This document shows, one piece after another, positions 1-48,206 of a stretch of DNA of 48,206 bases. The number at the start of each line of letters is the position of its first letter. Position 1 is the stretch's first letter. The DNA is from Candidatus Omnitrophota bacterium (GTDB lineage: Bacteria > Ratteibacteria > UBA8468 > B48-G9 > DTJG01), in assembly GCA_023484085.1 (NCBI GenBank), contig JAMDAS010000005.1:1-48206 (forward strand). Direction: 5' to 3'. The notes beneath the pieces were generated by a model. It had not been told where the DNA came from. It was given only the letters and a program-made list of their open reading frames with translations, and did no database searches. Position numbers and translations under genes: made by a program.

Positions 1-83
1 TGTTAATAGGGTAATACAAATACAGATGTGCTTAAAGCCTTGCAGAGAAAGGATTATAAACGGAAAAAAGAAGAAATTTTTAC

Positions 84-121
84 TTAAAGCGGAAACTCAG
101 GCTAAATATGCAATTTTACCC
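84..121 (+). repeat. Solo Tn3-like terminal repeat (copy H)
   Basis: The segment ending at 121 matches the outer 20 bp of the transposon end found repeatedly further right (read inward on the minus strand it begins GGGTAAAATTGCATATTTAG). The inner half diverges but ends in CCGCTTTAAG, resembling the ACGnTAAG inner edge of classical Tn3 ends. It points outward to the right. The DNA to its left (1-83) has only a short open stretch without a start and I cannot assign it. Confidence 0.5.
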
Positions 122-170
122 AGCTTTAGCAAATTGGAAATCGTTGTGGGAGTAAGGGTTTAAGAGGAAA

Positions 171-205
171 AGGTCTCATAGTTACACAATATTAGGTCTC
201 ATAGT
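171..205 (+). repeat. Two 12 bp direct repeats upstream of the rep module
   Basis: AGGTCTCATAGT occurs at 171-182 and again at 194-205, a 23 bp period or roughly two helical turns. It lies just before a putative promoter and the replication gene. This spacing is typical of iterons or of an operator bound by a dimeric initiator. Only two copies are present, so a replication-origin role is an inference. Confidence 0.4.
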
Positions 206-216
206 AAAATATATAT

Positions 217-246
217 TTGACAAAGTGTGATATTATAAAATATATT
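217..246 (+). promoter_or_regulatory. Putative sigma70 promoter of the rep module
   Basis: TTGACA at 217-222 is followed after 18 bp by TATATT at 241-246, close to the ATG at 254. The direct repeats at 171-205 lie immediately upstream, so binding there could repress or recruit. Confidence 0.45.
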
Positions 247-253
247 AGTAATT

Positions 254-502
254 ATGGAAAAAGAGAAAAATATTCAAGTAGAAAAATTTGAAGACGAAGA
301 TATAGAAACAAAATATTACAATACAGTTTGTGAGAATATTGGTAATTCTCTTATGAATATTGATGATAAAGATAATTTTATCAAAATTCCTTTTATAAAA
401 AGACTTAATTTAGTTTCAAAGGCTTTAAAAAACTTTTCAATATCTTTAAAAGAAGTTGCTTTAGAACAAAAAATAAACAATGGAACCACAAAAAATAAAT
501 AA
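254..502 (+). CDS. Small acidic hypothetical protein upstream of rep
   Basis: An 82-residue protein, highly charged, with an acidic N-terminus (KFEDEDIE around residues 11-18) and a Lys-rich C-terminus. No family is recognised. It overlaps the start of the following Rep-like gene by 23 bp in another frame, so the two are probably translated from one mRNA. By position it could be a copy-number or accessory protein of the replication module, but nothing in the sequence shows a function. There is no clear Shine-Dalgarno sequence. Confidence 0.5.
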   Translation: MEKEKNIQVEKFEDEDIETKYYNTVCENIGNSLMNIDDKDNFIKIPFIKRLNLVSKALKNFSISLKEVALEQKINNGTTKNK

Positions 503-1544
503 CATTTTACCGGAAGTTGTTGAAAAAATAGAACAAAAAAAAGAGGAAGTAAAAAAAGAAAAACAAACTTTCGCAATTACAAAAAAAGAAAACAATATTC
601 CGATGGAACAGAACTGTTTAGAATTGGGATTAATTTTAAACACGTCTTCAGAAGAACAAAAAACTGGTGTTGCCAAAAGAAAATTAGGAAATGGTAAATA
701 TGTAAGTATAGAAGCAACAAGGACAGGTGAATTGTGCCGGAGGGAAGATATTACAACTCTTCTTGCTTGTTTTATGCTCCTTCAACATTCAGGGAAACGA
801 AAAGGAAATTCTTTTGAAACCACTTATTACCAAATAAGTAAAATACTTGATGGAGCTGGTGGATTTCAATATAAGGATATTCAAAAATCTTTGGGTAGGT
901 TGCAAGAAAACAACGTGGAAACAAATTTTTGGTGGGATAATACTTCGGGAAAAAGAATTATTCAGGAAAAATTTCATTTTCTTACACGGATATCAGATAG
1001 AGAGCAAAAGGTTGTCAAGATTAGTTTTGATGAAGAAATAGCTAAAAGCATGGAAATAGGTTATGTAAAATTTTTAAAAAAAAGAGAATTAAGTGATATT
1101 TTGAAAATTAAAAGTTATCACGCTAAAGCATTAATTTTATTGTTTATAAAAAGATTTGGTGGCAGTAGTTTTATTCCAGAATATAAGGTAGACACAATTT
1201 TAGAATATTTGGGTGTAAAAAATAGATATGATAAATTACCAATAAAGAAAAAAAATTTCAACATAAAAAGGACCATCATCCCAGCAGTTCAAGAAGCTGC
1301 AAATTTTCTTGGTTTTTCTGTGACCTATAACGATACCGGTGAAAAAGACGTTAAAGGGAACATTATCCCAGATCCAAAGGGGCAGGAAAAGATTAGATTT
1401 TATAAAGAACAGGAATATCTGTTTGCAGAAACAACAAAAAGTGGGGCTAAAGAAAATTCTTTAACTCCGGAGGAAAGAAATCTTTTAGAAAAGAAACAAA
1501 AAGAACTTGAGGAAAGCATAGAAAAAACTAACAAAAATTCATGA
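480..1544 (+). CDS. Plasmid-type replication initiator-like protein
   Basis: A 354-residue protein. After a coiled, charged N-terminal 40 residues comes a region (about 65-300) resembling the winged-helix replication initiator A family: a basic GNGKYVSIEATRTGELCRRED stretch, a hydrophobic helix (TTLLACFMLLQ), then repeated helix-turn-helix-like segments (ILKIKSYHAKALILLFIKRF). The C-terminus is a charged coiled coil (EERNLLEKKQKELEESIEK). The neighbours support the call: direct repeats and a promoter upstream, a toxin-antitoxin pair, then ParA and a small DNA-binding partner, the usual plasmid maintenance set. The family assignment is by resemblance only; a prophage or ICE replication protein is the alternative. 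Confidence 0.55.
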   Translation: MEPQKINNILPEVVEKIEQKKEEVKKEKQTFAITKKENNIPMEQNCLELGLILNTSSEEQKTGVAKRKLGNGKYVSIEATRTGELCRREDITTLLACFMLLQHSGKRKGNSFETTYYQISKILDGAGGFQYKDIQKSLGRLQENNVETNFWWDNTSGKRIIQEKFHFLTRISDREQKVVKISFDEEIAKSMEIGYVKFLKKRELSDILKIKSYHAKALILLFIKRFGGSSFIPEYKVDTILEYLGVKNRYDKLPIKKKNFNIKRTIIPAVQEAANFLGFSVTYNDTGEKDVKGNIIPDPKGQEKIRFYKEQEYLFAETTKSGAKENSLTPEERNLLEKKQKELEESIEKTNKNS

Positions 1545-1569
1545 TATAATTATCAAAGAGGTGATAAAC

Positions 1570-1806
1570 ATGGAAAGAGTTATGGTTGGAATAGCCATAG
1601 ACGAAATAGAAAAAGCAGTAGAACAGTTTTCTCCAGAAGAACAGGAACGGCTTGAAAAAAAACTTTGGGCTTTAAGGATGGACCCGATAGTAAATAAAAT
1701 GCGCAAAGCCGCGCGGAGAAATAAGATTACAGAGAAGGATATTGAAAAAACCTGCAAGGAAGTTCGAAAGGAACTTTATGAAAAATGTATTGCGCGCGGT
1801 AATTGA
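1570..1806 (+). CDS. Antitoxin-like small protein upstream of PIN toxin
   Basis: A 78-residue all-helical charged protein (SPEEQERLEKKLWALRM in its first half, then a basic KMRKAARRNK stretch). I take ATG 1570 rather than GTG 1561 because AAAGAGGTG immediately precedes it. The end overlaps the following PIN-domain gene by 29 bp, the usual coupling of antitoxin and toxin. No DNA-binding fold is recognised with certainty, so the antitoxin role rests on position and size. Confidence 0.6.
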   Translation: MERVMVGIAIDEIEKAVEQFSPEEQERLEKKLWALRMDPIVNKMRKAARRNKITEKDIEKTCKEVRKELYEKCIARGN

Positions 1807-2197
1807 CACAAACGTTTTTTTGAGTGCTCTCCTCGGAAGTGAATCCTGCGGCCAATTGTATGAAGAATTGAAAAACAACTCATTTTTGCCGGTAACATCG
1901 AAAGAATTAATGGAAGAGATAGAAGAGGTTGTAAAAAGAAAAAAGTTTGACTTGACGGCCAAGGAAATTGATGACATGGTGACGTTGATTGGAAAGAAAA
2001 GCAAAAACGTTATTCTTCATACAATTATCCAAATTTGCCGCGACATAGAAGACAATATTTTTCTGGACTGTGCGGTTGCCGGCCGTGCAGATTATATTGT
2101 AACGGGCGATAAAGACCTTCTTGCTCTCTCATCTTTTCGCGGTATTCATATTGTTACCCCATCTCAATTCCTTGTCGTTCTGCGTCAATCCCGGTGA
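1778..2197 (+). CDS. PIN-domain toxin (COG1569 type ribonuclease)
   Basis: A 139-residue PIN-domain protein, probably a Mg-dependent ribonuclease toxin. The N-terminal strand carries the first acidic residue (AVIDTNVFLSALLG, Asp10). The C-terminal half has the conserved acidic cluster DIEDNIFLDCAVAGRADYIV followed by TGDKDLL, the typical ending of the 'putative toxin-antitoxin system toxin component, PIN family'. ATG 1778 is chosen because the fold begins here; an in-frame ATG at 1742 would add 12 charged residues inside the antitoxin gene. The pair lies between rep and parA, as plasmid addiction modules often do. Confidence 0.8.
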   Translation: MKNVLRAVIDTNVFLSALLGSESCGQLYEELKNNSFLPVTSKELMEEIEEVVKRKKFDLTAKEIDDMVTLIGKKSKNVILHTIIQICRDIEDNIFLDCAVAGRADYIVTGDKDLLALSSFRGIHIVTPSQFLVVLRQSR

Positions 2198-2292
2198 CAG
2201 AAATATGTTAAGACAGTAAGACAGAACAACGGAAAGACGCTTTTCTGCTTTTAAGTCTTGACAGAAGTATGTCTTTATGCTTTTATATAGCG
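2198..2292 (+). promoter_or_regulatory. parA upstream region with repeated GACAGAA motifs
   Basis: This 95 bp gap contains TGACAGAA at 2196-2203 and again at 2259-2266, with two AAGACAG steps and GGAAAGACG between them. The same GGAAAGACG motif recurs inside the gene after parA. TTGACA at 2258-2263 with TATATA at 2284-2289 has a 20 bp spacer, so it is only a weak promoter candidate. The motifs could be autoregulatory or centromere sites. Confidence 0.35.
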
Positions 2293-2967
2293 ATGAGTAT
2301 AATTACAATAGCAAATGGGAAGGGTGGGGTAGGGAAATCTACTATTGCTATCAATTTGGCTGGTGCACTTTCTTTGAAGGTGAAAGTTTTTCTTGTAGAT
2401 GCAGATCCCCAAGGGACTGTAAGTGATTGGTTTGGGAACAGACAGGGAGAATCGCCGGACCTTTTTTCTGGTAAAAATCTTCAGATTACTTCTATTCCCT
2501 GGTCTGCCGCAGAGTTGACTGCAAATCTTGTTAATCAGGCTAAAAAGTTTACATTCACCATTATTGATTGTGGGCCTGCTAACGATAAAGTTACCCGTAC
2601 CGCATTCGCTCTTTCCAATTTTGCTATAATACCAATTACCCCTAGTCCGTATGATATTCATTCGGCTAGAAAAACCATAGATATGATTCATGAGGGACAG
2701 CATACAGCAGGTATAAAGATTCGCCCGTATTTGCTTATTTCCAGGAAGGTTGTTGGAACAACACTTGGCAGTGAAGCACGGGAAGCTCTTGGAGTTTTTG
2801 ATGTACCTATATTAAAAACAGAAATTTGTCAGAGGGTAGCCCTCTGTGAAGCTGGCATAGTAGGTCAAACCATCCATGAATATGCCCCTGGCAGTCAGGC
2901 TGTTGCAGAATTTGAAAGTCTTGAAAAGGAGGTATTACAATGGCAAAAGCAAAACTTGGTGCGTTAA
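2293..2967 (+). CDS. parA: ParA-family partition ATPase
   Basis: A 224-residue deviant-Walker ATPase. KGGVGKST lies at about residues 10-17, right after the canonical start MSIITIANG, followed by the switch region (LVDADPQGTVSDWFG) and the TIIDCGPAND Walker B segment. Such proteins move plasmids or chromosome regions with a DNA-binding partner. I prefer ATG 2293 to an upstream in-frame ATG at 2269 because the ATPase fold starts there. No Shine-Dalgarno is visible and a TATATA sits 3 bp before the ATG. The C-terminal coding end overlaps the next gene's start by 28 bp. Confidence 0.9.
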   Translation: MSIITIANGKGGVGKSTIAINLAGALSLKVKVFLVDADPQGTVSDWFGNRQGESPDLFSGKNLQITSIPWSAAELTANLVNQAKKFTFTIIDCGPANDKVTRTAFALSNFAIIPITPSPYDIHSARKTIDMIHEGQHTAGIKIRPYLLISRKVVGTTLGSEAREALGVFDVPILKTEICQRVALCEAGIVGQTIHEYAPGSQAVAEFESLEKEVLQWQKQNLVR

Positions 2968-3227
2968 CCTCAAAATGGATTGACGGAAAAACAGAAAGAC
3001 GGAATAATGGAAAGACGGAAAAACAGAGTAGCATAAAGACAGAAAAACAGAAAGACGGAATAATGGAAAGACGGAAAGTAGACGGTGAAAAGGTAAAGCA
3101 GACTCTTTATATCTCCCGGGGAACTGTTAAACTGCTTTGGCAGAACCGCGTTGATACCGGAGAATCTATTTCGGCCGCAATTGAACGGTTAGTATTGGAA
3201 AACATGGGAAAAGAAACAAGAGGATAA
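2940..3227 (+). CDS. Ribbon-helix-helix partner of ParA (ParB-like)
   Basis: A 95-residue basic protein. Residues 1-48 are a Lys/Arg/Glu-rich linker built from a repeated DNA sequence. Residues 50-90 (KQTLYISRGTVKLLWQ then GESISAAIERLVLENM) look like a ribbon-helix-helix domain, the DNA-binding type seen in small ParB/CopG partners. A strong AAAGGAGG precedes ATG 2940, inside the end of parA, so translation is coupled. It probably binds a centromere-like site and loads ParA. The assignment is by context plus the short fold. Confidence 0.65.
   Translation: MAKAKLGALTSKWIDGKTERRNNGKTEKQSSIKTEKQKDGIMERRKVDGEKVKQTLYISRGTVKLLWQNRVDTGESISAAIERLVLENMGKETRG
2991..3077 (+). repeat. 31 bp out-of-frame direct repeat inside the parB-like gene
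   Basis: A 31 bp unit containing AAAGACGG and GGAATAATGGAAAGACGG occurs at 2991-3021 and again at 3047-3077. The 56 bp offset is not a multiple of three, so the two copies are read in different frames. That suggests the DNA sequence, not the peptide, is what is repeated, as expected for a partition-protein binding site or replication slippage. Confidence 0.55.
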
Positions 3228-3368
3228 AATGAAAACAATAAACTACTTTTAAGGTTGCTGGTACCAAATGCAAAAAAATACTCAAAACTGCTTAAATTCG
3301 TGGCTGCTGATAAAGTGGATTTTATGAATAATCTTAAAGACAAACTGAAATATAAGGGGTTGAAATAA
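3228..3368 (+). pseudogene. In-frame coding-like tail after the parB-like stop
   Basis: After the TAA at 3225-3227 the same frame stays open for 46 codons (including LLLRLLVPNAKKYSKLLKF and DKLKYKGLK) to a TAA at 3366-3368. There is no good start codon or ribosome site. It could be the former C-terminus of the upstream protein, lost by a nonsense change, or a small remnant of another gene. Chance is possible at this length. Confidence 0.3.
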
Positions 3369-3373
3369 AAAAA

Positions 3374-3416
3374 GAGGACCAATTACATAAGGACTAACCC
3401 TTATGAACCTGTCCTC
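3374..3416. terminator. Nested inverted repeat, possible bidirectional terminator
   Basis: GAGGAC at 3374-3379 pairs with GTCCTC at 3411-3416, and inside it CATAAGG pairs with CCTTATG around a 6 nt loop. It follows an A-rich run, so on the minus strand the stem is followed by a run of T. It sits between the parA module and the convergent 43-residue gene, suiting a terminator for either side. Confidence 0.45.
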
Positions 3417-3524
3417 ATCGTGATTCCAATATTATAATACTTTTTATTTTTGCAAATGTCAATAGAAATTCCGTATCCGGGAAAATCTGAATAAAAATGT
3501 TTTTTGCAGTGGACTAACCCCTTT

Positions 3525-3656
3525 TTATTTTTTGGATTTTTTCTTTTTCTGTCCACCACGAGCCATTTTTGCTTCACATACGTTTCCCTGTCCGTCAATA
3601 TAATACATGCATCCTTTTTCCCTTTTAACAGCTTCCTTTATTAAAATTCTGCCCAT
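3525..3656 (-). CDS. 43-residue basic small protein
   Basis: A short gene starting with MGRILIKEAVKREKG, followed by CMYYIDGQGNVCEAKMARGG and a C-terminal run of lysines and serine. It resembles a group of tiny archaeal and bacterial proteins of unknown function that share the pattern YYIDGxGNVCEAKMxRG and a polylysine tail. The start is well supported: GAGGTGAT lies 4-11 nt upstream of ATG 3656. Two cysteines and the basic tail suggest nucleic-acid or metal binding, but this is inference. It faces the plasmid module convergently. Confidence 0.7.
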   Translation of the reverse strand: MGRILIKEAVKREKGCMYYIDGQGNVCEAKMARGGQKKKKSKK

Positions 3657-3811
3657 TTATATCACCTCACTTGTATATAGTTTTTATTTTTTATTACAAA
3701 TTGTCAAATTTTTATGAGGTAAAAAATATGTTATATAAAAAATTTTGATATAATATAAGAATACAAAAAACAGTGAAATTAATATAAAAGAAAAAAACCG
3801 AAAAATTTAAA

Positions 3812-4861
3812 ATGAATAAAATTATAAAAGCTGAAGACATCTTTGATAAAATTTCTATTTTGATAGAGCAGGCAAGAAAAAAAGTTGCCACCACAATTAA
3901 CCAGGAAATGATTTTACTTTACTGGAATATCGGAAAAACTATCAAAGAAGAAATAATAAAATCTAAACGTGCGGAATATGGAGAAAAGATAGTGCAATCA
4001 CTGACTGCACTATTAGTACAGCGATATGGAAGAGGTTTCTCTAAAAGAAATATATGGTATATGATCCAAACGTATGAAGCATATCCAATTCTCCAATCAC
4101 TGCTTGGAGAATTTAAAGATTTAAGTTGGACCCACACAATTACCCTTATACCAATTGAAGATAAATTAAAACGACAATTTTATGCGACACTCTGTAGCAA
4201 AGAACAATGGAGCACCAGAACACTGCAAGAAAGAATAAGAACCATGCTTTATGAAAGAACTGCATTATCAAAACTTCCTGAAAAAACCATTGAAATGCAA
4301 TTACTGGAACTGAAAGAAAAAGATAAGATGACACCGGAATTAACTTTCAGGGATCCTTATGTTCTGGATTTTTTGGAACTCTCTGACACATACAGCGAAA
4401 AAGATATAGAAAAAGCAATATTAAACGCACTGGAAAAATTTATCCTGGAATTAGGAAAGGATTTTTATTTTGTGGCAAGACAAAAGAGAATAACTCTTGA
4501 TGATATAGATTATTATATGGACCTGGTATTTTATCACAGGGAACTACGCTGTTTTGTGGTTATAGATTTAAAGCTTGATAAATTCAGGGCAGAATATAAA
4601 GGACAAATGGAATTATATTTAAGATGGCTGGAAAAGTATGAAATGAGACAGGATGAAAACCCGCCCATTGGGATTATCCTTTGTACAGAAAAAGGGAAAG
4701 AACAAATAGAATTATTATTTTTACCGGAAGACAGGATCCGGGTTTCAAAATATTTAACAAAATTACCACAAAAAGAATTATTCTCTGAACAATTACATAA
4801 AGCAATGCAAACAGCACAGGTACAACTTAAAAAAGAAAGTACATGTAGATCGGTTTTTTGA
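3812..4861 (+). CDS. YhcG/DUF1016-family PD-(D/E)xK nuclease
   Basis: A 349-residue protein with the two halves of the YhcG family. The N-terminal helical DUF1016 domain (about 5-160) contains LLYWNIGKTI, AEYGEKIVQSL and the GRGFSKRNIWYM signature. The C-terminal nuclease-like domain (about 175-340) contains FRDPYVLDFL, then DIDYYMDLVFYHRELRCFVVIDLK, where Asp and the DLK motif form the PD-(D/E)xK core. EYKGQMELYLRWLEKYE follows. Family members are linked to defence islands and mobile DNA. The C-terminus ends in an unrelated-looking STCRSVF, so the last residues may have been altered. A TATAAT at 3749-3754 could be its promoter. Confidence 0.85.
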   Translation: MNKIIKAEDIFDKISILIEQARKKVATTINQEMILLYWNIGKTIKEEIIKSKRAEYGEKIVQSLTALLVQRYGRGFSKRNIWYMIQTYEAYPILQSLLGEFKDLSWTHTITLIPIEDKLKRQFYATLCSKEQWSTRTLQERIRTMLYERTALSKLPEKTIEMQLLELKEKDKMTPELTFRDPYVLDFLELSDTYSEKDIEKAILNALEKFILELGKDFYFVARQKRITLDDIDYYMDLVFYHRELRCFVVIDLKLDKFRAEYKGQMELYLRWLEKYEMRQDENPPIGIILCTEKGKEQIELLFLPEDRIRVSKYLTKLPQKELFSEQLHKAMQTAQVQLKKESTCRSVF

Positions 4862-5060
4862 AATCTCTGGAAGCGTTGAGTATCAATGGTTGGACAGGTT
4901 TTTATATTTAAGTTTTTTTGAAAATCCGATACATCTGGCTTTACCAGGGGCAAGAAAGTGGGTTTAAATTGATTATATAGAGGGGTTTTTGCTGGGAATG
5001 GCTTGATTTTGGGAATTTTTTAAGTGGATTTCAATTTTAAAAAAAGAAATAAATTTATGG

Positions 5061-5066
5061 TATAAT
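5061..5066 (+). promoter_or_regulatory. Extended -10 promoter of hicB
   Basis: TATAAT at 5061-5066 is preceded by TGG, giving an extended -10 element, 15 bp before the hicB ATG. No good -35 is present. The region 4862-5060 between the nuclease and this promoter shows no gene. Confidence 0.45.
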
Positions 5067-5081
5067 AAATAAGGTGAAAAT

Positions 5082-5297
5082 ATGGAATTGAAAATTGTTT
5101 TAGAAAAAGGCGAGGATGGTTATATTGTTGTTCACTGTCCTTCTTTAAAGGGATGTTGGTCTCAAGGTAAAACAGAAAAAGAAGCTATTTCTAATATTAA
5201 AGAAGCAATAGAATTATATTTAGAATCAGATGTTTCAGAAAAACAACTAAGAGAAAAAATTAACAGCTATCACAAAATTATGCAAGTTTCTTTATGA
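5082..5297 (+). CDS. hicB: HicB-family antitoxin
   Basis: A 71-residue protein with the HicB partial RNase H-like fold: a first strand MELKIVLEKGEDGYIVVHCPSLKGCWSQG and then TEKEAISNIKEAIELYLE. This is the hallmark of the HicB/UPF0150 family that neutralises the HicA mRNA interferase. AAGGTG precedes ATG 5082. No C-terminal DNA-binding extension is visible. Its stop overlaps the start of the HicA reading frame by ATGA. Because that toxin frame is broken, this antitoxin may now be an orphan. Confidence 0.88.
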   Translation: MELKIVLEKGEDGYIVVHCPSLKGCWSQGKTEKEAISNIKEAIELYLESDVSEKQLREKINSYHKIMQVSL

Positions 5298-5527
5298 GCC
5301 CTAAACCCCCTCTTCTTTCTGGCAGATAAATAGTTAAAGTCTTTCAAAATATTGGATATTATAAAGTTAGCCAAAAAGGTAGTCATATTAAAATATTTAA
5401 TAAAGAAAAAGAAATTACTCTTATTATTCCTGACCACAAAGAAGTTGACCGTTGGACACTTAAAGGAATTTTAAAGGATGCAGAACTTTCCGTAGAAGAA
5501 TTCATCAAAATTCTTAATCGTAGATAA
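5294..5527 (+). pseudogene. hicA: HicA toxin gene with premature stop at codon 12
   Basis: The frame starting at ATG 5294 reads MSPKPPLLSGR, then TAA (5327-5329), then IVKVFQNIGYYKVSQKGSHI and on to VDRWTLKGILKDAELSVEEF before its natural stop at 5525-5527. Length (77 codons), the family start, the catalytic His in GSH and the C-terminal helix are all HicA. Only codon 12, normally acidic in this family, is a stop; GAA or GAG to TAA/TAG needs one or two changes. The four-base overlap with hicB is intact. Either the toxin is dead or a short N-terminally truncated product is made by reinitiation. Confidence 0.85.
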
Positions 5528-5550
5528 AAGTGATTTATAATTTTGAATTT

Positions 5551-6090
5551 TCAATTTGTTTTTTCATAGGCTTCTCTTATTTCTTCAGGGGCGAGGTTTG
5601 AATATATTTGTGTTGTGGTTAATCTTTTATGTCCTACCTGTTTTTGAATTGCCGGAATAGGTGTTTTGTTCATTAGATGATGTACTACATGGCTATGTCG
5701 TAATGTATGCGGATGTATCCAGTTTATTCCTGCTTTTTTACCCCATGTTTTTACAATTTGTTGTATCCGTCTTATGGATAAATCAAAGATTCTTCCTTTT
5801 TTTATTTTCTTTGCTTTTAGGTATGCTTTTAATTCGCTCAAAGTTTCTGCCGGACAATATATTGTTCTGAATTGTTTTGTTTTTGTGTTTTCTGCCGGGA
5901 TAGTTATGAATCTTTCTTTGAAATCAATGTCTTCTACTTTTATTTGTGAAAATTCTCCGGCTCTCATTCCTGAAAGATAGAGTAATTTTAAAATGAGTCT
6001 ATCCCGGAAATTATCACAAATGGATATTAATTTGTTCCATTCTTCAATTTTTAAATACTTGATTTTTCGCTGAAAATTTCGCTTTTGCAT
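5551..6090 (-). CDS. Short tyrosine recombinase (catalytic domain only)
   Basis: A 179-residue integrase-family recombinase. Catalytic residues are visible in order: Arg43 (SGMRAGE), a Lys in the beta-hairpin near residues 70-72, His128 and Arg131 (HPHTLRHSH), His154 (VGHKRL) and Tyr163 (TTTQIYSNL). The N-terminal SAM-like core-binding domain of about 100 residues is absent, so it is either truncated or a minimal XerA-like enzyme. It starts about 110 bp inside a Tn3-like end (6201-6239) and reads inward, the position held by tnpI cointegrate resolvases in Tn4430-type elements. An inverted-repeat core-like site lies between the two. Confidence 0.85.
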   Translation of the reverse strand: MQKRNFQRKIKYLKIEEWNKLISICDNFRDRLILKLLYLSGMRAGEFSQIKVEDIDFKERFITIPAENTKTKQFRTIYCPAETLSELKAYLKAKKIKKGRIFDLSIRRIQQIVKTWGKKAGINWIHPHTLRHSHVVHHLMNKTPIPAIQKQVGHKRLTTTQIYSNLAPEEIREAYEKTN

Positions 6091-6147
6091 TTTTGTGGTT
6101 ACTTTTTTCTGAAAAATGGCTGTTTTTAAGGGGTATTATATCAAAAT

Positions 6148-6176
6148 ATTTCGTCTTTGTATAGTAAAAGCGAAAT
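6148..6176. promoter_or_regulatory. Possible recombinase core site
   Basis: ATTTCGTCTTT (6148-6158) and AAAGCGAAAT (6167-6176) form imperfect inverted arms around an 8 bp centre. Arms of 10-12 bp with a 6-8 bp spacer are the format of Xer/TnpI crossover sites. The site lies 58 bp upstream of the tyrosine recombinase start. Function is inferred from format and position. Confidence 0.4.
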
Positions 6177-6200
6177 GGAAAAGATAAAAATTTAGGGTTA

Positions 6201-6239
6201 TTTCGTGGTGTTTTCTCCTCTAAATAAGTCATTATACCC
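6201..6239 (+). repeat. Solo Tn3-like end, recombinase-side class (copy A)
   Basis: Read inward on the minus strand it begins GGGTATAATGACTTATTTAG and continues GAGAAAACACCACGA. The inner half is nearly the same as in copy D at 11128-11165 (GAAAACACCACGA). It faces outward to the right and is 6 bp from the stop of the next gene. No matching opposite end was found to its left. Confidence 0.65.
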
Positions 6240-6245
6240 AACAAT

Positions 6246-7193
6246 TTATTGTAAATCGTTATCATAAATTTTACTTTGATCAGGCACAGATAAGGTAAAA
6301 ATTTGTTTATCTATCGGTTGGTTAATTTTAACGCTATTCGGATTTATTTCAGCGATACCAGTTTGTAAAATTTCACCTTTTGTAGAATAAAGTATACCTT
6401 CTATGCGTAAAGGTATATAAATGGAACCACTATTAGTTTTATACTTTTTAATTTTTGTAACTTTTACTACATCTTGCCCGATTCCCATGATAGTTGCTTT
6501 TGAATAAATCGGATACCAATCATATTCTTTTGCAAAAAATATTTCACAGTTAATATTTCCTACGGTTGTTGCTATATTTTTAAATTTTATAGTTATACCT
6601 CTATATCCATTATTTATTGTTTCATTAACCCCTACTACTTTTTTTTGTAAATTTAACCACACTTCAGATTGTTTTAGAATATCTATATTTCTTATCTCTC
6701 CATTTTGGAAAGCGAATGAAAACATGAAAAATAAAGGATTTATAGATTGCATGGGTTTATATGGTCCTGGTGAGTGAGAAGTTCGTGAAAGATATAACAT
6801 TTTTTGCTGTTTTCCTTTATTATACGAAATATCTTCAAATTGATAAAACTTTTTATTATAAGCGATTATCCAAGTTTCGGGTTTTCCTGTAGCAATATTT
6901 TTAGGGGAAGTTTCTTCATCCCGATATTTTTGTTTGTCATAATAAAAAGCTAATTTGAGAACAGATTTATTCATGGGTGTTTTTGTCTGTTTTTTAAACG
7001 CTCCACTATATATCATCGTCATGGTTGAAGTAAACATATAAGATTGAAATTTTTCAAAATAAGCTTCTTGAGATAATAATAACGCTTTTACCTTAGAACC
7101 GGAATTTGATGCAGCATCTAATTTTGGGGAAAATACATATAAACTAATAATAATACATAATAATAGTTCCTTATATTTTCTCTTTATAAACAT
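6246..7193 (-). CDS. Secreted LolA-like lipid-carrier protein
   Basis: A 315-residue exported protein. The start MFIKRKYKELLLCIIISLYVFSP and LDA form a signal peptide of about 27 residues. The rest is beta-rich with the layout of LolA/LolB-like outer-membrane lipoprotein carriers: an early helix (LLSQEAYFEKFQSYMFTST), a hydrophobic strand set, then WYPIYSKAT, VVKVTKIKKY and SIYIPLRIEG, typical of the 'outer membrane lipoprotein-sorting' family. AGGAGAAACT precedes ATG 7193. No lipobox Cys is present. Residue-level function is not shown. It lies between two transposon ends, so it may be a stranded backbone gene. Confidence 0.5.
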   Translation of the reverse strand: MFIKRKYKELLLCIIISLYVFSPKLDAASNSGSKVKALLLSQEAYFEKFQSYMFTSTMTMIYSGAFKKQTKTPMNKSVLKLAFYYDKQKYRDEETSPKNIATGKPETWIIAYNKKFYQFEDISYNKGKQQKMLYLSRTSHSPGPYKPMQSINPLFFMFSFAFQNGEIRNIDILKQSEVWLNLQKKVVGVNETINNGYRGITIKFKNIATTVGNINCEIFFAKEYDWYPIYSKATIMGIGQDVVKVTKIKKYKTNSGSIYIPLRIEGILYSTKGEILQTGIAEINPNSVKINQPIDKQIFTLSVPDQSKIYDNDLQ

Positions 7194-7255
7194 AGTTTCT
7201 CCTATGTTAAAACAGATAATAGAGTAATAAAATTGATATTAATGGTTTTGTGAAT

Positions 7256-7416
7256 ATGATAAGAAAAGATATTGAATATTTTGAAAGTTTGAAATCTACT
7301 GCTCGGATAATTTTGCGTCATATATCCCCTTTTTGGTTGTGTTGCTGATTCTTTTACTGCCTTTATTTTATATCAATATATTTTTATATGGCAAATTTAT
7401 AAATTGGGAGATATAA
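7256..7416 (+). pseudogene. Frameshifted small membrane protein
   Basis: ATG 7256 opens a frame MIRKDIEYFESLKSTARIIL ending after ISPFWLCC. One frame over, from the CCCCTTTTT run at about 7328, a hydrophobic segment VVLLILLLPLFYINIFLYGKF continues to TAA 7414-7416. Joined, they would make a roughly 53-residue protein with one membrane segment, broken by an indel in the homopolymer. It precedes the large membrane protein at 7624. The end of this frame overlaps what could also be a TnpA tail. Confidence 0.35.
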
Positions 7417-7472
7417 ACTCTGGGTAAAGTAATGAATGGGAAAAAGGCGGATTTATAGGTGGTTTGACAAAA

Positions 7473-7510
7473 TACCGTGAAACATTTGCCTTGAATATAT
7501 AATTATACCC
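7473..7510 (+). repeat. Tn3-like end, tnpA-side class (copy B)
   Basis: The end reads outward through ACCGTGAAACATTTGCC to AATTATACCC at 7510, matching copy E (11260-11297) almost base for base. The last 10 bp (AATTATACCC) are tandemly repeated at 7511-7520. Just inside lies AAATTGGGAGATATAAAC (from 7401), which aligns with the TnpA tail found before copies E and G. It is the right end of a deleted element. Confidence 0.7.
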
Positions 7511-7582
7511 AATTATACCCATCGTTGAAAATCAAAACCCGAAAAATCTTACAATTGTGTTATAATATTTTCAAAAAAGATT

Positions 7583-8784
7583 AAAGGAGATAAAACATTT
7601 ATACTATTTCCCCTGAACTTTTAATGCGGTTTTTCATGTTTGCTACGGGAATAACCCTGATATTTACTATATTAAACAAATGGTTAATTATTCATAGCAG
7701 AAATATAGAAAATGCCTGTTTTCAGAACCTCGCGTCTTATCCGTCTTTTTTACGGAATGGATGGCGATTTGCCATTGCAAATCGCAGACTATTCTGGATT
7801 TTTCTTGGATTTGGTATTATTTCAGAACTTCAACAAACTTTTTTTACGTTTTTCCATCAAAAATCTAAAAATCTCCCACTAAATATTTTACATCCCCCAT
7901 TTTTTTATTCAATCGTGTCCCGCTTTCTTTCTAGCTTACCATACAGTTGTGGGTATATCGGGTTACCAGTTCTCCATGCAAATAACCTGATTTTTTTAAT
8001 ACTCGCATTATTTCTGATAAAACCGGTTATTAACCTGTTTTATTCAGAAACAAAGTCTGTACAACTATCCGTAAGATCTTTTAAGAAAATTTTTATACCT
8101 TTTATCATAATCATACCGGTTCTAATTTTAGTAAATTTTTATACATATGTCTGGAATCCTTTCTTCAGAGCGTCTTTTGAAAAACAAGATTTTCTTTTTC
8201 ATTTGATTTTTAGTTTTCTATTTCTTTATTACGTGATAGTTATAAATTCTTTTTCATATGGACTGATTCTTCACAGTTTTACAAAAGCGAAAGAAGAAAA
8301 ACTGGAAATGTTCACAGCCATTTCCAGTTCCCTTAAATATTTTAAACCTCTTTTTATCTACAATCTTATTCTTGTGATAATACCATCAATAATTCAGTTT
8401 CTTATGACTTTGTTTTCTATATCAAATATCTATGCCAATAATTTTTGGTTCCGTTTTTTGAACTGGTCGTTATTTATTTTAGGCTGGATTTTTCTTTTTT
8501 TTATATTCGTTCCTTTCTATATCGTTCTGAAAAATAATAACTGGCGCGAGGCTTTTAAGCAAAATTTTTTATTATGGAAAATTTATCTTCCTGAAACTCT
8601 TACATTGATTATTTTTTACGTGATAGCTGCATGGATATTTATACAATTTCCAAATATTATTCTTTTTGCAATTTCATTTATTCCACTTATTTTCCATCAA
8701 TTTTTAATACTATTCTTAATACTTGTAATAAATTTCTGGTTTACGGGTGTAATCTGCCAATTTGTCGATAAAACATCATTCTGA
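7583..8784 (+). CDS. Polytopic membrane protein, function unknown
   Basis: A multi-spanning membrane protein of about 386 residues from ATG 7624, with around eight hydrophobic segments (for example FATGITLIFTILNKW, LIFLILALFLI, IFIPFIIIIPVLILV, WSLFILGWIFLFFIFVPF, FLILFLILVINFWF). Basic loops and rare charged residues suit an inner-membrane protein. No family is recognised. The start is uncertain: AAGGAG at 7583-7588 is too far from ATG 7624 but sits 8 nt before an in-frame ATT at 7597, which would add nine residues. An extended -10 (TGTTATAAT, to 7566) lies just upstream. The gene lies between two Tn3-like ends pointing at each other. Confidence 0.6.
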
Positions 8785-8856
8785 TATATTTTATTGAAAA
8801 TAAAATAGAGCATTAAAGATAAAATATTAAGAAAGTATTTTGCGAATGGCAGTTGA

Positions 8857-8953
8857 TTATTTACCTCTTTTAAAAAAGAACCAAAATGTATTCGTTTCAT
8901 TAAGTCTTTTATTCCAAATCTTTAGTTTCGTGAAGCCCTATTTAATTTTACCC
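8857..8953 (+). pseudogene. IS transposase remnant plus IS terminus and TIR scrap
   Basis: The frame 8857-8925 reads LFTSFKKEPKCIRFIKSFIP then NL-stop, matching the C-terminus of the complete transposase at 13035-14309 (ASFVNEPKRIRFIKSFIPNL). The DNA then continues into the same IS end (TTTCGTGAAGCCCTA, to 8940) and on into TTTAATTTTACCC (8941-8953), the outer 13 bp of a Tn3-like end. So this is the leftover edge of another copy of the IS, inserted at the same spot within the transposon end. Confidence 0.75.
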
Positions 8954-9088
8954 AAGCAAGATTGATTATGTGTGTTCATAATAATTTTTATATTATCCAC
9001 TCATTGTGTAAAAAGTATAGTTATACATATTATATCTGAATATAGTAAATTTATAATCTTTTTCCTTGCGCTTTGCTTCAGGCTACGC

Positions 9089-9114
9089 GGTATTTTGTAG
9101 GCCTGCAAAATACC
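9089..9114. other. Perfect 9 bp stem hairpin
   Basis: GGTATTTTG (9089-9097) pairs with CAAAATACC (9106-9114) around an 8 nt loop containing AGGCCT. The tract after it (TTGTTATTATAAT) is only weakly T-rich. It may be a degenerate terminator or a mobile-element structure. Apart from this and the two features that follow, the 8954-9378 interval shows no gene. Confidence 0.4.
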
Positions 9115-9161
9115 TTGTTATTATAATATCTAATTTTTTTAATAAAATACAGACAGAAATG

Positions 9162-9205
9162 TGACATTCTATCTTTTAATTCATAGATGACATTCTATCT
9201 TTTAA
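9162..9205 (+). repeat. Two 18 bp direct repeats
   Basis: TGACATTCTATCTTTTAA is present at 9162-9179 and identically at 9188-9205, a 26 bp period, 28 bp outside the Tn3-like end at 9233. Two exact copies are more than expected by chance. They could be a transposase-binding repeat or a slippage duplication. Confidence 0.6.
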
Positions 9206-9378
9206 ACTACATTTTTGTTTTAGTAGAATAAAGGGTATAATTACATATTTAGGGCAAATGTTTCACGAGATTACATTTAAGTCTTATAATTATACTCAAC
9301 CTTGTTTATAAACCCTTTGTTATCAACGGGTTTCAAAGGAAATTCCTATGCCATTAAAGTATGGCACAACACGAATAG

Positions 9379-9407
9379 TTGATTTTTCGCAATAAAGTTA
9401 GTATAAT
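9379..9407 (+). promoter_or_regulatory. Promoter of the protease cargo operon
   Basis: TTGATT (9379-9384), a 17 bp spacer and a perfect TATAAT (9402-9407) lie 14 bp before ATG 9422. The predicted transcript start (about 9414) would leave only a very short leader and would exclude most of the AGGAG at 9409-9413. Confidence 0.6.
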
Positions 9408-9421
9408 AGGAGTATAAATTT

Positions 9422-9664
9422 ATGGCTATGATTAAAAAAACAAGTCAAAAAGGTATGATCAGTAAGGTCGCAACAAGGCGCGTTTTAGACCAAAATGTTG
9501 CCGCGTTTAGGGTTTATGATACTTACAAGAAAACCGCCGACATTATAGAGCGCGCGGAGTTTGCGTCTGGAAAAAGAGTAATTTTCAAATCCGACACCGG
9601 CTCTACGCTTAATTTTGAAATCAATCGCTATGGAGTCTACTCAACAACAGCGCATAAAATTTAA
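9422..9664 (+). CDS. 80-residue hypothetical protein before SDH protease
   Basis: A small basic N-terminus (MAMIKKTSQKG) is followed by KVATRRVLDQNVAAFRVYDT and a charged body ending in FEINRYGVYSTTAHKI. I do not recognise a family. It is the first gene of a two-gene unit with its own consensus promoter, and the next gene starts 35 bp inside it, so the two are translationally coupled. That suggests a functional partnership with the protease, perhaps as inhibitor, adaptor or antitoxin-like regulator; this is inference only. Confidence 0.65.
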   Translation: MAMIKKTSQKGMISKVATRRVLDQNVAAFRVYDTYKKTADIIERAEFASGKRVIFKSDTGSTLNFEINRYGVYSTTAHKI

Positions 9665-10661
9665 GACGGTGCAGGATTGGAACGACTATATCGCTCCTCT
9701 GCTTCAATCCGGTAAAGGAATAACCGGAAAGGATTTATTTGAACTTCGCAAAGCGTGCTACGCCGAAATTGAAGCGTTGCGCGAACGGCCGCTTTTAATT
9801 TACGCAACAAAATTTTTGGACGGCGGACCACCCGGAATGCCAAATCAAATTGACTTGTCCGATGTGGACGGATTTACCGACCTTATCAATTCCGTTGGCA
9901 ACAATTTCAAATCCGTTGATGTGCTTTTGCATAGTCCGGGCGGACGGCCTGACGCAACAGAGCGAATTGTCGAAATACTTCGCAACAGATTTAAAGAAGT
10001 AAATTTTTTAGTTCCGCACTCCGCATATTCCGCCGCCACAATGTTGGTCTTGTCCGGGAATGGTATTGTTTTGCACCCAAGCGCAACGCTTGGACCGATT
10101 GACCCGCAAGTAGGCGTTCCGACAAAAGAAGGCATGATCCGTTTCGTTCCAGCAAAATCAATCTTAAATGGCTTTGCGAAAGCTAAAAAATGTATAAAAG
10201 ACGAAGGGCCAGAAACTTTACCCGCCTATATTCCTCTGATTGAAAAATACTCGCTTGATCTTTTTGAGCTTTGCGAAGATTCTGAAAAATTATCTAAAGA
10301 GTTGGTTTCTTCGTGGCTCAAAAAATATATGTTTGCAGGTGTAAAAAATAACGGACGAAAAATCAAAAAAATCGTTTCGTATTTTTCCGATTACAATACC
10401 CACAAAATTCACTCGCGTCCATTAACACCGGAGAAACTCTCATCTTTCGGTTTGAAACTTGAAGTCGCCGAAAATCCACTCCGCGATTTATTGTGGGAAG
10501 CGTATATTTTACTCAACGGATTTTTTAATGTTAGTCAGTTCGTGAAATTATACGAATGTACTAATGGCGTATCGTGGGGCAAGCAATTTCAAAGCATAAT
10601 GGGTCCGCCACAGATGCAACCCCAACCGCGACCGCAATCTCAATCCAAACCACAACAATGA
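9630..10661 (+). CDS. SDH-family serine protease (ClpP/crotonase fold)
   Basis: A 343-residue protein of the serine dehydrogenase proteinase (SDH) family, related to SppA and ClpP. From ATG 9630, HSPGG at about 101-105 is the oxyanion-loop signature of the fold and Ser134 in PHSAYSAATM is the likely nucleophile, followed by NGIVLHPSATLGPIDPQV. SDH proteins normally have a membrane segment; here none is evident, and the C-terminus ends in a Pro/Gln-rich tail, so it may be cytosolic. ATG 9630 is preferred to TTG 9615. No Shine-Dalgarno is seen, so it depends on coupling to the upstream gene. It is cargo of a Tn3-like element. Confidence 0.82.
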   Translation: MESTQQQRIKFKTVQDWNDYIAPLLQSGKGITGKDLFELRKACYAEIEALRERPLLIYATKFLDGGPPGMPNQIDLSDVDGFTDLINSVGNNFKSVDVLLHSPGGRPDATERIVEILRNRFKEVNFLVPHSAYSAATMLVLSGNGIVLHPSATLGPIDPQVGVPTKEGMIRFVPAKSILNGFAKAKKCIKDEGPETLPAYIPLIEKYSLDLFELCEDSEKLSKELVSSWLKKYMFAGVKNNGRKIKKIVSYFSDYNTHKIHSRPLTPEKLSSFGLKLEVAENPLRDLLWEAYILLNGFFNVSQFVKLYECTNGVSWGKQFQSIMGPPQMQPQPRPQSQSKPQQ

Positions 10662-10720
10662 GGTGTTCCAACGAAGTTGGCACAAATTCCGTCGGCGTCC
10701 AAAGTTCAGGCGAGACATAA

Positions 10721-11125
10721 GTGATGGAATGTATGGAAATTCTTTCTATTGCGGCTCAAAAAGGAATAAAAATATATTCAGTTAAAGGGAACTGGCAATT
10801 AGATAATAGTATTCAAAGTAAAATTATTGCTATGGCTTTCTCAATGGCTGCTGAGATTGAAAGAGATTTGATTTCACAAAGGACAAAAGAAGCACTGCGA
10901 ATAAAAAAAGAATCTGGATTTCCATTAGGACGTCCACCAGGTCCGGGAAAAAGTAAATTGGATAAGTTCAGACCAGAAATTGAAGCTCTGTTGATTAACG
11001 GTTCTACCCAGAGATTTATTGCCAGACGATATCAAACTACTGAATCTAATTTGTTTAATTGGATGAAAAAACATAAAATACAAAATGTTCGTTCTGAGAT
11101 TCAAAATGAAAGGGTAAAATTATAA
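10721..11125 (+). pseudogene. N-terminally truncated serine resolvase
   Basis: The readable frame (134 residues from GTG 10721; stop just before it) corresponds to the second half of a small serine recombinase: KGIKIYSVKGNWQLDN, the E-helix MAAEIERDLISQRTKEAL and a C-terminal helix-turn-helix (STQRFIARRYQTTESNLFNW). The catalytic Ser domain start (YxRVST) is missing. The gene reads toward the Tn3-like end at 11128-11165, as the intact resolvase at 14692 does toward its own end. The protease cargo appears to have replaced the 5' half. Confidence 0.82.
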
Positions 11126-11165
11126 AAACTCGTGGTGTTTTCCCCCGGAATATGTAATTTTACCC

Positions 11166-11297
11166 AAATATGCAAAATATGCAATTATATCCCAAAATAT
11201 AAAAAATTGGAGAAACAAATTAATGGGAAAAGCGTGAAATTAAAGGGGGTTTGACAAAATACCGTGAAACATTTGCCCTAAATATGTAATTATACCC
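11166..11297 (+). repeat. Right-end remnant of a second Tn3-like element (copy E)
   Basis: AAATTGGAGAAACAAATTAA (TnpA tail, ending KIGETN-stop) at about 11203-11222 is followed by AAGGGGGTTTGACAAAATAC and the end itself at 11260-11297. The whole approximately 100 bp aligns with copy G (15553-15652) with scattered differences. It abuts the end at 11165 directly, so two elements are back to back. Confidence 0.7.
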
Positions 11298-11354
11298 AAT
11301 CTTCTGTAATAAGTTTTTACTTTGTAACTGTGTGCCTTTGTGCCTAAGATTTGC

Positions 11355-11373
11355 AAACTTCAAAGAGAAGTTT
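11355..11373. promoter_or_regulatory. Operator-like inverted repeat upstream of MFS gene
   Basis: AAACTTC and GAAGTTT form a perfect 7 bp dyad around AAAGA. CTTTGTGCCT occurs on both sides of it (about 11335 and 11378). It lies 56 bp upstream of ATG 11429, suiting a regulator site, though no regulator gene is nearby. Confidence 0.35.
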
Positions 11374-11428
11374 TAACTTTGTGCCTATAAATATGAACGG
11401 TGTTTAGTCAATATTTACCAATAATATT

Positions 11429-12628
11429 ATGGATAATAAGTGGTATGTAAATAAAAATGCATTCTTATTAAGCCTATCCGCTTTTTTTGCTGATTTAGGT
11501 TATCAATTGGTTTTAACCGGATTTCCAATATACATAATTTTTTATTTAAAAGCCCCTGTATATTCAATAGGTTTAGCTTATGCTGTTATTTATGGCGGTG
11601 GCTCAAAAAATATATATTTTGGCGGGATATTAGGAGACAGATTTGGTAAGAAAAGAATGGCAATCGTGGGAAATCTGCTTATACCTATTTTATCATTTAC
11701 GGCATTTTCTACGAATGTTTTTTTAGCAATTCTATTATTTTCTTTGGGCTGGTGGGCAAGAAATCTTAGAACACCTTCAAGAAGAGGTATGCTTTCTGAT
11801 GTAGTAACTGTGGAGCAAAAATCCAAAGCATTCGGACTTATGCATTTTCTTGATATAACAGGAGCTGCCCTTGCCGCATTGACTTTTATAATAATGCTTT
11901 ATTTTAAAGTAGAGATAAAGTATATATTCTTAATTGGCGTTATACCTTTACTTATATCTACACTCTGTATTATTTTTGTTGAATACAATGATAAAGTTTT
12001 ATCTGTCAAAAATGAAGTTTCAACACAAAAAACAGATAAACAAAAATCAGATGAAATGGGGAAAATATCCAAGAATGTACTCTGGGGAATACTAATTGGA
12101 ACTACTTTGTTTGGTTTCAGCTATTATAGTTTAGGATACCCTATAATAACAATATCCCAGATATCAGGTAAAGATACAATCGGAGCCCTTTCATACTTTA
12201 TTTATTTGTTTGTTTCCGGAATTACAGGATATGCTGTAGGATATTTTGCCGGAAAATTTAATAAGGTTAAATTTCTTGGTTTGGCTGGTTATATTTTATC
12301 CGGATTTGGTTCTATATTAATTGGTATAGGTTATTTACTGCATTTAGGTCTTTTATTCCCATTCATTGGGGTTGCAGTTCTTGGTTTGGGGCTGGGTGTT
12401 ATAGAAACCCTTGAACCATCTATAATTTCCCTGATAAGTCCAAAGAAAACCATAGGAAAACAGATGGGTAAACTCACTGCTGCAAGAAGTATTGGATTAT
12501 TCATAGGAAATCTTGCAATGTCTCTATTTTACATGTCAAGCCCTTTTTTATCTTATGGATATGCATTTTGTATATCTATAATTGCAGGGGGGATAATTTT
12601 ATATTTTGGAAGAAGAGCCAATATATAA
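11429..12628 (+). CDS. MFS transporter
   Basis: A 399-residue major facilitator protein with about 12 membrane segments in two halves joined by a hydrophilic loop (around residues 190-215, KNEVSTQKTDKQKSDEMGK). The loop-2 signature appears as GGILGDRFGKKRMAI, and helix 4 carries WWARNLRTPSRRGMLSD, as in the multidrug or metabolite efflux subgroup. The substrate cannot be told. The next gene downstream begins a copper P-type ATPase, so the pair could have been a metal-resistance cassette. It lies between two transposon ends. Confidence 0.85.
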   Translation: MDNKWYVNKNAFLLSLSAFFADLGYQLVLTGFPIYIIFYLKAPVYSIGLAYAVIYGGGSKNIYFGGILGDRFGKKRMAIVGNLLIPILSFTAFSTNVFLAILLFSLGWWARNLRTPSRRGMLSDVVTVEQKSKAFGLMHFLDITGAALAALTFIIMLYFKVEIKYIFLIGVIPLLISTLCIIFVEYNDKVLSVKNEVSTQKTDKQKSDEMGKISKNVLWGILIGTTLFGFSYYSLGYPIITISQISGKDTIGALSYFIYLFVSGITGYAVGYFAGKFNKVKFLGLAGYILSGFGSILIGIGYLLHLGLLFPFIGVAVLGLGLGVIETLEPSIISLISPKKTIGKQMGKLTAARSIGLFIGNLAMSLFYMSSPFLSYGYAFCISIIAGGIILYFGRRANI

Positions 12629-12647
12629 AAACTGAATATTTACTTAT

Positions 12648-13006
12648 ATGAATACTTCAAATAATATATATACTTGTCCGATGCATCCGCAGATTATTAG
12701 TGATAAACAAGACGACTGTTCTATATGCGGCATGGCACTTGAATTGCAATCTGTTTCTTTAGAAGAAGAAAAGAATGTTGAACTTATCTATATGTCAAGA
12801 CGTTTTTGGATTTGTCTTGTTTTAACCATTCCTATTATTTTTCTTGCTATGAGTAATTATATACCAGCAATATCAATTAAAAATATCCTTTCTTTTAAAG
12901 CAGTTGAATGGCTTGAGGGTATAATTACCACGCCGATAGTTTTGTGGGGAGGATGGCCATTTTTTGTCAGAGGATTTAATTCTATAAAAAACCGCAGTCT
13001 AAATAT
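12648..13006 (+). pseudogene. Truncated heavy-metal P-type ATPase (CopA/CopB-like)
   Basis: The frame begins MNTSNNIYTCPMHPQIISD and then CSICGMALE, the YHS-like metal-binding motif (CPMHP...CPMCGM) found at the N-terminus of CopB/SilP-type copper ATPases. Two membrane helices and WPFFVRGFNSIKNRSLNM follow, the usual lead into membrane segment 3. At exactly this point (13007) the Tn3-like end GGGTAAAATTACA begins and the frame closes after GKIT. About 85 percent of the enzyme (phosphorylation and ATP domains) is missing, so it is non-functional. Confidence 0.85.
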
Positions 13007-13019
13007 GGGTAAAATTACA

Positions 13020-14643
13020 TAGGGCTTCACGAAACTAAAGATTTGGAATAAAAGACTTAATGAAACGAATACGTTTTGGTTCATTGACAAAAGAAGCAAA
13101 GAGAGCGACGGCCAGAACCGTAATATGAGAGATGGTGCATAAGTTGGCGGTGGCACGCAGTCCTTTGACTGATGGTTCCTGCATAGAAATAGCAAGGAGT
13201 CTGGAGAAAATGCGTTCACTGCTGGATCTGCGGTTGAAGTCCTTTTTGAAAGATTGGGAATCATAGTCTATTAAATGGCGAATGTCCCGGTCGACGCGGA
13301 TGTTTTTGTAACAACCAGAACCTTTTTCAAACTGAGGATGAGACCACGGACAATCAGGATGCAATGCTGCAAACTTTTTGGAAGCACGAATAGGGCAATA
13401 GAATTTATGGCGCATTCTATTTTGTCGGGGATCCCAGTATATTCCACGGGATATCATTTCAAATCCAGCGATGCAGACTGGAGCACCGGAAAAAGAAAGA
13501 GTTGGTTGGGAACCGGAGTCACGCCGGAGATTTCTGGCAATACGCGGTTTAGCATGCAAAGTGTTAAGAATAAAATCAATAATAGTTGCGGAGTCATATT
13601 CAGAATCTGCCATGACTGCTTTCGGATGAAAGCGATAATGTTCTTTCACAATTATAAGTTGGGGGATGATAACATTGGTTTCATAAACATTGGCAGGTAG
13701 TGTACACTCAACTATGGGTAATTCGGATACCGTATCATTAATAAGATGATTACGATAGCCCCAAAAGAATTCAATTTTCTTTTTTCTATCAGGAAAAGTA
13801 GAAAAGACGCTTAATCTAGCATCCGGGTCACTGTGAGGTGGATGATCTTTAGAAAATCTATTATGAACATGTGTTTTTAGATTATTATTTTTCACATTCG
13901 CTTTAATAGGACAAGCATCAACAGAAAGATATTTTCCGGAAATAACTTTACGTTTAATAAGATGAAGAACGAGTGTTTCCCGAATTTGTTGCAAAATAGC
14001 ATTGTCGATGGTGCGAAGAAAAACAGAGAATCGTTCGACTGGAATCGGTTCTGTTCTGGTAGGGAAACCAAGTATATATGAAAGCTTCGGCCGTTCATAG
14101 AGCTCAACTGTCAGGTCACTCAAAGTAAGAAGAGAACGGAGATTTTTAAATATGAGTGCCTTGGTAATGGCAGCATGGCTAATAGGCCGGCGGCCCGTTT
14201 GAAAAATATTATCTAACGATGAAAGATCCAGCAGAGAAAAGAAACGTTGGTACTTTTCCATAGGTTCTTTGAAAAGTTCCTCTGGGTCGAACAAAATTGG
14301 TTGAAACATATTTACCTCCCGTTTCGTGAAAGTCGCATAAAAATATTAGATACATAGTATCATCTCGAAAGGGGAGGAGGTAAAAAGAGAAAAATTAAAA
14401 TTTAGGCAGAATAAGGGTTTTCAAATAAAATAAAAATAAAAAAAATAGGGTTTCACGAAACTAAACGACAGTGATTTTTGCCCTCCTGTCCTTCGGAAAA
14501 AATGGCAAAATAGAGAAAAATGACAAAAAATACATGCGTAAACCCGCACTGCTCAACGATTTTCATAGCAGGAGGGCAAATTTAAAATAGGCAGTCTCTG
14601 AAACCGTTGTGCCTCAATGGTTTCGAAGTTTCGTGAAAGGCTA
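13020..14643 (-). mobile_element. DDE insertion sequence inserted in the transposon end
   Basis: Inverted ends TAGGGCTTCACGAAAC (from 13020) and, read inward from 14643, TAGCCTTTCACGAAAC frame the transposase gene. TAAAATTACA is duplicated on both sides (13010-13019 and 14644-14653), a 10 bp target duplication. The right 330 bp contain a further end-like copy (TAGGGTTTCACGAAAC at about 14452) and a 12 bp inverted repeat, TTTGCCCTCCTG at 14477 with its complement at 14569-14580. Removing the IS restores a perfect Tn3-like end. Confidence 0.82.
13035..14309 (-). CDS. IS4/IS1182-like DDE transposase
   Basis: A 424-residue transposase. The N-terminal DUF772-like region (TGRRPISHAAITKALIFKNL, SDLTVEL) is followed by the DDE core: SVDACPIKANVKN (first Asp), MADSEYDSATIIDF (second Asp) and, near the end, RRSSSERIFSRLLAI (Glu). 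A Cys/His-containing insert (FYCPIRASKKFAALHPDCPW) is typical of IS1182-like transposases. The gene is full length and uninterrupted, so the element may be active. GGGAGG (14316-14321) precedes ATG 14309. A 3' remnant of the same gene lies at 8857. Confidence 0.88.
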   Translation of the reverse strand: MFQPILFDPEELFKEPMEKYQRFFSLLDLSSLDNIFQTGRRPISHAAITKALIFKNLRSLLTLSDLTVELYERPKLSYILGFPTRTEPIPVERFSVFLRTIDNAILQQIRETLVLHLIKRKVISGKYLSVDACPIKANVKNNNLKTHVHNRFSKDHPPHSDPDARLSVFSTFPDRKKKIEFFWGYRNHLINDTVSELPIVECTLPANVYETNVIIPQLIIVKEHYRFHPKAVMADSEYDSATIIDFILNTLHAKPRIARNLRRDSGSQPTLSFSGAPVCIAGFEMISRGIYWDPRQNRMRHKFYCPIRASKKFAALHPDCPWSHPQFEKGSGCYKNIRVDRDIRHLIDYDSQSFKKDFNRRSSSERIFSRLLAISMQEPSVKGLRATANLCTISHITVLAVALFASFVNEPKRIRFIKSFIPNL

Positions 14644-14691
14644 TAAAATTACATATTTAGGGGGAAAATACCGCGTCCTTAACCCAAATTG

Positions 14692-15249
14692 CTATCCATT
14701 TTGCTCTCTGATGTATTTATAAAGAGTAGGTTTGGAAATACCCATCATTTGGCAAATATCTTTTATAGAATGTTTTTTACTTGTATATAATTCAACCACA
14801 AGTTTTCGTTTATTTTCTGGCAATAACTTAGGTCTACCTCCTTGCCGACCCCTGGTTCTTGCCGCTTCTAATCCTGCACGAGTTCTTTCCCGGATTAAAT
14901 TTCTTTCAAATTCAGCCAGTGCTGCAAAAATATGAAAAACCAATTTTCCACCGCTTGTGGTAGTATCAATAGTTTCTTGTAAGCTTTTAAATCCAACACC
15001 TTGCTGTTCCAGTTCATTTACCCATTCAATTAAATGTTTTAAAGTGCGTCCTAACCGGTCTAAACGCCACACAATCAATATATCATCTTTCCGTAAAATT
15101 TCTTTGAGTTTATTTAAACCAGGCCGTTCTGCAACGGAGTCGCTAATTTCATCAGTGATGATTTTTTCACACCCTGCTTGTTTTAATGCATCTATTTGTA
15201 AGTTTAAGTTTTGTTCTATAGTTGAAACGCGAGCATACCCAACTTTCAT
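14692..15249 (-). CDS. tnpR: Serine resolvase of the Tn3-like element
   Basis: A 185-residue small serine recombinase. The N-terminus MKVGYARVST contains the nucleophile Ser9. The catalytic arginines lie in IVWRLDRLGRTLKHL and the E-helix AALAEFERNLIRERTRAGLE follows. The last 45 residues form a Hin-type helix-turn-helix (SIKDICQMMGISKPTLYKYI). Length and domain order equal Tn3 TnpR. CCGGAGG-like sequence upstream of ATG 15249 serves as ribosome site. It reads toward the recombinase-side end of its element and has a dyad 73 bp upstream, consistent with a res site. It looks intact. Confidence 0.92.
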   Translation of the reverse strand: MKVGYARVSTIEQNLNLQIDALKQAGCEKIITDEISDSVAERPGLNKLKEILRKDDILIVWRLDRLGRTLKHLIEWVNELEQQGVGFKSLQETIDTTTSGGKLVFHIFAALAEFERNLIRERTRAGLEAARTRGRQGGRPKLLPENKRKLVVELYTSKKHSIKDICQMMGISKPTLYKYIREQNG

Positions 15250-15321
15250 TTTTCCTCCGGAGTTAAATAAGTCTTTTCTTTGATTTTATCATTTCCCTTG
15301 ATTTAATTCCAGACTTTATTT

Positions 15322-15355
15322 ACCATAAAAGCATTGAATATGGTATTTTTATGGT
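15322..15355. promoter_or_regulatory. res-like dyad between tnpR and tnpA remnant
   Basis: ACCATAAAA (15322-15330) and TTTTATGGT (15347-15355) form a perfect 9 bp inverted repeat with a 16 bp centre, total 34 bp. Resolvase subsites in Tn3 res regions are dyads of about this length and lie between divergent tnpR and tnpA, exactly this position. I did not identify the other two subsites. Confidence 0.5.
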
Positions 15356-15440
15356 GTCCAAGAAAAAGTAAAGTAAACGGTCGTTTTTGATACTGTGAAG
15401 AAATCAATTATGCCTGAGCTTTTTATAATCTATTAAAAAT

Positions 15441-15578
15441 GAATTGGTCGTTACATGGCAACATATCAATTTACAAGGTGAGTATGATTTCTCAGAAGAA
15501 ATACTGAAAAATGCCATTGATTTTCAACTCCCGAAATTGTTGGAATTAGAAATAGAAAAAATTGGAGAAACAAATTAA
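15441..15578 (+). pseudogene. tnpA: C-terminal remnant of Tn3-family transposase TnpA
   Basis: The open frame reads ELVVTWQHINLQGEYDFSEE and on to PKLLELEIEKIGETN-stop. The WxHINLxGEYxF pattern is the hallmark of the extreme C-terminus of Tn3-family transposases (compare GWEHINLTGDY). It ends 37 bp before the terminal repeat, as tnpA does in Tn3 elements. Only about 46 codons remain of roughly 1000. The same tail is found just inside copies B and E. Confidence 0.75.
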
Positions 15579-15652
15579 CATGGAAGGGGCGAAATTATAG
15601 GGGGTTTGGCAAAATCCCATGCAACTTTCACCCTAAATATGCAATTTTACCC

Positions 15653-16038
15653 AATAGTATTTGGTAATTGGCGCAATGCCTGATAATATTTTTTCTATTT
15701 CAAGTCTTGCGTTTATTACCTGTAGTCTGTGCAGGCCAGTGGAAACTGGTATTTTGTCTTTGTCTGTTGGCGATATTCTATGCGCTTCTGGTATGTCTAA
15801 TGTGTTCCATCCTGTTTTTGTGAGGTAGTATACTCCGCTTTGGCTGAATAATACCTGTTTTCTGTTGATAAGACCCTTGTTTTCCATTTTAAGGAGTTTT
15901 TGCCTGTAGGTCTTAGAACTTATCTGTATTTTCAGTGAAAATATGGTTTTTTATCTGTTCTGCGGTCGCAAAACCCTCTTCCCATAAAAAGGTTAATACC
16001 CCTTCTCTATGTTTTTTCTCTTTTTGTTTCCAGTCCAT
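15653..16038 (-). pseudogene. Replication-relaxation-like winged-helix gene, frameshifted and cut
   Basis: From ATG 16038 the frame reads MDWKQKEKKHREGVLTFLWE, then EEGFATAEQIKNHIF to a stop at about 15918. The next frame continues SSKTYRQKLLKMENKGLINR and VYYLTKTGWNTLD to the transposon end at 15652. Together they match the N-terminal winged helix of replication-relaxation family proteins of plasmids and conjugative elements. One indel near 15925 splits it, and the C-terminus is lost at the Tn3-like end, where the frame runs into WVKLHI-stop. Confidence 0.6.
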
Positions 16039-16118
16039 TTTTTGTTTTCTTCCATCCGCTCCTAAGCGGAATGTCTTACTTCGCTCTATTCAAATCCTGC
16101 TTATGAAAGATTTGCAAA

Positions 16119-16205
16119 CGGAGAGAGCAGGATTCGAACCTGCGGTACCGGTTAAGGTACAGCCGCTTTCGGGGCGGCCGCTATAGTCCACTCAGCCATC
16201 TCTCC
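16119..16205 (-). tRNA. tRNA-Ser (anticodon CGA)
   Basis: Folds as a class II tRNA: acceptor GGAGAGA/TCTCTCC with discriminator G, a 3 bp D stem, anticodon stem GCCGC/GCGGC, a long variable arm GTACC/GGTAC and T arm GCAGG-TTCGAAT-CCTGC. The anticodon loop is CCCGAAA, giving anticodon CGA (codon UCG) with C instead of U at position 33. No CCA is encoded. It marks the edge between the mobile region and the backbone, a common integration point. Confidence 0.93.
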
Positions 16206-16212
16206 TTATCAT

Positions 16213-16869
16213 TTAATTCTTTGGACCAAAGATGAGCGTACCGACCCGGACAATGTTTGCTCCTTCTTCAATGGCTATTTTGTAAGTATCTGTCATTCCC
16301 ATTGAAAGATACTCCATTTTTATTCCGGGTATATTTTTTCCTGCAGTTTTTTCAAAAATTTCTCTTGTCAGGCGGAAAAATTGCCTGATATCCTCTGGAT
16401 TTTTAACAAGCGGACCCATTGTCATCAAGCCCAGAACCCTGAGATTTTCAAACCGGTCCATTTTTTCAATAAATCCATCACAATCTTCCGGCAAAACACC
16501 TGTCTTGTTTTCTTCCCTTCCACTATTTATTTCAATCAAAACAGGCATTTTTCTTTTTGTTTTTCTTATTTCTTCATTTAGTTTGGACGCAAGATGCAGT
16601 GAATCCAATGTTTCTATCATGTCAAATATTTCAATTGCCTGTTTTATTTTATTTGTCTGAAGATGTCCAATCAAATGCCATTCTACATTTTTCCCAAGTA
16701 TTTGAAATTTTTCTGCGGCTTCATTTACATAATTTTCCCCGATAATTCTTATACCTGCTGATATTGCTTCCTGTATCTCTTTGATACTCCTTCTTTTTGT
16801 AGCAGCAATCAATTTTACAGGTTCCGGGATTTTTTTAAACAGGTTTTCAATATTTTCCTTTATACTCAC
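16213..16869 (-). CDS. yggS: YggS/PLPBP pyridoxal phosphate homeostasis protein
   Basis: A 218-residue fold-type III PLP-binding protein that holds and delivers pyridoxal 5'-phosphate and affects amino-acid and vitamin B6 balance. The PLP lysine is in LIAATKRRS (about residue 25). Next come the family signatures GENYVNEAAEKF, WHLIGHLQTNK and LEINSGREENKTGV; near the end are SMGMTDTYKIAIEEGANIVRV and GTLIFGP, which bind the phosphate. Full length. It overlaps the upstream radical SAM gene by 4 bp, so both are co-transcribed. Confidence 0.95.
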   Translation of the reverse strand: MSIKENIENLFKKIPEPVKLIAATKRRSIKEIQEAISAGIRIIGENYVNEAAEKFQILGKNVEWHLIGHLQTNKIKQAIEIFDMIETLDSLHLASKLNEEIRKTKRKMPVLIEINSGREENKTGVLPEDCDGFIEKMDRFENLRVLGLMTMGPLVKNPEDIRQFFRLTREIFEKTAGKNIPGIKMEYLSMGMTDTYKIAIEEGANIVRVGTLIFGPKN

Positions 16870-17639
16870 AGTTTTTTACCCCTTCTTTTCATTGTATCCT
16901 TTATATTTATTGGCTTTATCTTTTTTTTCTTTATATCATAGGCGGAAATTACAGGAAGCCCTTTGAATATTTTTTTTACTTTTGTCATTGTTTTTTTGTC
17001 TACAGGTTGGACACCTGAAGGTCTTAATGGGGTATTTAACTGAATTTCATCCGGCTTTAGAATCTCACAGAAGTTTCTAATTTCTTTAATTTCATCAAGA
17101 TTTTCTTTAAGAACCATAATCTGGACCGCGAATTTTCCTTTAAATGTTTTTCTAAATTTTAGAAGAGATTTCCTTATGTCTTTTATCTTTATACCCATGA
17201 CAGGTTTGTTGATTCTTTTAAAAACCTCTTCAGAATATGCATCGAGCTTAAAAGCAATTAAATCCATATCCTTAAGTTCTTTCCATAACCGCTTATAGAG
17301 AATTGTGGAGCTGTTGGTTAAAAGGGCTGTTTTCCCTTTTTTATTCTTTTTTATCCATGCAGCCACTTTCCCTATATTCTTTGCAAGAGTTGGTTCTCCT
17401 TTACCTGAAAATGTATAATAATCAATATGTATATCCGATAGTTTGTTTAATTCCTCAATAACATTTTCTGCCCGGACATAATTCCTCCTGTTTATACAAG
17501 CCATCCCATTTTTTCCTAATTGGCAGTAAACACAATTGAATGAGCACACTTTTTCTTTTCCTGAAAGAAGGTCAATGCCCAAGGACGCTCCTAATCTCCA
17601 GGAACTGACGGGTCCATAAATATATGTAAACTTTATCAT
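16866..17639 (-). CDS. Radical SAM protein (COG0731 type)
   Basis: A 257-residue radical SAM enzyme. The start contains the family signature GPVSSWRLGASLGIDLL and the cluster motif CSFNCVYCQLG (CxxxCxxC, about residues 33-40). YTFSGKGEPTLAKNIG is the SAM-contacting GEP motif. Members of COG0731 are Fe-S oxidoreductases of mostly unknown substrate, related to TYW1-like enzymes. A G-rich ribosome site precedes ATG 17639. It is divergent from kdnB with only 63 bp between. Confidence 0.85.
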   Translation of the reverse strand: MIKFTYIYGPVSSWRLGASLGIDLLSGKEKVCSFNCVYCQLGKNGMACINRRNYVRAENVIEELNKLSDIHIDYYTFSGKGEPTLAKNIGKVAAWIKKNKKGKTALLTNSSTILYKRLWKELKDMDLIAFKLDAYSEEVFKRINKPVMGIKIKDIRKSLLKFRKTFKGKFAVQIMVLKENLDEIKEIRNFCEILKPDEIQLNTPLRPSGVQPVDKKTMTKVKKIFKGLPVISAYDIKKKKIKPINIKDTMKRRGKKL

Positions 17640-17648
17640 TTTACCCCC

Positions 17649-17702
17649 TTGACAGAACCAGATTATTTTGACATTTATCTTATTTAATTTTACATTATAT
17701 AA
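17649..17702 (+). promoter_or_regulatory. Promoter region of kdnB-kdnA
   Basis: TTGACA occurs twice, at 17649-17654 and 17668-17673. The second is followed after 17 bp by TACATT (17691-17696), placing the transcript start at about the ATG itself (17703). There is no Shine-Dalgarno sequence, so the gene may be read from a leaderless mRNA. The reverse strand of the same gap has TATAAT and could serve the divergent operon. Confidence 0.45.
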
Positions 17703-18839
17703 ATGGAAATGGAAACTTTTAAATTTATATGCACCCCGGAAATCGTTTTGGGAAATGGAAGTTTAAGCAGTCTTGGGGAAAAAATAAAAAAATTTCATGG
17801 AACACGGGTATTTGTCGTTATGGATAAAACCCTTTCAGATGTGAAGAATGAAGTAAAAAAAACCCTTGACAAAGAAAAAATATCATATTTTATCTATGAT
17901 GAAATAGTATCTGAGCCTACAACAGATTCAGGAAATCATGCGGGCCGATTAGCAAAAGAAGAAAAATGTGACATTGTCTGTGGCATTGGCGGCGGAAGCA
18001 GCATGGACACTGCAAAAGCAGTGTCCATTTTAATCACAAATGATGGGAAAGTTGAAGATTATCAGGGCATGGAAAAAGTTCCAAAACCGGGTGTACCCAA
18101 AATTATGGTTCCCACAACAGCAGGGACAGGAAGCGAGGTAACATTTACCGCTGTTTTTATAAGAGAAAAAGAAAAAACAAAAGGCGGCATCAACAGCAAA
18201 TATCTTTATCCTGAATGTGCAATACTTGACCCTGGTCTGACAGTATCCCTTCCCCAGGGACCTACCGCTTTTACAGGTATTGATGCTTTTTGTCATGCAA
18301 TTGAAAGTTATATCTCAAAAAAGAGTAATTTCTTTACTGAGGCTATTTCTGAAAAAGCTATGGAGTTAATCTGGGAAAACCTGCCGATTGTCTATAATAA
18401 GCCGGGAGACATAAAAGCAAGAAGCAACATGCTCTATGGAAGTTTCCTTGCGGGAATTGGTCTTGTAAATGCCGGAGTTACCGCGGTACATTCCCTTTCT
18501 TATCCCCTGGGGGGTCTTTTTGGTATAGCACATGGAACAGGAAATGCCCTTCTGCTTCCCTATGTTCTCAAAGCGGAAATATCTGAAATTAAAAATAAGC
18601 TCTCAAAAACAGGAACAAAGATTACAGGCAGAAAATGCGGCGCAGAATCATTTATTCATGAGTTGAAGAAATTTGAAAAAGGACTTAAAATTCCTGAAAA
18701 ACTTTCTGAATTAAGTATTCCACAGAATACAATTGAACAGATTGCTGAAGGCGCAATGAAAATTGCCGTACCTCTGGAAAATAATCCAAGAACATTCACC
18801 AAACAAGATATTATAAAAATATATCAAAAAGCATACTAA
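17703..18839 (+). CDS. kdnB: Iron-containing alcohol dehydrogenase, probable Kdo 8-oxidase KdnB
   Basis: A 378-residue group III Fe-dependent alcohol dehydrogenase. The nucleotide-binding GGGSSMDTAKA (about 96-106) and PTTAGTGSEVT precede the iron ligands in GIDAFCHAIE (Asp, His), AVHSLSYPLGG (His) and IAHGTGNALLLPY (His). The generic family does not fix the substrate. It is directly followed by a KdnA-like aminotransferase, and in Shewanella this pair oxidises Kdo at C8 and aminates it to 8-amino-Kdo. The presence of kdsC-kdsD in the same window fits. Alternative: a general alcohol dehydrogenase. Confidence 0.8.
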   Translation: MEMETFKFICTPEIVLGNGSLSSLGEKIKKFHGTRVFVVMDKTLSDVKNEVKKTLDKEKISYFIYDEIVSEPTTDSGNHAGRLAKEEKCDIVCGIGGGSSMDTAKAVSILITNDGKVEDYQGMEKVPKPGVPKIMVPTTAGTGSEVTFTAVFIREKEKTKGGINSKYLYPECAILDPGLTVSLPQGPTAFTGIDAFCHAIESYISKKSNFFTEAISEKAMELIWENLPIVYNKPGDIKARSNMLYGSFLAGIGLVNAGVTAVHSLSYPLGGLFGIAHGTGNALLLPYVLKAEISEIKNKLSKTGTKITGRKCGAESFIHELKKFEKGLKIPEKLSELSIPQNTIEQIAEGAMKIAVPLENNPRTFTKQDIIKIYQKAY

Positions 18840-18868
18840 AAAATTATATAAAAATGAAGGGAGGAAAA

Positions 18869-19987
18869 ATGCCGGGAAGAGAGGTTTTTGGTGAGGAGGA
18901 ATTACAGGAGGTTTCAGAGGTTATTAAAAGAGGGGTTCTTTTCAGGTATGGATTTGATGCGCAAAGACAGGGAATATTCAAGGTAAAAGAATTTGAAGGT
19001 GAATTTGCTCAATATATCGGTGCAAAATATTCTCTCGGTGTATCCTCAGGAACGTCCGCGCTCCAGACAGCCCTGTTAAGCCTTGGGCTTCCCAAAGGAA
19101 GTATAGTTCTTACACCATGCTTTACTTTTGTTGCAACAATTGAAGCAATTGAATGGTCAGGATATAAACCGATTTTATGCGAAATAGATGAAAGTCTGAA
19201 TATATCTACTGAAGATATAAATAAAAAAATAATTAGCAAAACTGCCTGTATACTACCTGTCCATATGATGGGTTCTTCCTGTGATATGGATAATATTGTA
19301 GATATATCAAGAAGGAACAACCTTTTTCTTGTTGAAGATGCATGTCAGGCAACAGGAGCAGAATATAAAGGCAAAAAGGCAGGAACCTTTGGCAATTTTG
19401 GCACTTTTAGTTTTGATTATGTTAAAGTGCTCACAACAGGCGAAGGCGGAATGATAACCACTGATGATGAAAATCTATATAAAGAAGCAGATGCCTGCCA
19501 TGACCATGGACATCCGCATCTTGAAAACGTACCAAGAGGTGTAGAAACAAGAAAAAGAAAGGGCTTTGACTTCAGGATGAATGAGGTTCAGGGTGCTCTT
19601 GGAATTGCACAGCTAAAAAAGATTGACTATATAATAAAAAAACAAAGGGAAAACAAAAAAGCAGTCAGGGATATTTTAAAAAATTATGAGTTTATTACAT
19701 TCAGAAAACATTTTGATGAAGAAGGTGAAATAGGAACGTTCCTTACGTTTTTTCTTCCTGATAAACAAAAGGCTGAAAAATTCAAGGAAAAAATGAGTGA
19801 AAACGGGATTACACCGGGAATATTAAACTACTGGCATTTTATTGCGAATATTGAAAGTGTCCAAACAAGAGAAAAGTTTAAAAAAAGCAGGGAAATCCTT
19901 GAAAAAACAGTCGTGATGGAAATCCTGATAAAGATGGACGTGGAAAAAACAATAGATGGCATGAAAAAAGTCTGTGATAATTTTTAA
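18869..19987 (+). CDS. kdnA: DegT-family aminotransferase, probable 8-amino-Kdo synthase KdnA
   Basis: A 372-residue PLP sugar aminotransferase. The start MPGREVFGEEELQEV and RYGFDAQRQGIFKVKEFE closely resemble Shewanella KdnA (MPGFELFGPEE..., FRYNFD). LGVSSGTSALQTALLSLGL binds the PLP phosphate, EDACQATGAEY is the family Asp motif, and the PLP lysine is in FDYVKVLTTGEGGMI. The later HDHGHPHLENVPRG segment also matches KdnA. ATG 18869 is chosen because GGGAGG lies 5 nt upstream and the homologous start is MPG; ATG 18854 is less likely. Product: 8-amino-3,8-dideoxy-Kdo for the outer-membrane glycolipid. Confidence 0.82.
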   Translation: MPGREVFGEEELQEVSEVIKRGVLFRYGFDAQRQGIFKVKEFEGEFAQYIGAKYSLGVSSGTSALQTALLSLGLPKGSIVLTPCFTFVATIEAIEWSGYKPILCEIDESLNISTEDINKKIISKTACILPVHMMGSSCDMDNIVDISRRNNLFLVEDACQATGAEYKGKKAGTFGNFGTFSFDYVKVLTTGEGGMITTDDENLYKEADACHDHGHPHLENVPRGVETRKRKGFDFRMNEVQGALGIAQLKKIDYIIKKQRENKKAVRDILKNYEFITFRKHFDEEGEIGTFLTFFLPDKQKAEKFKEKMSENGITPGILNYWHFIANIESVQTREKFKKSREILEKTVVMEILIKMDVEKTIDGMKKVCDNF

Positions 19988-19992
19988 CAATC

Positions 19993-20637
19993 CTAATTAA
20001 TATTTTGGGGTTGATATTTCTCCATTATTTGTCTGACTTTATCTTCAAAAAACTTTTTTACATCTTTCCAGTCATATTTTTTAAGCATTACAATATTTTC
20101 ATTTGCAGTTTCTGCATCTCTGAAATAAGCCAAACTTTTTATAATATGAAAAATGTTATCCCTGACTTGTTTATATTTCTTTTTATATAATTCAAGAAGA
20201 GTAAATAAATCTTCTTTTTGGCATATAAAATATAAATCAATAAAGTCCCTTTTGGTACCTCTGGAACCAATAGCATCTATTTTCATACAAGCAATATCTT
20301 TTAAATCAGCAATGTTAATATTTAAGAATCTTTGTTCAGGAAAAAGAAGTGGATAAGGGTAAGTAAAAAAACTTATTTTTGTATTATTAAATTTCCCGAC
20401 AATAGTATTTTTTGATGTATATTCTATAAAAAAAGACCCTCTTAATTTCAAGTCTCTGTAAATATCTTCATAAAGGAAATCTTTAAGTGTGAAAAAATCC
20501 AAATCAAAAGAAAGACGGTGCCCCAGATAAAGTGCGCAGCCAGAACCCCCTGCCAAATAAAAATCATCTAATTGCTCCATTCCTTTTAATAGGGCCAAAT
20601 CGCTCTGTGTTGCCTGAGATAATCCTTTTGTAAACAT
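19993..20637 (-). CDS. AbiEii/AbiGii-type nucleotidyltransferase toxin
   Basis: A 214-residue nucleotidyltransferase. The fold's motif appears as YLAGGSGCALYLGHRLSFDLDFFT (about 27-50), with GSG in place of the usual GGT and the acidic pair DLDFF. Next come NIADLKDIACMKIDAIGSRGTKRDFIDLYFI, the conserved helix region of AbiEii/AbiGii family proteins. Such enzymes transfer nucleotides to tRNA or other targets and act as toxins in phage defence. It overlaps the upstream DUF6922 gene by 52 bp. Its last codons lie inside a 21 bp direct repeat found again at 28601. Confidence 0.85.
   Translation of the reverse strand: MFTKGLSQATQSDLALLKGMEQLDDFYLAGGSGCALYLGHRLSFDLDFFTLKDFLYEDIYRDLKLRGSFFIEYTSKNTIVGKFNNTKISFFTYPYPLLFPEQRFLNINIADLKDIACMKIDAIGSRGTKRDFIDLYFICQKEDLFTLLELYKKKYKQVRDNIFHIIKSLAYFRDAETANENIVMLKKYDWKDVKKFFEDKVRQIMEKYQPQNIN
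20009..20029 (+). repeat. 21 bp direct repeat, left copy
   Basis: GGTTGATATTTCTCCATTAT plus T is identical here and at 28601-28621, in the same orientation, 8592 bp apart. It frames the AbiEii pair and the giant surface-protein gene. It could be the scar of an integrated segment or of recombination between the two 3' gene ends. Confidence 0.7.
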
Positions 20638-20888
20638 TTTGTCTCTTGTTCTTTCAGATTAAAATACCATGCCCAAAAATAATCGTTTTTCAAAAAAGTG
20701 AATGCCCTACTGGTTTTCACTATTTCCTTTATTTGATCTTTGGGATAGGTTTTAAACATCCATTTGATGGCTTTTTCATCTCCATATTCCAAAATTCTTT
20801 CAATAATAGTGTAATAATTTTTTTTGCTGTCTAATTTTTCAAAATACACATTCCAAAAATATTTTCTTAGGTATTTAGGTGGTTTCAT
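20586..20888 (-). CDS. DUF6922-like protein, probable antitoxin
   Basis: A 100-residue protein starting MKPPKYLRKYFWNVYFEKLD, then YYTIIERILEYGDEKAIKWM and FKTYPKDQIKEIVKTSR, the pattern of DUF6922 proteins. These are commonly encoded just upstream of AbiEii-type nucleotidyltransferases and presumed to be their antitoxins. It begins 6 bp after the stop of the giant surface protein and overlaps the toxin gene by 52 bp, so all three may be on one transcript. Role inferred from this arrangement. Confidence 0.75.
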   Translation of the reverse strand: MKPPKYLRKYFWNVYFEKLDSKKNYYTIIERILEYGDEKAIKWMFKTYPKDQIKEIVKTSRAFTFLKNDYFWAWYFNLKEQETKCLQKDYLRQHRAIWPY

Positions 20889-20894
20889 ATCATT

Positions 20895-23800
20895 TTAGCC
20901 ATTTACTCTGCGTCTTTTCAGAAGCACTAAAATAATGGATAGTTCTATTGCCAGAGGCCCTACAGGAGTTCCGCCGCCACCACCGCCACCACCACTTGAA
21001 GTTGATGGAACATAGACCTGGTACGTTGCAGGATTTATAGAAGGACTTGAACCATAATCGTTATAGGCATAAACCTCATAGGTATACGTTCCAGCCGAAG
21101 GAGTATCTGTAAATAAAGTCTGGCCTGATGTAGTTGTCCCCACAAGAACATAGGAACTTGGGTTAGCCGGAGTTGTAGTCCTGTAAACCTCAAATCCTTT
21201 CAATGCCGCACCATTTGATGGATAGTTCCATACAAGATAAACAGCATTATTTGAACCAACAGCGGCACTTAAATTTGTTGGATTGGAAGGCAGGTCAGCA
21301 GACGTTAATGGACTTAAAACGTGCGTAGTCCCGTCTGAAAGGCTTGCAATTATATCAATAATTCCATCGTTATCAAGGTCTGACACAATAACATTTTGAG
21401 GGGCTGCAGTAAAGGTATAGGAATAAACTGAAGCAAGATTATTATCCAGAACCTTTATGGTATCCCCTGAAGAAATAATCAGGTCGTTCCCGCCACTGGT
21501 CCCTGCAAACCTACAGATAGCCCAGAGTGTTCCGATATTTTGAGAAGGGGTGATTACATTGGTACCATTCCTGACATCAATACCATATAAATTCCCGCTG
21601 TCATCAGTAAATACAAAGTCCCTGATTCCGCCTCCGGTCATGTCTGCAATGGCAGCACTTATGTTCTGGTTTGTTAAAGGAGTATAAGAAGCACTTTGCC
21701 ATGTGTTAAGTATTTGTCCATTTGCCGGATTTATCAAATAGACTATAAGAGGGCCTGGACTTGAAGCCGTTGAAGTCCTTACTGCAACTATTTCATCAAA
21801 TCCGGTCCCGTAAATATCAGAAACATAAGGCGTTATTTTCCCATGAACTCCAGAAAAGGTAGTCGTCCATAAGGTTTGTCCTGTCTGTACATCCACAGCA
21901 GTAAGCTGACAATTACCTGTATCAAAATAACCGCCCGCAAGAGCCTCTATTTTACCATCACTTCTCACATCAAATACAATTTTGGACGGGGCAATCTGCC
22001 TGTTCAACTGAGTTTCCCAGACAATAGTATCCGCAGGTGCAAAATCCGTTACGTACATTGTATCAAAACCTGTTGTTCCATTACTGCCTGCGAAGAACAT
22101 AACTCCCGCGGCAACCCTTGTCTGCCATTGCGTACCTGAAGGAGCAGAAGCATCAGTGACAACAGGATTGATTGCCTTTCCCTGACTGTTATAAATGTCA
22201 GCAACATTTGCACCTGTTCCCGAAAGAAAAACCTGAATATTACTATCAAGTGTTGCGCTATCAGCAAGGGAAAGAGAGAAAGACGTTGATATTGGACTCC
22301 ATTGTTCATTAGCATAAGATTGCGTAGATGAATTATATTTATAGGCATATAAATTATTTCCATTTGTCATCAGTAAATCAAGGACTCCATTACCATTAAT
22401 ATCAGATGTCAGCATCTGGGGTGCAGAATTACCGAATGAATATCTGTCAACAAGAAATGCACCACTTAAAACCGACTGGGTGGAAGTAAATGGATAATAT
22501 CTTGAATTCCCAAGGTCATAATCAATCCTTGACCATCCATCAATAAGTATAAAATTCTGGTTTATCTGGGATGCCTGGAGCCCATTATAGGTTTTGAATA
22601 ATGGAACTGAATTCTGGACAAGAGGTATAATTTTATACATACCTGCCTGGGATAGATTATTGAATTGGTATGCCCCGGTGGAATCTGTCTGTGTCATCTG
22701 CGTTTCATTTGTTGAATCATCAGAAAGCAGTATTTTCACGTTTGTCTGCGGAGTACCATAATAATTCAGGATTGTTCCGCTTATGGACATGTTTGTATTT
22801 ATAAGAGTTTCTACTGGTGTTTCCGTATTACCCGCATCATCCACTGACATTGCATAGATTGTGGTTGTATTTGGCGGAATGCTAACATTATTACCGGGAG
22901 TATAAGTGTTCCATCTGAGATTATCAAAAGAATATGAGGTCGTGGCAACACCTGATAGATTATCAGTTGCTGATAATGTAAATGTGTTATTGGGATAGTT
23001 AACATTTATTACAGTAACAGGCGGAGTAACATCCACTTTTATCGGATTCCCTGAATAAGTAGTTGTAAAACTGCCATTGCCTAAATAATCAAAATCATAA
23101 CTTTCAATATTTATATTCGTCCCTTCTTTTATTGAAATTTGAACAGGATTAGGACTAAGTGATGTGTTCCATGTGGTTCCATCATCAAGGCTATATGCCG
23201 CTCCTTGTGTTCCAGCTCCTGTATCTGCCCCGGGAGTTATTGTTGCCGTGGGTGCAGGAGCCTTATACCAACCATTGTTCCCTGTGGGAGCGCCAGGACT
23301 TAATGAAATCGTTGGAGCAGACGGCGGTGTATTATCAATGGTAAATGTTAGTTGTTTATGGGGAGATTCAGTATTCCCTGCGCCATCTTCAGCATAAGCC
23401 CATATAGAGGTATCAGCAACACCAACAGTAAATGGTGTGGAATAGATTGTTGTAGGATTATCAGTATCTAGATTATACTTTGGATATCCTGACGCTATAC
23501 CAGAAGAAACGCCAGTTACAGAATCCGGCGGGTCTACAGAGGTAATCTTAAAATAAGTAGGATTTTTATTGACAGATGACGTTACATACAGGGTTGAACC
23601 GCTTTGATAAGATGGGCCTTTTGAAACTGATATTGTTGTCACTGGCGGTGTTGTATCACCAGAACTCAGGTTATATAAATTATGTGGTATTTCAACATCA
23701 CCACCAGTATCATCAGCCCAGTATTCAATACTTTTTATTCCTAAGCCACTCGGGTTTGTTTGGGTAGGCAGCTGAAATGTCGTTGATGAACCATTAAATA

Positions 23801-26800
23801 TATTTATGGGACTTTGAGTGCCATCTGAATAATGATAAATCCAGTATAAATGTGCCACAGTAAGACCTTGATTGGGGTCTGTAGCAGAAAGAGTAAACAC
23901 ACCCTTACTCACAGTAAGTGTAGAAATAGGGGGGAAAGAAAAGTAATATGTTTTTGTATTTGTAAGATACTCATCCGTAGTTCCAGCGTCTCCTACCCCG
24001 GCAGAATCTCCAAATGAAATACTGGAGCCTGAAGGAGTTGAAGCAGAAGAAAGTATAACAGCCTGTACACTATTTCCGGGTGAGCCTGTGATTGGATTAT
24101 TTGCTCTAAGAACTATAAAGAAATTATTTATCCCTGTGTTAACATTCGGCAAAATAGTATTGGGATTATTGGTTGCAAAATTAAACTGAACCTGGTACTG
24201 GCCTGGACCAATCGTGGTAAGAATAGCGGATAAAGGAGTACAGGCAGTATCAGTACTCTGCCATGAGGTTTCACCTGTTGTGTTTTCATAAAGAGCCACA
24301 CCGCTTGTTAAAGAATTTGTTGATAACGCGGCAAGGTTTGCCCCACTGCCGCCAGGTCCAAACAGGTTTGTTCCATTAAGGTAAACATTTAGCTGGGTAA
24401 TACGGGTATCATTAGAAGTGGTATCATTTATGTATGTTCTTATACCTATTACCGGAAGAGTGCTTCCAGCGGAAATATATGTTTCAGGCTGACTTAAATC
24501 AGTAAGGTATACAGGTATATTTGCAGTAAGGGTATTGGTTGTCAGGTTAGTATTTGCAGAAGAATAACCTGATGAAAAATTTATATCATTGGATGGCAGA
24601 CTAAAACTAAACTGGTCTCTATAGTTTATAGAAGTACCTGTTTTAAAGGCAATCCAATAATCCGGGTTTCCACTGATGTTAGATGTGGGTAATGTGTTAG
24701 GGGTGGCAAGAGTTATATCTGTATAATATCCTAATTTGTTCCTGCCCCTGCCTATGAAATAGACATCATCCCCGGGAACAAATGCCCCTCCATTGTATGT
24801 ATTGTCATAATATGCAAACCCGTATAAACTTCCTGTAACCAAAATACCATAAGTACCATTTAAAGGAGCAGTACCTGCAAGTAATTCATCCGTACCCTGT
24901 TTGTACGTCCCATCACCATCACTATCTATCCATAATGCATCCTGACTTGTTCCTCCTGAAAACCATACACTGTTTCCATCAGCATCATACCAGTAAACAT
25001 GGTCGGTTGATTGGAAAAATGTCAGGTTGGTATCCTTTGCTATTAAATCATGGGGCATTGTTGGTCCAAGAACAGTTCCAGGGGGACCTACTGGTGGCGT
25101 TAGCCCCAACCAGCTATAAGTATAGTCATCCTGCCATAAAGATACTGTGGATGGTAAAAATGTATCTGCTGAAGGATTAAATACACCGCTTCCTGTAGTA
25201 TCTTCCCAGAGTGTAATTCCACTCTGATTATTTGTTTGTAAAGGCATTAAGTCAGACTCTGGAGTTACATTATCTGATTCAGGATTAAAATAGACCTGAA
25301 AGCTGTTAAGTTTGTTTACTCCACTTGCATCATATACGTTTATTCCTATTGCAGGTACCCATGTACTTTGCGCATCAACTTTTTCACCAGATATGGTAGC
25401 ATCAGTGAAAATCGGCGTGCTTACTGATGAGTCTGTAAGCTCGTAGGTTAATACTCTTTTAAAGGTTGTACTTAAGGAATACCCTGTTGCTGAATCTGTC
25501 AGACTTTTTAAATAAGTCGGGTCTAATGGATTATTATCAATAAAATGAAATGTTCTGTCTATCCCTGTATCTATACCTGCATCTTCCTGCAAGCTTCCCC
25601 ATACAAGGATTCTGAAATTATCACCAGGCTGCATATAAGAGGTTGGCTTGATAACCAGGAAATAATCAGGACCTGCATTTGAACCTGTATCCGTAGTAGG
25701 AATATTCCCAACAGAATTCGGGTCGAGATGAAGAATAATCCTGTGCCAGTTTGGTGGGTCAGTAGGACTACTGGCTAATTCAACAGCATCTGCCGGATTT
25801 GTACTTGAAAACAGCACCCTTGTATCAACAGCCGTGCTAAAAATACCAGGCATTGATGGGTTAGATTTATAAAGGGCAATGCCTGTGCCGCCATTCGGGT
25901 CATTGGGATTGCCGTTAACATTGACAAATTTTGAATAATCAAATGTGGGATGTAGCGGGTCATCTATAATAAGGAACGAAAACTGGTCAAATGAAATATC
26001 TTGCCCTTGAGGCGCTACCAGGTCAAGACCAACAACAGCAGTTTGCTGATAAGAATTAACTGTCTGGCCTGGTTGTGTAAGGTTGGTAAAGAAGCAGGGC
26101 ACATCAGCACCGGCAAGATTATTATTTATAATAGGCCAGTTAAAACTTAGCTTTGGACTGCCAAAGGTATTTGCATAGGGGCCAGTATGAAACTGCATAT
26201 CCCATGATGGAATACCATTGTTAACACCTGTATCAATATGAACAGTATCACCAGGTAAAGCATCAGGATTGTTATGAGTCAATCCAATAGCGGCTTTTAT
26301 ATGGTTATCAAAATCAATTCCTCTTTCATAAGGATTGGTTGAATATGTTGAAGATGAAATACCTCTTCCTCTTACACAGACAAAAAGGTCATATCCGCGG
26401 GCAGTTCCTGTATTATTATCAAAAAAATCATTATTATTCATGGGAATTGCCACTGCAGGCTTTAAAACCACATAATACCGCTTATCTTTTGGAAGGGGAT
26501 TTGCAGGGTCATCATTCTGTGGGCTCCAGACAGTTCCATCTGAGTTATACCATTCAAGACTGGAAGTAGAAAGAGTGATATGGGAATCTCCAGAGGTTTC
26601 ATCTATAACGCTTAAACCCTGTTCAAGGTTTGCTTCAGATACATTACGCGGGTCAAACACACCTACATTCCCACTGGTCTTGCTGTCCATCCATAAGCTA
26701 ACGCCTGAATTTGCGCCTGTGGTAAGAGTAGCCAATTTATTGGGTGTAAAACTCCCATCATCGCTATAAAACCATACCCTTACCTGCTGTAAAGCATCTT

Positions 26801-28508
26801 TTGCCACACCTGTTCCATCATCCATATTTATTGAAAAAATAGGGGTGGGGAATCCACCTGCTTCAGGTGGTTCATCCCGTCCATCAATTAAATTCTTATT
26901 CAGACTTTCCTGCGGAAATGGTTCAACATCAAGAACTGTATTTACTGCTTTAAATAAAACAGAATCAGCATACACAGCATCTCCCGGATGTAATGTTGGA
27001 GGATTTGGTTTCCAGTTATAAGGAAAAGTATCACTATAAAAACTTAAACTTTTTGTCGGTTTTGTTTTTAGGGATAATTTGAATTTTGTTCCATAAATAG
27101 GCGTTTGTGTAGTTCCTGACCAGTCTGGTTTTGGACAAATCACAATAAAATAATTATCAAGTCCTGAGCCATAATTGTTTACTGTTGAATCAAGAGGCGC
27201 GGATGGAGGAGTAAATTGAAGTGTAGCAGTCCATTCATTAGGATAACCGCCGACCGGTGCAATTGGAATATTTGGAGTACCACCGAGAACAATAGGATTA
27301 GAAGGTGTTATCATCTGGTCTTTTGTCGGGTCAAAAATACCTGTGTGCGCAGTATCATACCATAAACTTACATTTGGATATGTGGCATTTATATTATCTG
27401 CAAGGTCTCTTGTCGGGTCAAAAACCGAGCCATCATTATTTGGAAAGGAATCTATTGTAACAAGAATCTGGGTAATATAGTCTGTTTTTCCATATTGAGT
27501 AGTACGTGCCTCACCTGCAAGGTTTAAACCAATAACAGGATAAGCAATATCCATTCCCATTACTTCTGGTTCAGTTTCCTTATTCCATACCCCGAATTGC
27601 CCGTTAAAATATGAAGCATCCGGATAATATTGTCCGCTTGCTCTCATCAAAGTGATAGGACCATAAGTATAATAATGTGTACTATCATATCCATTTGGCT
27701 CATATCCATTTGGTGGAACAGATGAGAATTGAGGCAGGGGATTATTAATACTATCCCCTCCGGGATAGGCATTTCCAGTTAGTGGAGTCAGAGTAGCAGG
27801 ATACACATCAGTAGCCAGGGGAGTAAGGTCAGTAATTTTTGCCTCACAGGTAGAATTGCCTGAAGGAGAATTAACTACGGGTGAAAAAGAAGGTCCAAAA
27901 GGCTGATAATATGTCCTGCCAGAAACTGTAGCAGAATTATATGCAACTGAAACTGTTGAACCATTGGTTATTGTATTTGAAGTCTGGATAACTACAAAAA
28001 ACGTTCCGGTCCAGATTGTATCAGTTCCCGGCGGCGGATTGGTATCTGTCAAGCCTGAACTAAGATTAATAGTAACTGGAGTATCATTTCCATCTCCAGA
28101 AACTGTAAGATACCCAAGCTCTATATTGCTTCCATCAAATGTCCCGGTCCCGGGATTTATAGTACTATCACCATAAATTGATACTCTTTGAATAAAACCA
28201 GTAGCAGGTGGAGGGGGATTACCAGTACTGGTCATATACAGTGTCAAAGCCACCTGAGTCAAATTTGCAGAAGAAAGTCCTGTATCACTTGTGCAGGTAA
28301 CCGCAAGTTGCAGAACAGGCGTTGGAGAACTGTTTGGCAAAATACCCTGATTTGTATCTACTATATTTGTTGCTGTAACAGAAACGGTTTGGACATTGGC
28401 ATGTAAAAGAGCGGGGAGGAAAAACAGAGAAAGAAAAAATATGCATTGCCAGGATTTAATCTTAAACCTTAAAAATTGTAATTGATGCAGTTCCAATTTA
28501 TTTTTCAT
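20895..28508 (-). CDS. Giant modular secreted surface protein with C-terminal anchor
   Basis: A 2537-residue exported protein. An extended signal peptide (cleavage near residue 38, ALLHA) is followed by about 1400 residues of repeated roughly 200-residue modules. Each has an LWxD...FDP segment and ends in a strand like YFIVICPKP, YYVVLKPAV, YFLVIKPTS, YWIAFKTGT or FFIVLRANN. Next come Ig-like repeats with DNTPPSAPTI and YAEDGAGNTES (OmpL47-like), a carboxypeptidase-type regulatory domain (SISGTILNYYGTPQTNVKI), a beta-propeller with DLDNDGIIDIIASL, and one fibronectin III domain. The tail is eight Gly, a hydrophobic segment (LAIELSIILVLL) and KRRR, a sorting or anchoring signal. Enzymatic residues were not seen; adhesion or surface layer is likely. 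Confidence 0.88.
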   Translation of the reverse strand: MKNKLELHQLQFLRFKIKSWQCIFFLSLFFLPALLHANVQTVSVTATNIVDTNQGILPNSSPTPVLQLAVTCTSDTGLSSANLTQVALTLYMTSTGNPPPPATGFIQRVSIYGDSTINPGTGTFDGSNIELGYLTVSGDGNDTPVTINLSSGLTDTNPPPGTDTIWTGTFFVVIQTSNTITNGSTVSVAYNSATVSGRTYYQPFGPSFSPVVNSPSGNSTCEAKITDLTPLATDVYPATLTPLTGNAYPGGDSINNPLPQFSSVPPNGYEPNGYDSTHYYTYGPITLMRASGQYYPDASYFNGQFGVWNKETEPEVMGMDIAYPVIGLNLAGEARTTQYGKTDYITQILVTIDSFPNNDGSVFDPTRDLADNINATYPNVSLWYDTAHTGIFDPTKDQMITPSNPIVLGGTPNIPIAPVGGYPNEWTATLQFTPPSAPLDSTVNNYGSGLDNYFIVICPKPDWSGTTQTPIYGTKFKLSLKTKPTKSLSFYSDTFPYNWKPNPPTLHPGDAVYADSVLFKAVNTVLDVEPFPQESLNKNLIDGRDEPPEAGGFPTPIFSINMDDGTGVAKDALQQVRVWFYSDDGSFTPNKLATLTTGANSGVSLWMDSKTSGNVGVFDPRNVSEANLEQGLSVIDETSGDSHITLSTSSLEWYNSDGTVWSPQNDDPANPLPKDKRYYVVLKPAVAIPMNNNDFFDNNTGTARGYDLFVCVRGRGISSSTYSTNPYERGIDFDNHIKAAIGLTHNNPDALPGDTVHIDTGVNNGIPSWDMQFHTGPYANTFGSPKLSFNWPIINNNLAGADVPCFFTNLTQPGQTVNSYQQTAVVGLDLVAPQGQDISFDQFSFLIIDDPLHPTFDYSKFVNVNGNPNDPNGGTGIALYKSNPSMPGIFSTAVDTRVLFSSTNPADAVELASSPTDPPNWHRIILHLDPNSVGNIPTTDTGSNAGPDYFLVIKPTSYMQPGDNFRILVWGSLQEDAGIDTGIDRTFHFIDNNPLDPTYLKSLTDSATGYSLSTTFKRVLTYELTDSSVSTPIFTDATISGEKVDAQSTWVPAIGINVYDASGVNKLNSFQVYFNPESDNVTPESDLMPLQTNNQSGITLWEDTTGSGVFNPSADTFLPSTVSLWQDDYTYSWLGLTPPVGPPGTVLGPTMPHDLIAKDTNLTFFQSTDHVYWYDADGNSVWFSGGTSQDALWIDSDGDGTYKQGTDELLAGTAPLNGTYGILVTGSLYGFAYYDNTYNGGAFVPGDDVYFIGRGRNKLGYYTDITLATPNTLPTSNISGNPDYWIAFKTGTSINYRDQFSFSLPSNDINFSSGYSSANTNLTTNTLTANIPVYLTDLSQPETYISAGSTLPVIGIRTYINDTTSNDTRITQLNVYLNGTNLFGPGGSGANLAALSTNSLTSGVALYENTTGETSWQSTDTACTPLSAILTTIGPGQYQVQFNFATNNPNTILPNVNTGINNFFIVLRANNPITGSPGNSVQAVILSSASTPSGSSISFGDSAGVGDAGTTDEYLTNTKTYYFSFPPISTLTVSKGVFTLSATDPNQGLTVAHLYWIYHYSDGTQSPINIFNGSSTTFQLPTQTNPSGLGIKSIEYWADDTGGDVEIPHNLYNLSSGDTTPPVTTISVSKGPSYQSGSTLYVTSSVNKNPTYFKITSVDPPDSVTGVSSGIASGYPKYNLDTDNPTTIYSTPFTVGVADTSIWAYAEDGAGNTESPHKQLTFTIDNTPPSAPTISLSPGAPTGNNGWYKAPAPTATITPGADTGAGTQGAAYSLDDGTTWNTSLSPNPVQISIKEGTNINIESYDFDYLGNGSFTTTYSGNPIKVDVTPPVTVINVNYPNNTFTLSATDNLSGVATTSYSFDNLRWNTYTPGNNVSIPPNTTTIYAMSVDDAGNTETPVETLINTNMSISGTILNYYGTPQTNVKILLSDDSTNETQMTQTDSTGAYQFNNLSQAGMYKIIPLVQNSVPLFKTYNGLQASQINQNFILIDGWSRIDYDLGNSRYYPFTSTQSVLSGAFLVDRYSFGNSAPQMLTSDINGNGVLDLLMTNGNNLYAYKYNSSTQSYANEQWSPISTSFSLSLADSATLDSNIQVFLSGTGANVADIYNSQGKAINPVVTDASAPSGTQWQTRVAAGVMFFAGSNGTTGFDTMYVTDFAPADTIVWETQLNRQIAPSKIVFDVRSDGKIEALAGGYFDTGNCQLTAVDVQTGQTLWTTTFSGVHGKITPYVSDIYGTGFDEIVAVRTSTASSPGPLIVYLINPANGQILNTWQSASYTPLTNQNISAAIADMTGGGIRDFVFTDDSGNLYGIDVRNGTNVITPSQNIGTLWAICRFAGTSGGNDLIISSGDTIKVLDNNLASVYSYTFTAAPQNVIVSDLDNDGIIDIIASLSDGTTHVLSPLTSADLPSNPTNLSAAVGSNNAVYLVWNYPSNGAALKGFEVYRTTTPANPSSYVLVGTTTSGQTLFTDTPSAGTYTYEVYAYNDYGSSPSINPATYQVYVPSTSSGGGGGGGGTPVGPLAIELSIILVLLKRRRVNG

Positions 28509-28600
28509 GAGTCTTTAAAATAATCACAACTATTATTATATATACCTATATTATGAATTATTATAAGAAATTATTTCATGGATGTCAAAAATTTTTGTTT

Positions 28601-28621
28601 GGTTGATATTTCTCCATTATT
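28601..28621 (+). repeat. 21 bp direct repeat, right copy
   Basis: Identical to 20009-20029. Here it overlaps the stop codon of mtaB (28617-28619) and the first bases after it, while the left copy encodes the end of the AbiEii toxin. The interval 28509-28600 shows AT-rich promoter-like sequence (TATATAATAATAG on the minus strand) for the giant gene. Confidence 0.7.
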
Positions 28622-29795
28622 GGATATTGTGAAAACTAATTTGGACATTTACAATTTTATTATGTAGGTCTTTGCTGCTTTTGAAAATAACAGGCAGGTA
28701 ATTTTTTGTGTGGCCAAACCAGTAGCCGCCTTTTTTCTCTTCTATTAAAACATCAAATTCCCTGTTTAAAAATTGATTTTTAACTTCCATTGATACTTTT
28801 TCTGATATTTCTTTTGCTGTTTTTGCCCTTTCTTTTTTTATTTTTTCCGGGACCTGCCAGGGGAATGAAAAAGCAGGTGTTCTTTCTCTCGGACTGAATG
28901 GAAATATATGGACCTTTAAAAAACCAATTTGTTTTATTATATCCAGGGTTTCTAAAAAATCCTTATCTGTTTCACCGGGAAATCCAACCATTATGTCTGT
29001 TGTAAACGTAACATCCGGAAAAAGGGTTTTTATTTTTTCAGTTTTATCAATATAATCCTGTATTTTATATCTTCTTGCCATTTTATGCAGGACGTTATCT
29101 GAACCGCTCTGAAGCGGAATATGAAATGAGGGACAGAATTTTTCACTCTCAGATAGCATCTTCAGAATACTGTCTGACAGGTGTAAGAGTTCAATAGAGC
29201 TGATTCTCAGTCTCCGGAGTTCCCTGATTTTAAAAATATGAGCCAGAAGGTGTGATAAATCAGTATCTGTATCCTTTCCATATCTTCCAAGGTTTGTTCC
29301 TGTAAGAACAATTTCTTTGCAGCCATTGTTTGTAATATTTTTAATTTCATCAATTATTTCAGCAGAATTTCTGCTTTTTATTTTTCCTCTGGTATACGGA
29401 ACTATACAGTATGTACAAAAGTTTTCACAGCCATCTTCAATTTTTATAAAAGTTCTTGTGTGGGATGAAAATCTGCTTATGGAATGAATCTTTGAATGAA
29501 AATAATTATCCATGAGAAAATTTTTGGAAAAAATGGTTATGTCAGGAAACAAGTCTGTGAATTTATCTGTGAAACATCCAGTTAACCATACTTTTCTGCC
29601 TTCTTTGGAAATTTTAGTTATAAGATGTTTTATTTCTTTTTCTGCATTGGCTGTTACACAGCAGCTGTTGATGAGGGCAGTTTCAAAGTCATTATCTGCT
29701 GTAACAGTCCATCCATTGGCTTCAAGATTTTCTTTAAGCAATTGCCCGTCATACTGGTTTGTCTTGCATCCAAAGGTAAATATTTTTATTTTCAT
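28617..29795 (-). CDS. mtaB: tRNA t6A37 methylthiotransferase MtaB
   Basis: A 392-residue methylthiotransferase that adds a methylthio group to N6-threonylcarbamoyladenosine-37 of tRNA. The N-terminal UPF0004 domain has three cluster cysteines (FGCKTNQYDG, INSCCVTANAE, LTGCFTD). The radical SAM motif is GCENFCTYCIVPYTRGKIKSR (about 142-162), with LTGTNLGRYG after it. The C-terminal TRAM-like region is short (about 60 residues). GCKxNQYD and the absence of MiaB-specific features favour MtaB over MiaB or RimO. It is third in the nadC-tatD-mtaB run; 17 bp separate it from tatD. Confidence 0.88.
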   Translation of the reverse strand: MKIKIFTFGCKTNQYDGQLLKENLEANGWTVTADNDFETALINSCCVTANAEKEIKHLITKISKEGRKVWLTGCFTDKFTDLFPDITIFSKNFLMDNYFHSKIHSISRFSSHTRTFIKIEDGCENFCTYCIVPYTRGKIKSRNSAEIIDEIKNITNNGCKEIVLTGTNLGRYGKDTDTDLSHLLAHIFKIRELRRLRISSIELLHLSDSILKMLSESEKFCPSFHIPLQSGSDNVLHKMARRYKIQDYIDKTEKIKTLFPDVTFTTDIMVGFPGETDKDFLETLDIIKQIGFLKVHIFPFSPRERTPAFSFPWQVPEKIKKERAKTAKEISEKVSMEVKNQFLNREFDVLIEEKKGGYWFGHTKNYLPVIFKSSKDLHNKIVNVQISFHNIQ

Positions 29796-29811
29796 AATAT
29801 AATATCCAAAG

Positions 29812-30573
29812 TTATCTTTTAAAAAAGGTCAGGGAATTCCGGAATATTATATCTTCAATCTTTTCTTTGTCCATTTGTTTTATCTGTGCGATTTTTTCAA
29901 GAATAAATCGCACATAAGAGGGCTCATTTCTTTTTCCCCTGAAAGGAACAGGCGCAAGAAATGGAGCGTCTGTTTCAATGAATATTCTGTCTAAGGGTGC
30001 TATTTTTACGAGATTGTGGACGTTTGATGCTTTTGGAAATGTAACGATACCTGTAAAAGAAATATAAAATCCTTTTTTCATGCACCAGCCAAGCATTTCT
30101 TCATCTCCTGAAAAGCAATGAAAAACAATCTTTTCAGGTAATTTCCTGTTTTCCAGAATTTCTTTTATTTCTTGTTCTGCCTCTCTCTGGTGAATAACCA
30201 AAGGGAGTTTATGTTTTTCTGCGAGCTCAATCTGATATGTAAAAAACTCTCTTTGCTTTTTTTCAAATTTTCTTGAATAATGGAAGTCAAGGCCTACTTC
30301 ACCAATACCTGCAATTTTTGGATTTTTTGCTATTTCATCTATTTTTTCTATGTCATTTATACTTATATTTTCTACATCTGTGGGATGAATGCCTGCAGTG
30401 GCAAATATAAAATCGTGTTTTTGGGAGATTTCAATGGATTTTACAGATGAAGAAACAGAGGTTCCAATATTGATAATATACCTGATATTTTCTTTTTGAG
30501 CTCTTTCTATGGTTTCCTGTCTGTCTTTTTCAAAATCAGGAAAATCAAGATGACAATGTGTATCAATTAACAT
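29812..30573 (-). CDS. tatD: TatD-family metal-dependent hydrolase/DNase
   Basis: A 253-residue TIM-barrel hydrolase. Metal ligands are visible in order: DTHCHLDFPDF (His6, His8), GEVGLDFHYS (Glu), VIHQREAEQE (His), FHCFSGDEE (His) and ETDAPFLAP (Asp). These are the TatD signatures. Members remove nucleotides from DNA ends or act in RNA turnover. It overlaps the end of nadC by 7 bp, so translation is coupled. Full length. Confidence 0.95.
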   Translation of the reverse strand: MLIDTHCHLDFPDFEKDRQETIERAQKENIRYIINIGTSVSSSVKSIEISQKHDFIFATAGIHPTDVENISINDIEKIDEIAKNPKIAGIGEVGLDFHYSRKFEKKQREFFTYQIELAEKHKLPLVIHQREAEQEIKEILENRKLPEKIVFHCFSGDEEMLGWCMKKGFYISFTGIVTFPKASNVHNLVKIAPLDRIFIETDAPFLAPVPFRGKRNEPSYVRFILEKIAQIKQMDKEKIEDIIFRNSLTFFKR

Positions 30574-31424
30574 TTTTTAATTTCAAGGCTGAAGTCAATG
30601 GCTGGCGCAGAGTTTGTTATTGCCCCTGAAGAAATCCAGTCAATCGGAAGATTGATAAATTTTTTGATATTTTTCAGATTTATCCCGCCTGAAATTTCAA
30701 TGATTGGTTTTTTGCCTGTAATGCTGTTGATAAATTTTTTGATTTCTTCGGGTCCGGTATTATCAAACATAATAATGTCAGCACCCGCTTTATATGCTGC
30801 CATTGCCTCATTATAACTTTCAGTTTCTGTTTCAATTTTTATGCCTTTTGTGTTTTTTTTTGCCATCTCTGTTAATTGGTTTATTGCATCAATTCTTGTC
30901 GTTTTATTCTTTTGCATCCATGCATTGATATGGTTGTCTTTGAGCAGGACCAGTTCATCCATCTTCATCCTGTGGTTTTTACCGCCGCCAAGTCTTACCC
31001 CATATTTTTCAAAATACCGCAAGCCTGGCAGCGTTTTCCTGGTATCAAGTATTGAAATTTTCCCTTTTGTTTTTTTTACAAACCGGCTTGTGAGTGTTGC
31101 AATTCCTGATATATGGGAAAGAAGATTAAGGCTTATTCTTTCTCCTTTAAGAATGGATTTTATATGTCCGATCATCTTCCCGACAACCTGGTTTTTTTTA
31201 AATTCTTTTCCTTCTTCCAGAAAATCATGAAATTTTATGTTCCTATCTATCTGCTTGTAAATTTCTTTTAAAAAAATACCACCTGCAAGAATTCCTTTTT
31301 CTTTAGCAATAATAACAATCTCTACGGAAAAATCCTCAGGGAAAATACTCTCTGAGGTTATATCACCCTTCCCAACGTCTTCATTTATAAAACTCTTTAA
31401 GGATTTTAGGTATTTGTTTTCCAT
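30567..31424 (-). CDS. nadC: Nicotinate-nucleotide pyrophosphorylase (quinolinate PRTase)
   Basis: A 285-residue enzyme of NAD synthesis: quinolinate and PRPP give nicotinate mononucleotide. The family start INEDVGKGDITSES is seen, then AKEKGILAGG, ISLNLLSHISGIATLT, the PRPP-binding DTRKTLPGLRYFEKYGVRLGGG and KNHRMKMDELVLLKDNH. The C-terminus has IEISGGINLKNIKKF and WISSGAITNSAPAIDFSLEI. Full length. No ribosome site is visible before ATG 31424, which lies 16 bp after a strong terminator, so expression may depend on readthrough or a weak start signal. First gene of nadC-tatD-mtaB. Confidence 0.96.
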   Translation of the reverse strand: MENKYLKSLKSFINEDVGKGDITSESIFPEDFSVEIVIIAKEKGILAGGIFLKEIYKQIDRNIKFHDFLEEGKEFKKNQVVGKMIGHIKSILKGERISLNLLSHISGIATLTSRFVKKTKGKISILDTRKTLPGLRYFEKYGVRLGGGKNHRMKMDELVLLKDNHINAWMQKNKTTRIDAINQLTEMAKKNTKGIKIETETESYNEAMAAYKAGADIIMFDNTGPEEIKKFINSITGKKPIIEISGGINLKNIKKFINLPIDWISSGAITNSAPAIDFSLEIKKC

Positions 31425-31440
31425 TTATAAAGATAAATAA

Positions 31441-31470
31441 AAAAAGGGCGGCCAAAAGGCCGCCCTTTTT
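31441..31470 (-). terminator. Strong rho-independent terminator after the porin gene
   Basis: AAAAAGGGCGGCC pairs perfectly with GGCCGCCCTTTTT around a 4 nt loop; an 8 bp G+C-only core is flanked by A and T runs on both sides, so it works in either direction. It lies 25 bp beyond the porin stop and just before nadC. Confidence 0.93.
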
Positions 31471-31495
31471 GTTGTGCTCGTTGAAGTTAATTACC

Positions 31496-32890
31496 TTAGA
31501 AGGATACTGTCATAGATGCAAGTGCCTGCCATGGGTCTTCTGTGGTAGTTCCTTTTCCTAGGTAATCCTTAATGAAGCCGCCTCTGTAAAGCTGTCCAAT
31601 GGTTACGCCAAATGCTACGTCATCACTATAGGCATAATTTAAACCAAGGTCAACTTCACTTCCCACAGATTCACTGGATGCTGCACCGAAACCGGTAGCT
31701 GCCAATCTGGTATCAAGTGAAAGGTCAAAGTAGTTAAGGTATACGCCAAGTCTTTGAAGTGGCTGAAATCCTACTCCGAGTTTTGCAACCTTTACACCTG
31801 GGAAATATGGAGCCGTATAAATTGTAGGTCCAAGTCCAAAAGAGGAACCGCCATACAGCAATGTCCATACTGCAGGATATCCAATTGAACCAAAATTGTT
31901 TGCAAGTCCTGATGGAAACATTGGCTGCCATGATTTTACCTTTCCACCGACTGCATCAGCTCCGGAATAAATACTGTACTTTGCAGAAATGAAAGGTTTC
32001 ATTGGTGTTGAGAATACATATTTGCCACCAACATATCCCGCCCATCCTTCATAAGAAGGATGACCTGCTGTTGTTTCATCTTTTCCAAACTGCTTTCCAT
32101 ATTCTGCCTTGAAGGAAAGATTCTGTACTGCCGGAACTGTCAACGTCCCTCTTAAACCAGCTGTTGTAATAGAACTGTTTGATGCAGGAACAACTCCTAG
32201 AGTTGTGTTTCCATAGTTGTATTCATTAACTATGTATGGTTCAAGAGACCAGTTTGATGGTGCATAAAGTACACTTAATCCATAAAGGTTTATATCATTT
32301 GGAGTTGCTGCCGGTGATGTAAGAAATGCAGTACTGGATTCTTGTACTTTAGAAAAAAATCCCTGTGCGCTTAATGGAATTATTGGAGTTGCATAATTCA
32401 ACTTGATGGCATCAAAGGACTGTTGAAGTCCAAGGTCTGGAGCAAGAAGACTTGCCACTGCACCATAGTTTAGCGCATTATACTGGCTGCCTATTACAAG
32501 TCCTTCTCCTATTTTCAGGTCCTGTCTTCCTATTGTTGCATTAAGACCAGGGGTGAAAAGGTCAGCAAGTTTTACATATGCAAGGTCAAGGGTGATATTT
32601 CCATTGGAGGAAGGTGCAAAACCTGTAATAGATTGGCCCCAATCTCTTTCATTGATAATCCGAACCATTGTACTGACATTGTTGGACAAATCTGATGATA
32701 CCCATACTCTTACAGAACTCTGAAGAAAATCATTGTTTTTGTATAGCTTGCTAAAACTAAAATCATGTCTGAAGGCACCATAGATTGTAAAGTCTCCGCC
32801 AACTTTCACGTTCTGAACTGCTGAATATGAAGGAATGGCAAGACCAAGAACAAGACCCAGTGCCGCTAACATTAATATTCCTTTTTTCAT
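31496..32890 (-). CDS. Outer-membrane beta-barrel porin
   Basis: A 464-residue secreted protein from ATG 32890. The signal peptide MKKGILMLAALGLVLGLAIP with SYSA is followed by alternating strands, aromatic girdles and a final ALASMTVSF with C-terminal Phe, the recognition signal for barrel assembly. Segments such as NATIGRQDLKIGEGLVIG resemble alginate-export-type porins. AGGAG lies 8 nt before ATG 32890. An in-frame GTG at 32989 has an even better ribosome site (AAGGAGGTGA) but would put 33 residues before the signal peptide. A consensus promoter 215 bp upstream and a terminator downstream make it a strongly expressed single-gene unit. Confidence 0.85.
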   Translation of the reverse strand: MKKGILMLAALGLVLGLAIPSYSAVQNVKVGGDFTIYGAFRHDFSFSKLYKNNDFLQSSVRVWVSSDLSNNVSTMVRIINERDWGQSITGFAPSSNGNITLDLAYVKLADLFTPGLNATIGRQDLKIGEGLVIGSQYNALNYGAVASLLAPDLGLQQSFDAIKLNYATPIIPLSAQGFFSKVQESSTAFLTSPAATPNDINLYGLSVLYAPSNWSLEPYIVNEYNYGNTTLGVVPASNSSITTAGLRGTLTVPAVQNLSFKAEYGKQFGKDETTAGHPSYEGWAGYVGGKYVFSTPMKPFISAKYSIYSGADAVGGKVKSWQPMFPSGLANNFGSIGYPAVWTLLYGGSSFGLGPTIYTAPYFPGVKVAKLGVGFQPLQRLGVYLNYFDLSLDTRLAATGFGAASSESVGSEVDLGLNYAYSDDVAFGVTIGQLYRGGFIKDYLGKGTTTEDPWQALASMTVSF

Positions 32891-33057
32891 TGTGAAACTC
32901 CTAAAGTTATCTATATGCTCCGGTTCACACCGGTTTATGTTTATGATTCTTATTCTTTGTTCTTTCCCTTCATTACCCGCCTTTTTCACGGTTCACCTCC
33001 TTTTCCGGCTTTTTTGCAATAAAGGTTCAAAGAATAAAATATAAGTTAATAATTTAT

Positions 33058-33079
33058 GGATTGCTCTTCTCGACAATCC
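33058..33079. repeat. Miniature GGATTG hairpin in the porin 5' leader
   Basis: GGATTGCTCTTCTCGACAAT then CC: the outer GGATTG/CAATCC arms equal those of the 60 bp elements at 34410, 37987 and 47948, but the centre is shortened to 10 nt. The right flank (AAACTTACTTCAG) matches the 47948 copy. It lies within the long untranslated leader of the porin mRNA. Confidence 0.7.
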
Positions 33080-33111
33080 AAACTTACTTCAGTCGTTCAC
33101 TTAATATTTAC

Positions 33112-33140
33112 ATTATACCTGAATAAATTATATTTGTCAA
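33112..33140 (-). promoter_or_regulatory. Consensus sigma70 promoter of the porin gene
   Basis: On the minus strand TTGACA (33135-33140), a 17 bp spacer and TATAAT (33112-33117) are both perfect. The start is predicted near 33105, giving a leader of about 215 nt before ATG 32890. The promoter begins only about 15 bp beyond the 3' end of the 5S gene. Confidence 0.88.
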
Positions 33141-33154
33141 TAGTTCTTTTAAAT

Positions 33155-33268
33155 GTTGGCAACACCTACTCTCCCAATCACTCTCGCGATTAGTACCATC
33201 GGCGCAGAAAGCTTAACGGCCGTGTTCGGGATGAGAACGGGTGTTTCCTTTCTGCTATGGTTGCCAAC
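33155..33268 (-). rRNA. rrf: 5S ribosomal RNA (solitary)
   Basis: About 112-114 nt. The terminal helix is TTGGCAAC/GTTGCCAA. The conserved core reads CACCCGTTCTCATCCCGAAC then ACGGCCGTTAAGC, with GATGGTACTA and GGGAGAGTAGG after it, as in all bacterial 5S. No 16S, 23S or tRNA is next to it; neighbours are mtnA and the porin gene. It has its own promoter overlapping the mtnA stop codon. Confidence 0.96.
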
Positions 33269-33274
33269 AATTAT

Positions 33275-33302
33275 ATTTTAAACATATACTTTTCCTTGTC
33301 AA
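33275..33302 (-). promoter_or_regulatory. Promoter of the 5S gene
   Basis: Minus strand TTGACA (33297-33302, overlapping the mtnA stop), 16 bp spacer, TAAAAT (33275-33280). The predicted start at about 33268 coincides with the mature 5' end of 5S, so little 5' processing would be needed. TATAAT at 33270-33275 is an alternative -10 but its spacer is 21 bp. Confidence 0.7.
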
Positions 33303-34336
33303 ATTTTTTTTAGGGTGAAAAGGTTTTTGGGGGAGAAGATTCCTTTTTCTGTGATAAATCCTTTTATCAGTTTTGCAGGGGTAACGTCAAAAGCAGGGTT
33401 ATAAGCGTCTGTTTCTTCAGGGGTAATCCTGATACAGCCAAGGTCTGTAACCTCTTCTCCGGGTCTTTCTTCAATGGGTATCTGGTCCCCGGACTTAAGA
33501 GAAAAATCAAACGTTGATAATGGTGCTGCAATATAGAATGGTATTTTATGGTAGGCGGCAATAACGGCGATATTATATGTCCCGATTTTATTGGCGGTAT
33601 CACCATTGGCACAGATTCTGTCCGCTCCCACGATTACAATGTCTATCTTTTTCTGCTGCATCAGGAAAGCGGCTGTACTATCACAAATCAGGGTATGCGG
33701 GATACCCGCCTTTTTAAGCTCCCATGTCGTAAGACGGGCTCCCTGTAAAACAGGTCTTGTTTCATCCACAAAAACCCTGAATTTCCTGCCTTTGTCCCAG
33801 GCAAAATAAAAAACAGAAAGAGACGTTCCGAAACCTGTCGTAGCAAGTCCGCCTGCATTACAATGAGATAAAACATTTATGTTGTCCTTTATAAGGGAAC
33901 TGCCATTTTCTCCTATGTTTTTACAACTTTCCATATCCTCATCAAACATTTTTTCTGCTTCTTTCTCTATAATATCCTGGAGTTCAGGAATACTTTTCCG
34001 GTAATTTTCATAAGCAGATTTTTTTAGACGCGCCAGTCCATAAAAAAGATTATAGGCGGTTGGCCGGGCTGTCTTCATATAGGAAATATTATCTTCAAAA
34101 ATGCTGAAAAACTTATCCTTGTTTTTGCCCTTGTATTTTTTTGCTGCAAGGACAAGTCCGAATGCAGATGCAACACCTATTGCAGGTGCCCCTCTTATGT
34201 GTAGTCCTCTTATTGCCTCCCATACCGCCTCAATAGTTTTAATTTTTATATATTTTTCATCCAGAGGAAGCAGGGTCTGGTCAATAATTTCAAGGTAGTC
34301 TTTATTCCATGTTAATGTTTTTACTATTCTGTCCAT
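33299..34336 (-). CDS. mtnA: S-methyl-5-thioribose-1-phosphate isomerase
   Basis: A 345-residue aldose-ketose isomerase of the methionine salvage pathway, related to eIF2B subunits. The family features are IRGAPAIGVASAFGL, SHCNAGGLATTGFGT (catalytic Cys region), DETRPVLQGARLTTWEL and VGADRICANGDTANKIGTYN with the catalytic Asp. Full length. No Shine-Dalgarno is visible; TATAAT (34341-34346) with TTGTCT 18 bp upstream lies only 4 bp before ATG 34336, suggesting a leaderless message. metK in the same window supplies the S-adenosylmethionine whose by-product this pathway recycles. Confidence 0.95.
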   Translation of the reverse strand: MDRIVKTLTWNKDYLEIIDQTLLPLDEKYIKIKTIEAVWEAIRGLHIRGAPAIGVASAFGLVLAAKKYKGKNKDKFFSIFEDNISYMKTARPTAYNLFYGLARLKKSAYENYRKSIPELQDIIEKEAEKMFDEDMESCKNIGENGSSLIKDNINVLSHCNAGGLATTGFGTSLSVFYFAWDKGRKFRVFVDETRPVLQGARLTTWELKKAGIPHTLICDSTAAFLMQQKKIDIVIVGADRICANGDTANKIGTYNIAVIAAYHKIPFYIAAPLSTFDFSLKSGDQIPIEERPGEEVTDLGCIRITPEETDAYNPAFDVTPAKLIKGFITEKGIFSPKNLFTLKKI

Positions 34337-34409
34337 AGGTATTATATTACGTAAATATTCACTAAGACAATGTTAACAATTTATTTATCTGAAGTAGGAA
34401 ATAAGTTAT

Positions 34410-34469
34410 GGATTGCTCTTTATATCTTTATAAAGATAAATGCTTCAAATAAAGATTTAAAGACAATCC
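34410..34469. repeat. 60 bp intergenic palindromic repeat, copy 1
   Basis: It runs from GGATTGCTCTTTATATC to TTTAAAGACAATCC and contains the perfect palindrome TATCTTTATAAAGATA. All 60 bp are identical to the copies at 37987 and 47948. The flanks are weakly complementary (GAAATAAG left, CTTATTTC right), so the whole could fold as one long hairpin. It lies between dnaE and mtnA. Confidence 0.9.
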
Positions 34470-34508
34470 AAACTTCTTATTTCAAACACTGTTCTACTTG
34501 AGTATTTA

Positions 34509-37500
34509 TTATATTACTTCTATTTGTTCAGACGGGACAATTTTTTTAAGTTCCCCCAAAAACTCCTGGGAAATATTCACATGATATTTGGGGAGATAAA
34601 TCATGGTTAAATCCTCTCCGTTTTCTTTTATTCTTAAAAATATTTTTGAATCACCTGAAAACTTTATAAAAAGTGCTCTTAACATGTCCATTGTATCCTG
34701 TGAATAATCTCCCTGAATAATAGAAAGTGATAGTCTGTCTATATGTTTTTCTGTAAACGTTTCCAGTGTTTTTACGCTTATTGCTATGAGCTTATTTTCA
34801 TCAAGTCTGTGTTCAACCCGTCCCCTGATAAAAATTATGTTATTGGGGGTTAAAAAGCTTAAAGATTCTTCAAAAACCTTCGGGTAAAATACTACTTCCA
34901 TTTTTCCGTAAAGGTCTTCAAATTCAGCCGTTGCCATTTTATCACCTTTTTTTGTATTTATTTTTTTCAGGGAAAGGAGCAGTCCTCCAAACCAGAATTC
35001 AATGCCTTCTTTTAATGTTTCCATCTGTCTGCTGGAGGCCGTTGAATACCTGCACAAAAGAGCTTTATATTTCTGGAGAGGATGCCCTGTCCTGTAAACA
35101 CCAAGCATTTCTTTTTCATACCCGAGAAGTTTTGTTTCCTGCCATTCAGGTAGAGAGAAGATTGCCTTATGATTGACAGGAGGAATAAATTTTTCTATTT
35201 TTGAAAATATGGAAAGCTGACCATCTGCCTTGAGTGCCTGGATTTTTGAACCCTGCTCAACGGCTTCATCCACAAGAGCAAACATCTGGGAGCGGGGTGT
35301 TTCAAAGCAGTCCATGGCGCCTGCCTTGATAAGACTTTCCAGAACCTTTCTGTTGATAAGCCTGAGATCCATATTCTGACAAAAATCAAAAATGTTTTCA
35401 AATCTTTTTTCTTTTCTTGCGGAAAGTATTGATTGTATGGCGGTACTGCCAACATTTTTTATTGCTGAAAGTCCAAAAAGAATGTCATTGCCGATTATCG
35501 TAAATTTTTCATCGCTTTCGTTTATGTCCGGGGGTAGAACCCATATGTTCATTTTTTCCGCCTCTTCAATATACACTGCCATTTTTTCCTGGTTTCCTAT
35601 TTCACTGTTAAGCAGGGCTGTCGCAAATTCAAGGGGATAGTTTGTTTTAAGATATGCAGTCTGGCAGGCAAGAATTGCATAACCTACGCTATGTGATTTA
35701 TTAAATCCATAAGAGGCAAATTTTGTCATGCTGTCAAAAATTTTTTCTGCAAGTTTAGACGTGATGTTTTTATTTTTTGCGCCTCTTATGAATTTTTCTC
35801 TCTGTTTTTCAAGTAATTCAGGGTCTTTTTTACCCATTGCTTTTCTTAACACGTCCGCCTCACCAAGTGTAAAACCGCCTAAAACGTTTGCAATCTGCAT
35901 TACCTGCTCCTGGTAAAGAATAACCCCGTAGGTTGGCTTTAAAATATCTTCAAGCAAAGGATGCTGGTAGGTGATTTCTGAAACGTTTTGCCTGTTTTTT
36001 ATGTACTGTTCCACCATACCGCTTTTCATGGGTCCCGGCCTGTGAAGGGCAAGAATTGCAATTATATCTTCAAAAGAATATGGCCTGATTCTTCTTAACA
36101 GGTCCTGCATCCCGGAACTTTCAAGCTGGAATAATCCCTTTGAATCCCCTGTTGATAAAAACTCATAAGTTTTTTTATCATCAAGCGGAATTTCTGAAAT
36201 ATTGAGCTTCTTGTTTTTTTTGACAAGTTCAATGGTATCCTCAATAACAGAAAGGGTTTTCAGCCCAAGAATGTCTATCTTTAAAAGACCTATCTTCTCA
36301 ATGCTTGTCATTTCAAATTGTGTTGCGGATTCCCCGCTGGTTCCCCTGAATAAAGGGGCATATTCATAGATTGGTCTGTCAGTAATAACAACCCCGGCAG
36401 CATGTGTTGAGGCATGTCGTGGAAGACCTTCAAGTCTCAGGGATATGTCAAAAAGTTTTTTTATGTTCTCATTTGTTTCAGCGAGCCTTTTAAGTTCCGT
36501 GTTCTTTTCCAGCTCATCGCCAAGTGAAACTCCCGGTTCAGGAGAAATTATTTTTGCAATTCTGTCCACTTCTGAATAAGGAATTTTTAAAACCCTGCCT
36601 ACGTCTCTTACCGTGACACGGGCACCCATCGTACCAAAGGTCGCAATCTGGGCAACGTTTGTTTCTCCGCCATATTTTTCCCGGATATATCTGATAATCT
36701 CATCCCTTCGCCTGTCAGAAAAATCCAGGTCAATGTCAGGCATGGATATTCTTTCAGGATTTAAAAATCTTTCAAAAAGAAGATTATAATCAAGAGGATT
36801 AATCTGGGTTATACCCAGAAGATATGCTATAAGACTGCCGCCGCATGAACCCCGTCCCGGACCCACTTTCACACCTGTTTTTTTAGCCTGGTGGACAATA
36901 TCATGGATAATAAGAAAATACCCGGAAAAGTTCATCTTTTTTATAACCTCCATCTCTTTTTTCAGTCTTGCAGAAACAGGTCCGGTTTCATCTGCTTTGA
37001 GATGAAACTTTTCCGCCATGCCCTGGTAAACAATCTTATCAAGATAGGTATCAGAAGTATATCCCTCCGGGACGTTATAGGTCGGGATGTGATAGGAGCC
37101 AAAATTGAGTTTCAATGCACATTTCTCATCTATTTCCATCGTATTTTTTATTGACAGGGGCGTATCCTTAAAAATTTCCTGCATCTCCTCAGGACTCTTA
37201 AAATAAAATTCATTGCTGGAAAATTTCAGTCTGTTTTCATCCTGGAGGGCATTTCCTGTCTGGATGCACAGGAAAACTTCATGGGCAAAGGCATCTTCCT
37301 TGTTATGATAATGGCAGTCATTGCAAAGGGAGGTTTTAATTGAATACTTTTTTGAAAGTTCAAGAAGAAACTGATTGATTTTTTTCTGTTCAGGAAGGCT
37401 GTTATCCATTATTTCAAGATAAAAATTTTCTTTTCCAAGAATCTCAATGTAGCTTTCCAGAGCCTTTTTTGCTTTTTCTTCATCTCCCTTTGCAATATAA

Positions 37501-37946
37501 TAAGGGATTTCACCCTTCATACATCCGCTTAAGACAATAAGTCCGCCAGAGTGCTTTGAAAGAATCTCCCTGTCAATACGGGGTTTATGATAAAAGCCCT
37601 CAAGATATGAAAGCGTGGAAAGTTTAAGAAGGTTTTTATATCCCTCAATGTTCTGTGCAAGGATTGTAAGATGGAATGATGCTTCTTTGACGTCTGCGAA
37701 TTTTGTGATGGATTTATCAAGTCTGCTTCTCGGGGCGATATACATTTCTTCTCCTATAATAGGTTTTATCCCATGTTTAAGGGCAGACTGATAAAAATGT
37801 ATTATGCCAAAAAGTGTGCCGTGGTCAGTAATCGCAAGAGAGGGCATACCCATTTTATGACATTCTTCTGTAACCCTGTCTATACGGCACATTCCATCAA
37901 GAAGACTGTATTCAGAATGAAGATGAAGATGAACAAATTCTTTCAT
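34509..37946 (-). CDS. dnaE: DNA polymerase III alpha subunit
   Basis: The 1145-residue replicative polymerase. The N-terminal PHP domain starts VHLHLHSEYSLLDGMCRI. The palm has GPGRGSCGGSLIAYLLGIT and the catalytic PDIDLDFSDRRRDEII. The finger region contains HASTHAAGVVIT and LGLKTLSVIEDT; a helix-hairpin-helix follows, and then an OB domain (about 960-1060, with TAEFEDLYGKMEVVFYP). Length and order are of the DnaE1 class. It has its own intergenic spaces with the 60 bp repeats on both sides, so it is a separate unit. Confidence 0.98.
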   Translation of the reverse strand: MKEFVHLHLHSEYSLLDGMCRIDRVTEECHKMGMPSLAITDHGTLFGIIHFYQSALKHGIKPIIGEEMYIAPRSRLDKSITKFADVKEASFHLTILAQNIEGYKNLLKLSTLSYLEGFYHKPRIDREILSKHSGGLIVLSGCMKGEIPYYIAKGDEEKAKKALESYIEILGKENFYLEIMDNSLPEQKKINQFLLELSKKYSIKTSLCNDCHYHNKEDAFAHEVFLCIQTGNALQDENRLKFSSNEFYFKSPEEMQEIFKDTPLSIKNTMEIDEKCALKLNFGSYHIPTYNVPEGYTSDTYLDKIVYQGMAEKFHLKADETGPVSARLKKEMEVIKKMNFSGYFLIIHDIVHQAKKTGVKVGPGRGSCGGSLIAYLLGITQINPLDYNLLFERFLNPERISMPDIDLDFSDRRRDEIIRYIREKYGGETNVAQIATFGTMGARVTVRDVGRVLKIPYSEVDRIAKIISPEPGVSLGDELEKNTELKRLAETNENIKKLFDISLRLEGLPRHASTHAAGVVITDRPIYEYAPLFRGTSGESATQFEMTSIEKIGLLKIDILGLKTLSVIEDTIELVKKNKKLNISEIPLDDKKTYEFLSTGDSKGLFQLESSGMQDLLRRIRPYSFEDIIAILALHRPGPMKSGMVEQYIKNRQNVSEITYQHPLLEDILKPTYGVILYQEQVMQIANVLGGFTLGEADVLRKAMGKKDPELLEKQREKFIRGAKNKNITSKLAEKIFDSMTKFASYGFNKSHSVGYAILACQTAYLKTNYPLEFATALLNSEIGNQEKMAVYIEEAEKMNIWVLPPDINESDEKFTIIGNDILFGLSAIKNVGSTAIQSILSARKEKRFENIFDFCQNMDLRLINRKVLESLIKAGAMDCFETPRSQMFALVDEAVEQGSKIQALKADGQLSIFSKIEKFIPPVNHKAIFSLPEWQETKLLGYEKEMLGVYRTGHPLQKYKALLCRYSTASSRQMETLKEGIEFWFGGLLLSLKKINTKKGDKMATAEFEDLYGKMEVVFYPKVFEESLSFLTPNNIIFIRGRVEHRLDENKLIAISVKTLETFTEKHIDRLSLSIIQGDYSQDTMDMLRALFIKFSGDSKIFLRIKENGEDLTMIYLPKYHVNISQEFLGELKKIVPSEQIEVI

Positions 37947-37986
37947 GGTAATATTTACTGAAATTCTGACATAAGAGCTCAGTTCT

Positions 37987-38046
37987 GGATTGCTCTTTAT
38001 ATCTTTATAAAGATAAATGCTTCAAATAAAGATTTAAAGACAATCC
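37987..38046. repeat. 60 bp intergenic palindromic repeat, copy 2
   Basis: Identical to copies 1 and 3 over 60 bp. Here the outer flanks are clearly complementary despite differing from the other copies: CTGAAATTC on the left (about 37959) and GAATTTCAG on the right (about 38079). Sequence changes while pairing is kept, which argues for a selected structure. It lies between guaB3 and dnaE. Confidence 0.9.
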
Positions 38047-38090
38047 AAACTTATCCTGTTTCTTTCTACTTATGCCGGAATTTCAGGAGT

Positions 38091-39254
38091 TTATTTTTTA
38101 TTTGACAGATTTTTTTTTGCTATTTGATATACCTTGCCTTCTGTCTTTATCGCAGGCGCAATTGCTATGTCAATAAGCTGCATTTCACGAAGAGTTGCAG
38201 TTCCAAGACTTGCCATTGAAAGTTTAATTGCACCTACCAGGTTCTGTGTCCCATCATCAGTTTTTGCAGGGCCGTAAAGGATTTCTTTTAAGGCGCCGCT
38301 GGTCCCAAGATAAACCCTTGTGCCTCTTGGCAGATTTTCATCAGACGTTGACATTCCCCAGTGGTACCCTTTCCCGGGAGCCTCCTTTGCCCTGACAAAT
38401 GCAGAGCCAACCATCACTGCATCCGCACCACATGCAAATGCCTTGCATATATCCCCGCTTGTAATCATGCCGCCATCCGTTATAATAGGAATATATCTGC
38501 CTGTTTTTTTATAGTAAAGGTCTCTTGCTGCGGCACAATCAACCGTGGCGGTGACCTGCGGGATACCAATTCCAAGAACCTCTCTTGATGTGCATGCTGC
38601 TCCAGGGCCAATACCAACAAGAAGGCCTGAAATTCCTGTTTCAAGGAGTTCATATGCTACCTTGTATGTAACACAGTTTCCTACGATTACGGGAATTTTC
38701 AGAACAGAACAAAAAGATTTTATGTCAAGTGGGTTATAACTTTTTGAAATATGCTTTGCCGTTGTTACTGTTGACTGGACAATAAAAATGTCTGCTCCTG
38801 CCTCCTGTGCAATGTTTCCATATTTTAAAGCCCACTGCGGGATTGAACTGACAGCACATATAATGTTGTTTTTCTTGCATTCAGCAACTCTGTGGGCTAT
38901 AAGCTCTTCCTTTACGGGTTCTTTATAAATCTCCTGAATAAGGGACGTGGCTTTTTCAACCGGAGAAGATATGATATTTCCAATAACTTCATAAGGATTT
39001 TCATATCTAGTGTATACTCCCATAAGATTCAGTACGGCAATACCTCCTAATTTCCCAAACTCACCTGCAAATCCAGGATCCACAACACCATCCATTGCTG
39101 CAGCAAGTATGGGCATCTTCAATTCAAATCCTGCTATTTTTGTACTGACATCAACTTCCGCGGGATTTAGTGTAATATCCCCTGGAACAAGTGAGATATC
39201 ATCAAAACCATAGCAACTACGGGCTTTTCTTCCCCGTCCTATCCATACCCCCAT
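38091..39254 (-). CDS. GuaB3-type IMP dehydrogenase family protein
   Basis: A 387-residue TIM-barrel protein without CBS domains. The start IGRGRKARSCYGFDDISLVPG is the signature of the 'GuaB3 family IMP dehydrogenase-related' group. The barrel has the phosphate-binding ITDGGMITSGDICKA, GADAVMVGS and the catalytic loop GIGPGAACTSREV with its Cys. The missing CBS pair and the N-terminal signature separate it from GuaB. It may make XMP from IMP or reduce GMP. A purine-rich stretch precedes ATG 39254. Confidence 0.85.
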   Translation of the reverse strand: MGVWIGRGRKARSCYGFDDISLVPGDITLNPAEVDVSTKIAGFELKMPILAAAMDGVVDPGFAGEFGKLGGIAVLNLMGVYTRYENPYEVIGNIISSPVEKATSLIQEIYKEPVKEELIAHRVAECKKNNIICAVSSIPQWALKYGNIAQEAGADIFIVQSTVTTAKHISKSYNPLDIKSFCSVLKIPVIVGNCVTYKVAYELLETGISGLLVGIGPGAACTSREVLGIGIPQVTATVDCAAARDLYYKKTGRYIPIITDGGMITSGDICKAFACGADAVMVGSAFVRAKEAPGKGYHWGMSTSDENLPRGTRVYLGTSGALKEILYGPAKTDDGTQNLVGAIKLSMASLGTATLREMQLIDIAIAPAIKTEGKVYQIAKKNLSNKK

Positions 39255-39286
39255 ATCCGCCCCCTTATTATTAGTTTAACTTATTT

Positions 39287-40573
39287 TTATACTAATTCCT
39301 CTGCCTGTTTTTTCAGGTTTAACAGAAGCTCAATGTTTGATTTAGCCAATCTGATTCTTCCAAGGAGAAGGTCCATTGCCTCCACAGAATTCAGTGGTGC
39401 AACAACCTTCCTTAAAAGCCACATCAGCTGAAGCTCTTCAGGATTAACAAGCAGTTCTTCTCTTCTTGTTCCTGAACGATTTATATCAATAGCAGGGAAA
39501 GTTCTTCTTTCCTGAAGTTTCCTTTCAAGATTTACCTCCATGTTCCCGGTTCCCTTGAACTCTTCAAAAATCACGTCATCCATTTTACTTCCCGTATCAA
39601 TAAGGGCCGTACCGAGGATAGTTAAACTGCCGCCTTCTTCCACGTTTCTTGCGGAACCAAAAAATCTTTTTGGCTTCTCAAGCGCATTTGATTCAAGTCC
39701 GCCTGTCATAATCTTTCCGCTATGAGGAACAAGAACGTTATGAGCCCTTGCAAGCCGTGTAATACTGTCAAGAAGAATAACAACGTCCTTTTTATGCTCA
39801 ACAAGTCTTTTTGCTTTTTCAAGAGCAATTTCTGCAACCTGAACGTGCCTTTCAGGAGGTTCGTCAAACGTTGCGCTTATGACTTCACCCTTTACTGACC
39901 TTTTCATTTCCGTAACCTCTTCAGGTCTTTCTCCAATAAGAAGAACGATAAGCTGCACGTCAGGACTGTTTATGGCAATGGAATTGGCTATTTTCTGGAG
40001 TATTACCGTTTTTCCCGCCCTTGGAGGAGAAACAATTAATCCTCTTTGTCCTTTTCCAATAGGACATATAAGGTCCAGAACCCTTCCGGTTGTTTCAACT
40101 GGCGTAGTCTCAAGGATGAATCTCTGGCTTGGATGCACAGGGGTTAACTCTTCAAAAGGAATTCTTTCCTGGATACTATCAGGGTCCTCTCCGTTAACCA
40201 TTTCAACCTTTAACAGGGCAAAATATTTTTCACTTTCTTTTGGGGGTCTGATTTGTCCTGATACAAGGTCCCCTGTCTTAAGTCCAAATTTTTTTATCTG
40301 GGAGGGAGAGATGTAAATGTCATCAGAACCTGGCAGGTAATCGTGGTTTGGAGACCTTAAAAAGCCAAATCCGTCAGGCAGAACCTCAAGTATCCCCTCT
40401 CCAAAAAGAAGGCCGTTTTTTTCTGCCTGGCTTTGCATAATTTTGTAAATCAATTCCTCCTTTTTAAGTCCCCTGACACCATTAATGCCAATCTCTTTTA
40501 TCATATTTTGTAATTTTATAATACTGGTTTTCTTTAAAACAGATACGTTTAATTCTTTTCTCGTCTCATTCAT
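39287..40573 (-). CDS. rho: Transcription termination factor Rho
   Basis: A 428-residue hexameric RNA helicase that ends untranslated transcripts. The N-terminal Rho_N helix bundle (about 10-50) is followed by the cold-shock-like RNA-binding fold ([20 protein letters not shown]). The ATPase domain carries [17 protein letters not shown] (Walker A), [16 protein letters not shown] (Walker B) and the catalytic arginine region [30 protein letters not shown] precedes ATG 40573. It is followed on the same strand by guaB3. Confidence 0.98.
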
Positions 40574-40593
40574 ATTTTATTCCTCCTATACCT

Positions 40594-41175
40594 CTATAAA
40601 TCAAGGATTTTTTCAATTATATTTTTAACCTGAATTTCTGTTGAATTTAATGAACCATTATTGTCAATGATAAAATCAGATTTTTTTATCTTTTTTTTCA
40701 GGGGTATTTGTGAAAACCATCTTTTTTTTATTTCATCCTCAGAAAATTTATTTTTTAATCTTCTTTTAATAACAGAGTGGCATGCTGAAACTGTAATAGT
40801 TACATCAAAATCCTTGGAACTGTTGGTTTCAAAAAGAAGCGGTATTTCAATTATAATTATTTTACTCTTTGCTGAAAATCTGTCAAGAAATTTTTTAATC
40901 TTTTCAAAAACAAGAGGATGTATAACGTTATTAAGCTTTTCCCTCTGCCTTTTTGAAGAAAAGATTATTGATGCCAATTTTTTCCTGTCAATTTTCCCTG
41001 CCGTTAAAAAGTCTTTGCCAAAAACATTTTTAATTTCTTCCCGGACAGATTTTGTTTTAAGAAGGTTACTGACTATTGTATCACAGGAAATTACGTTTAT
41101 ACCAAATTTTTTAAACATTCCTGATACAGTAGATTTTCCTGAACCAAAAATCCCGGTAATGCCGACTTTTATCAT
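40594..41175 (-). CDS. coaE: Dephospho-CoA kinase
   Basis: A 193-residue P-loop kinase making the last step of coenzyme A. GITGIFGSGKSTVSGMF is the Walker A. ISCDTIVSNLL (here the usual D/A motif), NVIHPLVFEKI and IIIEIPLLFETNSSKDFD follow in the family order. The Lys-rich C-terminus is normal for AT-rich genomes. It lies 11 bp after metK and 20 bp before rho. Confidence 0.95.
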   Translation of the reverse strand: MIKVGITGIFGSGKSTVSGMFKKFGINVISCDTIVSNLLKTKSVREEIKNVFGKDFLTAGKIDRKKLASIIFSSKRQREKLNNVIHPLVFEKIKKFLDRFSAKSKIIIIEIPLLFETNSSKDFDVTITVSACHSVIKRRLKNKFSEDEIKKRWFSQIPLKKKIKKSDFIIDNNGSLNSTEIQVKNIIEKILDL

Positions 41176-41186
41176 TATCCCTGTAT

Positions 41187-42326
41187 TTATAAAAGTTCCT
41201 TAAAGAAATCAACAAGGTCTGTTTTTTCCCATGTAAAATCACTGTCTTCTCTTCCAAAATGACCATAACATGCAGTTTTACAGTATATGGGCCTTAAAAG
41301 GTCTAATTTTTTGATAATCCCATTGGGTGAAAGGTCTAAATTTTCCTTTATGTGCCGGATAATTTTTCCCTCATCCACTTTTCCTGTTCCAAAAAAGTTA
41401 AGCATATATGATACAGGCTGAACCTCGCCTATTATATAGGCAATCTGGAATTCACATTTTTTTGCAAGTCCTGCCGCCACTATGTTTTTTGCTATGTACC
41501 GGGAATAGTAGGAGGCAGACCTGTCAACTTTTGATGGGTCTTTTCCGGAAAAACATCCACCACCATGCCCTCCTAATCCTCCATAAGTATCCACGATTAT
41601 CTTCCTGCCCGTAACGCCTGTATCAGCCTGGGGCCCGCCTATAACAAAACTACCTGTATGGTTAACAAAAACTTTCATGTCGCCCGCCCTGTATTTTGCG
41701 GGAATAATCTCATTTATCACAGCCTCCGTAAGGTCATCCTTTATCTTTTTCTGGGAAATGTCCGGATTATGCTGGGCAGCCAATACTACAGAAGTAACCT
41801 TTTTCGGGATACCATTTTCATACAAAACAGTTACCTGACTTTTTCCATCCGGGCGAAGATATGGAAAAGATTTTTGTTTTCTTAAGTATGCAAGCCTCAT
41901 AACAAGTTTATGGGCAAGCAGGATAGGCAAAGGCATAAGACTTTCTGTCTCATCCACTGCATAGCCAAACATCATTCCCTGGTCACCTGCGCCACCTTTA
42001 TCCACCCCCTGTGCAATTTCCGGTGATTGTTCCTGGATAGATGTAATAATTGCGCTGGATTGATAATCAAAACCATAGGCAGCATCTGTATATCCAATAT
42101 TTTTTAAAACCTCTCTTGCAACAGCTGGCACGTCAACGTATCCGTCCGTGGTTATTTCACCAGCGACAAATATAAGGCCTTTTGTCGTAAGAGTCTCGCA
42201 TGCAACTCTTCCTTTTTTATCCTGCATCAGCACTTCATCAAGTATGGCATCAGAAATCTGGTCACAGATTTTATCCGGGTGTCCTTCTGTAACAGATTCT
42301 GACGTAAAAAGATATTCCTTATCCAT
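41187..42326 (-). CDS. metK: S-adenosylmethionine synthetase
   Basis: A 379-residue enzyme making S-adenosylmethionine from methionine and [23 protein letters not shown] at the start, [12 protein letters not shown] in the centre and [20 protein letters not shown] later are the classical signatures. Full length. AGGAGG lies 5 nt before ATG 42326. No SAM riboswitch fits in the 30 bp upstream gap. Confidence 0.98.
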
Positions 42327-42356
42327 TTTTCCTCCTATAAGATTTATATTTTGGAT

Positions 42357-43397
42357 TTATGTTTTTGCCAGTTCTTTTTTTAAATAGGTGATTTCTTTAA
42401 TTTCTGTTGGGTCCATATTATTCAAAATTGCAAGATAAAAACTCAGCCAGTCTTCCAGGACAAGAAGAGAAAAAATTCTTTCTACGGGATGTTCCCCACA
42501 AGATGAAACGTTTATAACTTCAAGATTCTTGTCCTTAAGTATTTTTTCTGTTAAAGCCATTCTCTGTTTTATCCTTGGATGGTCACTTTCATCATGAAGA
42601 AAGAAAAATATCGTATTGTGGACAAGAAATTCCGGAAAATTCCATGACATGATTTCATTGTGGTTAAGTTCAGAAAATACGTTTATAAATGCCACGTTCT
42701 TGGAGTTTTCTGCAAACTGTGTTTTCCATCTTATTGCCACCGGAAAAAGAAATGGGCCTGAATATACTACAGGATTTTTGTTCCAGAGCCTGTCAGCGAA
42801 TTCTTTTGCCTTGTTTCCCTTTTCATTTTCCACCCTGTATTCTTCAATATATTTTTTTATGCTCAAAAACGTTTTATCAATTTCAAATTTTTTAATAATA
42901 CCAAGTTCTATAAAAAGTTTTAAAACAGGAAAGAAAAGATACCCGAGGGCACATCTTGGAGGAAATCCTTTTTCAACCTTCACATGTGGGACCCCGTCTT
43001 TTCTTGATAATTCTTCAAGCATACCTCCGCTTGATATTGACCAGATAGAGGCTTTTTTACTTTTGGCATCATTATAACAGCTTATGGTTTCCTCGGTATC
43101 CCCTGAATAGCTCACAGGAATAACAAGACTTTTTTCATTGACAAACCGGGGCAGAGTATAATCACGATTTACGTATATAATCGTGGAAGTACCTTCCGCC
43201 ACCTGTTTTATGATATCCCCGCCTACTGCGGAACCTCCCATACCACAAAGACAAATGGAATCAAATTCTTTTTTATCCATATCAGGGAGCTTAATGTTCC
43301 ATGCAGACAAAGATTGCCTGTCAAATCCATCAAGCATACTTTTCATATTGGATTTATCAATATCTTTTATTTTCTGAACGTCATCAAGAATATTCAC
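42357..43397 (-). CDS. Bifunctional phosphoglucose/phosphomannose isomerase
   Basis: A 346-residue double SIS-domain isomerase of the archaeal/bacterial PGI/PMI type. CLCGMGGSAVGGDI begins the first SIS domain, VIPVSYSGDTEETIS binds the sugar phosphate, and FSELNHNEIMSW carries the catalytic Glu. HDESDHPRIKQRM and LEDWLSFYLAILNNMDP are characteristic of the C-terminal part. It connects glucose 6-P, fructose 6-P and mannose 6-P. GTG start at 43397 overlaps the ptsI stop (GTGA), so it is translationally coupled. Confidence 0.9.
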   Translation of the reverse strand: MNILDDVQKIKDIDKSNMKSMLDGFDRQSLSAWNIKLPDMDKKEFDSICLCGMGGSAVGGDIIKQVAEGTSTIIYVNRDYTLPRFVNEKSLVIPVSYSGDTEETISCYNDAKSKKASIWSISSGGMLEELSRKDGVPHVKVEKGFPPRCALGYLFFPVLKLFIELGIIKKFEIDKTFLSIKKYIEEYRVENEKGNKAKEFADRLWNKNPVVYSGPFLFPVAIRWKTQFAENSKNVAFINVFSELNHNEIMSWNFPEFLVHNTIFFFLHDESDHPRIKQRMALTEKILKDKNLEVINVSSCGEHPVERIFSLLVLEDWLSFYLAILNNMDPTEIKEITYLKKELAKT

Positions 43398-45121
43398 TTT
43401 TTACCCCTTTCATTTAAAGTTTTTTTAACATAGTTATGGATTTCTTCATGGGTTGAAAATTCAAATACTTTTCCGGCAATTTCCGTCATTTTTTTAAAGC
43501 TTGTTTTCCTGAGTAATTGTTTTACATCAGGAATAGCAGAAGGGGACATACTTAATTCATCCACTCCCAATCCGAGAAGCACACAGGCTATTTCAGGTAT
43601 TGAAGCGGCTTCACCGCATATACTTGTTTTTATTCCACACTTTTTTGCATTATCAACGGAAATTTTTATAAGCTTCAGTATGGCAGGGTGAAACGGTTGA
43701 TATAGATATGAGATTTTTTCATTTACCCTGTCAACTGCTATAGTATACTGTATAAGGTCGTTTGTGCCAAAACTGAAAAAATCAACCTCTTTTGCAAGTA
43801 TGTCAGAGATAAGAGCCGCTGATGGCACTTCAATCATAATTCCAAGCGGCAGTTCCCTGAATTTTTTCCCGTCTTTTTTAAGTTCGGATGCGCATTCCTT
43901 TATGAGTTCTTTTGTTTTTTTAATCTCTTCAAAAATTGAAATCATTGGTATAAGAATCCTTAAATCCCCATAATAGCCCGCCCTCATCATTGCCTTTAAC
44001 TGGGTTTTAAAAAATTCAATCTGGCTGAGACAAAATCTTATTGCCCGGTTACCAAGAAAAGGGTTAAGTTCTGTTGGCGTCCTCAATTCAGAGATGAATT
44101 TATCCCCGCCTATATCCAGTGTTCTGATAACCATAGGCTTATCCCTTAACAAAAGAAGAACCTTTTTATACGAATGGAACTGCTCTTCCTCTGAAGGCAT
44201 GTTTCTTCTATTAAGAAAAAGATATTCTGTCCTGTATAAACCTATTCCTTCTGCACCATACTTGACCAGTGTATGTATTTCCTCCGGTAATTCAATGTTT
44301 GCCATAAGACTTATTCTTTTACCATCAGTTGTCTTGCTTACAAGTCCCTTCGTCATATATAAGTTTTTTCTTTTTTTAAGATATTCTTTTTGTTTCTCTT
44401 TATATTTTCCAAGTAAGGCACTGGTTGGCTCAACAATAAGCTCACCATTAAAGCCATCAAGAATAACCGTTTGTTCGTCTTCCAGTTGTTTTGTTATATC
44501 ATCCACCCCCACAACAGCAGGAATTTCAAGGGCTTTAGCCATAATGGCAGTATGGGACGTGGCGCTTCCTATTTCAGTAACAAAACCAATCGTAAGTTCG
44601 GGATTGAAGGCCGCTGTCTGGGATGGTGAAAGGTCATGGGCAGCAATAATTGCTTTTTCTTTGATAATAAAAGAACGGGATTTCTCCCTGTTTAAATAAG
44701 AGAACACTTTTTCCGCAACGTCAAACAGGTCTTTTCTCTCATCCTCAAAAAGCGTATCACCTTTTTTGCCAAGATTCTCAAGTATTTTATTCAACACTCT
44801 CTGAAAAGCATACTCTGCAACGAACCCATCATTTTTTATACTTTTTATTGTTTCTTCCTGGAGGACTTTATCTTTTAAAAGTAACAGGTGCATTGCAAAA
44901 ATTTCACCATATTTTTCACCAAGGGTTTTTGTGATATTTTTCTGGGTTGCAAGTATTTCCTTTTCAGCAAGATTTAATGCACCTTTAAATTTTTCTATCT
45001 CATGTGGTAAATTTTTTGCCTGAATTTTTCCCTGGTAGGATAAATTGAATCTGCTCTTTATCACTGAAACGTTACCGATGGCAATACCCGGCGAAACACC
45101 AATCCCTTGAAATATTTTCAT
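43394..45121 (-). CDS. ptsI: PTS enzyme I
   Basis: A 575-residue phosphoenolpyruvate-protein phosphotransferase. The start FQGIGVSPGIAIG is the family one. The phosphorylated His is in IGSATSHTAIMAKALEIPA; the PEP-binding barrel shows GIGLYRTEYLFLNR, TLDIGGDKFISEL and FSFGTNDLIQYTIAVDR, and the active-site Cys is in GIKTSICGEAAS. Full length. No HPr or sugar EIIBC gene is in the window; the next upstream gene is an EIIA of the nitrogen type, so this may be a regulatory rather than sugar-uptake chain. Confidence 0.97.
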   Translation of the reverse strand: MKIFQGIGVSPGIAIGNVSVIKSRFNLSYQGKIQAKNLPHEIEKFKGALNLAEKEILATQKNITKTLGEKYGEIFAMHLLLLKDKVLQEETIKSIKNDGFVAEYAFQRVLNKILENLGKKGDTLFEDERKDLFDVAEKVFSYLNREKSRSFIIKEKAIIAAHDLSPSQTAAFNPELTIGFVTEIGSATSHTAIMAKALEIPAVVGVDDITKQLEDEQTVILDGFNGELIVEPTSALLGKYKEKQKEYLKKRKNLYMTKGLVSKTTDGKRISLMANIELPEEIHTLVKYGAEGIGLYRTEYLFLNRRNMPSEEEQFHSYKKVLLLLRDKPMVIRTLDIGGDKFISELRTPTELNPFLGNRAIRFCLSQIEFFKTQLKAMMRAGYYGDLRILIPMISIFEEIKKTKELIKECASELKKDGKKFRELPLGIMIEVPSAALISDILAKEVDFFSFGTNDLIQYTIAVDRVNEKISYLYQPFHPAILKLIKISVDNAKKCGIKTSICGEAASIPEIACVLLGLGVDELSMSPSAIPDVKQLLRKTSFKKMTEIAGKVFEFSTHEEIHNYVKKTLNERGKK

Positions 45122-45131
45122 TTCTATTCCT

Positions 45132-45605
45132 TTATTTCAGGCTGTCTAATCTTTGTTCATCTTCCCTAATAATCTGGTATGCCTCAGCAGGAGTTTTACA
45201 CCCGGAAAGGGAATTTCTGAAAACCCTGTCTTTGAGTAGCCTTGCTATCTTTGCAAGTGCCTTAAGATGGTCACCTGTCGCTCCTAAAGGTGCAAGCACA
45301 AGAAATATAATATACACAGGTTCCCCATCCAGGGAATCAAAGGAAACGCCCGTTTTTGAAATACCCAGGGCACAAACAAGCTTGTCAACCTGGTCAGTCT
45401 TGGCATGCGGGACGGCAATACCCTGGCCAATACCCGTGGACCCTAATTTTTCTCTCTCAAGAAGAATTCCCAGAACCTTGTCCTGGTTTTTTAAAAGACT
45501 GTTCTCCTCCAATCTATGTAATAATTCAGAAAGAACAGATTCTTTTTCCCTGGACTTCATGTCAATGATAATTTCTTTTTCTGTAATTAATTCCGTTATC
45601 TGCAT
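45132..45605 (-). CDS. PTS EIIA of the PtsN/fructose type
   Basis: A 157-residue EIIA domain. LLEREKLGSTGIGQGIAVPHAK holds the phosphorylated His (about residue 66), followed by LVCALGISKTGVSFDSLDGEP and VYIIFLVLAPLGATGDHLKAL, as in PtsN. With enzyme I immediately downstream (10 bp) and no membrane EIIC, it fits a PTS-Ntr-like regulatory relay. A G-rich site precedes ATG 45605. Confidence 0.93.
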   Translation of the reverse strand: MQITELITEKEIIIDMKSREKESVLSELLHRLEENSLLKNQDKVLGILLEREKLGSTGIGQGIAVPHAKTDQVDKLVCALGISKTGVSFDSLDGEPVYIIFLVLAPLGATGDHLKALAKIARLLKDRVFRNSLSGCKTPAEAYQIIREDEQRLDSLK

Positions 45606-45616
45606 ATTAGTTCCCC

Positions 45617-45934
45617 CTATGTTAAATTTTTTAGTTCACTTTTATGTGCAATGTCTATCTTTTTTTCATGAAGCTTGCTCACTTTATTTTTCAATTTTTC
45701 AACAATCCTTGTTACACACGTAGAAAGGTCTTCCGATGTTTCTTTTATAAATATTGAATCTGTTTTACTTTTTACCTCTGATTCTACTATAAATGTGAAT
45801 CGTTCCTTTTTTATAATAAGGTGTATAGTAGGTTCTCCAAAGAAAAATTTTTCAAGTTTTGCAAATTTTTCATTGGCAAAATCTTCAAAGGCTTTATCAA
45901 CTTTAACATGCACGGATTGAATAGTAAGTATCAT
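45617..45934 (-). CDS. hpf: Ribosome hibernation promoting factor (short form)
   Basis: A 105-residue HPF/RaiA-like protein. ILTIQSVHVKVDKAFEDFAN and EKFAKLEKFF form the first strand and helix, and IHLIIKKERFTFIVESEV the central sheet. The last 30 residues form the basic helix that blocks the decoding centre. Only the short form (no dimerising C-terminal domain). AAGGAGGA precedes ATG 45934. In proteobacteria hpf sits next to ptsN as here, which supports both calls. Confidence 0.9.
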   Translation of the reverse strand: MILTIQSVHVKVDKAFEDFANEKFAKLEKFFFGEPTIHLIIKKERFTFIVESEVKSKTDSIFIKETSEDLSTCVTRIVEKLKNKVSKLHEKKIDIAHKSELKNLT

Positions 45935-45975
45935 ATTCCTCCTTTTTTATTGACTTGGTAAGTTTGGGGGTTCTT

Positions 45976-46881
45976 TTACTTTAGTCTGGTTATTTTTAGT
46001 AAAGGAAAATAATAATGCAAAATTTGTTTATAGTCAAATCCCTTTTCTGCCATTATTTTTGCCCCCTCCTGTGACATTCCAACCCCGTGGCCATAACCAC
46101 TGCCATAAAAAATAAACCTCCTGTCTGATTCTTTTACTTTGAATTTTGTACTGGGAAGCGTACGCGCATCAATAAAGATTCCCCCCGGATTACTATAAAT
46201 AAAAGACAAACGGAATTTATTCCCCGACATTGTTTTTGTTATTCCTGAATACGTTTTAGCCTCAATGTATTGGACTCTCCCGGAGCTGTCTCTTTCAAGT
46301 ATTCTCAGTGTTTTTACAGACGCAAGTCCTAAAATGGCACCCAACTCTGAAGAAGAAAATTCTTTTGTCCATCTATCGTAAGTCCCTTTTTTACTATATG
46401 GGTCCGGTACGCTTATTGCATAAGAGTCCCCCTGTCCCCACACATTTTCCGCAGAATCCGTACATCCCCCTGAAGAAGCGCAAAAAAACGCTTCAACAAT
46501 TTTACCATGATAGGTAAGAATTTCGCCTTTTGTAGAGTCAACAGCGGTAATGACGTTTACGTTATCCCCGTCATCTTTATCATATACCTGGTTAAAAACT
46601 GAATTTTTTATATCATAAGGAAGGCCTTTTTCCCTGGCGATATTTTTATAGTACAACGCATTGGTCCTCGCACATACAGCCTGTGCTTTCAGAGCTTCAA
46701 CAGGATAATTGGAGTCAATCTCTTTTCCCACAACCCCATAAAGATATTCCCTGACAGGCATAATTTTTATAATACCGCCTGAATCCACCCTGATGTTTCC
46801 GGAAAAACAGGAAGAAATAAAAAATAAAAGACTACTTCCTAATAGAACCACTGCTTTTTTCAACATAAAATATTTTAACAT
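45976..46881 (-). CDS. SpoIID/LytB-domain lipoprotein
   Basis: About 301 residues from ATG 46881. The signal peptide ends at SLLFFISSC, a lipobox, so it is probably a membrane-anchored lipoprotein. The SpoIID domain (about 30-300) has MPVREYLYGVVGKEID, EALKAQAVCARTNALYY (catalytic Glu region), FFCASSGGCTDSAENVW and GHGVGMSQEGAKIMAEKG. Such domains are lytic transglycosylases acting on peptidoglycan. ATG 46881 or 46866 could be the start; TTG 46890 is less likely. Its 5' end overlaps lptC. Confidence 0.9.
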   Translation of the reverse strand: MLKYFMLKKAVVLLGSSLLFFISSCFSGNIRVDSGGIIKIMPVREYLYGVVGKEIDSNYPVEALKAQAVCARTNALYYKNIAREKGLPYDIKNSVFNQVYDKDDGDNVNVITAVDSTKGEILTYHGKIVEAFFCASSGGCTDSAENVWGQGDSYAISVPDPYSKKGTYDRWTKEFSSSELGAILGLASVKTLRILERDSSGRVQYIEAKTYSGITKTMSGNKFRLSFIYSNPGGIFIDARTLPSTKFKVKESDRRFIFYGSGYGHGVGMSQEGAKIMAEKGFDYKQILHYYFPLLKITRLK

Positions 46882-47410
46882 TCCCTTCAAACGTTATCTT
46901 ATTATTATTAATATCATAAGAAATCCGGTTTGCCTGGTATTTATTCTGTCCCTGGAATATTTCAGGGTTGCCATCCAATATAAGCAGAGAGCTGCTTTTT
47001 ATATACGTAAGCTTTTTACAAAATGCCGTAAAATTCATGTTTTTGGTTTTAAGGTTCTCCTGATTGATTGTTACCCTGTCGCCCTGTATAATTATCCTGT
47101 CAGGCTGTTGTGTTTTTGGGTTAAGAAATATCTGACCCTGTCCATTACTTGTCGTGGAAATCCGGACAACAATATTTTTTGTGGAAATTGCAAGGTTGGG
47201 GTTTGAAACAGAGGTCTGGTTTGTATTTTCAGCCATTGCCTTGCTGCCAATAATGGAAATCTCTTTATTACTGCCAATATAATCAATCGTAAACTTTTTC
47301 AATAAAGGCTGATTATTGGATTGTGGAACCTTCGCCTTTTTTTTGACGCATCCTGAAAGAGAAATCAAAGTCAAGAATATTATAAGTAATTTTTTAATAT
47401 TTTTTCCCAT
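46832..47410 (-). CDS. lptC: LptC/LptA-like lipopolysaccharide transport lipoprotein
   Basis: A 192-residue protein. KKLLIIFLTLISLSGC is a signal peptide ending in a lipobox (LSGC). The body is a run of short beta strands typical of the OstA/LptC jellyroll (KFTIDYIGSNKEISIIGSKA, DRIIIQGDRVTINQ, LLILDGNPEIFQGQNKYQAN, ITFEGNVKIFY). It would carry LPS from the inner membrane to the periplasmic bridge. The gene overlaps the end of kdsC by 31 bp and the start of the SpoIID gene. kdsD-kdsC-lptC is the classical Kdo/LPS order. Confidence 0.8.
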   Translation of the reverse strand: MGKNIKKLLIIFLTLISLSGCVKKKAKVPQSNNQPLLKKFTIDYIGSNKEISIIGSKAMAENTNQTSVSNPNLAISTKNIVVRISTTSNGQGQIFLNPKTQQPDRIIIQGDRVTINQENLKTKNMNFTAFCKKLTYIKSSSLLILDGNPEIFQGQNKYQANRISYDINNNKITFEGNVKIFYVEKSSGSIRK

Positions 47411-47889
47411 TTCCCACGACCTTTTATTATCTTTTCCACTATCTCTCTTACTGCGCCCTGCCCACCGTTTTGTTTTGTTATAACTGATGCGATTTTTTTT
47501 ACTTCTGCAACTGCATCAGCAGGCGCCACTGCAAGCCCGACATTTTTTAAGACTGACATGTCATTTAAGTCATCACCCATGTAACAGATGTCTTCAAACC
47601 TGTATCCTTCTTTTTTACAAAATTCCTTTAGAACCTTAAGTTTGTCTTTGACTTCATCAATGACAACGTCCACCTCTATTTCTTTCAGCCGGTTTTTTAG
47701 TATACCACTTTTTTTGCCTGAAAGAATCATGCTTTTTATACCGGCGTATTTAAGGAGTTTAAATGCAAAGCCATCACGGACGTTAAAAAATTTTCCTGAA
47801 AAACCATTAATGCCATATAATATTTTACTATCTGTCAGAACACCATCAACGTCACAGATAAAAATCTTTATTCTATCATATGTATCCAT
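47380..47889 (-). CDS. kdsC: Kdo-8-phosphate phosphatase KdsC
   Basis: A 169-residue HAD phosphatase of the C0 type. ICDVDGVLTDSKILYG holds both catalytic Asp residues, LSGKKSG the Thr/Ser motif II, and YMGDDLNDMSVLKNVGLAVAP the metal-binding motif IV. It removes phosphate from Kdo-8-P to give Kdo, the substrate of KdnB predicted at 17703. AAGGAATT precedes ATG 47889. It is probably co-transcribed with lptC; the 60 bp repeat separates it from kdsD. Confidence 0.94.
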   Translation of the reverse strand: MDTYDRIKIFICDVDGVLTDSKILYGINGFSGKFFNVRDGFAFKLLKYAGIKSMILSGKKSGILKNRLKEIEVDVVIDEVKDKLKVLKEFCKKEGYRFEDICYMGDDLNDMSVLKNVGLAVAPADAVAEVKKIASVITKQNGGQGAVREIVEKIIKGRGKWEKILKNYL

Positions 47890-47947
47890 TTATAATTCCT
47901 TTGTAAGTATTCAGTAAACCCCGTCTCAATGTTCAGAGATAAGTTAT

Positions 47948-48007
47948 GGATTGCTCTTTATATCTTTATAAAGATAAATGCTTCAAATAAAGATTTAAAG
48001 ACAATCC
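47948..48007. repeat. 60 bp intergenic palindromic repeat, copy 3
   Basis: Identical to the copies at 34410 and 37987 over 60 bp. Outer flanks are again partly complementary (GTAAGTATTC at about 47903 and TTAAGTATTTAC at about 48031). It lies between the kdsD-like gene and kdsC. Confidence 0.9.
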
Positions 48008-48070
48008 AAACTTACTTCAGACGTCGTTCTACTTAAGTATTTACAAAATGAAACCTAATTTATCTCATTT

Positions 48071-48206
48071 TTATACCTCTGAACTGAATTCTTTTTTCCC
48101 GAGAAGGTCATGTAAATGGACAAACCCCTTTACCCTGCCATCTTTTTCTTTTATGACAAGACAGGTGATTTCATACTTTTCCATTATTGCCATAGCATGG
48201 ACAGCT
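48071..48206 (-). CDS. kdsD: C-terminal end of CBS-domain sugar isomerase (KdsD-like), partial
   Basis: The last 44 codons of a gene that continues beyond the window edge: AVHAMAIMEKYEITCLVIKE then GRVKGFVHLHDLLGKKEF. It matches the end of the second CBS domain of arabinose-5-phosphate isomerases (the AxxxMxxxxIxxLxV... GxxHxHDLL ending). Next to kdsC and lptC this fits KdsD, which makes the first Kdo precursor. Symbol given with reserve because only the end is seen. Confidence 0.75.
   Translation of the reverse strand, partial: AVHAMAIMEKYEITCLVIKEKDGRVKGFVHLHDLLGKKEFSSEV

Follow-up and report, generated by a model that had tools for sequence, protein, structure and literature searches.

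A mobile pair of a small gene and an SDH-family serine protease gene in an Omnitrophota genome, and its phage-borne relatives

Do a small gene and the protease gene that it overlaps, set between inverted DNA ends in an Omnitrophota genome, belong together as a mobile unit, and if so, what might such a unit do? We addressed this question in a window of 48,206 nucleotides, the whole stretch of DNA that was analysed, which derives from a 906-kb genome sequence that is 62.6% complete. The pair and its immediate surroundings comprise the following features.

9422 to 9664, forward strand: small partner gene, 80 aa (open reading frame list, selection analysis and structure model)
9630 to 10661, forward strand: SDH-family ClpP-fold serine protease, 343 aa, with invariant S134, D158 and H261
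9630 to 9664, forward strand: stretch of 35 bp shared by both reading frames, of constant length across the seven closely related loci
9379 to 9407, forward strand: promoter-like sequence TTGATT-17-TATAAT, conserved in position in the related loci L010 and L013
9372 to 10704, forward strand: imported cassette (DNA homology to the Patescibacteria loci L010 and L012; G+C contrast)
10721 to 11125, forward strand: what is left of an Mpi-family serine recombinase, its C-terminal part (domain and family models)
9233 to 9272, forward strand: left-hand inverted end of the recombinase element, whose outermost 35 bp recur unchanged at 11263 to 11297
11126 to 11165, forward strand: recombinase-side inverted end (inverted-repeat comparison)
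11166 to 11297, reverse strand: extra fragment from this family of ends, in inverted orientation, outer 35 bp identical to 9233 to 9267

Gene pair, recombinase remnant and inverted ends

The protease begins with the ATG at 9630 and stops at 10661, and since the small reading frame stops at 9664, the two overlap by 35 bp, which confirms the gene arrangement of the original prediction. Both genes had also been assigned to one shared promoter, TTGATT-17-TATAAT. This sequence is present at 9379–9407, but matches of its type occur in the AT-rich DNA of the window barely above chance frequency, with 8 found against 6.0 expected. The equivalent position holds TTGATT-17-TATGAT in L010 and TTGAGA-17-TATAAT in L013. 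Assuming a transcription start some 7 nt beyond the -10 box, the leader of the small gene would measure about 8 nt. Just past the protease stop, at 10661–10690, lies a short stem-like sequence that is also found in L010, L011 and L012, with bases that differ from locus to locus; because it lacks a T run, it is not an ordinary terminator.

The pair was further proposed to have replaced the 5′ half of a resolvase gene within the complete inverted ends of a Tn3-like transposon. The loss from the resolvase gene is borne out, as the remnant at 10721–11125 matches only positions 77–199 of a 203-position Mpi-family recombinase model, and the N-terminal part is therefore gone. Inverted ends are present as well (9233–9272 and 11126–11165, 40 nt at 73% identity), but calling them complete is too strong, since the left end retains just its outermost 35–40 bp. 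A better partner for this left end is 11263–11297, which agrees with it in 35 of 35 nt. The end family has 17 matches in the window at three or fewer mismatches, as compared to 2.2 expected.

The Tn3 part of the proposal fared worse. Inverted ends flanking the pair and a remnant of resolvase type would fit a Tn3-like transposon with selected cargo; yet Tn3 transposase (PF01526) was found in none of 13 genomes, including the source genome, where its absence is not certain given the 62.6% completeness. The ends begin with GGGTA, the cassette boundary falls within the element, and a 5-bp target duplication is absent, with GAATAAA preceding 9233, AAATATG following 11165 and AATCTTC following 11297. 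We thus consider a Tn3-like transposon very improbable. A cassette inside a decayed serine-recombinase element is the more fitting description of the pair, and this element is not a demonstrated relative of Tn3.

Other recombination-related genes lie elsewhere in the window. An IS1182/IS5-like element at 13007–14655 (transposase 13035–14309, minus strand) sits within another copy of the end family, and TAAAATTACATA occurs at both 13010–13021 and 14644–14655, which looks like a 12-bp target duplication. An N-terminal piece at 12648–13022, with a heavy-metal-binding domain, apparently stems from a P-type ATPase truncated by the element at about 13006. An intact serine recombinase of 185 aa (14692–15249), distantly similar to the remnant adjoining the pair, is flanked by ends of the same family (at 15652 on the other side) and has one full copy in the genome. 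The minus strand at 5551–6090 encodes a phage-integrase-family tyrosine recombinase, with another solo end nearby at 6239.

Related loci and horizontal transfer

Scanning a genome collection with the protease returned five loci, three in Patescibacteria (92–93% identity), one in Omnitrophica (76%) and one in Ignavibacteria (34%). The small gene lies upstream of the protease in all four non-Ignavibacteria loci (L010–L013). The partner profile matched two of 379 Patescibacteria genomes, adding L019, the other being the known L010 genome. A protease search added L031; SDH protease matches of some kind came from 27 of the 379 genomes, and three of these, L010, L019 and L031, were close matches as judged by score. 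Within the Omnitrophota sample, two of 237 matched the partner profile, L013 and a weak partial match (G599/L020, E 7e-4, within a frame of 551 codons) that was left uncounted.

The 35-bp overlap is the same in the window, L010–L013, L019 and L031. Identity ranged from 60 to 86% for the partner and from 71 to 93% for the protease in L010, L011, L012, L013 and L019, while the L031 pair was recognised by its position and its identical overlap. L012 carries a frameshift near the protease start (446–560) in otherwise about 90% identical sequence, so that either the sequence is in error or the gene is broken. With the overlap codons excluded, the small gene yielded dN/dS values of 0.07–0.24 where dS was unsaturated, indicating that it is under purifying selection.

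A search for the small protein in 99 relatives matched the source genome only. A close protease homologue is likewise absent from the 35 genomes of the phylum, 6 of which had any SDH match, the best one outside the source genome scoring 53 bits. DNA homology to L010 and L012 spans approximately 9372 to 10704, and the cassette has a G+C content of 0.42, as compared to 0.36 for the window and about 0.25–0.33 for the flanks. Given these homology bounds, the G+C contrast and the lack of a close homologue in these 35 genomes, we conclude that the pair was imported as a cassette, promoter included.

The original prediction had named two results that would count against it, namely rare co-occurrence of the two genes elsewhere and a protease encoded on the backbone of close relatives. 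Neither occurred: the pair recurs with the same overlap in six related loci from Patescibacteria and Omnitrophota sequences, and the protease is not part of the relatives' backbone. Sequence comparison thereby establishes the small gene and the protease as a conserved, co-moving pair spread by horizontal transfer. The pair has crossed phyla, the window protease being 92–93% identical to those of Patescibacteria.

A phage-borne protease clade and its small neighbours

The window protease matched the SDH family model PF01972 with an E-value of 5.8e-14 and 52.2 bits, above the cut-off of 31.3, and scored 66.1 bits against the NCBIfam equivalog NF047768, below the cut-off of 250. Its structure model (pLDDT 89.1, pTM 0.86) exhibits a ClpP-type fold with helical additions. 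The nearest solved fold was that of 1510-N (VIA Z 13.8, rmsd 3.6, 181 aligned), with ClpP chains tying within 1 Z. Searching a viral library by fold gave giant-virus SDH proteinases as best matches, several per virus.

Starting from matches in phages and plasmids, clade relatives of the protease were found in prophages of Klebsiella and Pseudomonas, in Gordonia phage BeeGee, in a Mu-like Shewanella phage and in Porphyromonas phages. Seven phage records matched, comprising the Shewanella and Gordonia phages and five Porphyromonas prophage records. The best family was PHROG 11747, with an E-value of 5.9e-49 for residues 35–283 of the window protease and 4.6e-114 for the Klebsiella prophage homologue. 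Three scans of viral contigs provided 95 loci (80 of 123 matches were kept in the first, clade-alignment scan); using the window's own protease as query, 11 candidate stretches were returned from viral contigs and none was confirmed. Proteins that agreed throughout their last 120 residues were merged and loci with fewer than 300 bases upstream were removed. Clade membership required a score above 250 bits against a clade profile built from 10 sequences, and on this basis 78 clade loci and 35 other SDH proteases were left, near relatives still included. Two more distant SDH genes from E. coli prophages, L025 and L026, had scores that placed them beyond the clade, and they were excluded. The latter, a distant SDH protease at 4857–5756 of its locus, directly follows a LexA/CI-type repressor gene in a lambda-like prophage, a position often occupied by exclusion genes.

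Twelve positions never vary among 49 clade sequences. S134, D158 and H261 are present in 12 of 12 clade sequences and also in 35, 34 and 34, respectively, of the 35 other SDH proteases; being kept beyond the clade, they are probably the catalytic residues. The residues that mark the clade, H101, Y207, C215, R263, K306, E309 and G313, are candidates for contacting the partner.

Because the protease was the sole query for the viral loci, the count of adjoining small genes is independent of the partner. A reading frame of 45–115 aa occupied the strict upstream window in 59 of 78 clade loci. The same was true of 38 of 146 control genes, taken from these loci and 200 aa or longer, and of 5 of 35 SDH proteases outside the clade. 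Among the 19 misses, several had the frame further upstream and about nine directly downstream. When a neighbour of 50–95 aa was accepted on either side, 69 of 72 clade loci had one, versus 50 of 118 control genes and 15 of 32 SDH proteases outside the clade; this two-sided count required 250 bases downstream, and its window was set after the misses had been inspected. Both clade counts contain near relatives, merging having been limited to identical last 120 residues. Such near-obligate adjacency makes it likely that the partner binds the protease.

The partners themselves have diverged too far to be aligned convincingly as one set. What they share is a tail: their last 25 residues have a Ser/Thr fraction of 0.23 (n=52), as compared to 0.085 in 22 control frames of the same size (p 1e-8), and their first 25 residues do not differ from the controls in this respect. 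Profiles of two partner groups, with seeds picked by eye, recruited other partners in 9 of 19 and 10 of 15 non-seed matches over a base of 124 in 2595 (p 4e-8 and 7e-11), with weak E-values and with upstream and downstream partners both among the recruits. The family of the window partner aligned to the phage partners at an hhalign E-value of 0.17, which 4 of 100 column-shuffled profiles equalled, and its link to them lies in position, overlap, size and tail. As this profile similarity is insignificant, the case for a single origin of all partners draws on their position and layout, the composition of their tails and the weak recruitment. The small protein had no match in phages or viral contigs, and none in plasmids with the Omnitrophota query. 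Its structure model is poor (pLDDT 60.5) and consists of a helix at residues 9–48, which the sequence predicts to be charged and not membrane-like, and a C-terminal beta hairpin. Domain and family models recognised no known effector or membrane-pore domain in it.

Candidate roles and known systems

We then considered what surrounds the pair. Directly upstream of it, L010 encodes a type II methyltransferase, the candidate defence protein PDC-S57 and a type II restriction enzyme; in L012, the end of the same restriction gene adjoins the pair, and in L031 the C-terminus of a type III methyltransferase lies two genes away. Restriction-modification genes thus occur near three of the six non-phage loci by raw count. 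No recognised defence gene adjoins the pair in L011, L013 or L019, where PADLOC covered some of the neighbours. Among phages, at least 12 of 67 loci have an integrase immediately downstream; in the others a lysis, methyltransferase, terminase or uncharacterised gene takes this place, and the upstream neighbours are mixed. Integrase-side and mixed placement is typical of accessory genes of temperate phages. PADLOC matches among the downstream neighbours were methyltransferases, PD-Lambda-5, SoFic, PD-T7-4 and PDC-S04, each in one or two of the 67 loci by raw count, and most phage neighbours of clade members are not defence genes. The pair itself matched no model of PADLOC 2.0.0, the closest approaches being one of 49 protease clade members at E 0.009 and the window partner at a best E of 0.0089. 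For the defence or stress role of the original prediction, the restriction-modification genes near L010, L012 and L031 and the temperate-phage setting provide a faint pointer, against which stands the lack of a PADLOC match. Judged by these neighbourhoods, a defence role of the pair would be plausible.

How such a role might be exerted can be outlined. The helical part of the partner would dock onto the protease, and its Ser/Thr-rich C-terminal hairpin would reach the active site (Ser134-His261-Asp158) and control the enzyme, acting as a substrate-like inhibitor or as a specificity tail. Upon phage infection, the partner would be lost or changed and the protease would cut a phage or host protein, a cleavage that would protect the lysogen, or the cell that carries the island. 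Control by the tail, activation by phage and the ensuing protection are all conjectural steps. We tentatively favour this reading, a mobile prophage or island module whose partner tail controls a ClpP-like protease acting against invading phage, as a real possibility that falls somewhat short of an even chance. With a little more reserve, we envisage a widespread, undescribed immune module of prophages and islands in which a tiny, rapidly diversifying partner holds and aims a ClpP-fold SDH protease, with its Ser/Thr-rich tail occupying the enzyme, until an infecting phage releases or retargets it. In the accessible portions of the open-licence literature, including PMC9519451, PMC12419801, PMC8541194 and PMC13092281, we found no description of the protease and partner pair, which is not proof of its absence.

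The near-obligate adjacency and the conserved class of tail would equally fit a small protein that is the dedicated substrate of the protease, its tail being cleaved to release an N-terminal fragment that is active, in the manner of protease-activated effector pairs. The fold relative 1510-N, a stomatin-homolog-specific protease solved with a substrate peptide, also points this way. However, the partner has no known effector or membrane-pore domain, its charged helix 9–48 does not resemble a membrane segment and its tail is small for an inhibitory domain, and we regard a substrate role as unlikely. Carriage by temperate phages and the adjoining restriction genes are also what one would expect of a device directed against the host, with a phage-borne protease degrading host defence or regulatory proteins and the partner serving as its targeting adaptor. 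Yet the pair is kept in Patescibacteria, Omnitrophota and the window genome with no obvious phage genes adjoining, and it is under purifying selection there, which renders an anti-defence device distinctly unlikely.

No better prospects attend the view that the protease serves virion maturation or housekeeping regulation in phages, with the small gene as an unrelated operon neighbour and the window copy as neutral cargo; we judge it distinctly unlikely too. Weak matches to the ClpP-fold head-maturation proteases phrog_1684 and phrog_53 argue for it, and small genes are common beside phage genes, as the 50 of 118 control genes illustrate. But the best PHROG of the clade is a separate one (11747, E 5.9e-49), the 69 of 72 adjacency lies above the control rate, and the neighbours are mostly integrase, lysis and mixed genes instead of head genes: portal was recorded upstream in 2 of 71 loci and terminase small subunit downstream in 2 of 67, counts for which not each locus was inspected. 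A nearly obligate, fast-evolving partner with one kind of tail offers a handle on the role of PHROG 11747 proteases. Should the immune reading be true, proteolysis by a ClpP-fold enzyme would be added to prophage-borne defence.

Comparison with known systems places the pair as follows. The clade resembles the SDH family (PF01972 and NF047768) in its score above the Pfam cut-off, its ClpP fold and its invariant S134, D158 and H261, and differs from it in the sub-cut-off NCBIfam score, the clade-marking residues and the adjoining small partner. PHROG 11747, the best family for the window protease, has no annotated function, and the window copy lies outside any recognisable phage. For 1510-N (PH1510, an NfeD-type stomatin-specific protease), the nearest solved fold, database entries treat K138 as key (K138A mutants), whereas the clade conserves D158 and H261. 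Operons of type II toxin-antitoxin systems have a small first gene overlapping a larger second one. The layout of the window pair is alike, but it matches no known toxin or antitoxin family. A nuclease and a trypsin-like protease are reported to form an immune pair in mobile loci (PMC12799240). The window module resembles such pairs in that a mobile locus encodes a protease together with a single dedicated partner, and it differs from them in its protease fold, in its partner and in having no nuclease.

Follow-up and report, generated by a model that had tools for sequence, protein, structure and literature searches.

Rhombosortase is the enzyme known for Gly-rich tripartite C-terminal tails, and both the enzyme and its targets are known mostly from Proteobacteria, together with single members of few other phyla (PMC3237569). 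According to Haft and Varghese, there are many targets per enzyme, which is encoded apart from them when they are several (PMC3237569). For example, in Vibrio cholerae the rhombosortase cuts VesB within its GlyGly-CTERM, the exposed Gly gains a glycerophosphoethanolamine-containing group, and the type II secretion system (T2SS) delivers the protein to the surface (PMC6219818); further V. cholerae tails likewise direct proteins to rhombosortase (PMC13393428). This pair, described by the models TIGR03501 (GlyGly-CTERM) and TIGR03902 (rhombosortase), is known from Vibrio, Shewanella, and Acinetobacter. Also, a tripartite plan is shared by the PEP-CTERM tails, found across many exported proteins and paired with exosortase, and by the MYXO-CTERM surface-sorting tails, which depend on a CPBP-type enzyme (myxosortase) and contain a Cys that is invariant.

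Based on the analysis reported here, the tail of a 2537-residue secreted protein and a short rhomboid encoded in the same genome are likely to work as a rhombosortase-type C-terminal sorting system. The likeness to GlyGly-CTERM/rhombosortase comprises the Gly-rich motif, helix, and basic end of the tail, the signal peptides, the many unrelated targets (secreted proteases included) per short rhomboid, and the separate location of the enzyme gene; in the enzyme, it extends to GLSG, a (Y/F/W)E motif, and the catalytic His, with T2SS-type secretins being present in the phylum. However, the signature of the present tails is G..PVGPLA, with the second Pro of the motif block being invariant, the enzyme has Asp for the usual Asn of HxxxN and CH instead of AH, and the pair belongs to a lineage represented by 35 genomes. 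Because tail and enzyme both stay under the curated cut-offs, although their architecture, co-occurrence, and motifs are those of the known pair, we regard them as a variant and not as a plain member, that is, probably as a divergent version of the GlyGly-CTERM/rhombosortase surface-anchoring system.

A multidomain protein with six diverged modules

The window (the whole stretch of 48,206 nucleotides analyzed here) contains the reading frame at the coordinates originally given, but in minus-strand orientation, its plus strand being riddled with stops (Table 1). Besides the signal peptide, hydropathy reveals one hydrophobic helix, at the C-terminus. An orthologue of 2316 aa is encoded in the only other genome of the genus (G001, L057:6225-13175; the own genome is G000), where the gene neighborhood is conserved on the tatD-like, mtaB-like side. 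Identity between both proteins is 35% in the first two thirds of the sequence and rises to 65% in the rest, which includes the tail. When the entire protein was searched against its own genome, only tail matches were obtained outside its own gene.

Table 1. Coordinates of the surface-protein gene and its features in the window.
Feature	Residues	Coordinates	Strand	Evidence
CDS, secreted multidomain surface protein	2537 aa	20895..28508	(-)	
N-terminal signal peptide region	1-38	28395..28508	(-)	Sequence; hydrophobic stretch residues 17-40
Module 1	61-201	27906..28328	(-)	Leave-one-out HMM E 3e-3 here (weak), 7e-12 in G001 orthologue
Module 2	321-495	27024..27548	(-)	Leave-one-out HMM E 1e-12; orthologue copy missed
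Module 3	553-723	26340..26852	(-)	Leave-one-out HMM E 5e-11
Module 4	821-980	25569..26048	(-)	Leave-one-out HMM E 6e-4 here (weak), 2e-7 in orthologue
Module 5, long insertion	1050-1316	24561..25361	(-)	Leave-one-out HMM E 5e-11
Module 6	1349-1504	23997..24464	(-)	Leave-one-out HMM E 1e-7; AlphaFold2 model
OmpL47-type domains	~1705-1899	22812..23396	(-)	NF047446 63.8 bits, over cut-off 40; NF047441 41 bits, under cut-off 250
Carboxypeptidase-regulatory-like domain	1908-1960	22629..22787	(-)	PF13620 30.1 bits, cut-off 32.3
FG-GAP/PQQ-type propeller repeats	~2036-2394	21327..22403	(-)	PF13517 27.3 bits (cut-off 26.9), PF13360 26.4 bits (cut-off 27.6)
Fibronectin type III-like domain, weak	2401-2493	21030..21308	(-)	PF00041 E 0.6; titin Fn3 chain E 0.04
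C-terminal sorting tail: Gly8-T-PVGPL, hydrophobic helix, KRRR	2506-2537	20898..20993	(-)	Common to 15 other proteins, 4 genomes

The N-terminal part was originally predicted to hold about six modules of some 200 residues. The number stands, with six diverged copies between residues 61 and 1504, and the uniform length does not, the copies spanning 141 to 267 aa, with boundaries that are approximate because they were set visually from the first and last strands. For each position, a profile was built without that position and then sought in the 2537-aa protein and in the G001 orthologue; in this way each of the six positions was recovered from one orthologue or from both, with best E-values from 1e-7 to 1e-12. 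The consensus starts with a P(V/I)xG(I/L) strand followed by a sGV(S/A)L(W/Y) strand, continues with a D..g.g.F.p..D loop, and closes with a (Y/F)F(I/L)V(I/L) strand.

The view that these modules correspond to no named domain is borne out, no Pfam or NCBIfam family being found over residues 1-1500 (the best match, at chance level, is DUF3052, E 0.13). The AlphaFold2 model of module 6 is all-beta with 9 strands (pLDDT 74, pTM 0.75), and its comparison with solved structures by Foldseek places cohesins (6kg8, 2jh2) and TTHA1873 among the top matches. The predicted 9-stranded all-beta build is also that of cohesin-type and other Ig-like beta sandwiches, but the resemblance is weak, the best matches to such folds having an E-value of at least 0.03 and a TM-score of at most 0.39, with no sequence family match. 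A search of the PDB with the module profile returned matches at chance level only, one of them being a dockerin (E 0.57). The model predicts an ordinary type of beta sandwich, not assigned to a family. The modules are likely structural in role and perhaps are stabilized by calcium, as loops rich in Asp and Asn ahead of the F.p..D stretch suggest.

Directly downstream of the surface-protein gene, at 19993-20888 (-) of the window, lie genes for an AbiEii-type nucleotidyltransferase (PF08843) and a small DUF6922 protein. At the corresponding spot of G001 this pair is missing, and the surface-protein gene is followed by an aminotransferase-like gene, which suggests that a type IV toxin-antitoxin-like module has been inserted in the window.

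A C-terminal tail shared by unrelated secreted proteins

The tail of the 2537-aa protein reads GGGGGGGGTPVGPLAIELSIILVLLKRRRVNG / STSSGGGGGGGGTPVGPLAIELSIILVLLKRRRVNG, so the Gly8-hydrophobic-KRRR order first described for it is correct, with T-PVGPL linking the Gly run to the helix. A search for further bearers in the own genome found three more: a C25-family peptidase and a BNR/sortilin-like protein with InlB-type repeats, both on contig C11, and a protein fragment at the start of contig C26. A profile built from these four tails alone matches G001 (E 4e-10) and two more genomes of the phylum, G033 (4e-9) and G029 (5e-8), the best E-value among the remaining 31 of the 35 phylum genomes being 0.05. 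A refined profile of 15 tails, searched against 386 genomes (323 genera), finds matches only in the same four genomes, one further and weaker tail, the sixteenth, coming from G001 (E 8e-4). The total is therefore 16 tails, 4 in the own genome and 12 in the three others, G029 having the most with seven; only the new matches of the four-tail profile and the sixteenth tail count as out-of-sample. Matches of a PxGPL DNA pattern on contig C14 were rejected as not being tails.

All 16 tails follow the tripartite plan of GlyGly-CTERM, that is, a Gly-rich motif, a transmembrane helix, and a basic cluster, although in several tails of G029 and G033 the helix is only mildly hydrophobic on the Kyte-Doolittle scale, falling under the 1.6 threshold applied. 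Moreover, four residues are invariant at fixed spacing in 16 of 16: the G three positions ahead of the PVGPL block, this block's second P, an L, and a K. The passengers are mutually unrelated; in G029 and G033 they include an M4 peptidase, a pectate-lyase-like protein, S8-like proteases, and a repeat propeller, the last two types being assigned by sequence. Tail proteins of the own genus have signal peptides and a single C-terminal helix. Hydropathy of 12 tail proteins shows an N-terminal peak wherever the N-terminus is complete and no other transmembrane segment, except for a weak extra peak (1.65) in L063:2506-5316. The sharing of one tail by unrelated secreted passengers indicates a sorting-type domain.

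The curated GlyGly-CTERM model does not recognize these tails. At E<=1, TIGR03501 leaves G000, G029, and G033 without a match, and its single 13.5-bit match in G001 lies elsewhere than the tails; in the positive control, G316, three matches are over the cut-off. No relevant literature was found on the PVGPL motif. Nonetheless, the original reading of the tail as a GlyGly-CTERM-like sorting signal gains support from its presence on several proteins and from the rhombosortase-like protease described below, TIGR03501 itself being blind to it.

Some neighbors of the tail-bearing genes deserve mention. Ahead of the C25 (gingipain-family) peptidase gene of the own genome (L055:2597-8626, contig C11), a C25 propeptide (PF08126) is encoded by a gene of its own, and the gene after the peptidase encodes an exported PDZ-domain protein, which may resemble GspC-like T2SS partners. 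In G001, two tail-bearing genes each have a prepilin-like gene as their immediate downstream neighbor (GFTLLE / GFTIVELL; L139 1605-2858 and L058 673-1446).

A short rhomboid as candidate sorting protease

It had been pointed out that such a tail would need a dedicated intramembrane protease and that none is encoded in the window. The latter is true, but a candidate is present on contig C12 of the own genome, and it is rhombosortase-like and not exosortase-like. Its gene is flanked by an NAD-dependent epimerase-like and a P-type-ATPase-like gene, away from those of the targets. This short rhomboid, of about 210 aa, is found in exactly G000, G001, G029, and G033 among the 35 phylum genomes. It is thus present in 4 of 4 tail-positive and 0 of 31 tail-negative genomes, a co-occurrence with a probability of 1.9e-5 if the genomes were independent, which they are not, and of 0.011 when counted by genus (2 of 14); only two lineages, both from this phylum, contribute to it. 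The other rhomboids of the phylum are of a separate type of 380-430 aa, found in 20 tail-negative genomes (two copies are partial). These 20 genomes, within G002-G026 (L066-L085), are without the short type, and no long one was found in the four tail-positive genomes, so that both types appear mutually exclusive in the phylum.

The best NCBIfam family of the short rhomboids is TIGR03902, rhombosortase, with 61.4, 62.7, and 74.7 bits, none of them reaching its curated cut-off of 84 bits. The same proteins score 27-33 bits against PF01694 and 17 bits or nothing against the GlpG model. Since GlpG-like rhomboids reach 66 bits, raw TIGR03902 scores are not discriminating, and the difference from the PF01694 score was used instead. 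This difference is about +34 (G000), +34 (G001), and +42 (G033) bits for the short rhomboids, compared with +45 to +122 bits for three reference rhombosortases over the cut-off and -29 to -41 bits for four GlpG-like rhomboids of similar TIGR03902 score.

In the alignment, S115 within GLSG and H180 are invariant in the three intact short rhomboids, and their (Y/F/W)E motif is common to four reference rhombosortases and to no other aligned row. The residue in place of the Ala before the catalytic His is Cys, and the Asp that replaces the Asn of HxxxN is Asp66. The three intact proteins form their own clade (100/100) on a long branch, apart from the reference rhombosortases; a joint clade with these is absent from the tree, yet the AU test does not reject it (p-AU 0.54), the branches being long. 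As the AlphaFold model of the protease is poor (pLDDT 57) and Foldseek against the PDB returned only noise, with no rhomboid, no structural claim is made for it; a search of the PDB with the protease sequence profile was empty. The fourth gene, in G029 (G029:C3:35880-36283, L089), lies near a contig end, is split over two frames, and lacks about 15 profile positions, which reflects either an assembly error or real decay.

Proposed sorting route and alternative explanations

In the proposed sequence of events, the modular cell-surface protein would be exported by Sec until the hydrophobic helix (residues ~2519-2530) halts in the inner membrane, the Gly-rich stretch facing outward and the basic cluster remaining on the inner side. 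The rhombosortase-like protease of contig C12, with Ser115 and His180 as predicted catalytic residues, would then cut in or just past the Gly run and free the passenger from the helix. By analogy with VesB of V. cholerae, the new C-terminal Gly may be joined to a phosphoethanolamine-containing lipid, and a T2SS would carry the protein to the outer surface, with its N-terminal sandwich modules extending away from the cell. These steps, from cleavage and its site to lipid attachment and the T2SS route, are inferred, and the last is possible in this organism: GspD-like secretins occur in all 35 phylum genomes, being over the cut-off in G001 and G033, while the best secretin of G000, which is 63% complete, has only 109 bits. 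Because they are present in all 35 genomes, GspD proteins are not informative as a specific partner.

If the tail merely anchored the protein in the inner membrane, uncleaved, and the rhomboid had another role, a hydrophobic helix and basic residues would suffice to hold the protein, and hydropathy shows the helix only. However, such an anchor has no need for an invariant G and P ahead of the helix, for fixed spacing in 16 proteins with unrelated passengers, or for co-occurrence with a special rhomboid, which makes it improbable. Another membrane protease might instead process the tail, the short rhomboid accompanying it through shared ancestry or lateral transfer, as both features are confined to two lineages and further genes may share this pattern. 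This also has little in its favor, given that the co-occurring rhomboid scores best against the very family known to act on Gly-rich tripartite tails (PMC3237569), that exosortase is absent, and that G000 and G001 have no CPBP protease. As to sorting by an exosortase- or CPBP-type (myxosortase-like) enzyme, the tripartite plan is common to PEP-CTERM and MYXO-CTERM, and CPBP proteases (PF02517) occur in 17 of the 35 genomes, G029 and G033 included. Nonetheless, exosortase (PF09721) is found in 0 of 35 genomes, G001 is without a CPBP gene while being 90% complete, the tails have no PEP motif, and their signature has no Cys, so that this kind of sorting is extremely improbable.

A different possibility is that the short rhomboid and its PVGPL tails stand as a system of their own, parallel to GlyGly-CTERM/rhombosortase and not a diverged branch of it. 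Recognition would then follow its own rule, given by the invariant Pro that separates the Gly run from the helix; the active site would be an altered one, with Cys preceding the catalytic His and Asp taking the place of Asn in HxxxN; and the anchoring chemistry might differ as well. We consider this unlikely and favor the divergent GlyGly-CTERM/rhombosortase pair. For that pair, the curated models of both tail and enzyme overlook a system that extends beyond current annotation into a poorly sampled phylum. On account of the tail, a set of large secreted proteases and of adhesin-like proteins can be regarded as probably located at the cell surface. Moreover, the pair provides a matched set of enzyme and substrates with a conserved Pro-containing motif and an altered active-site residue, which could be used to address which parts of a substrate are recognized by a rhomboid sorting enzyme and whether lipids are generally attached.

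Finally, other genes of the window were noted. A scan with the PTS EI-like gene yielded distant homologues only, from Firmicutes. An Alginate_exp-type outer-membrane porin (PF13372) is encoded at 31496-32989 (-), and a similar-looking protein lies ahead of a tail-bearing M4 protease in G029 (L060:8442-9806), which is consistent with a two-membrane cell. Within 12648-14309, what appears to be the beginning of a metal P-type ATPase, a fragment with a heavy-metal-binding domain (HMBD), ends beside a DDE transposase gene (13035-14309, -) and was probably truncated by an insertion element. Also, the translations at 480-5300 and 10721-15249 include ParA-like, PIN-domain (the one assignment that was checked), and DUF1016-like proteins and two serine-recombinase/resolvase-like ones, which suggests that the left part of the window is mobile or plasmid-derived.
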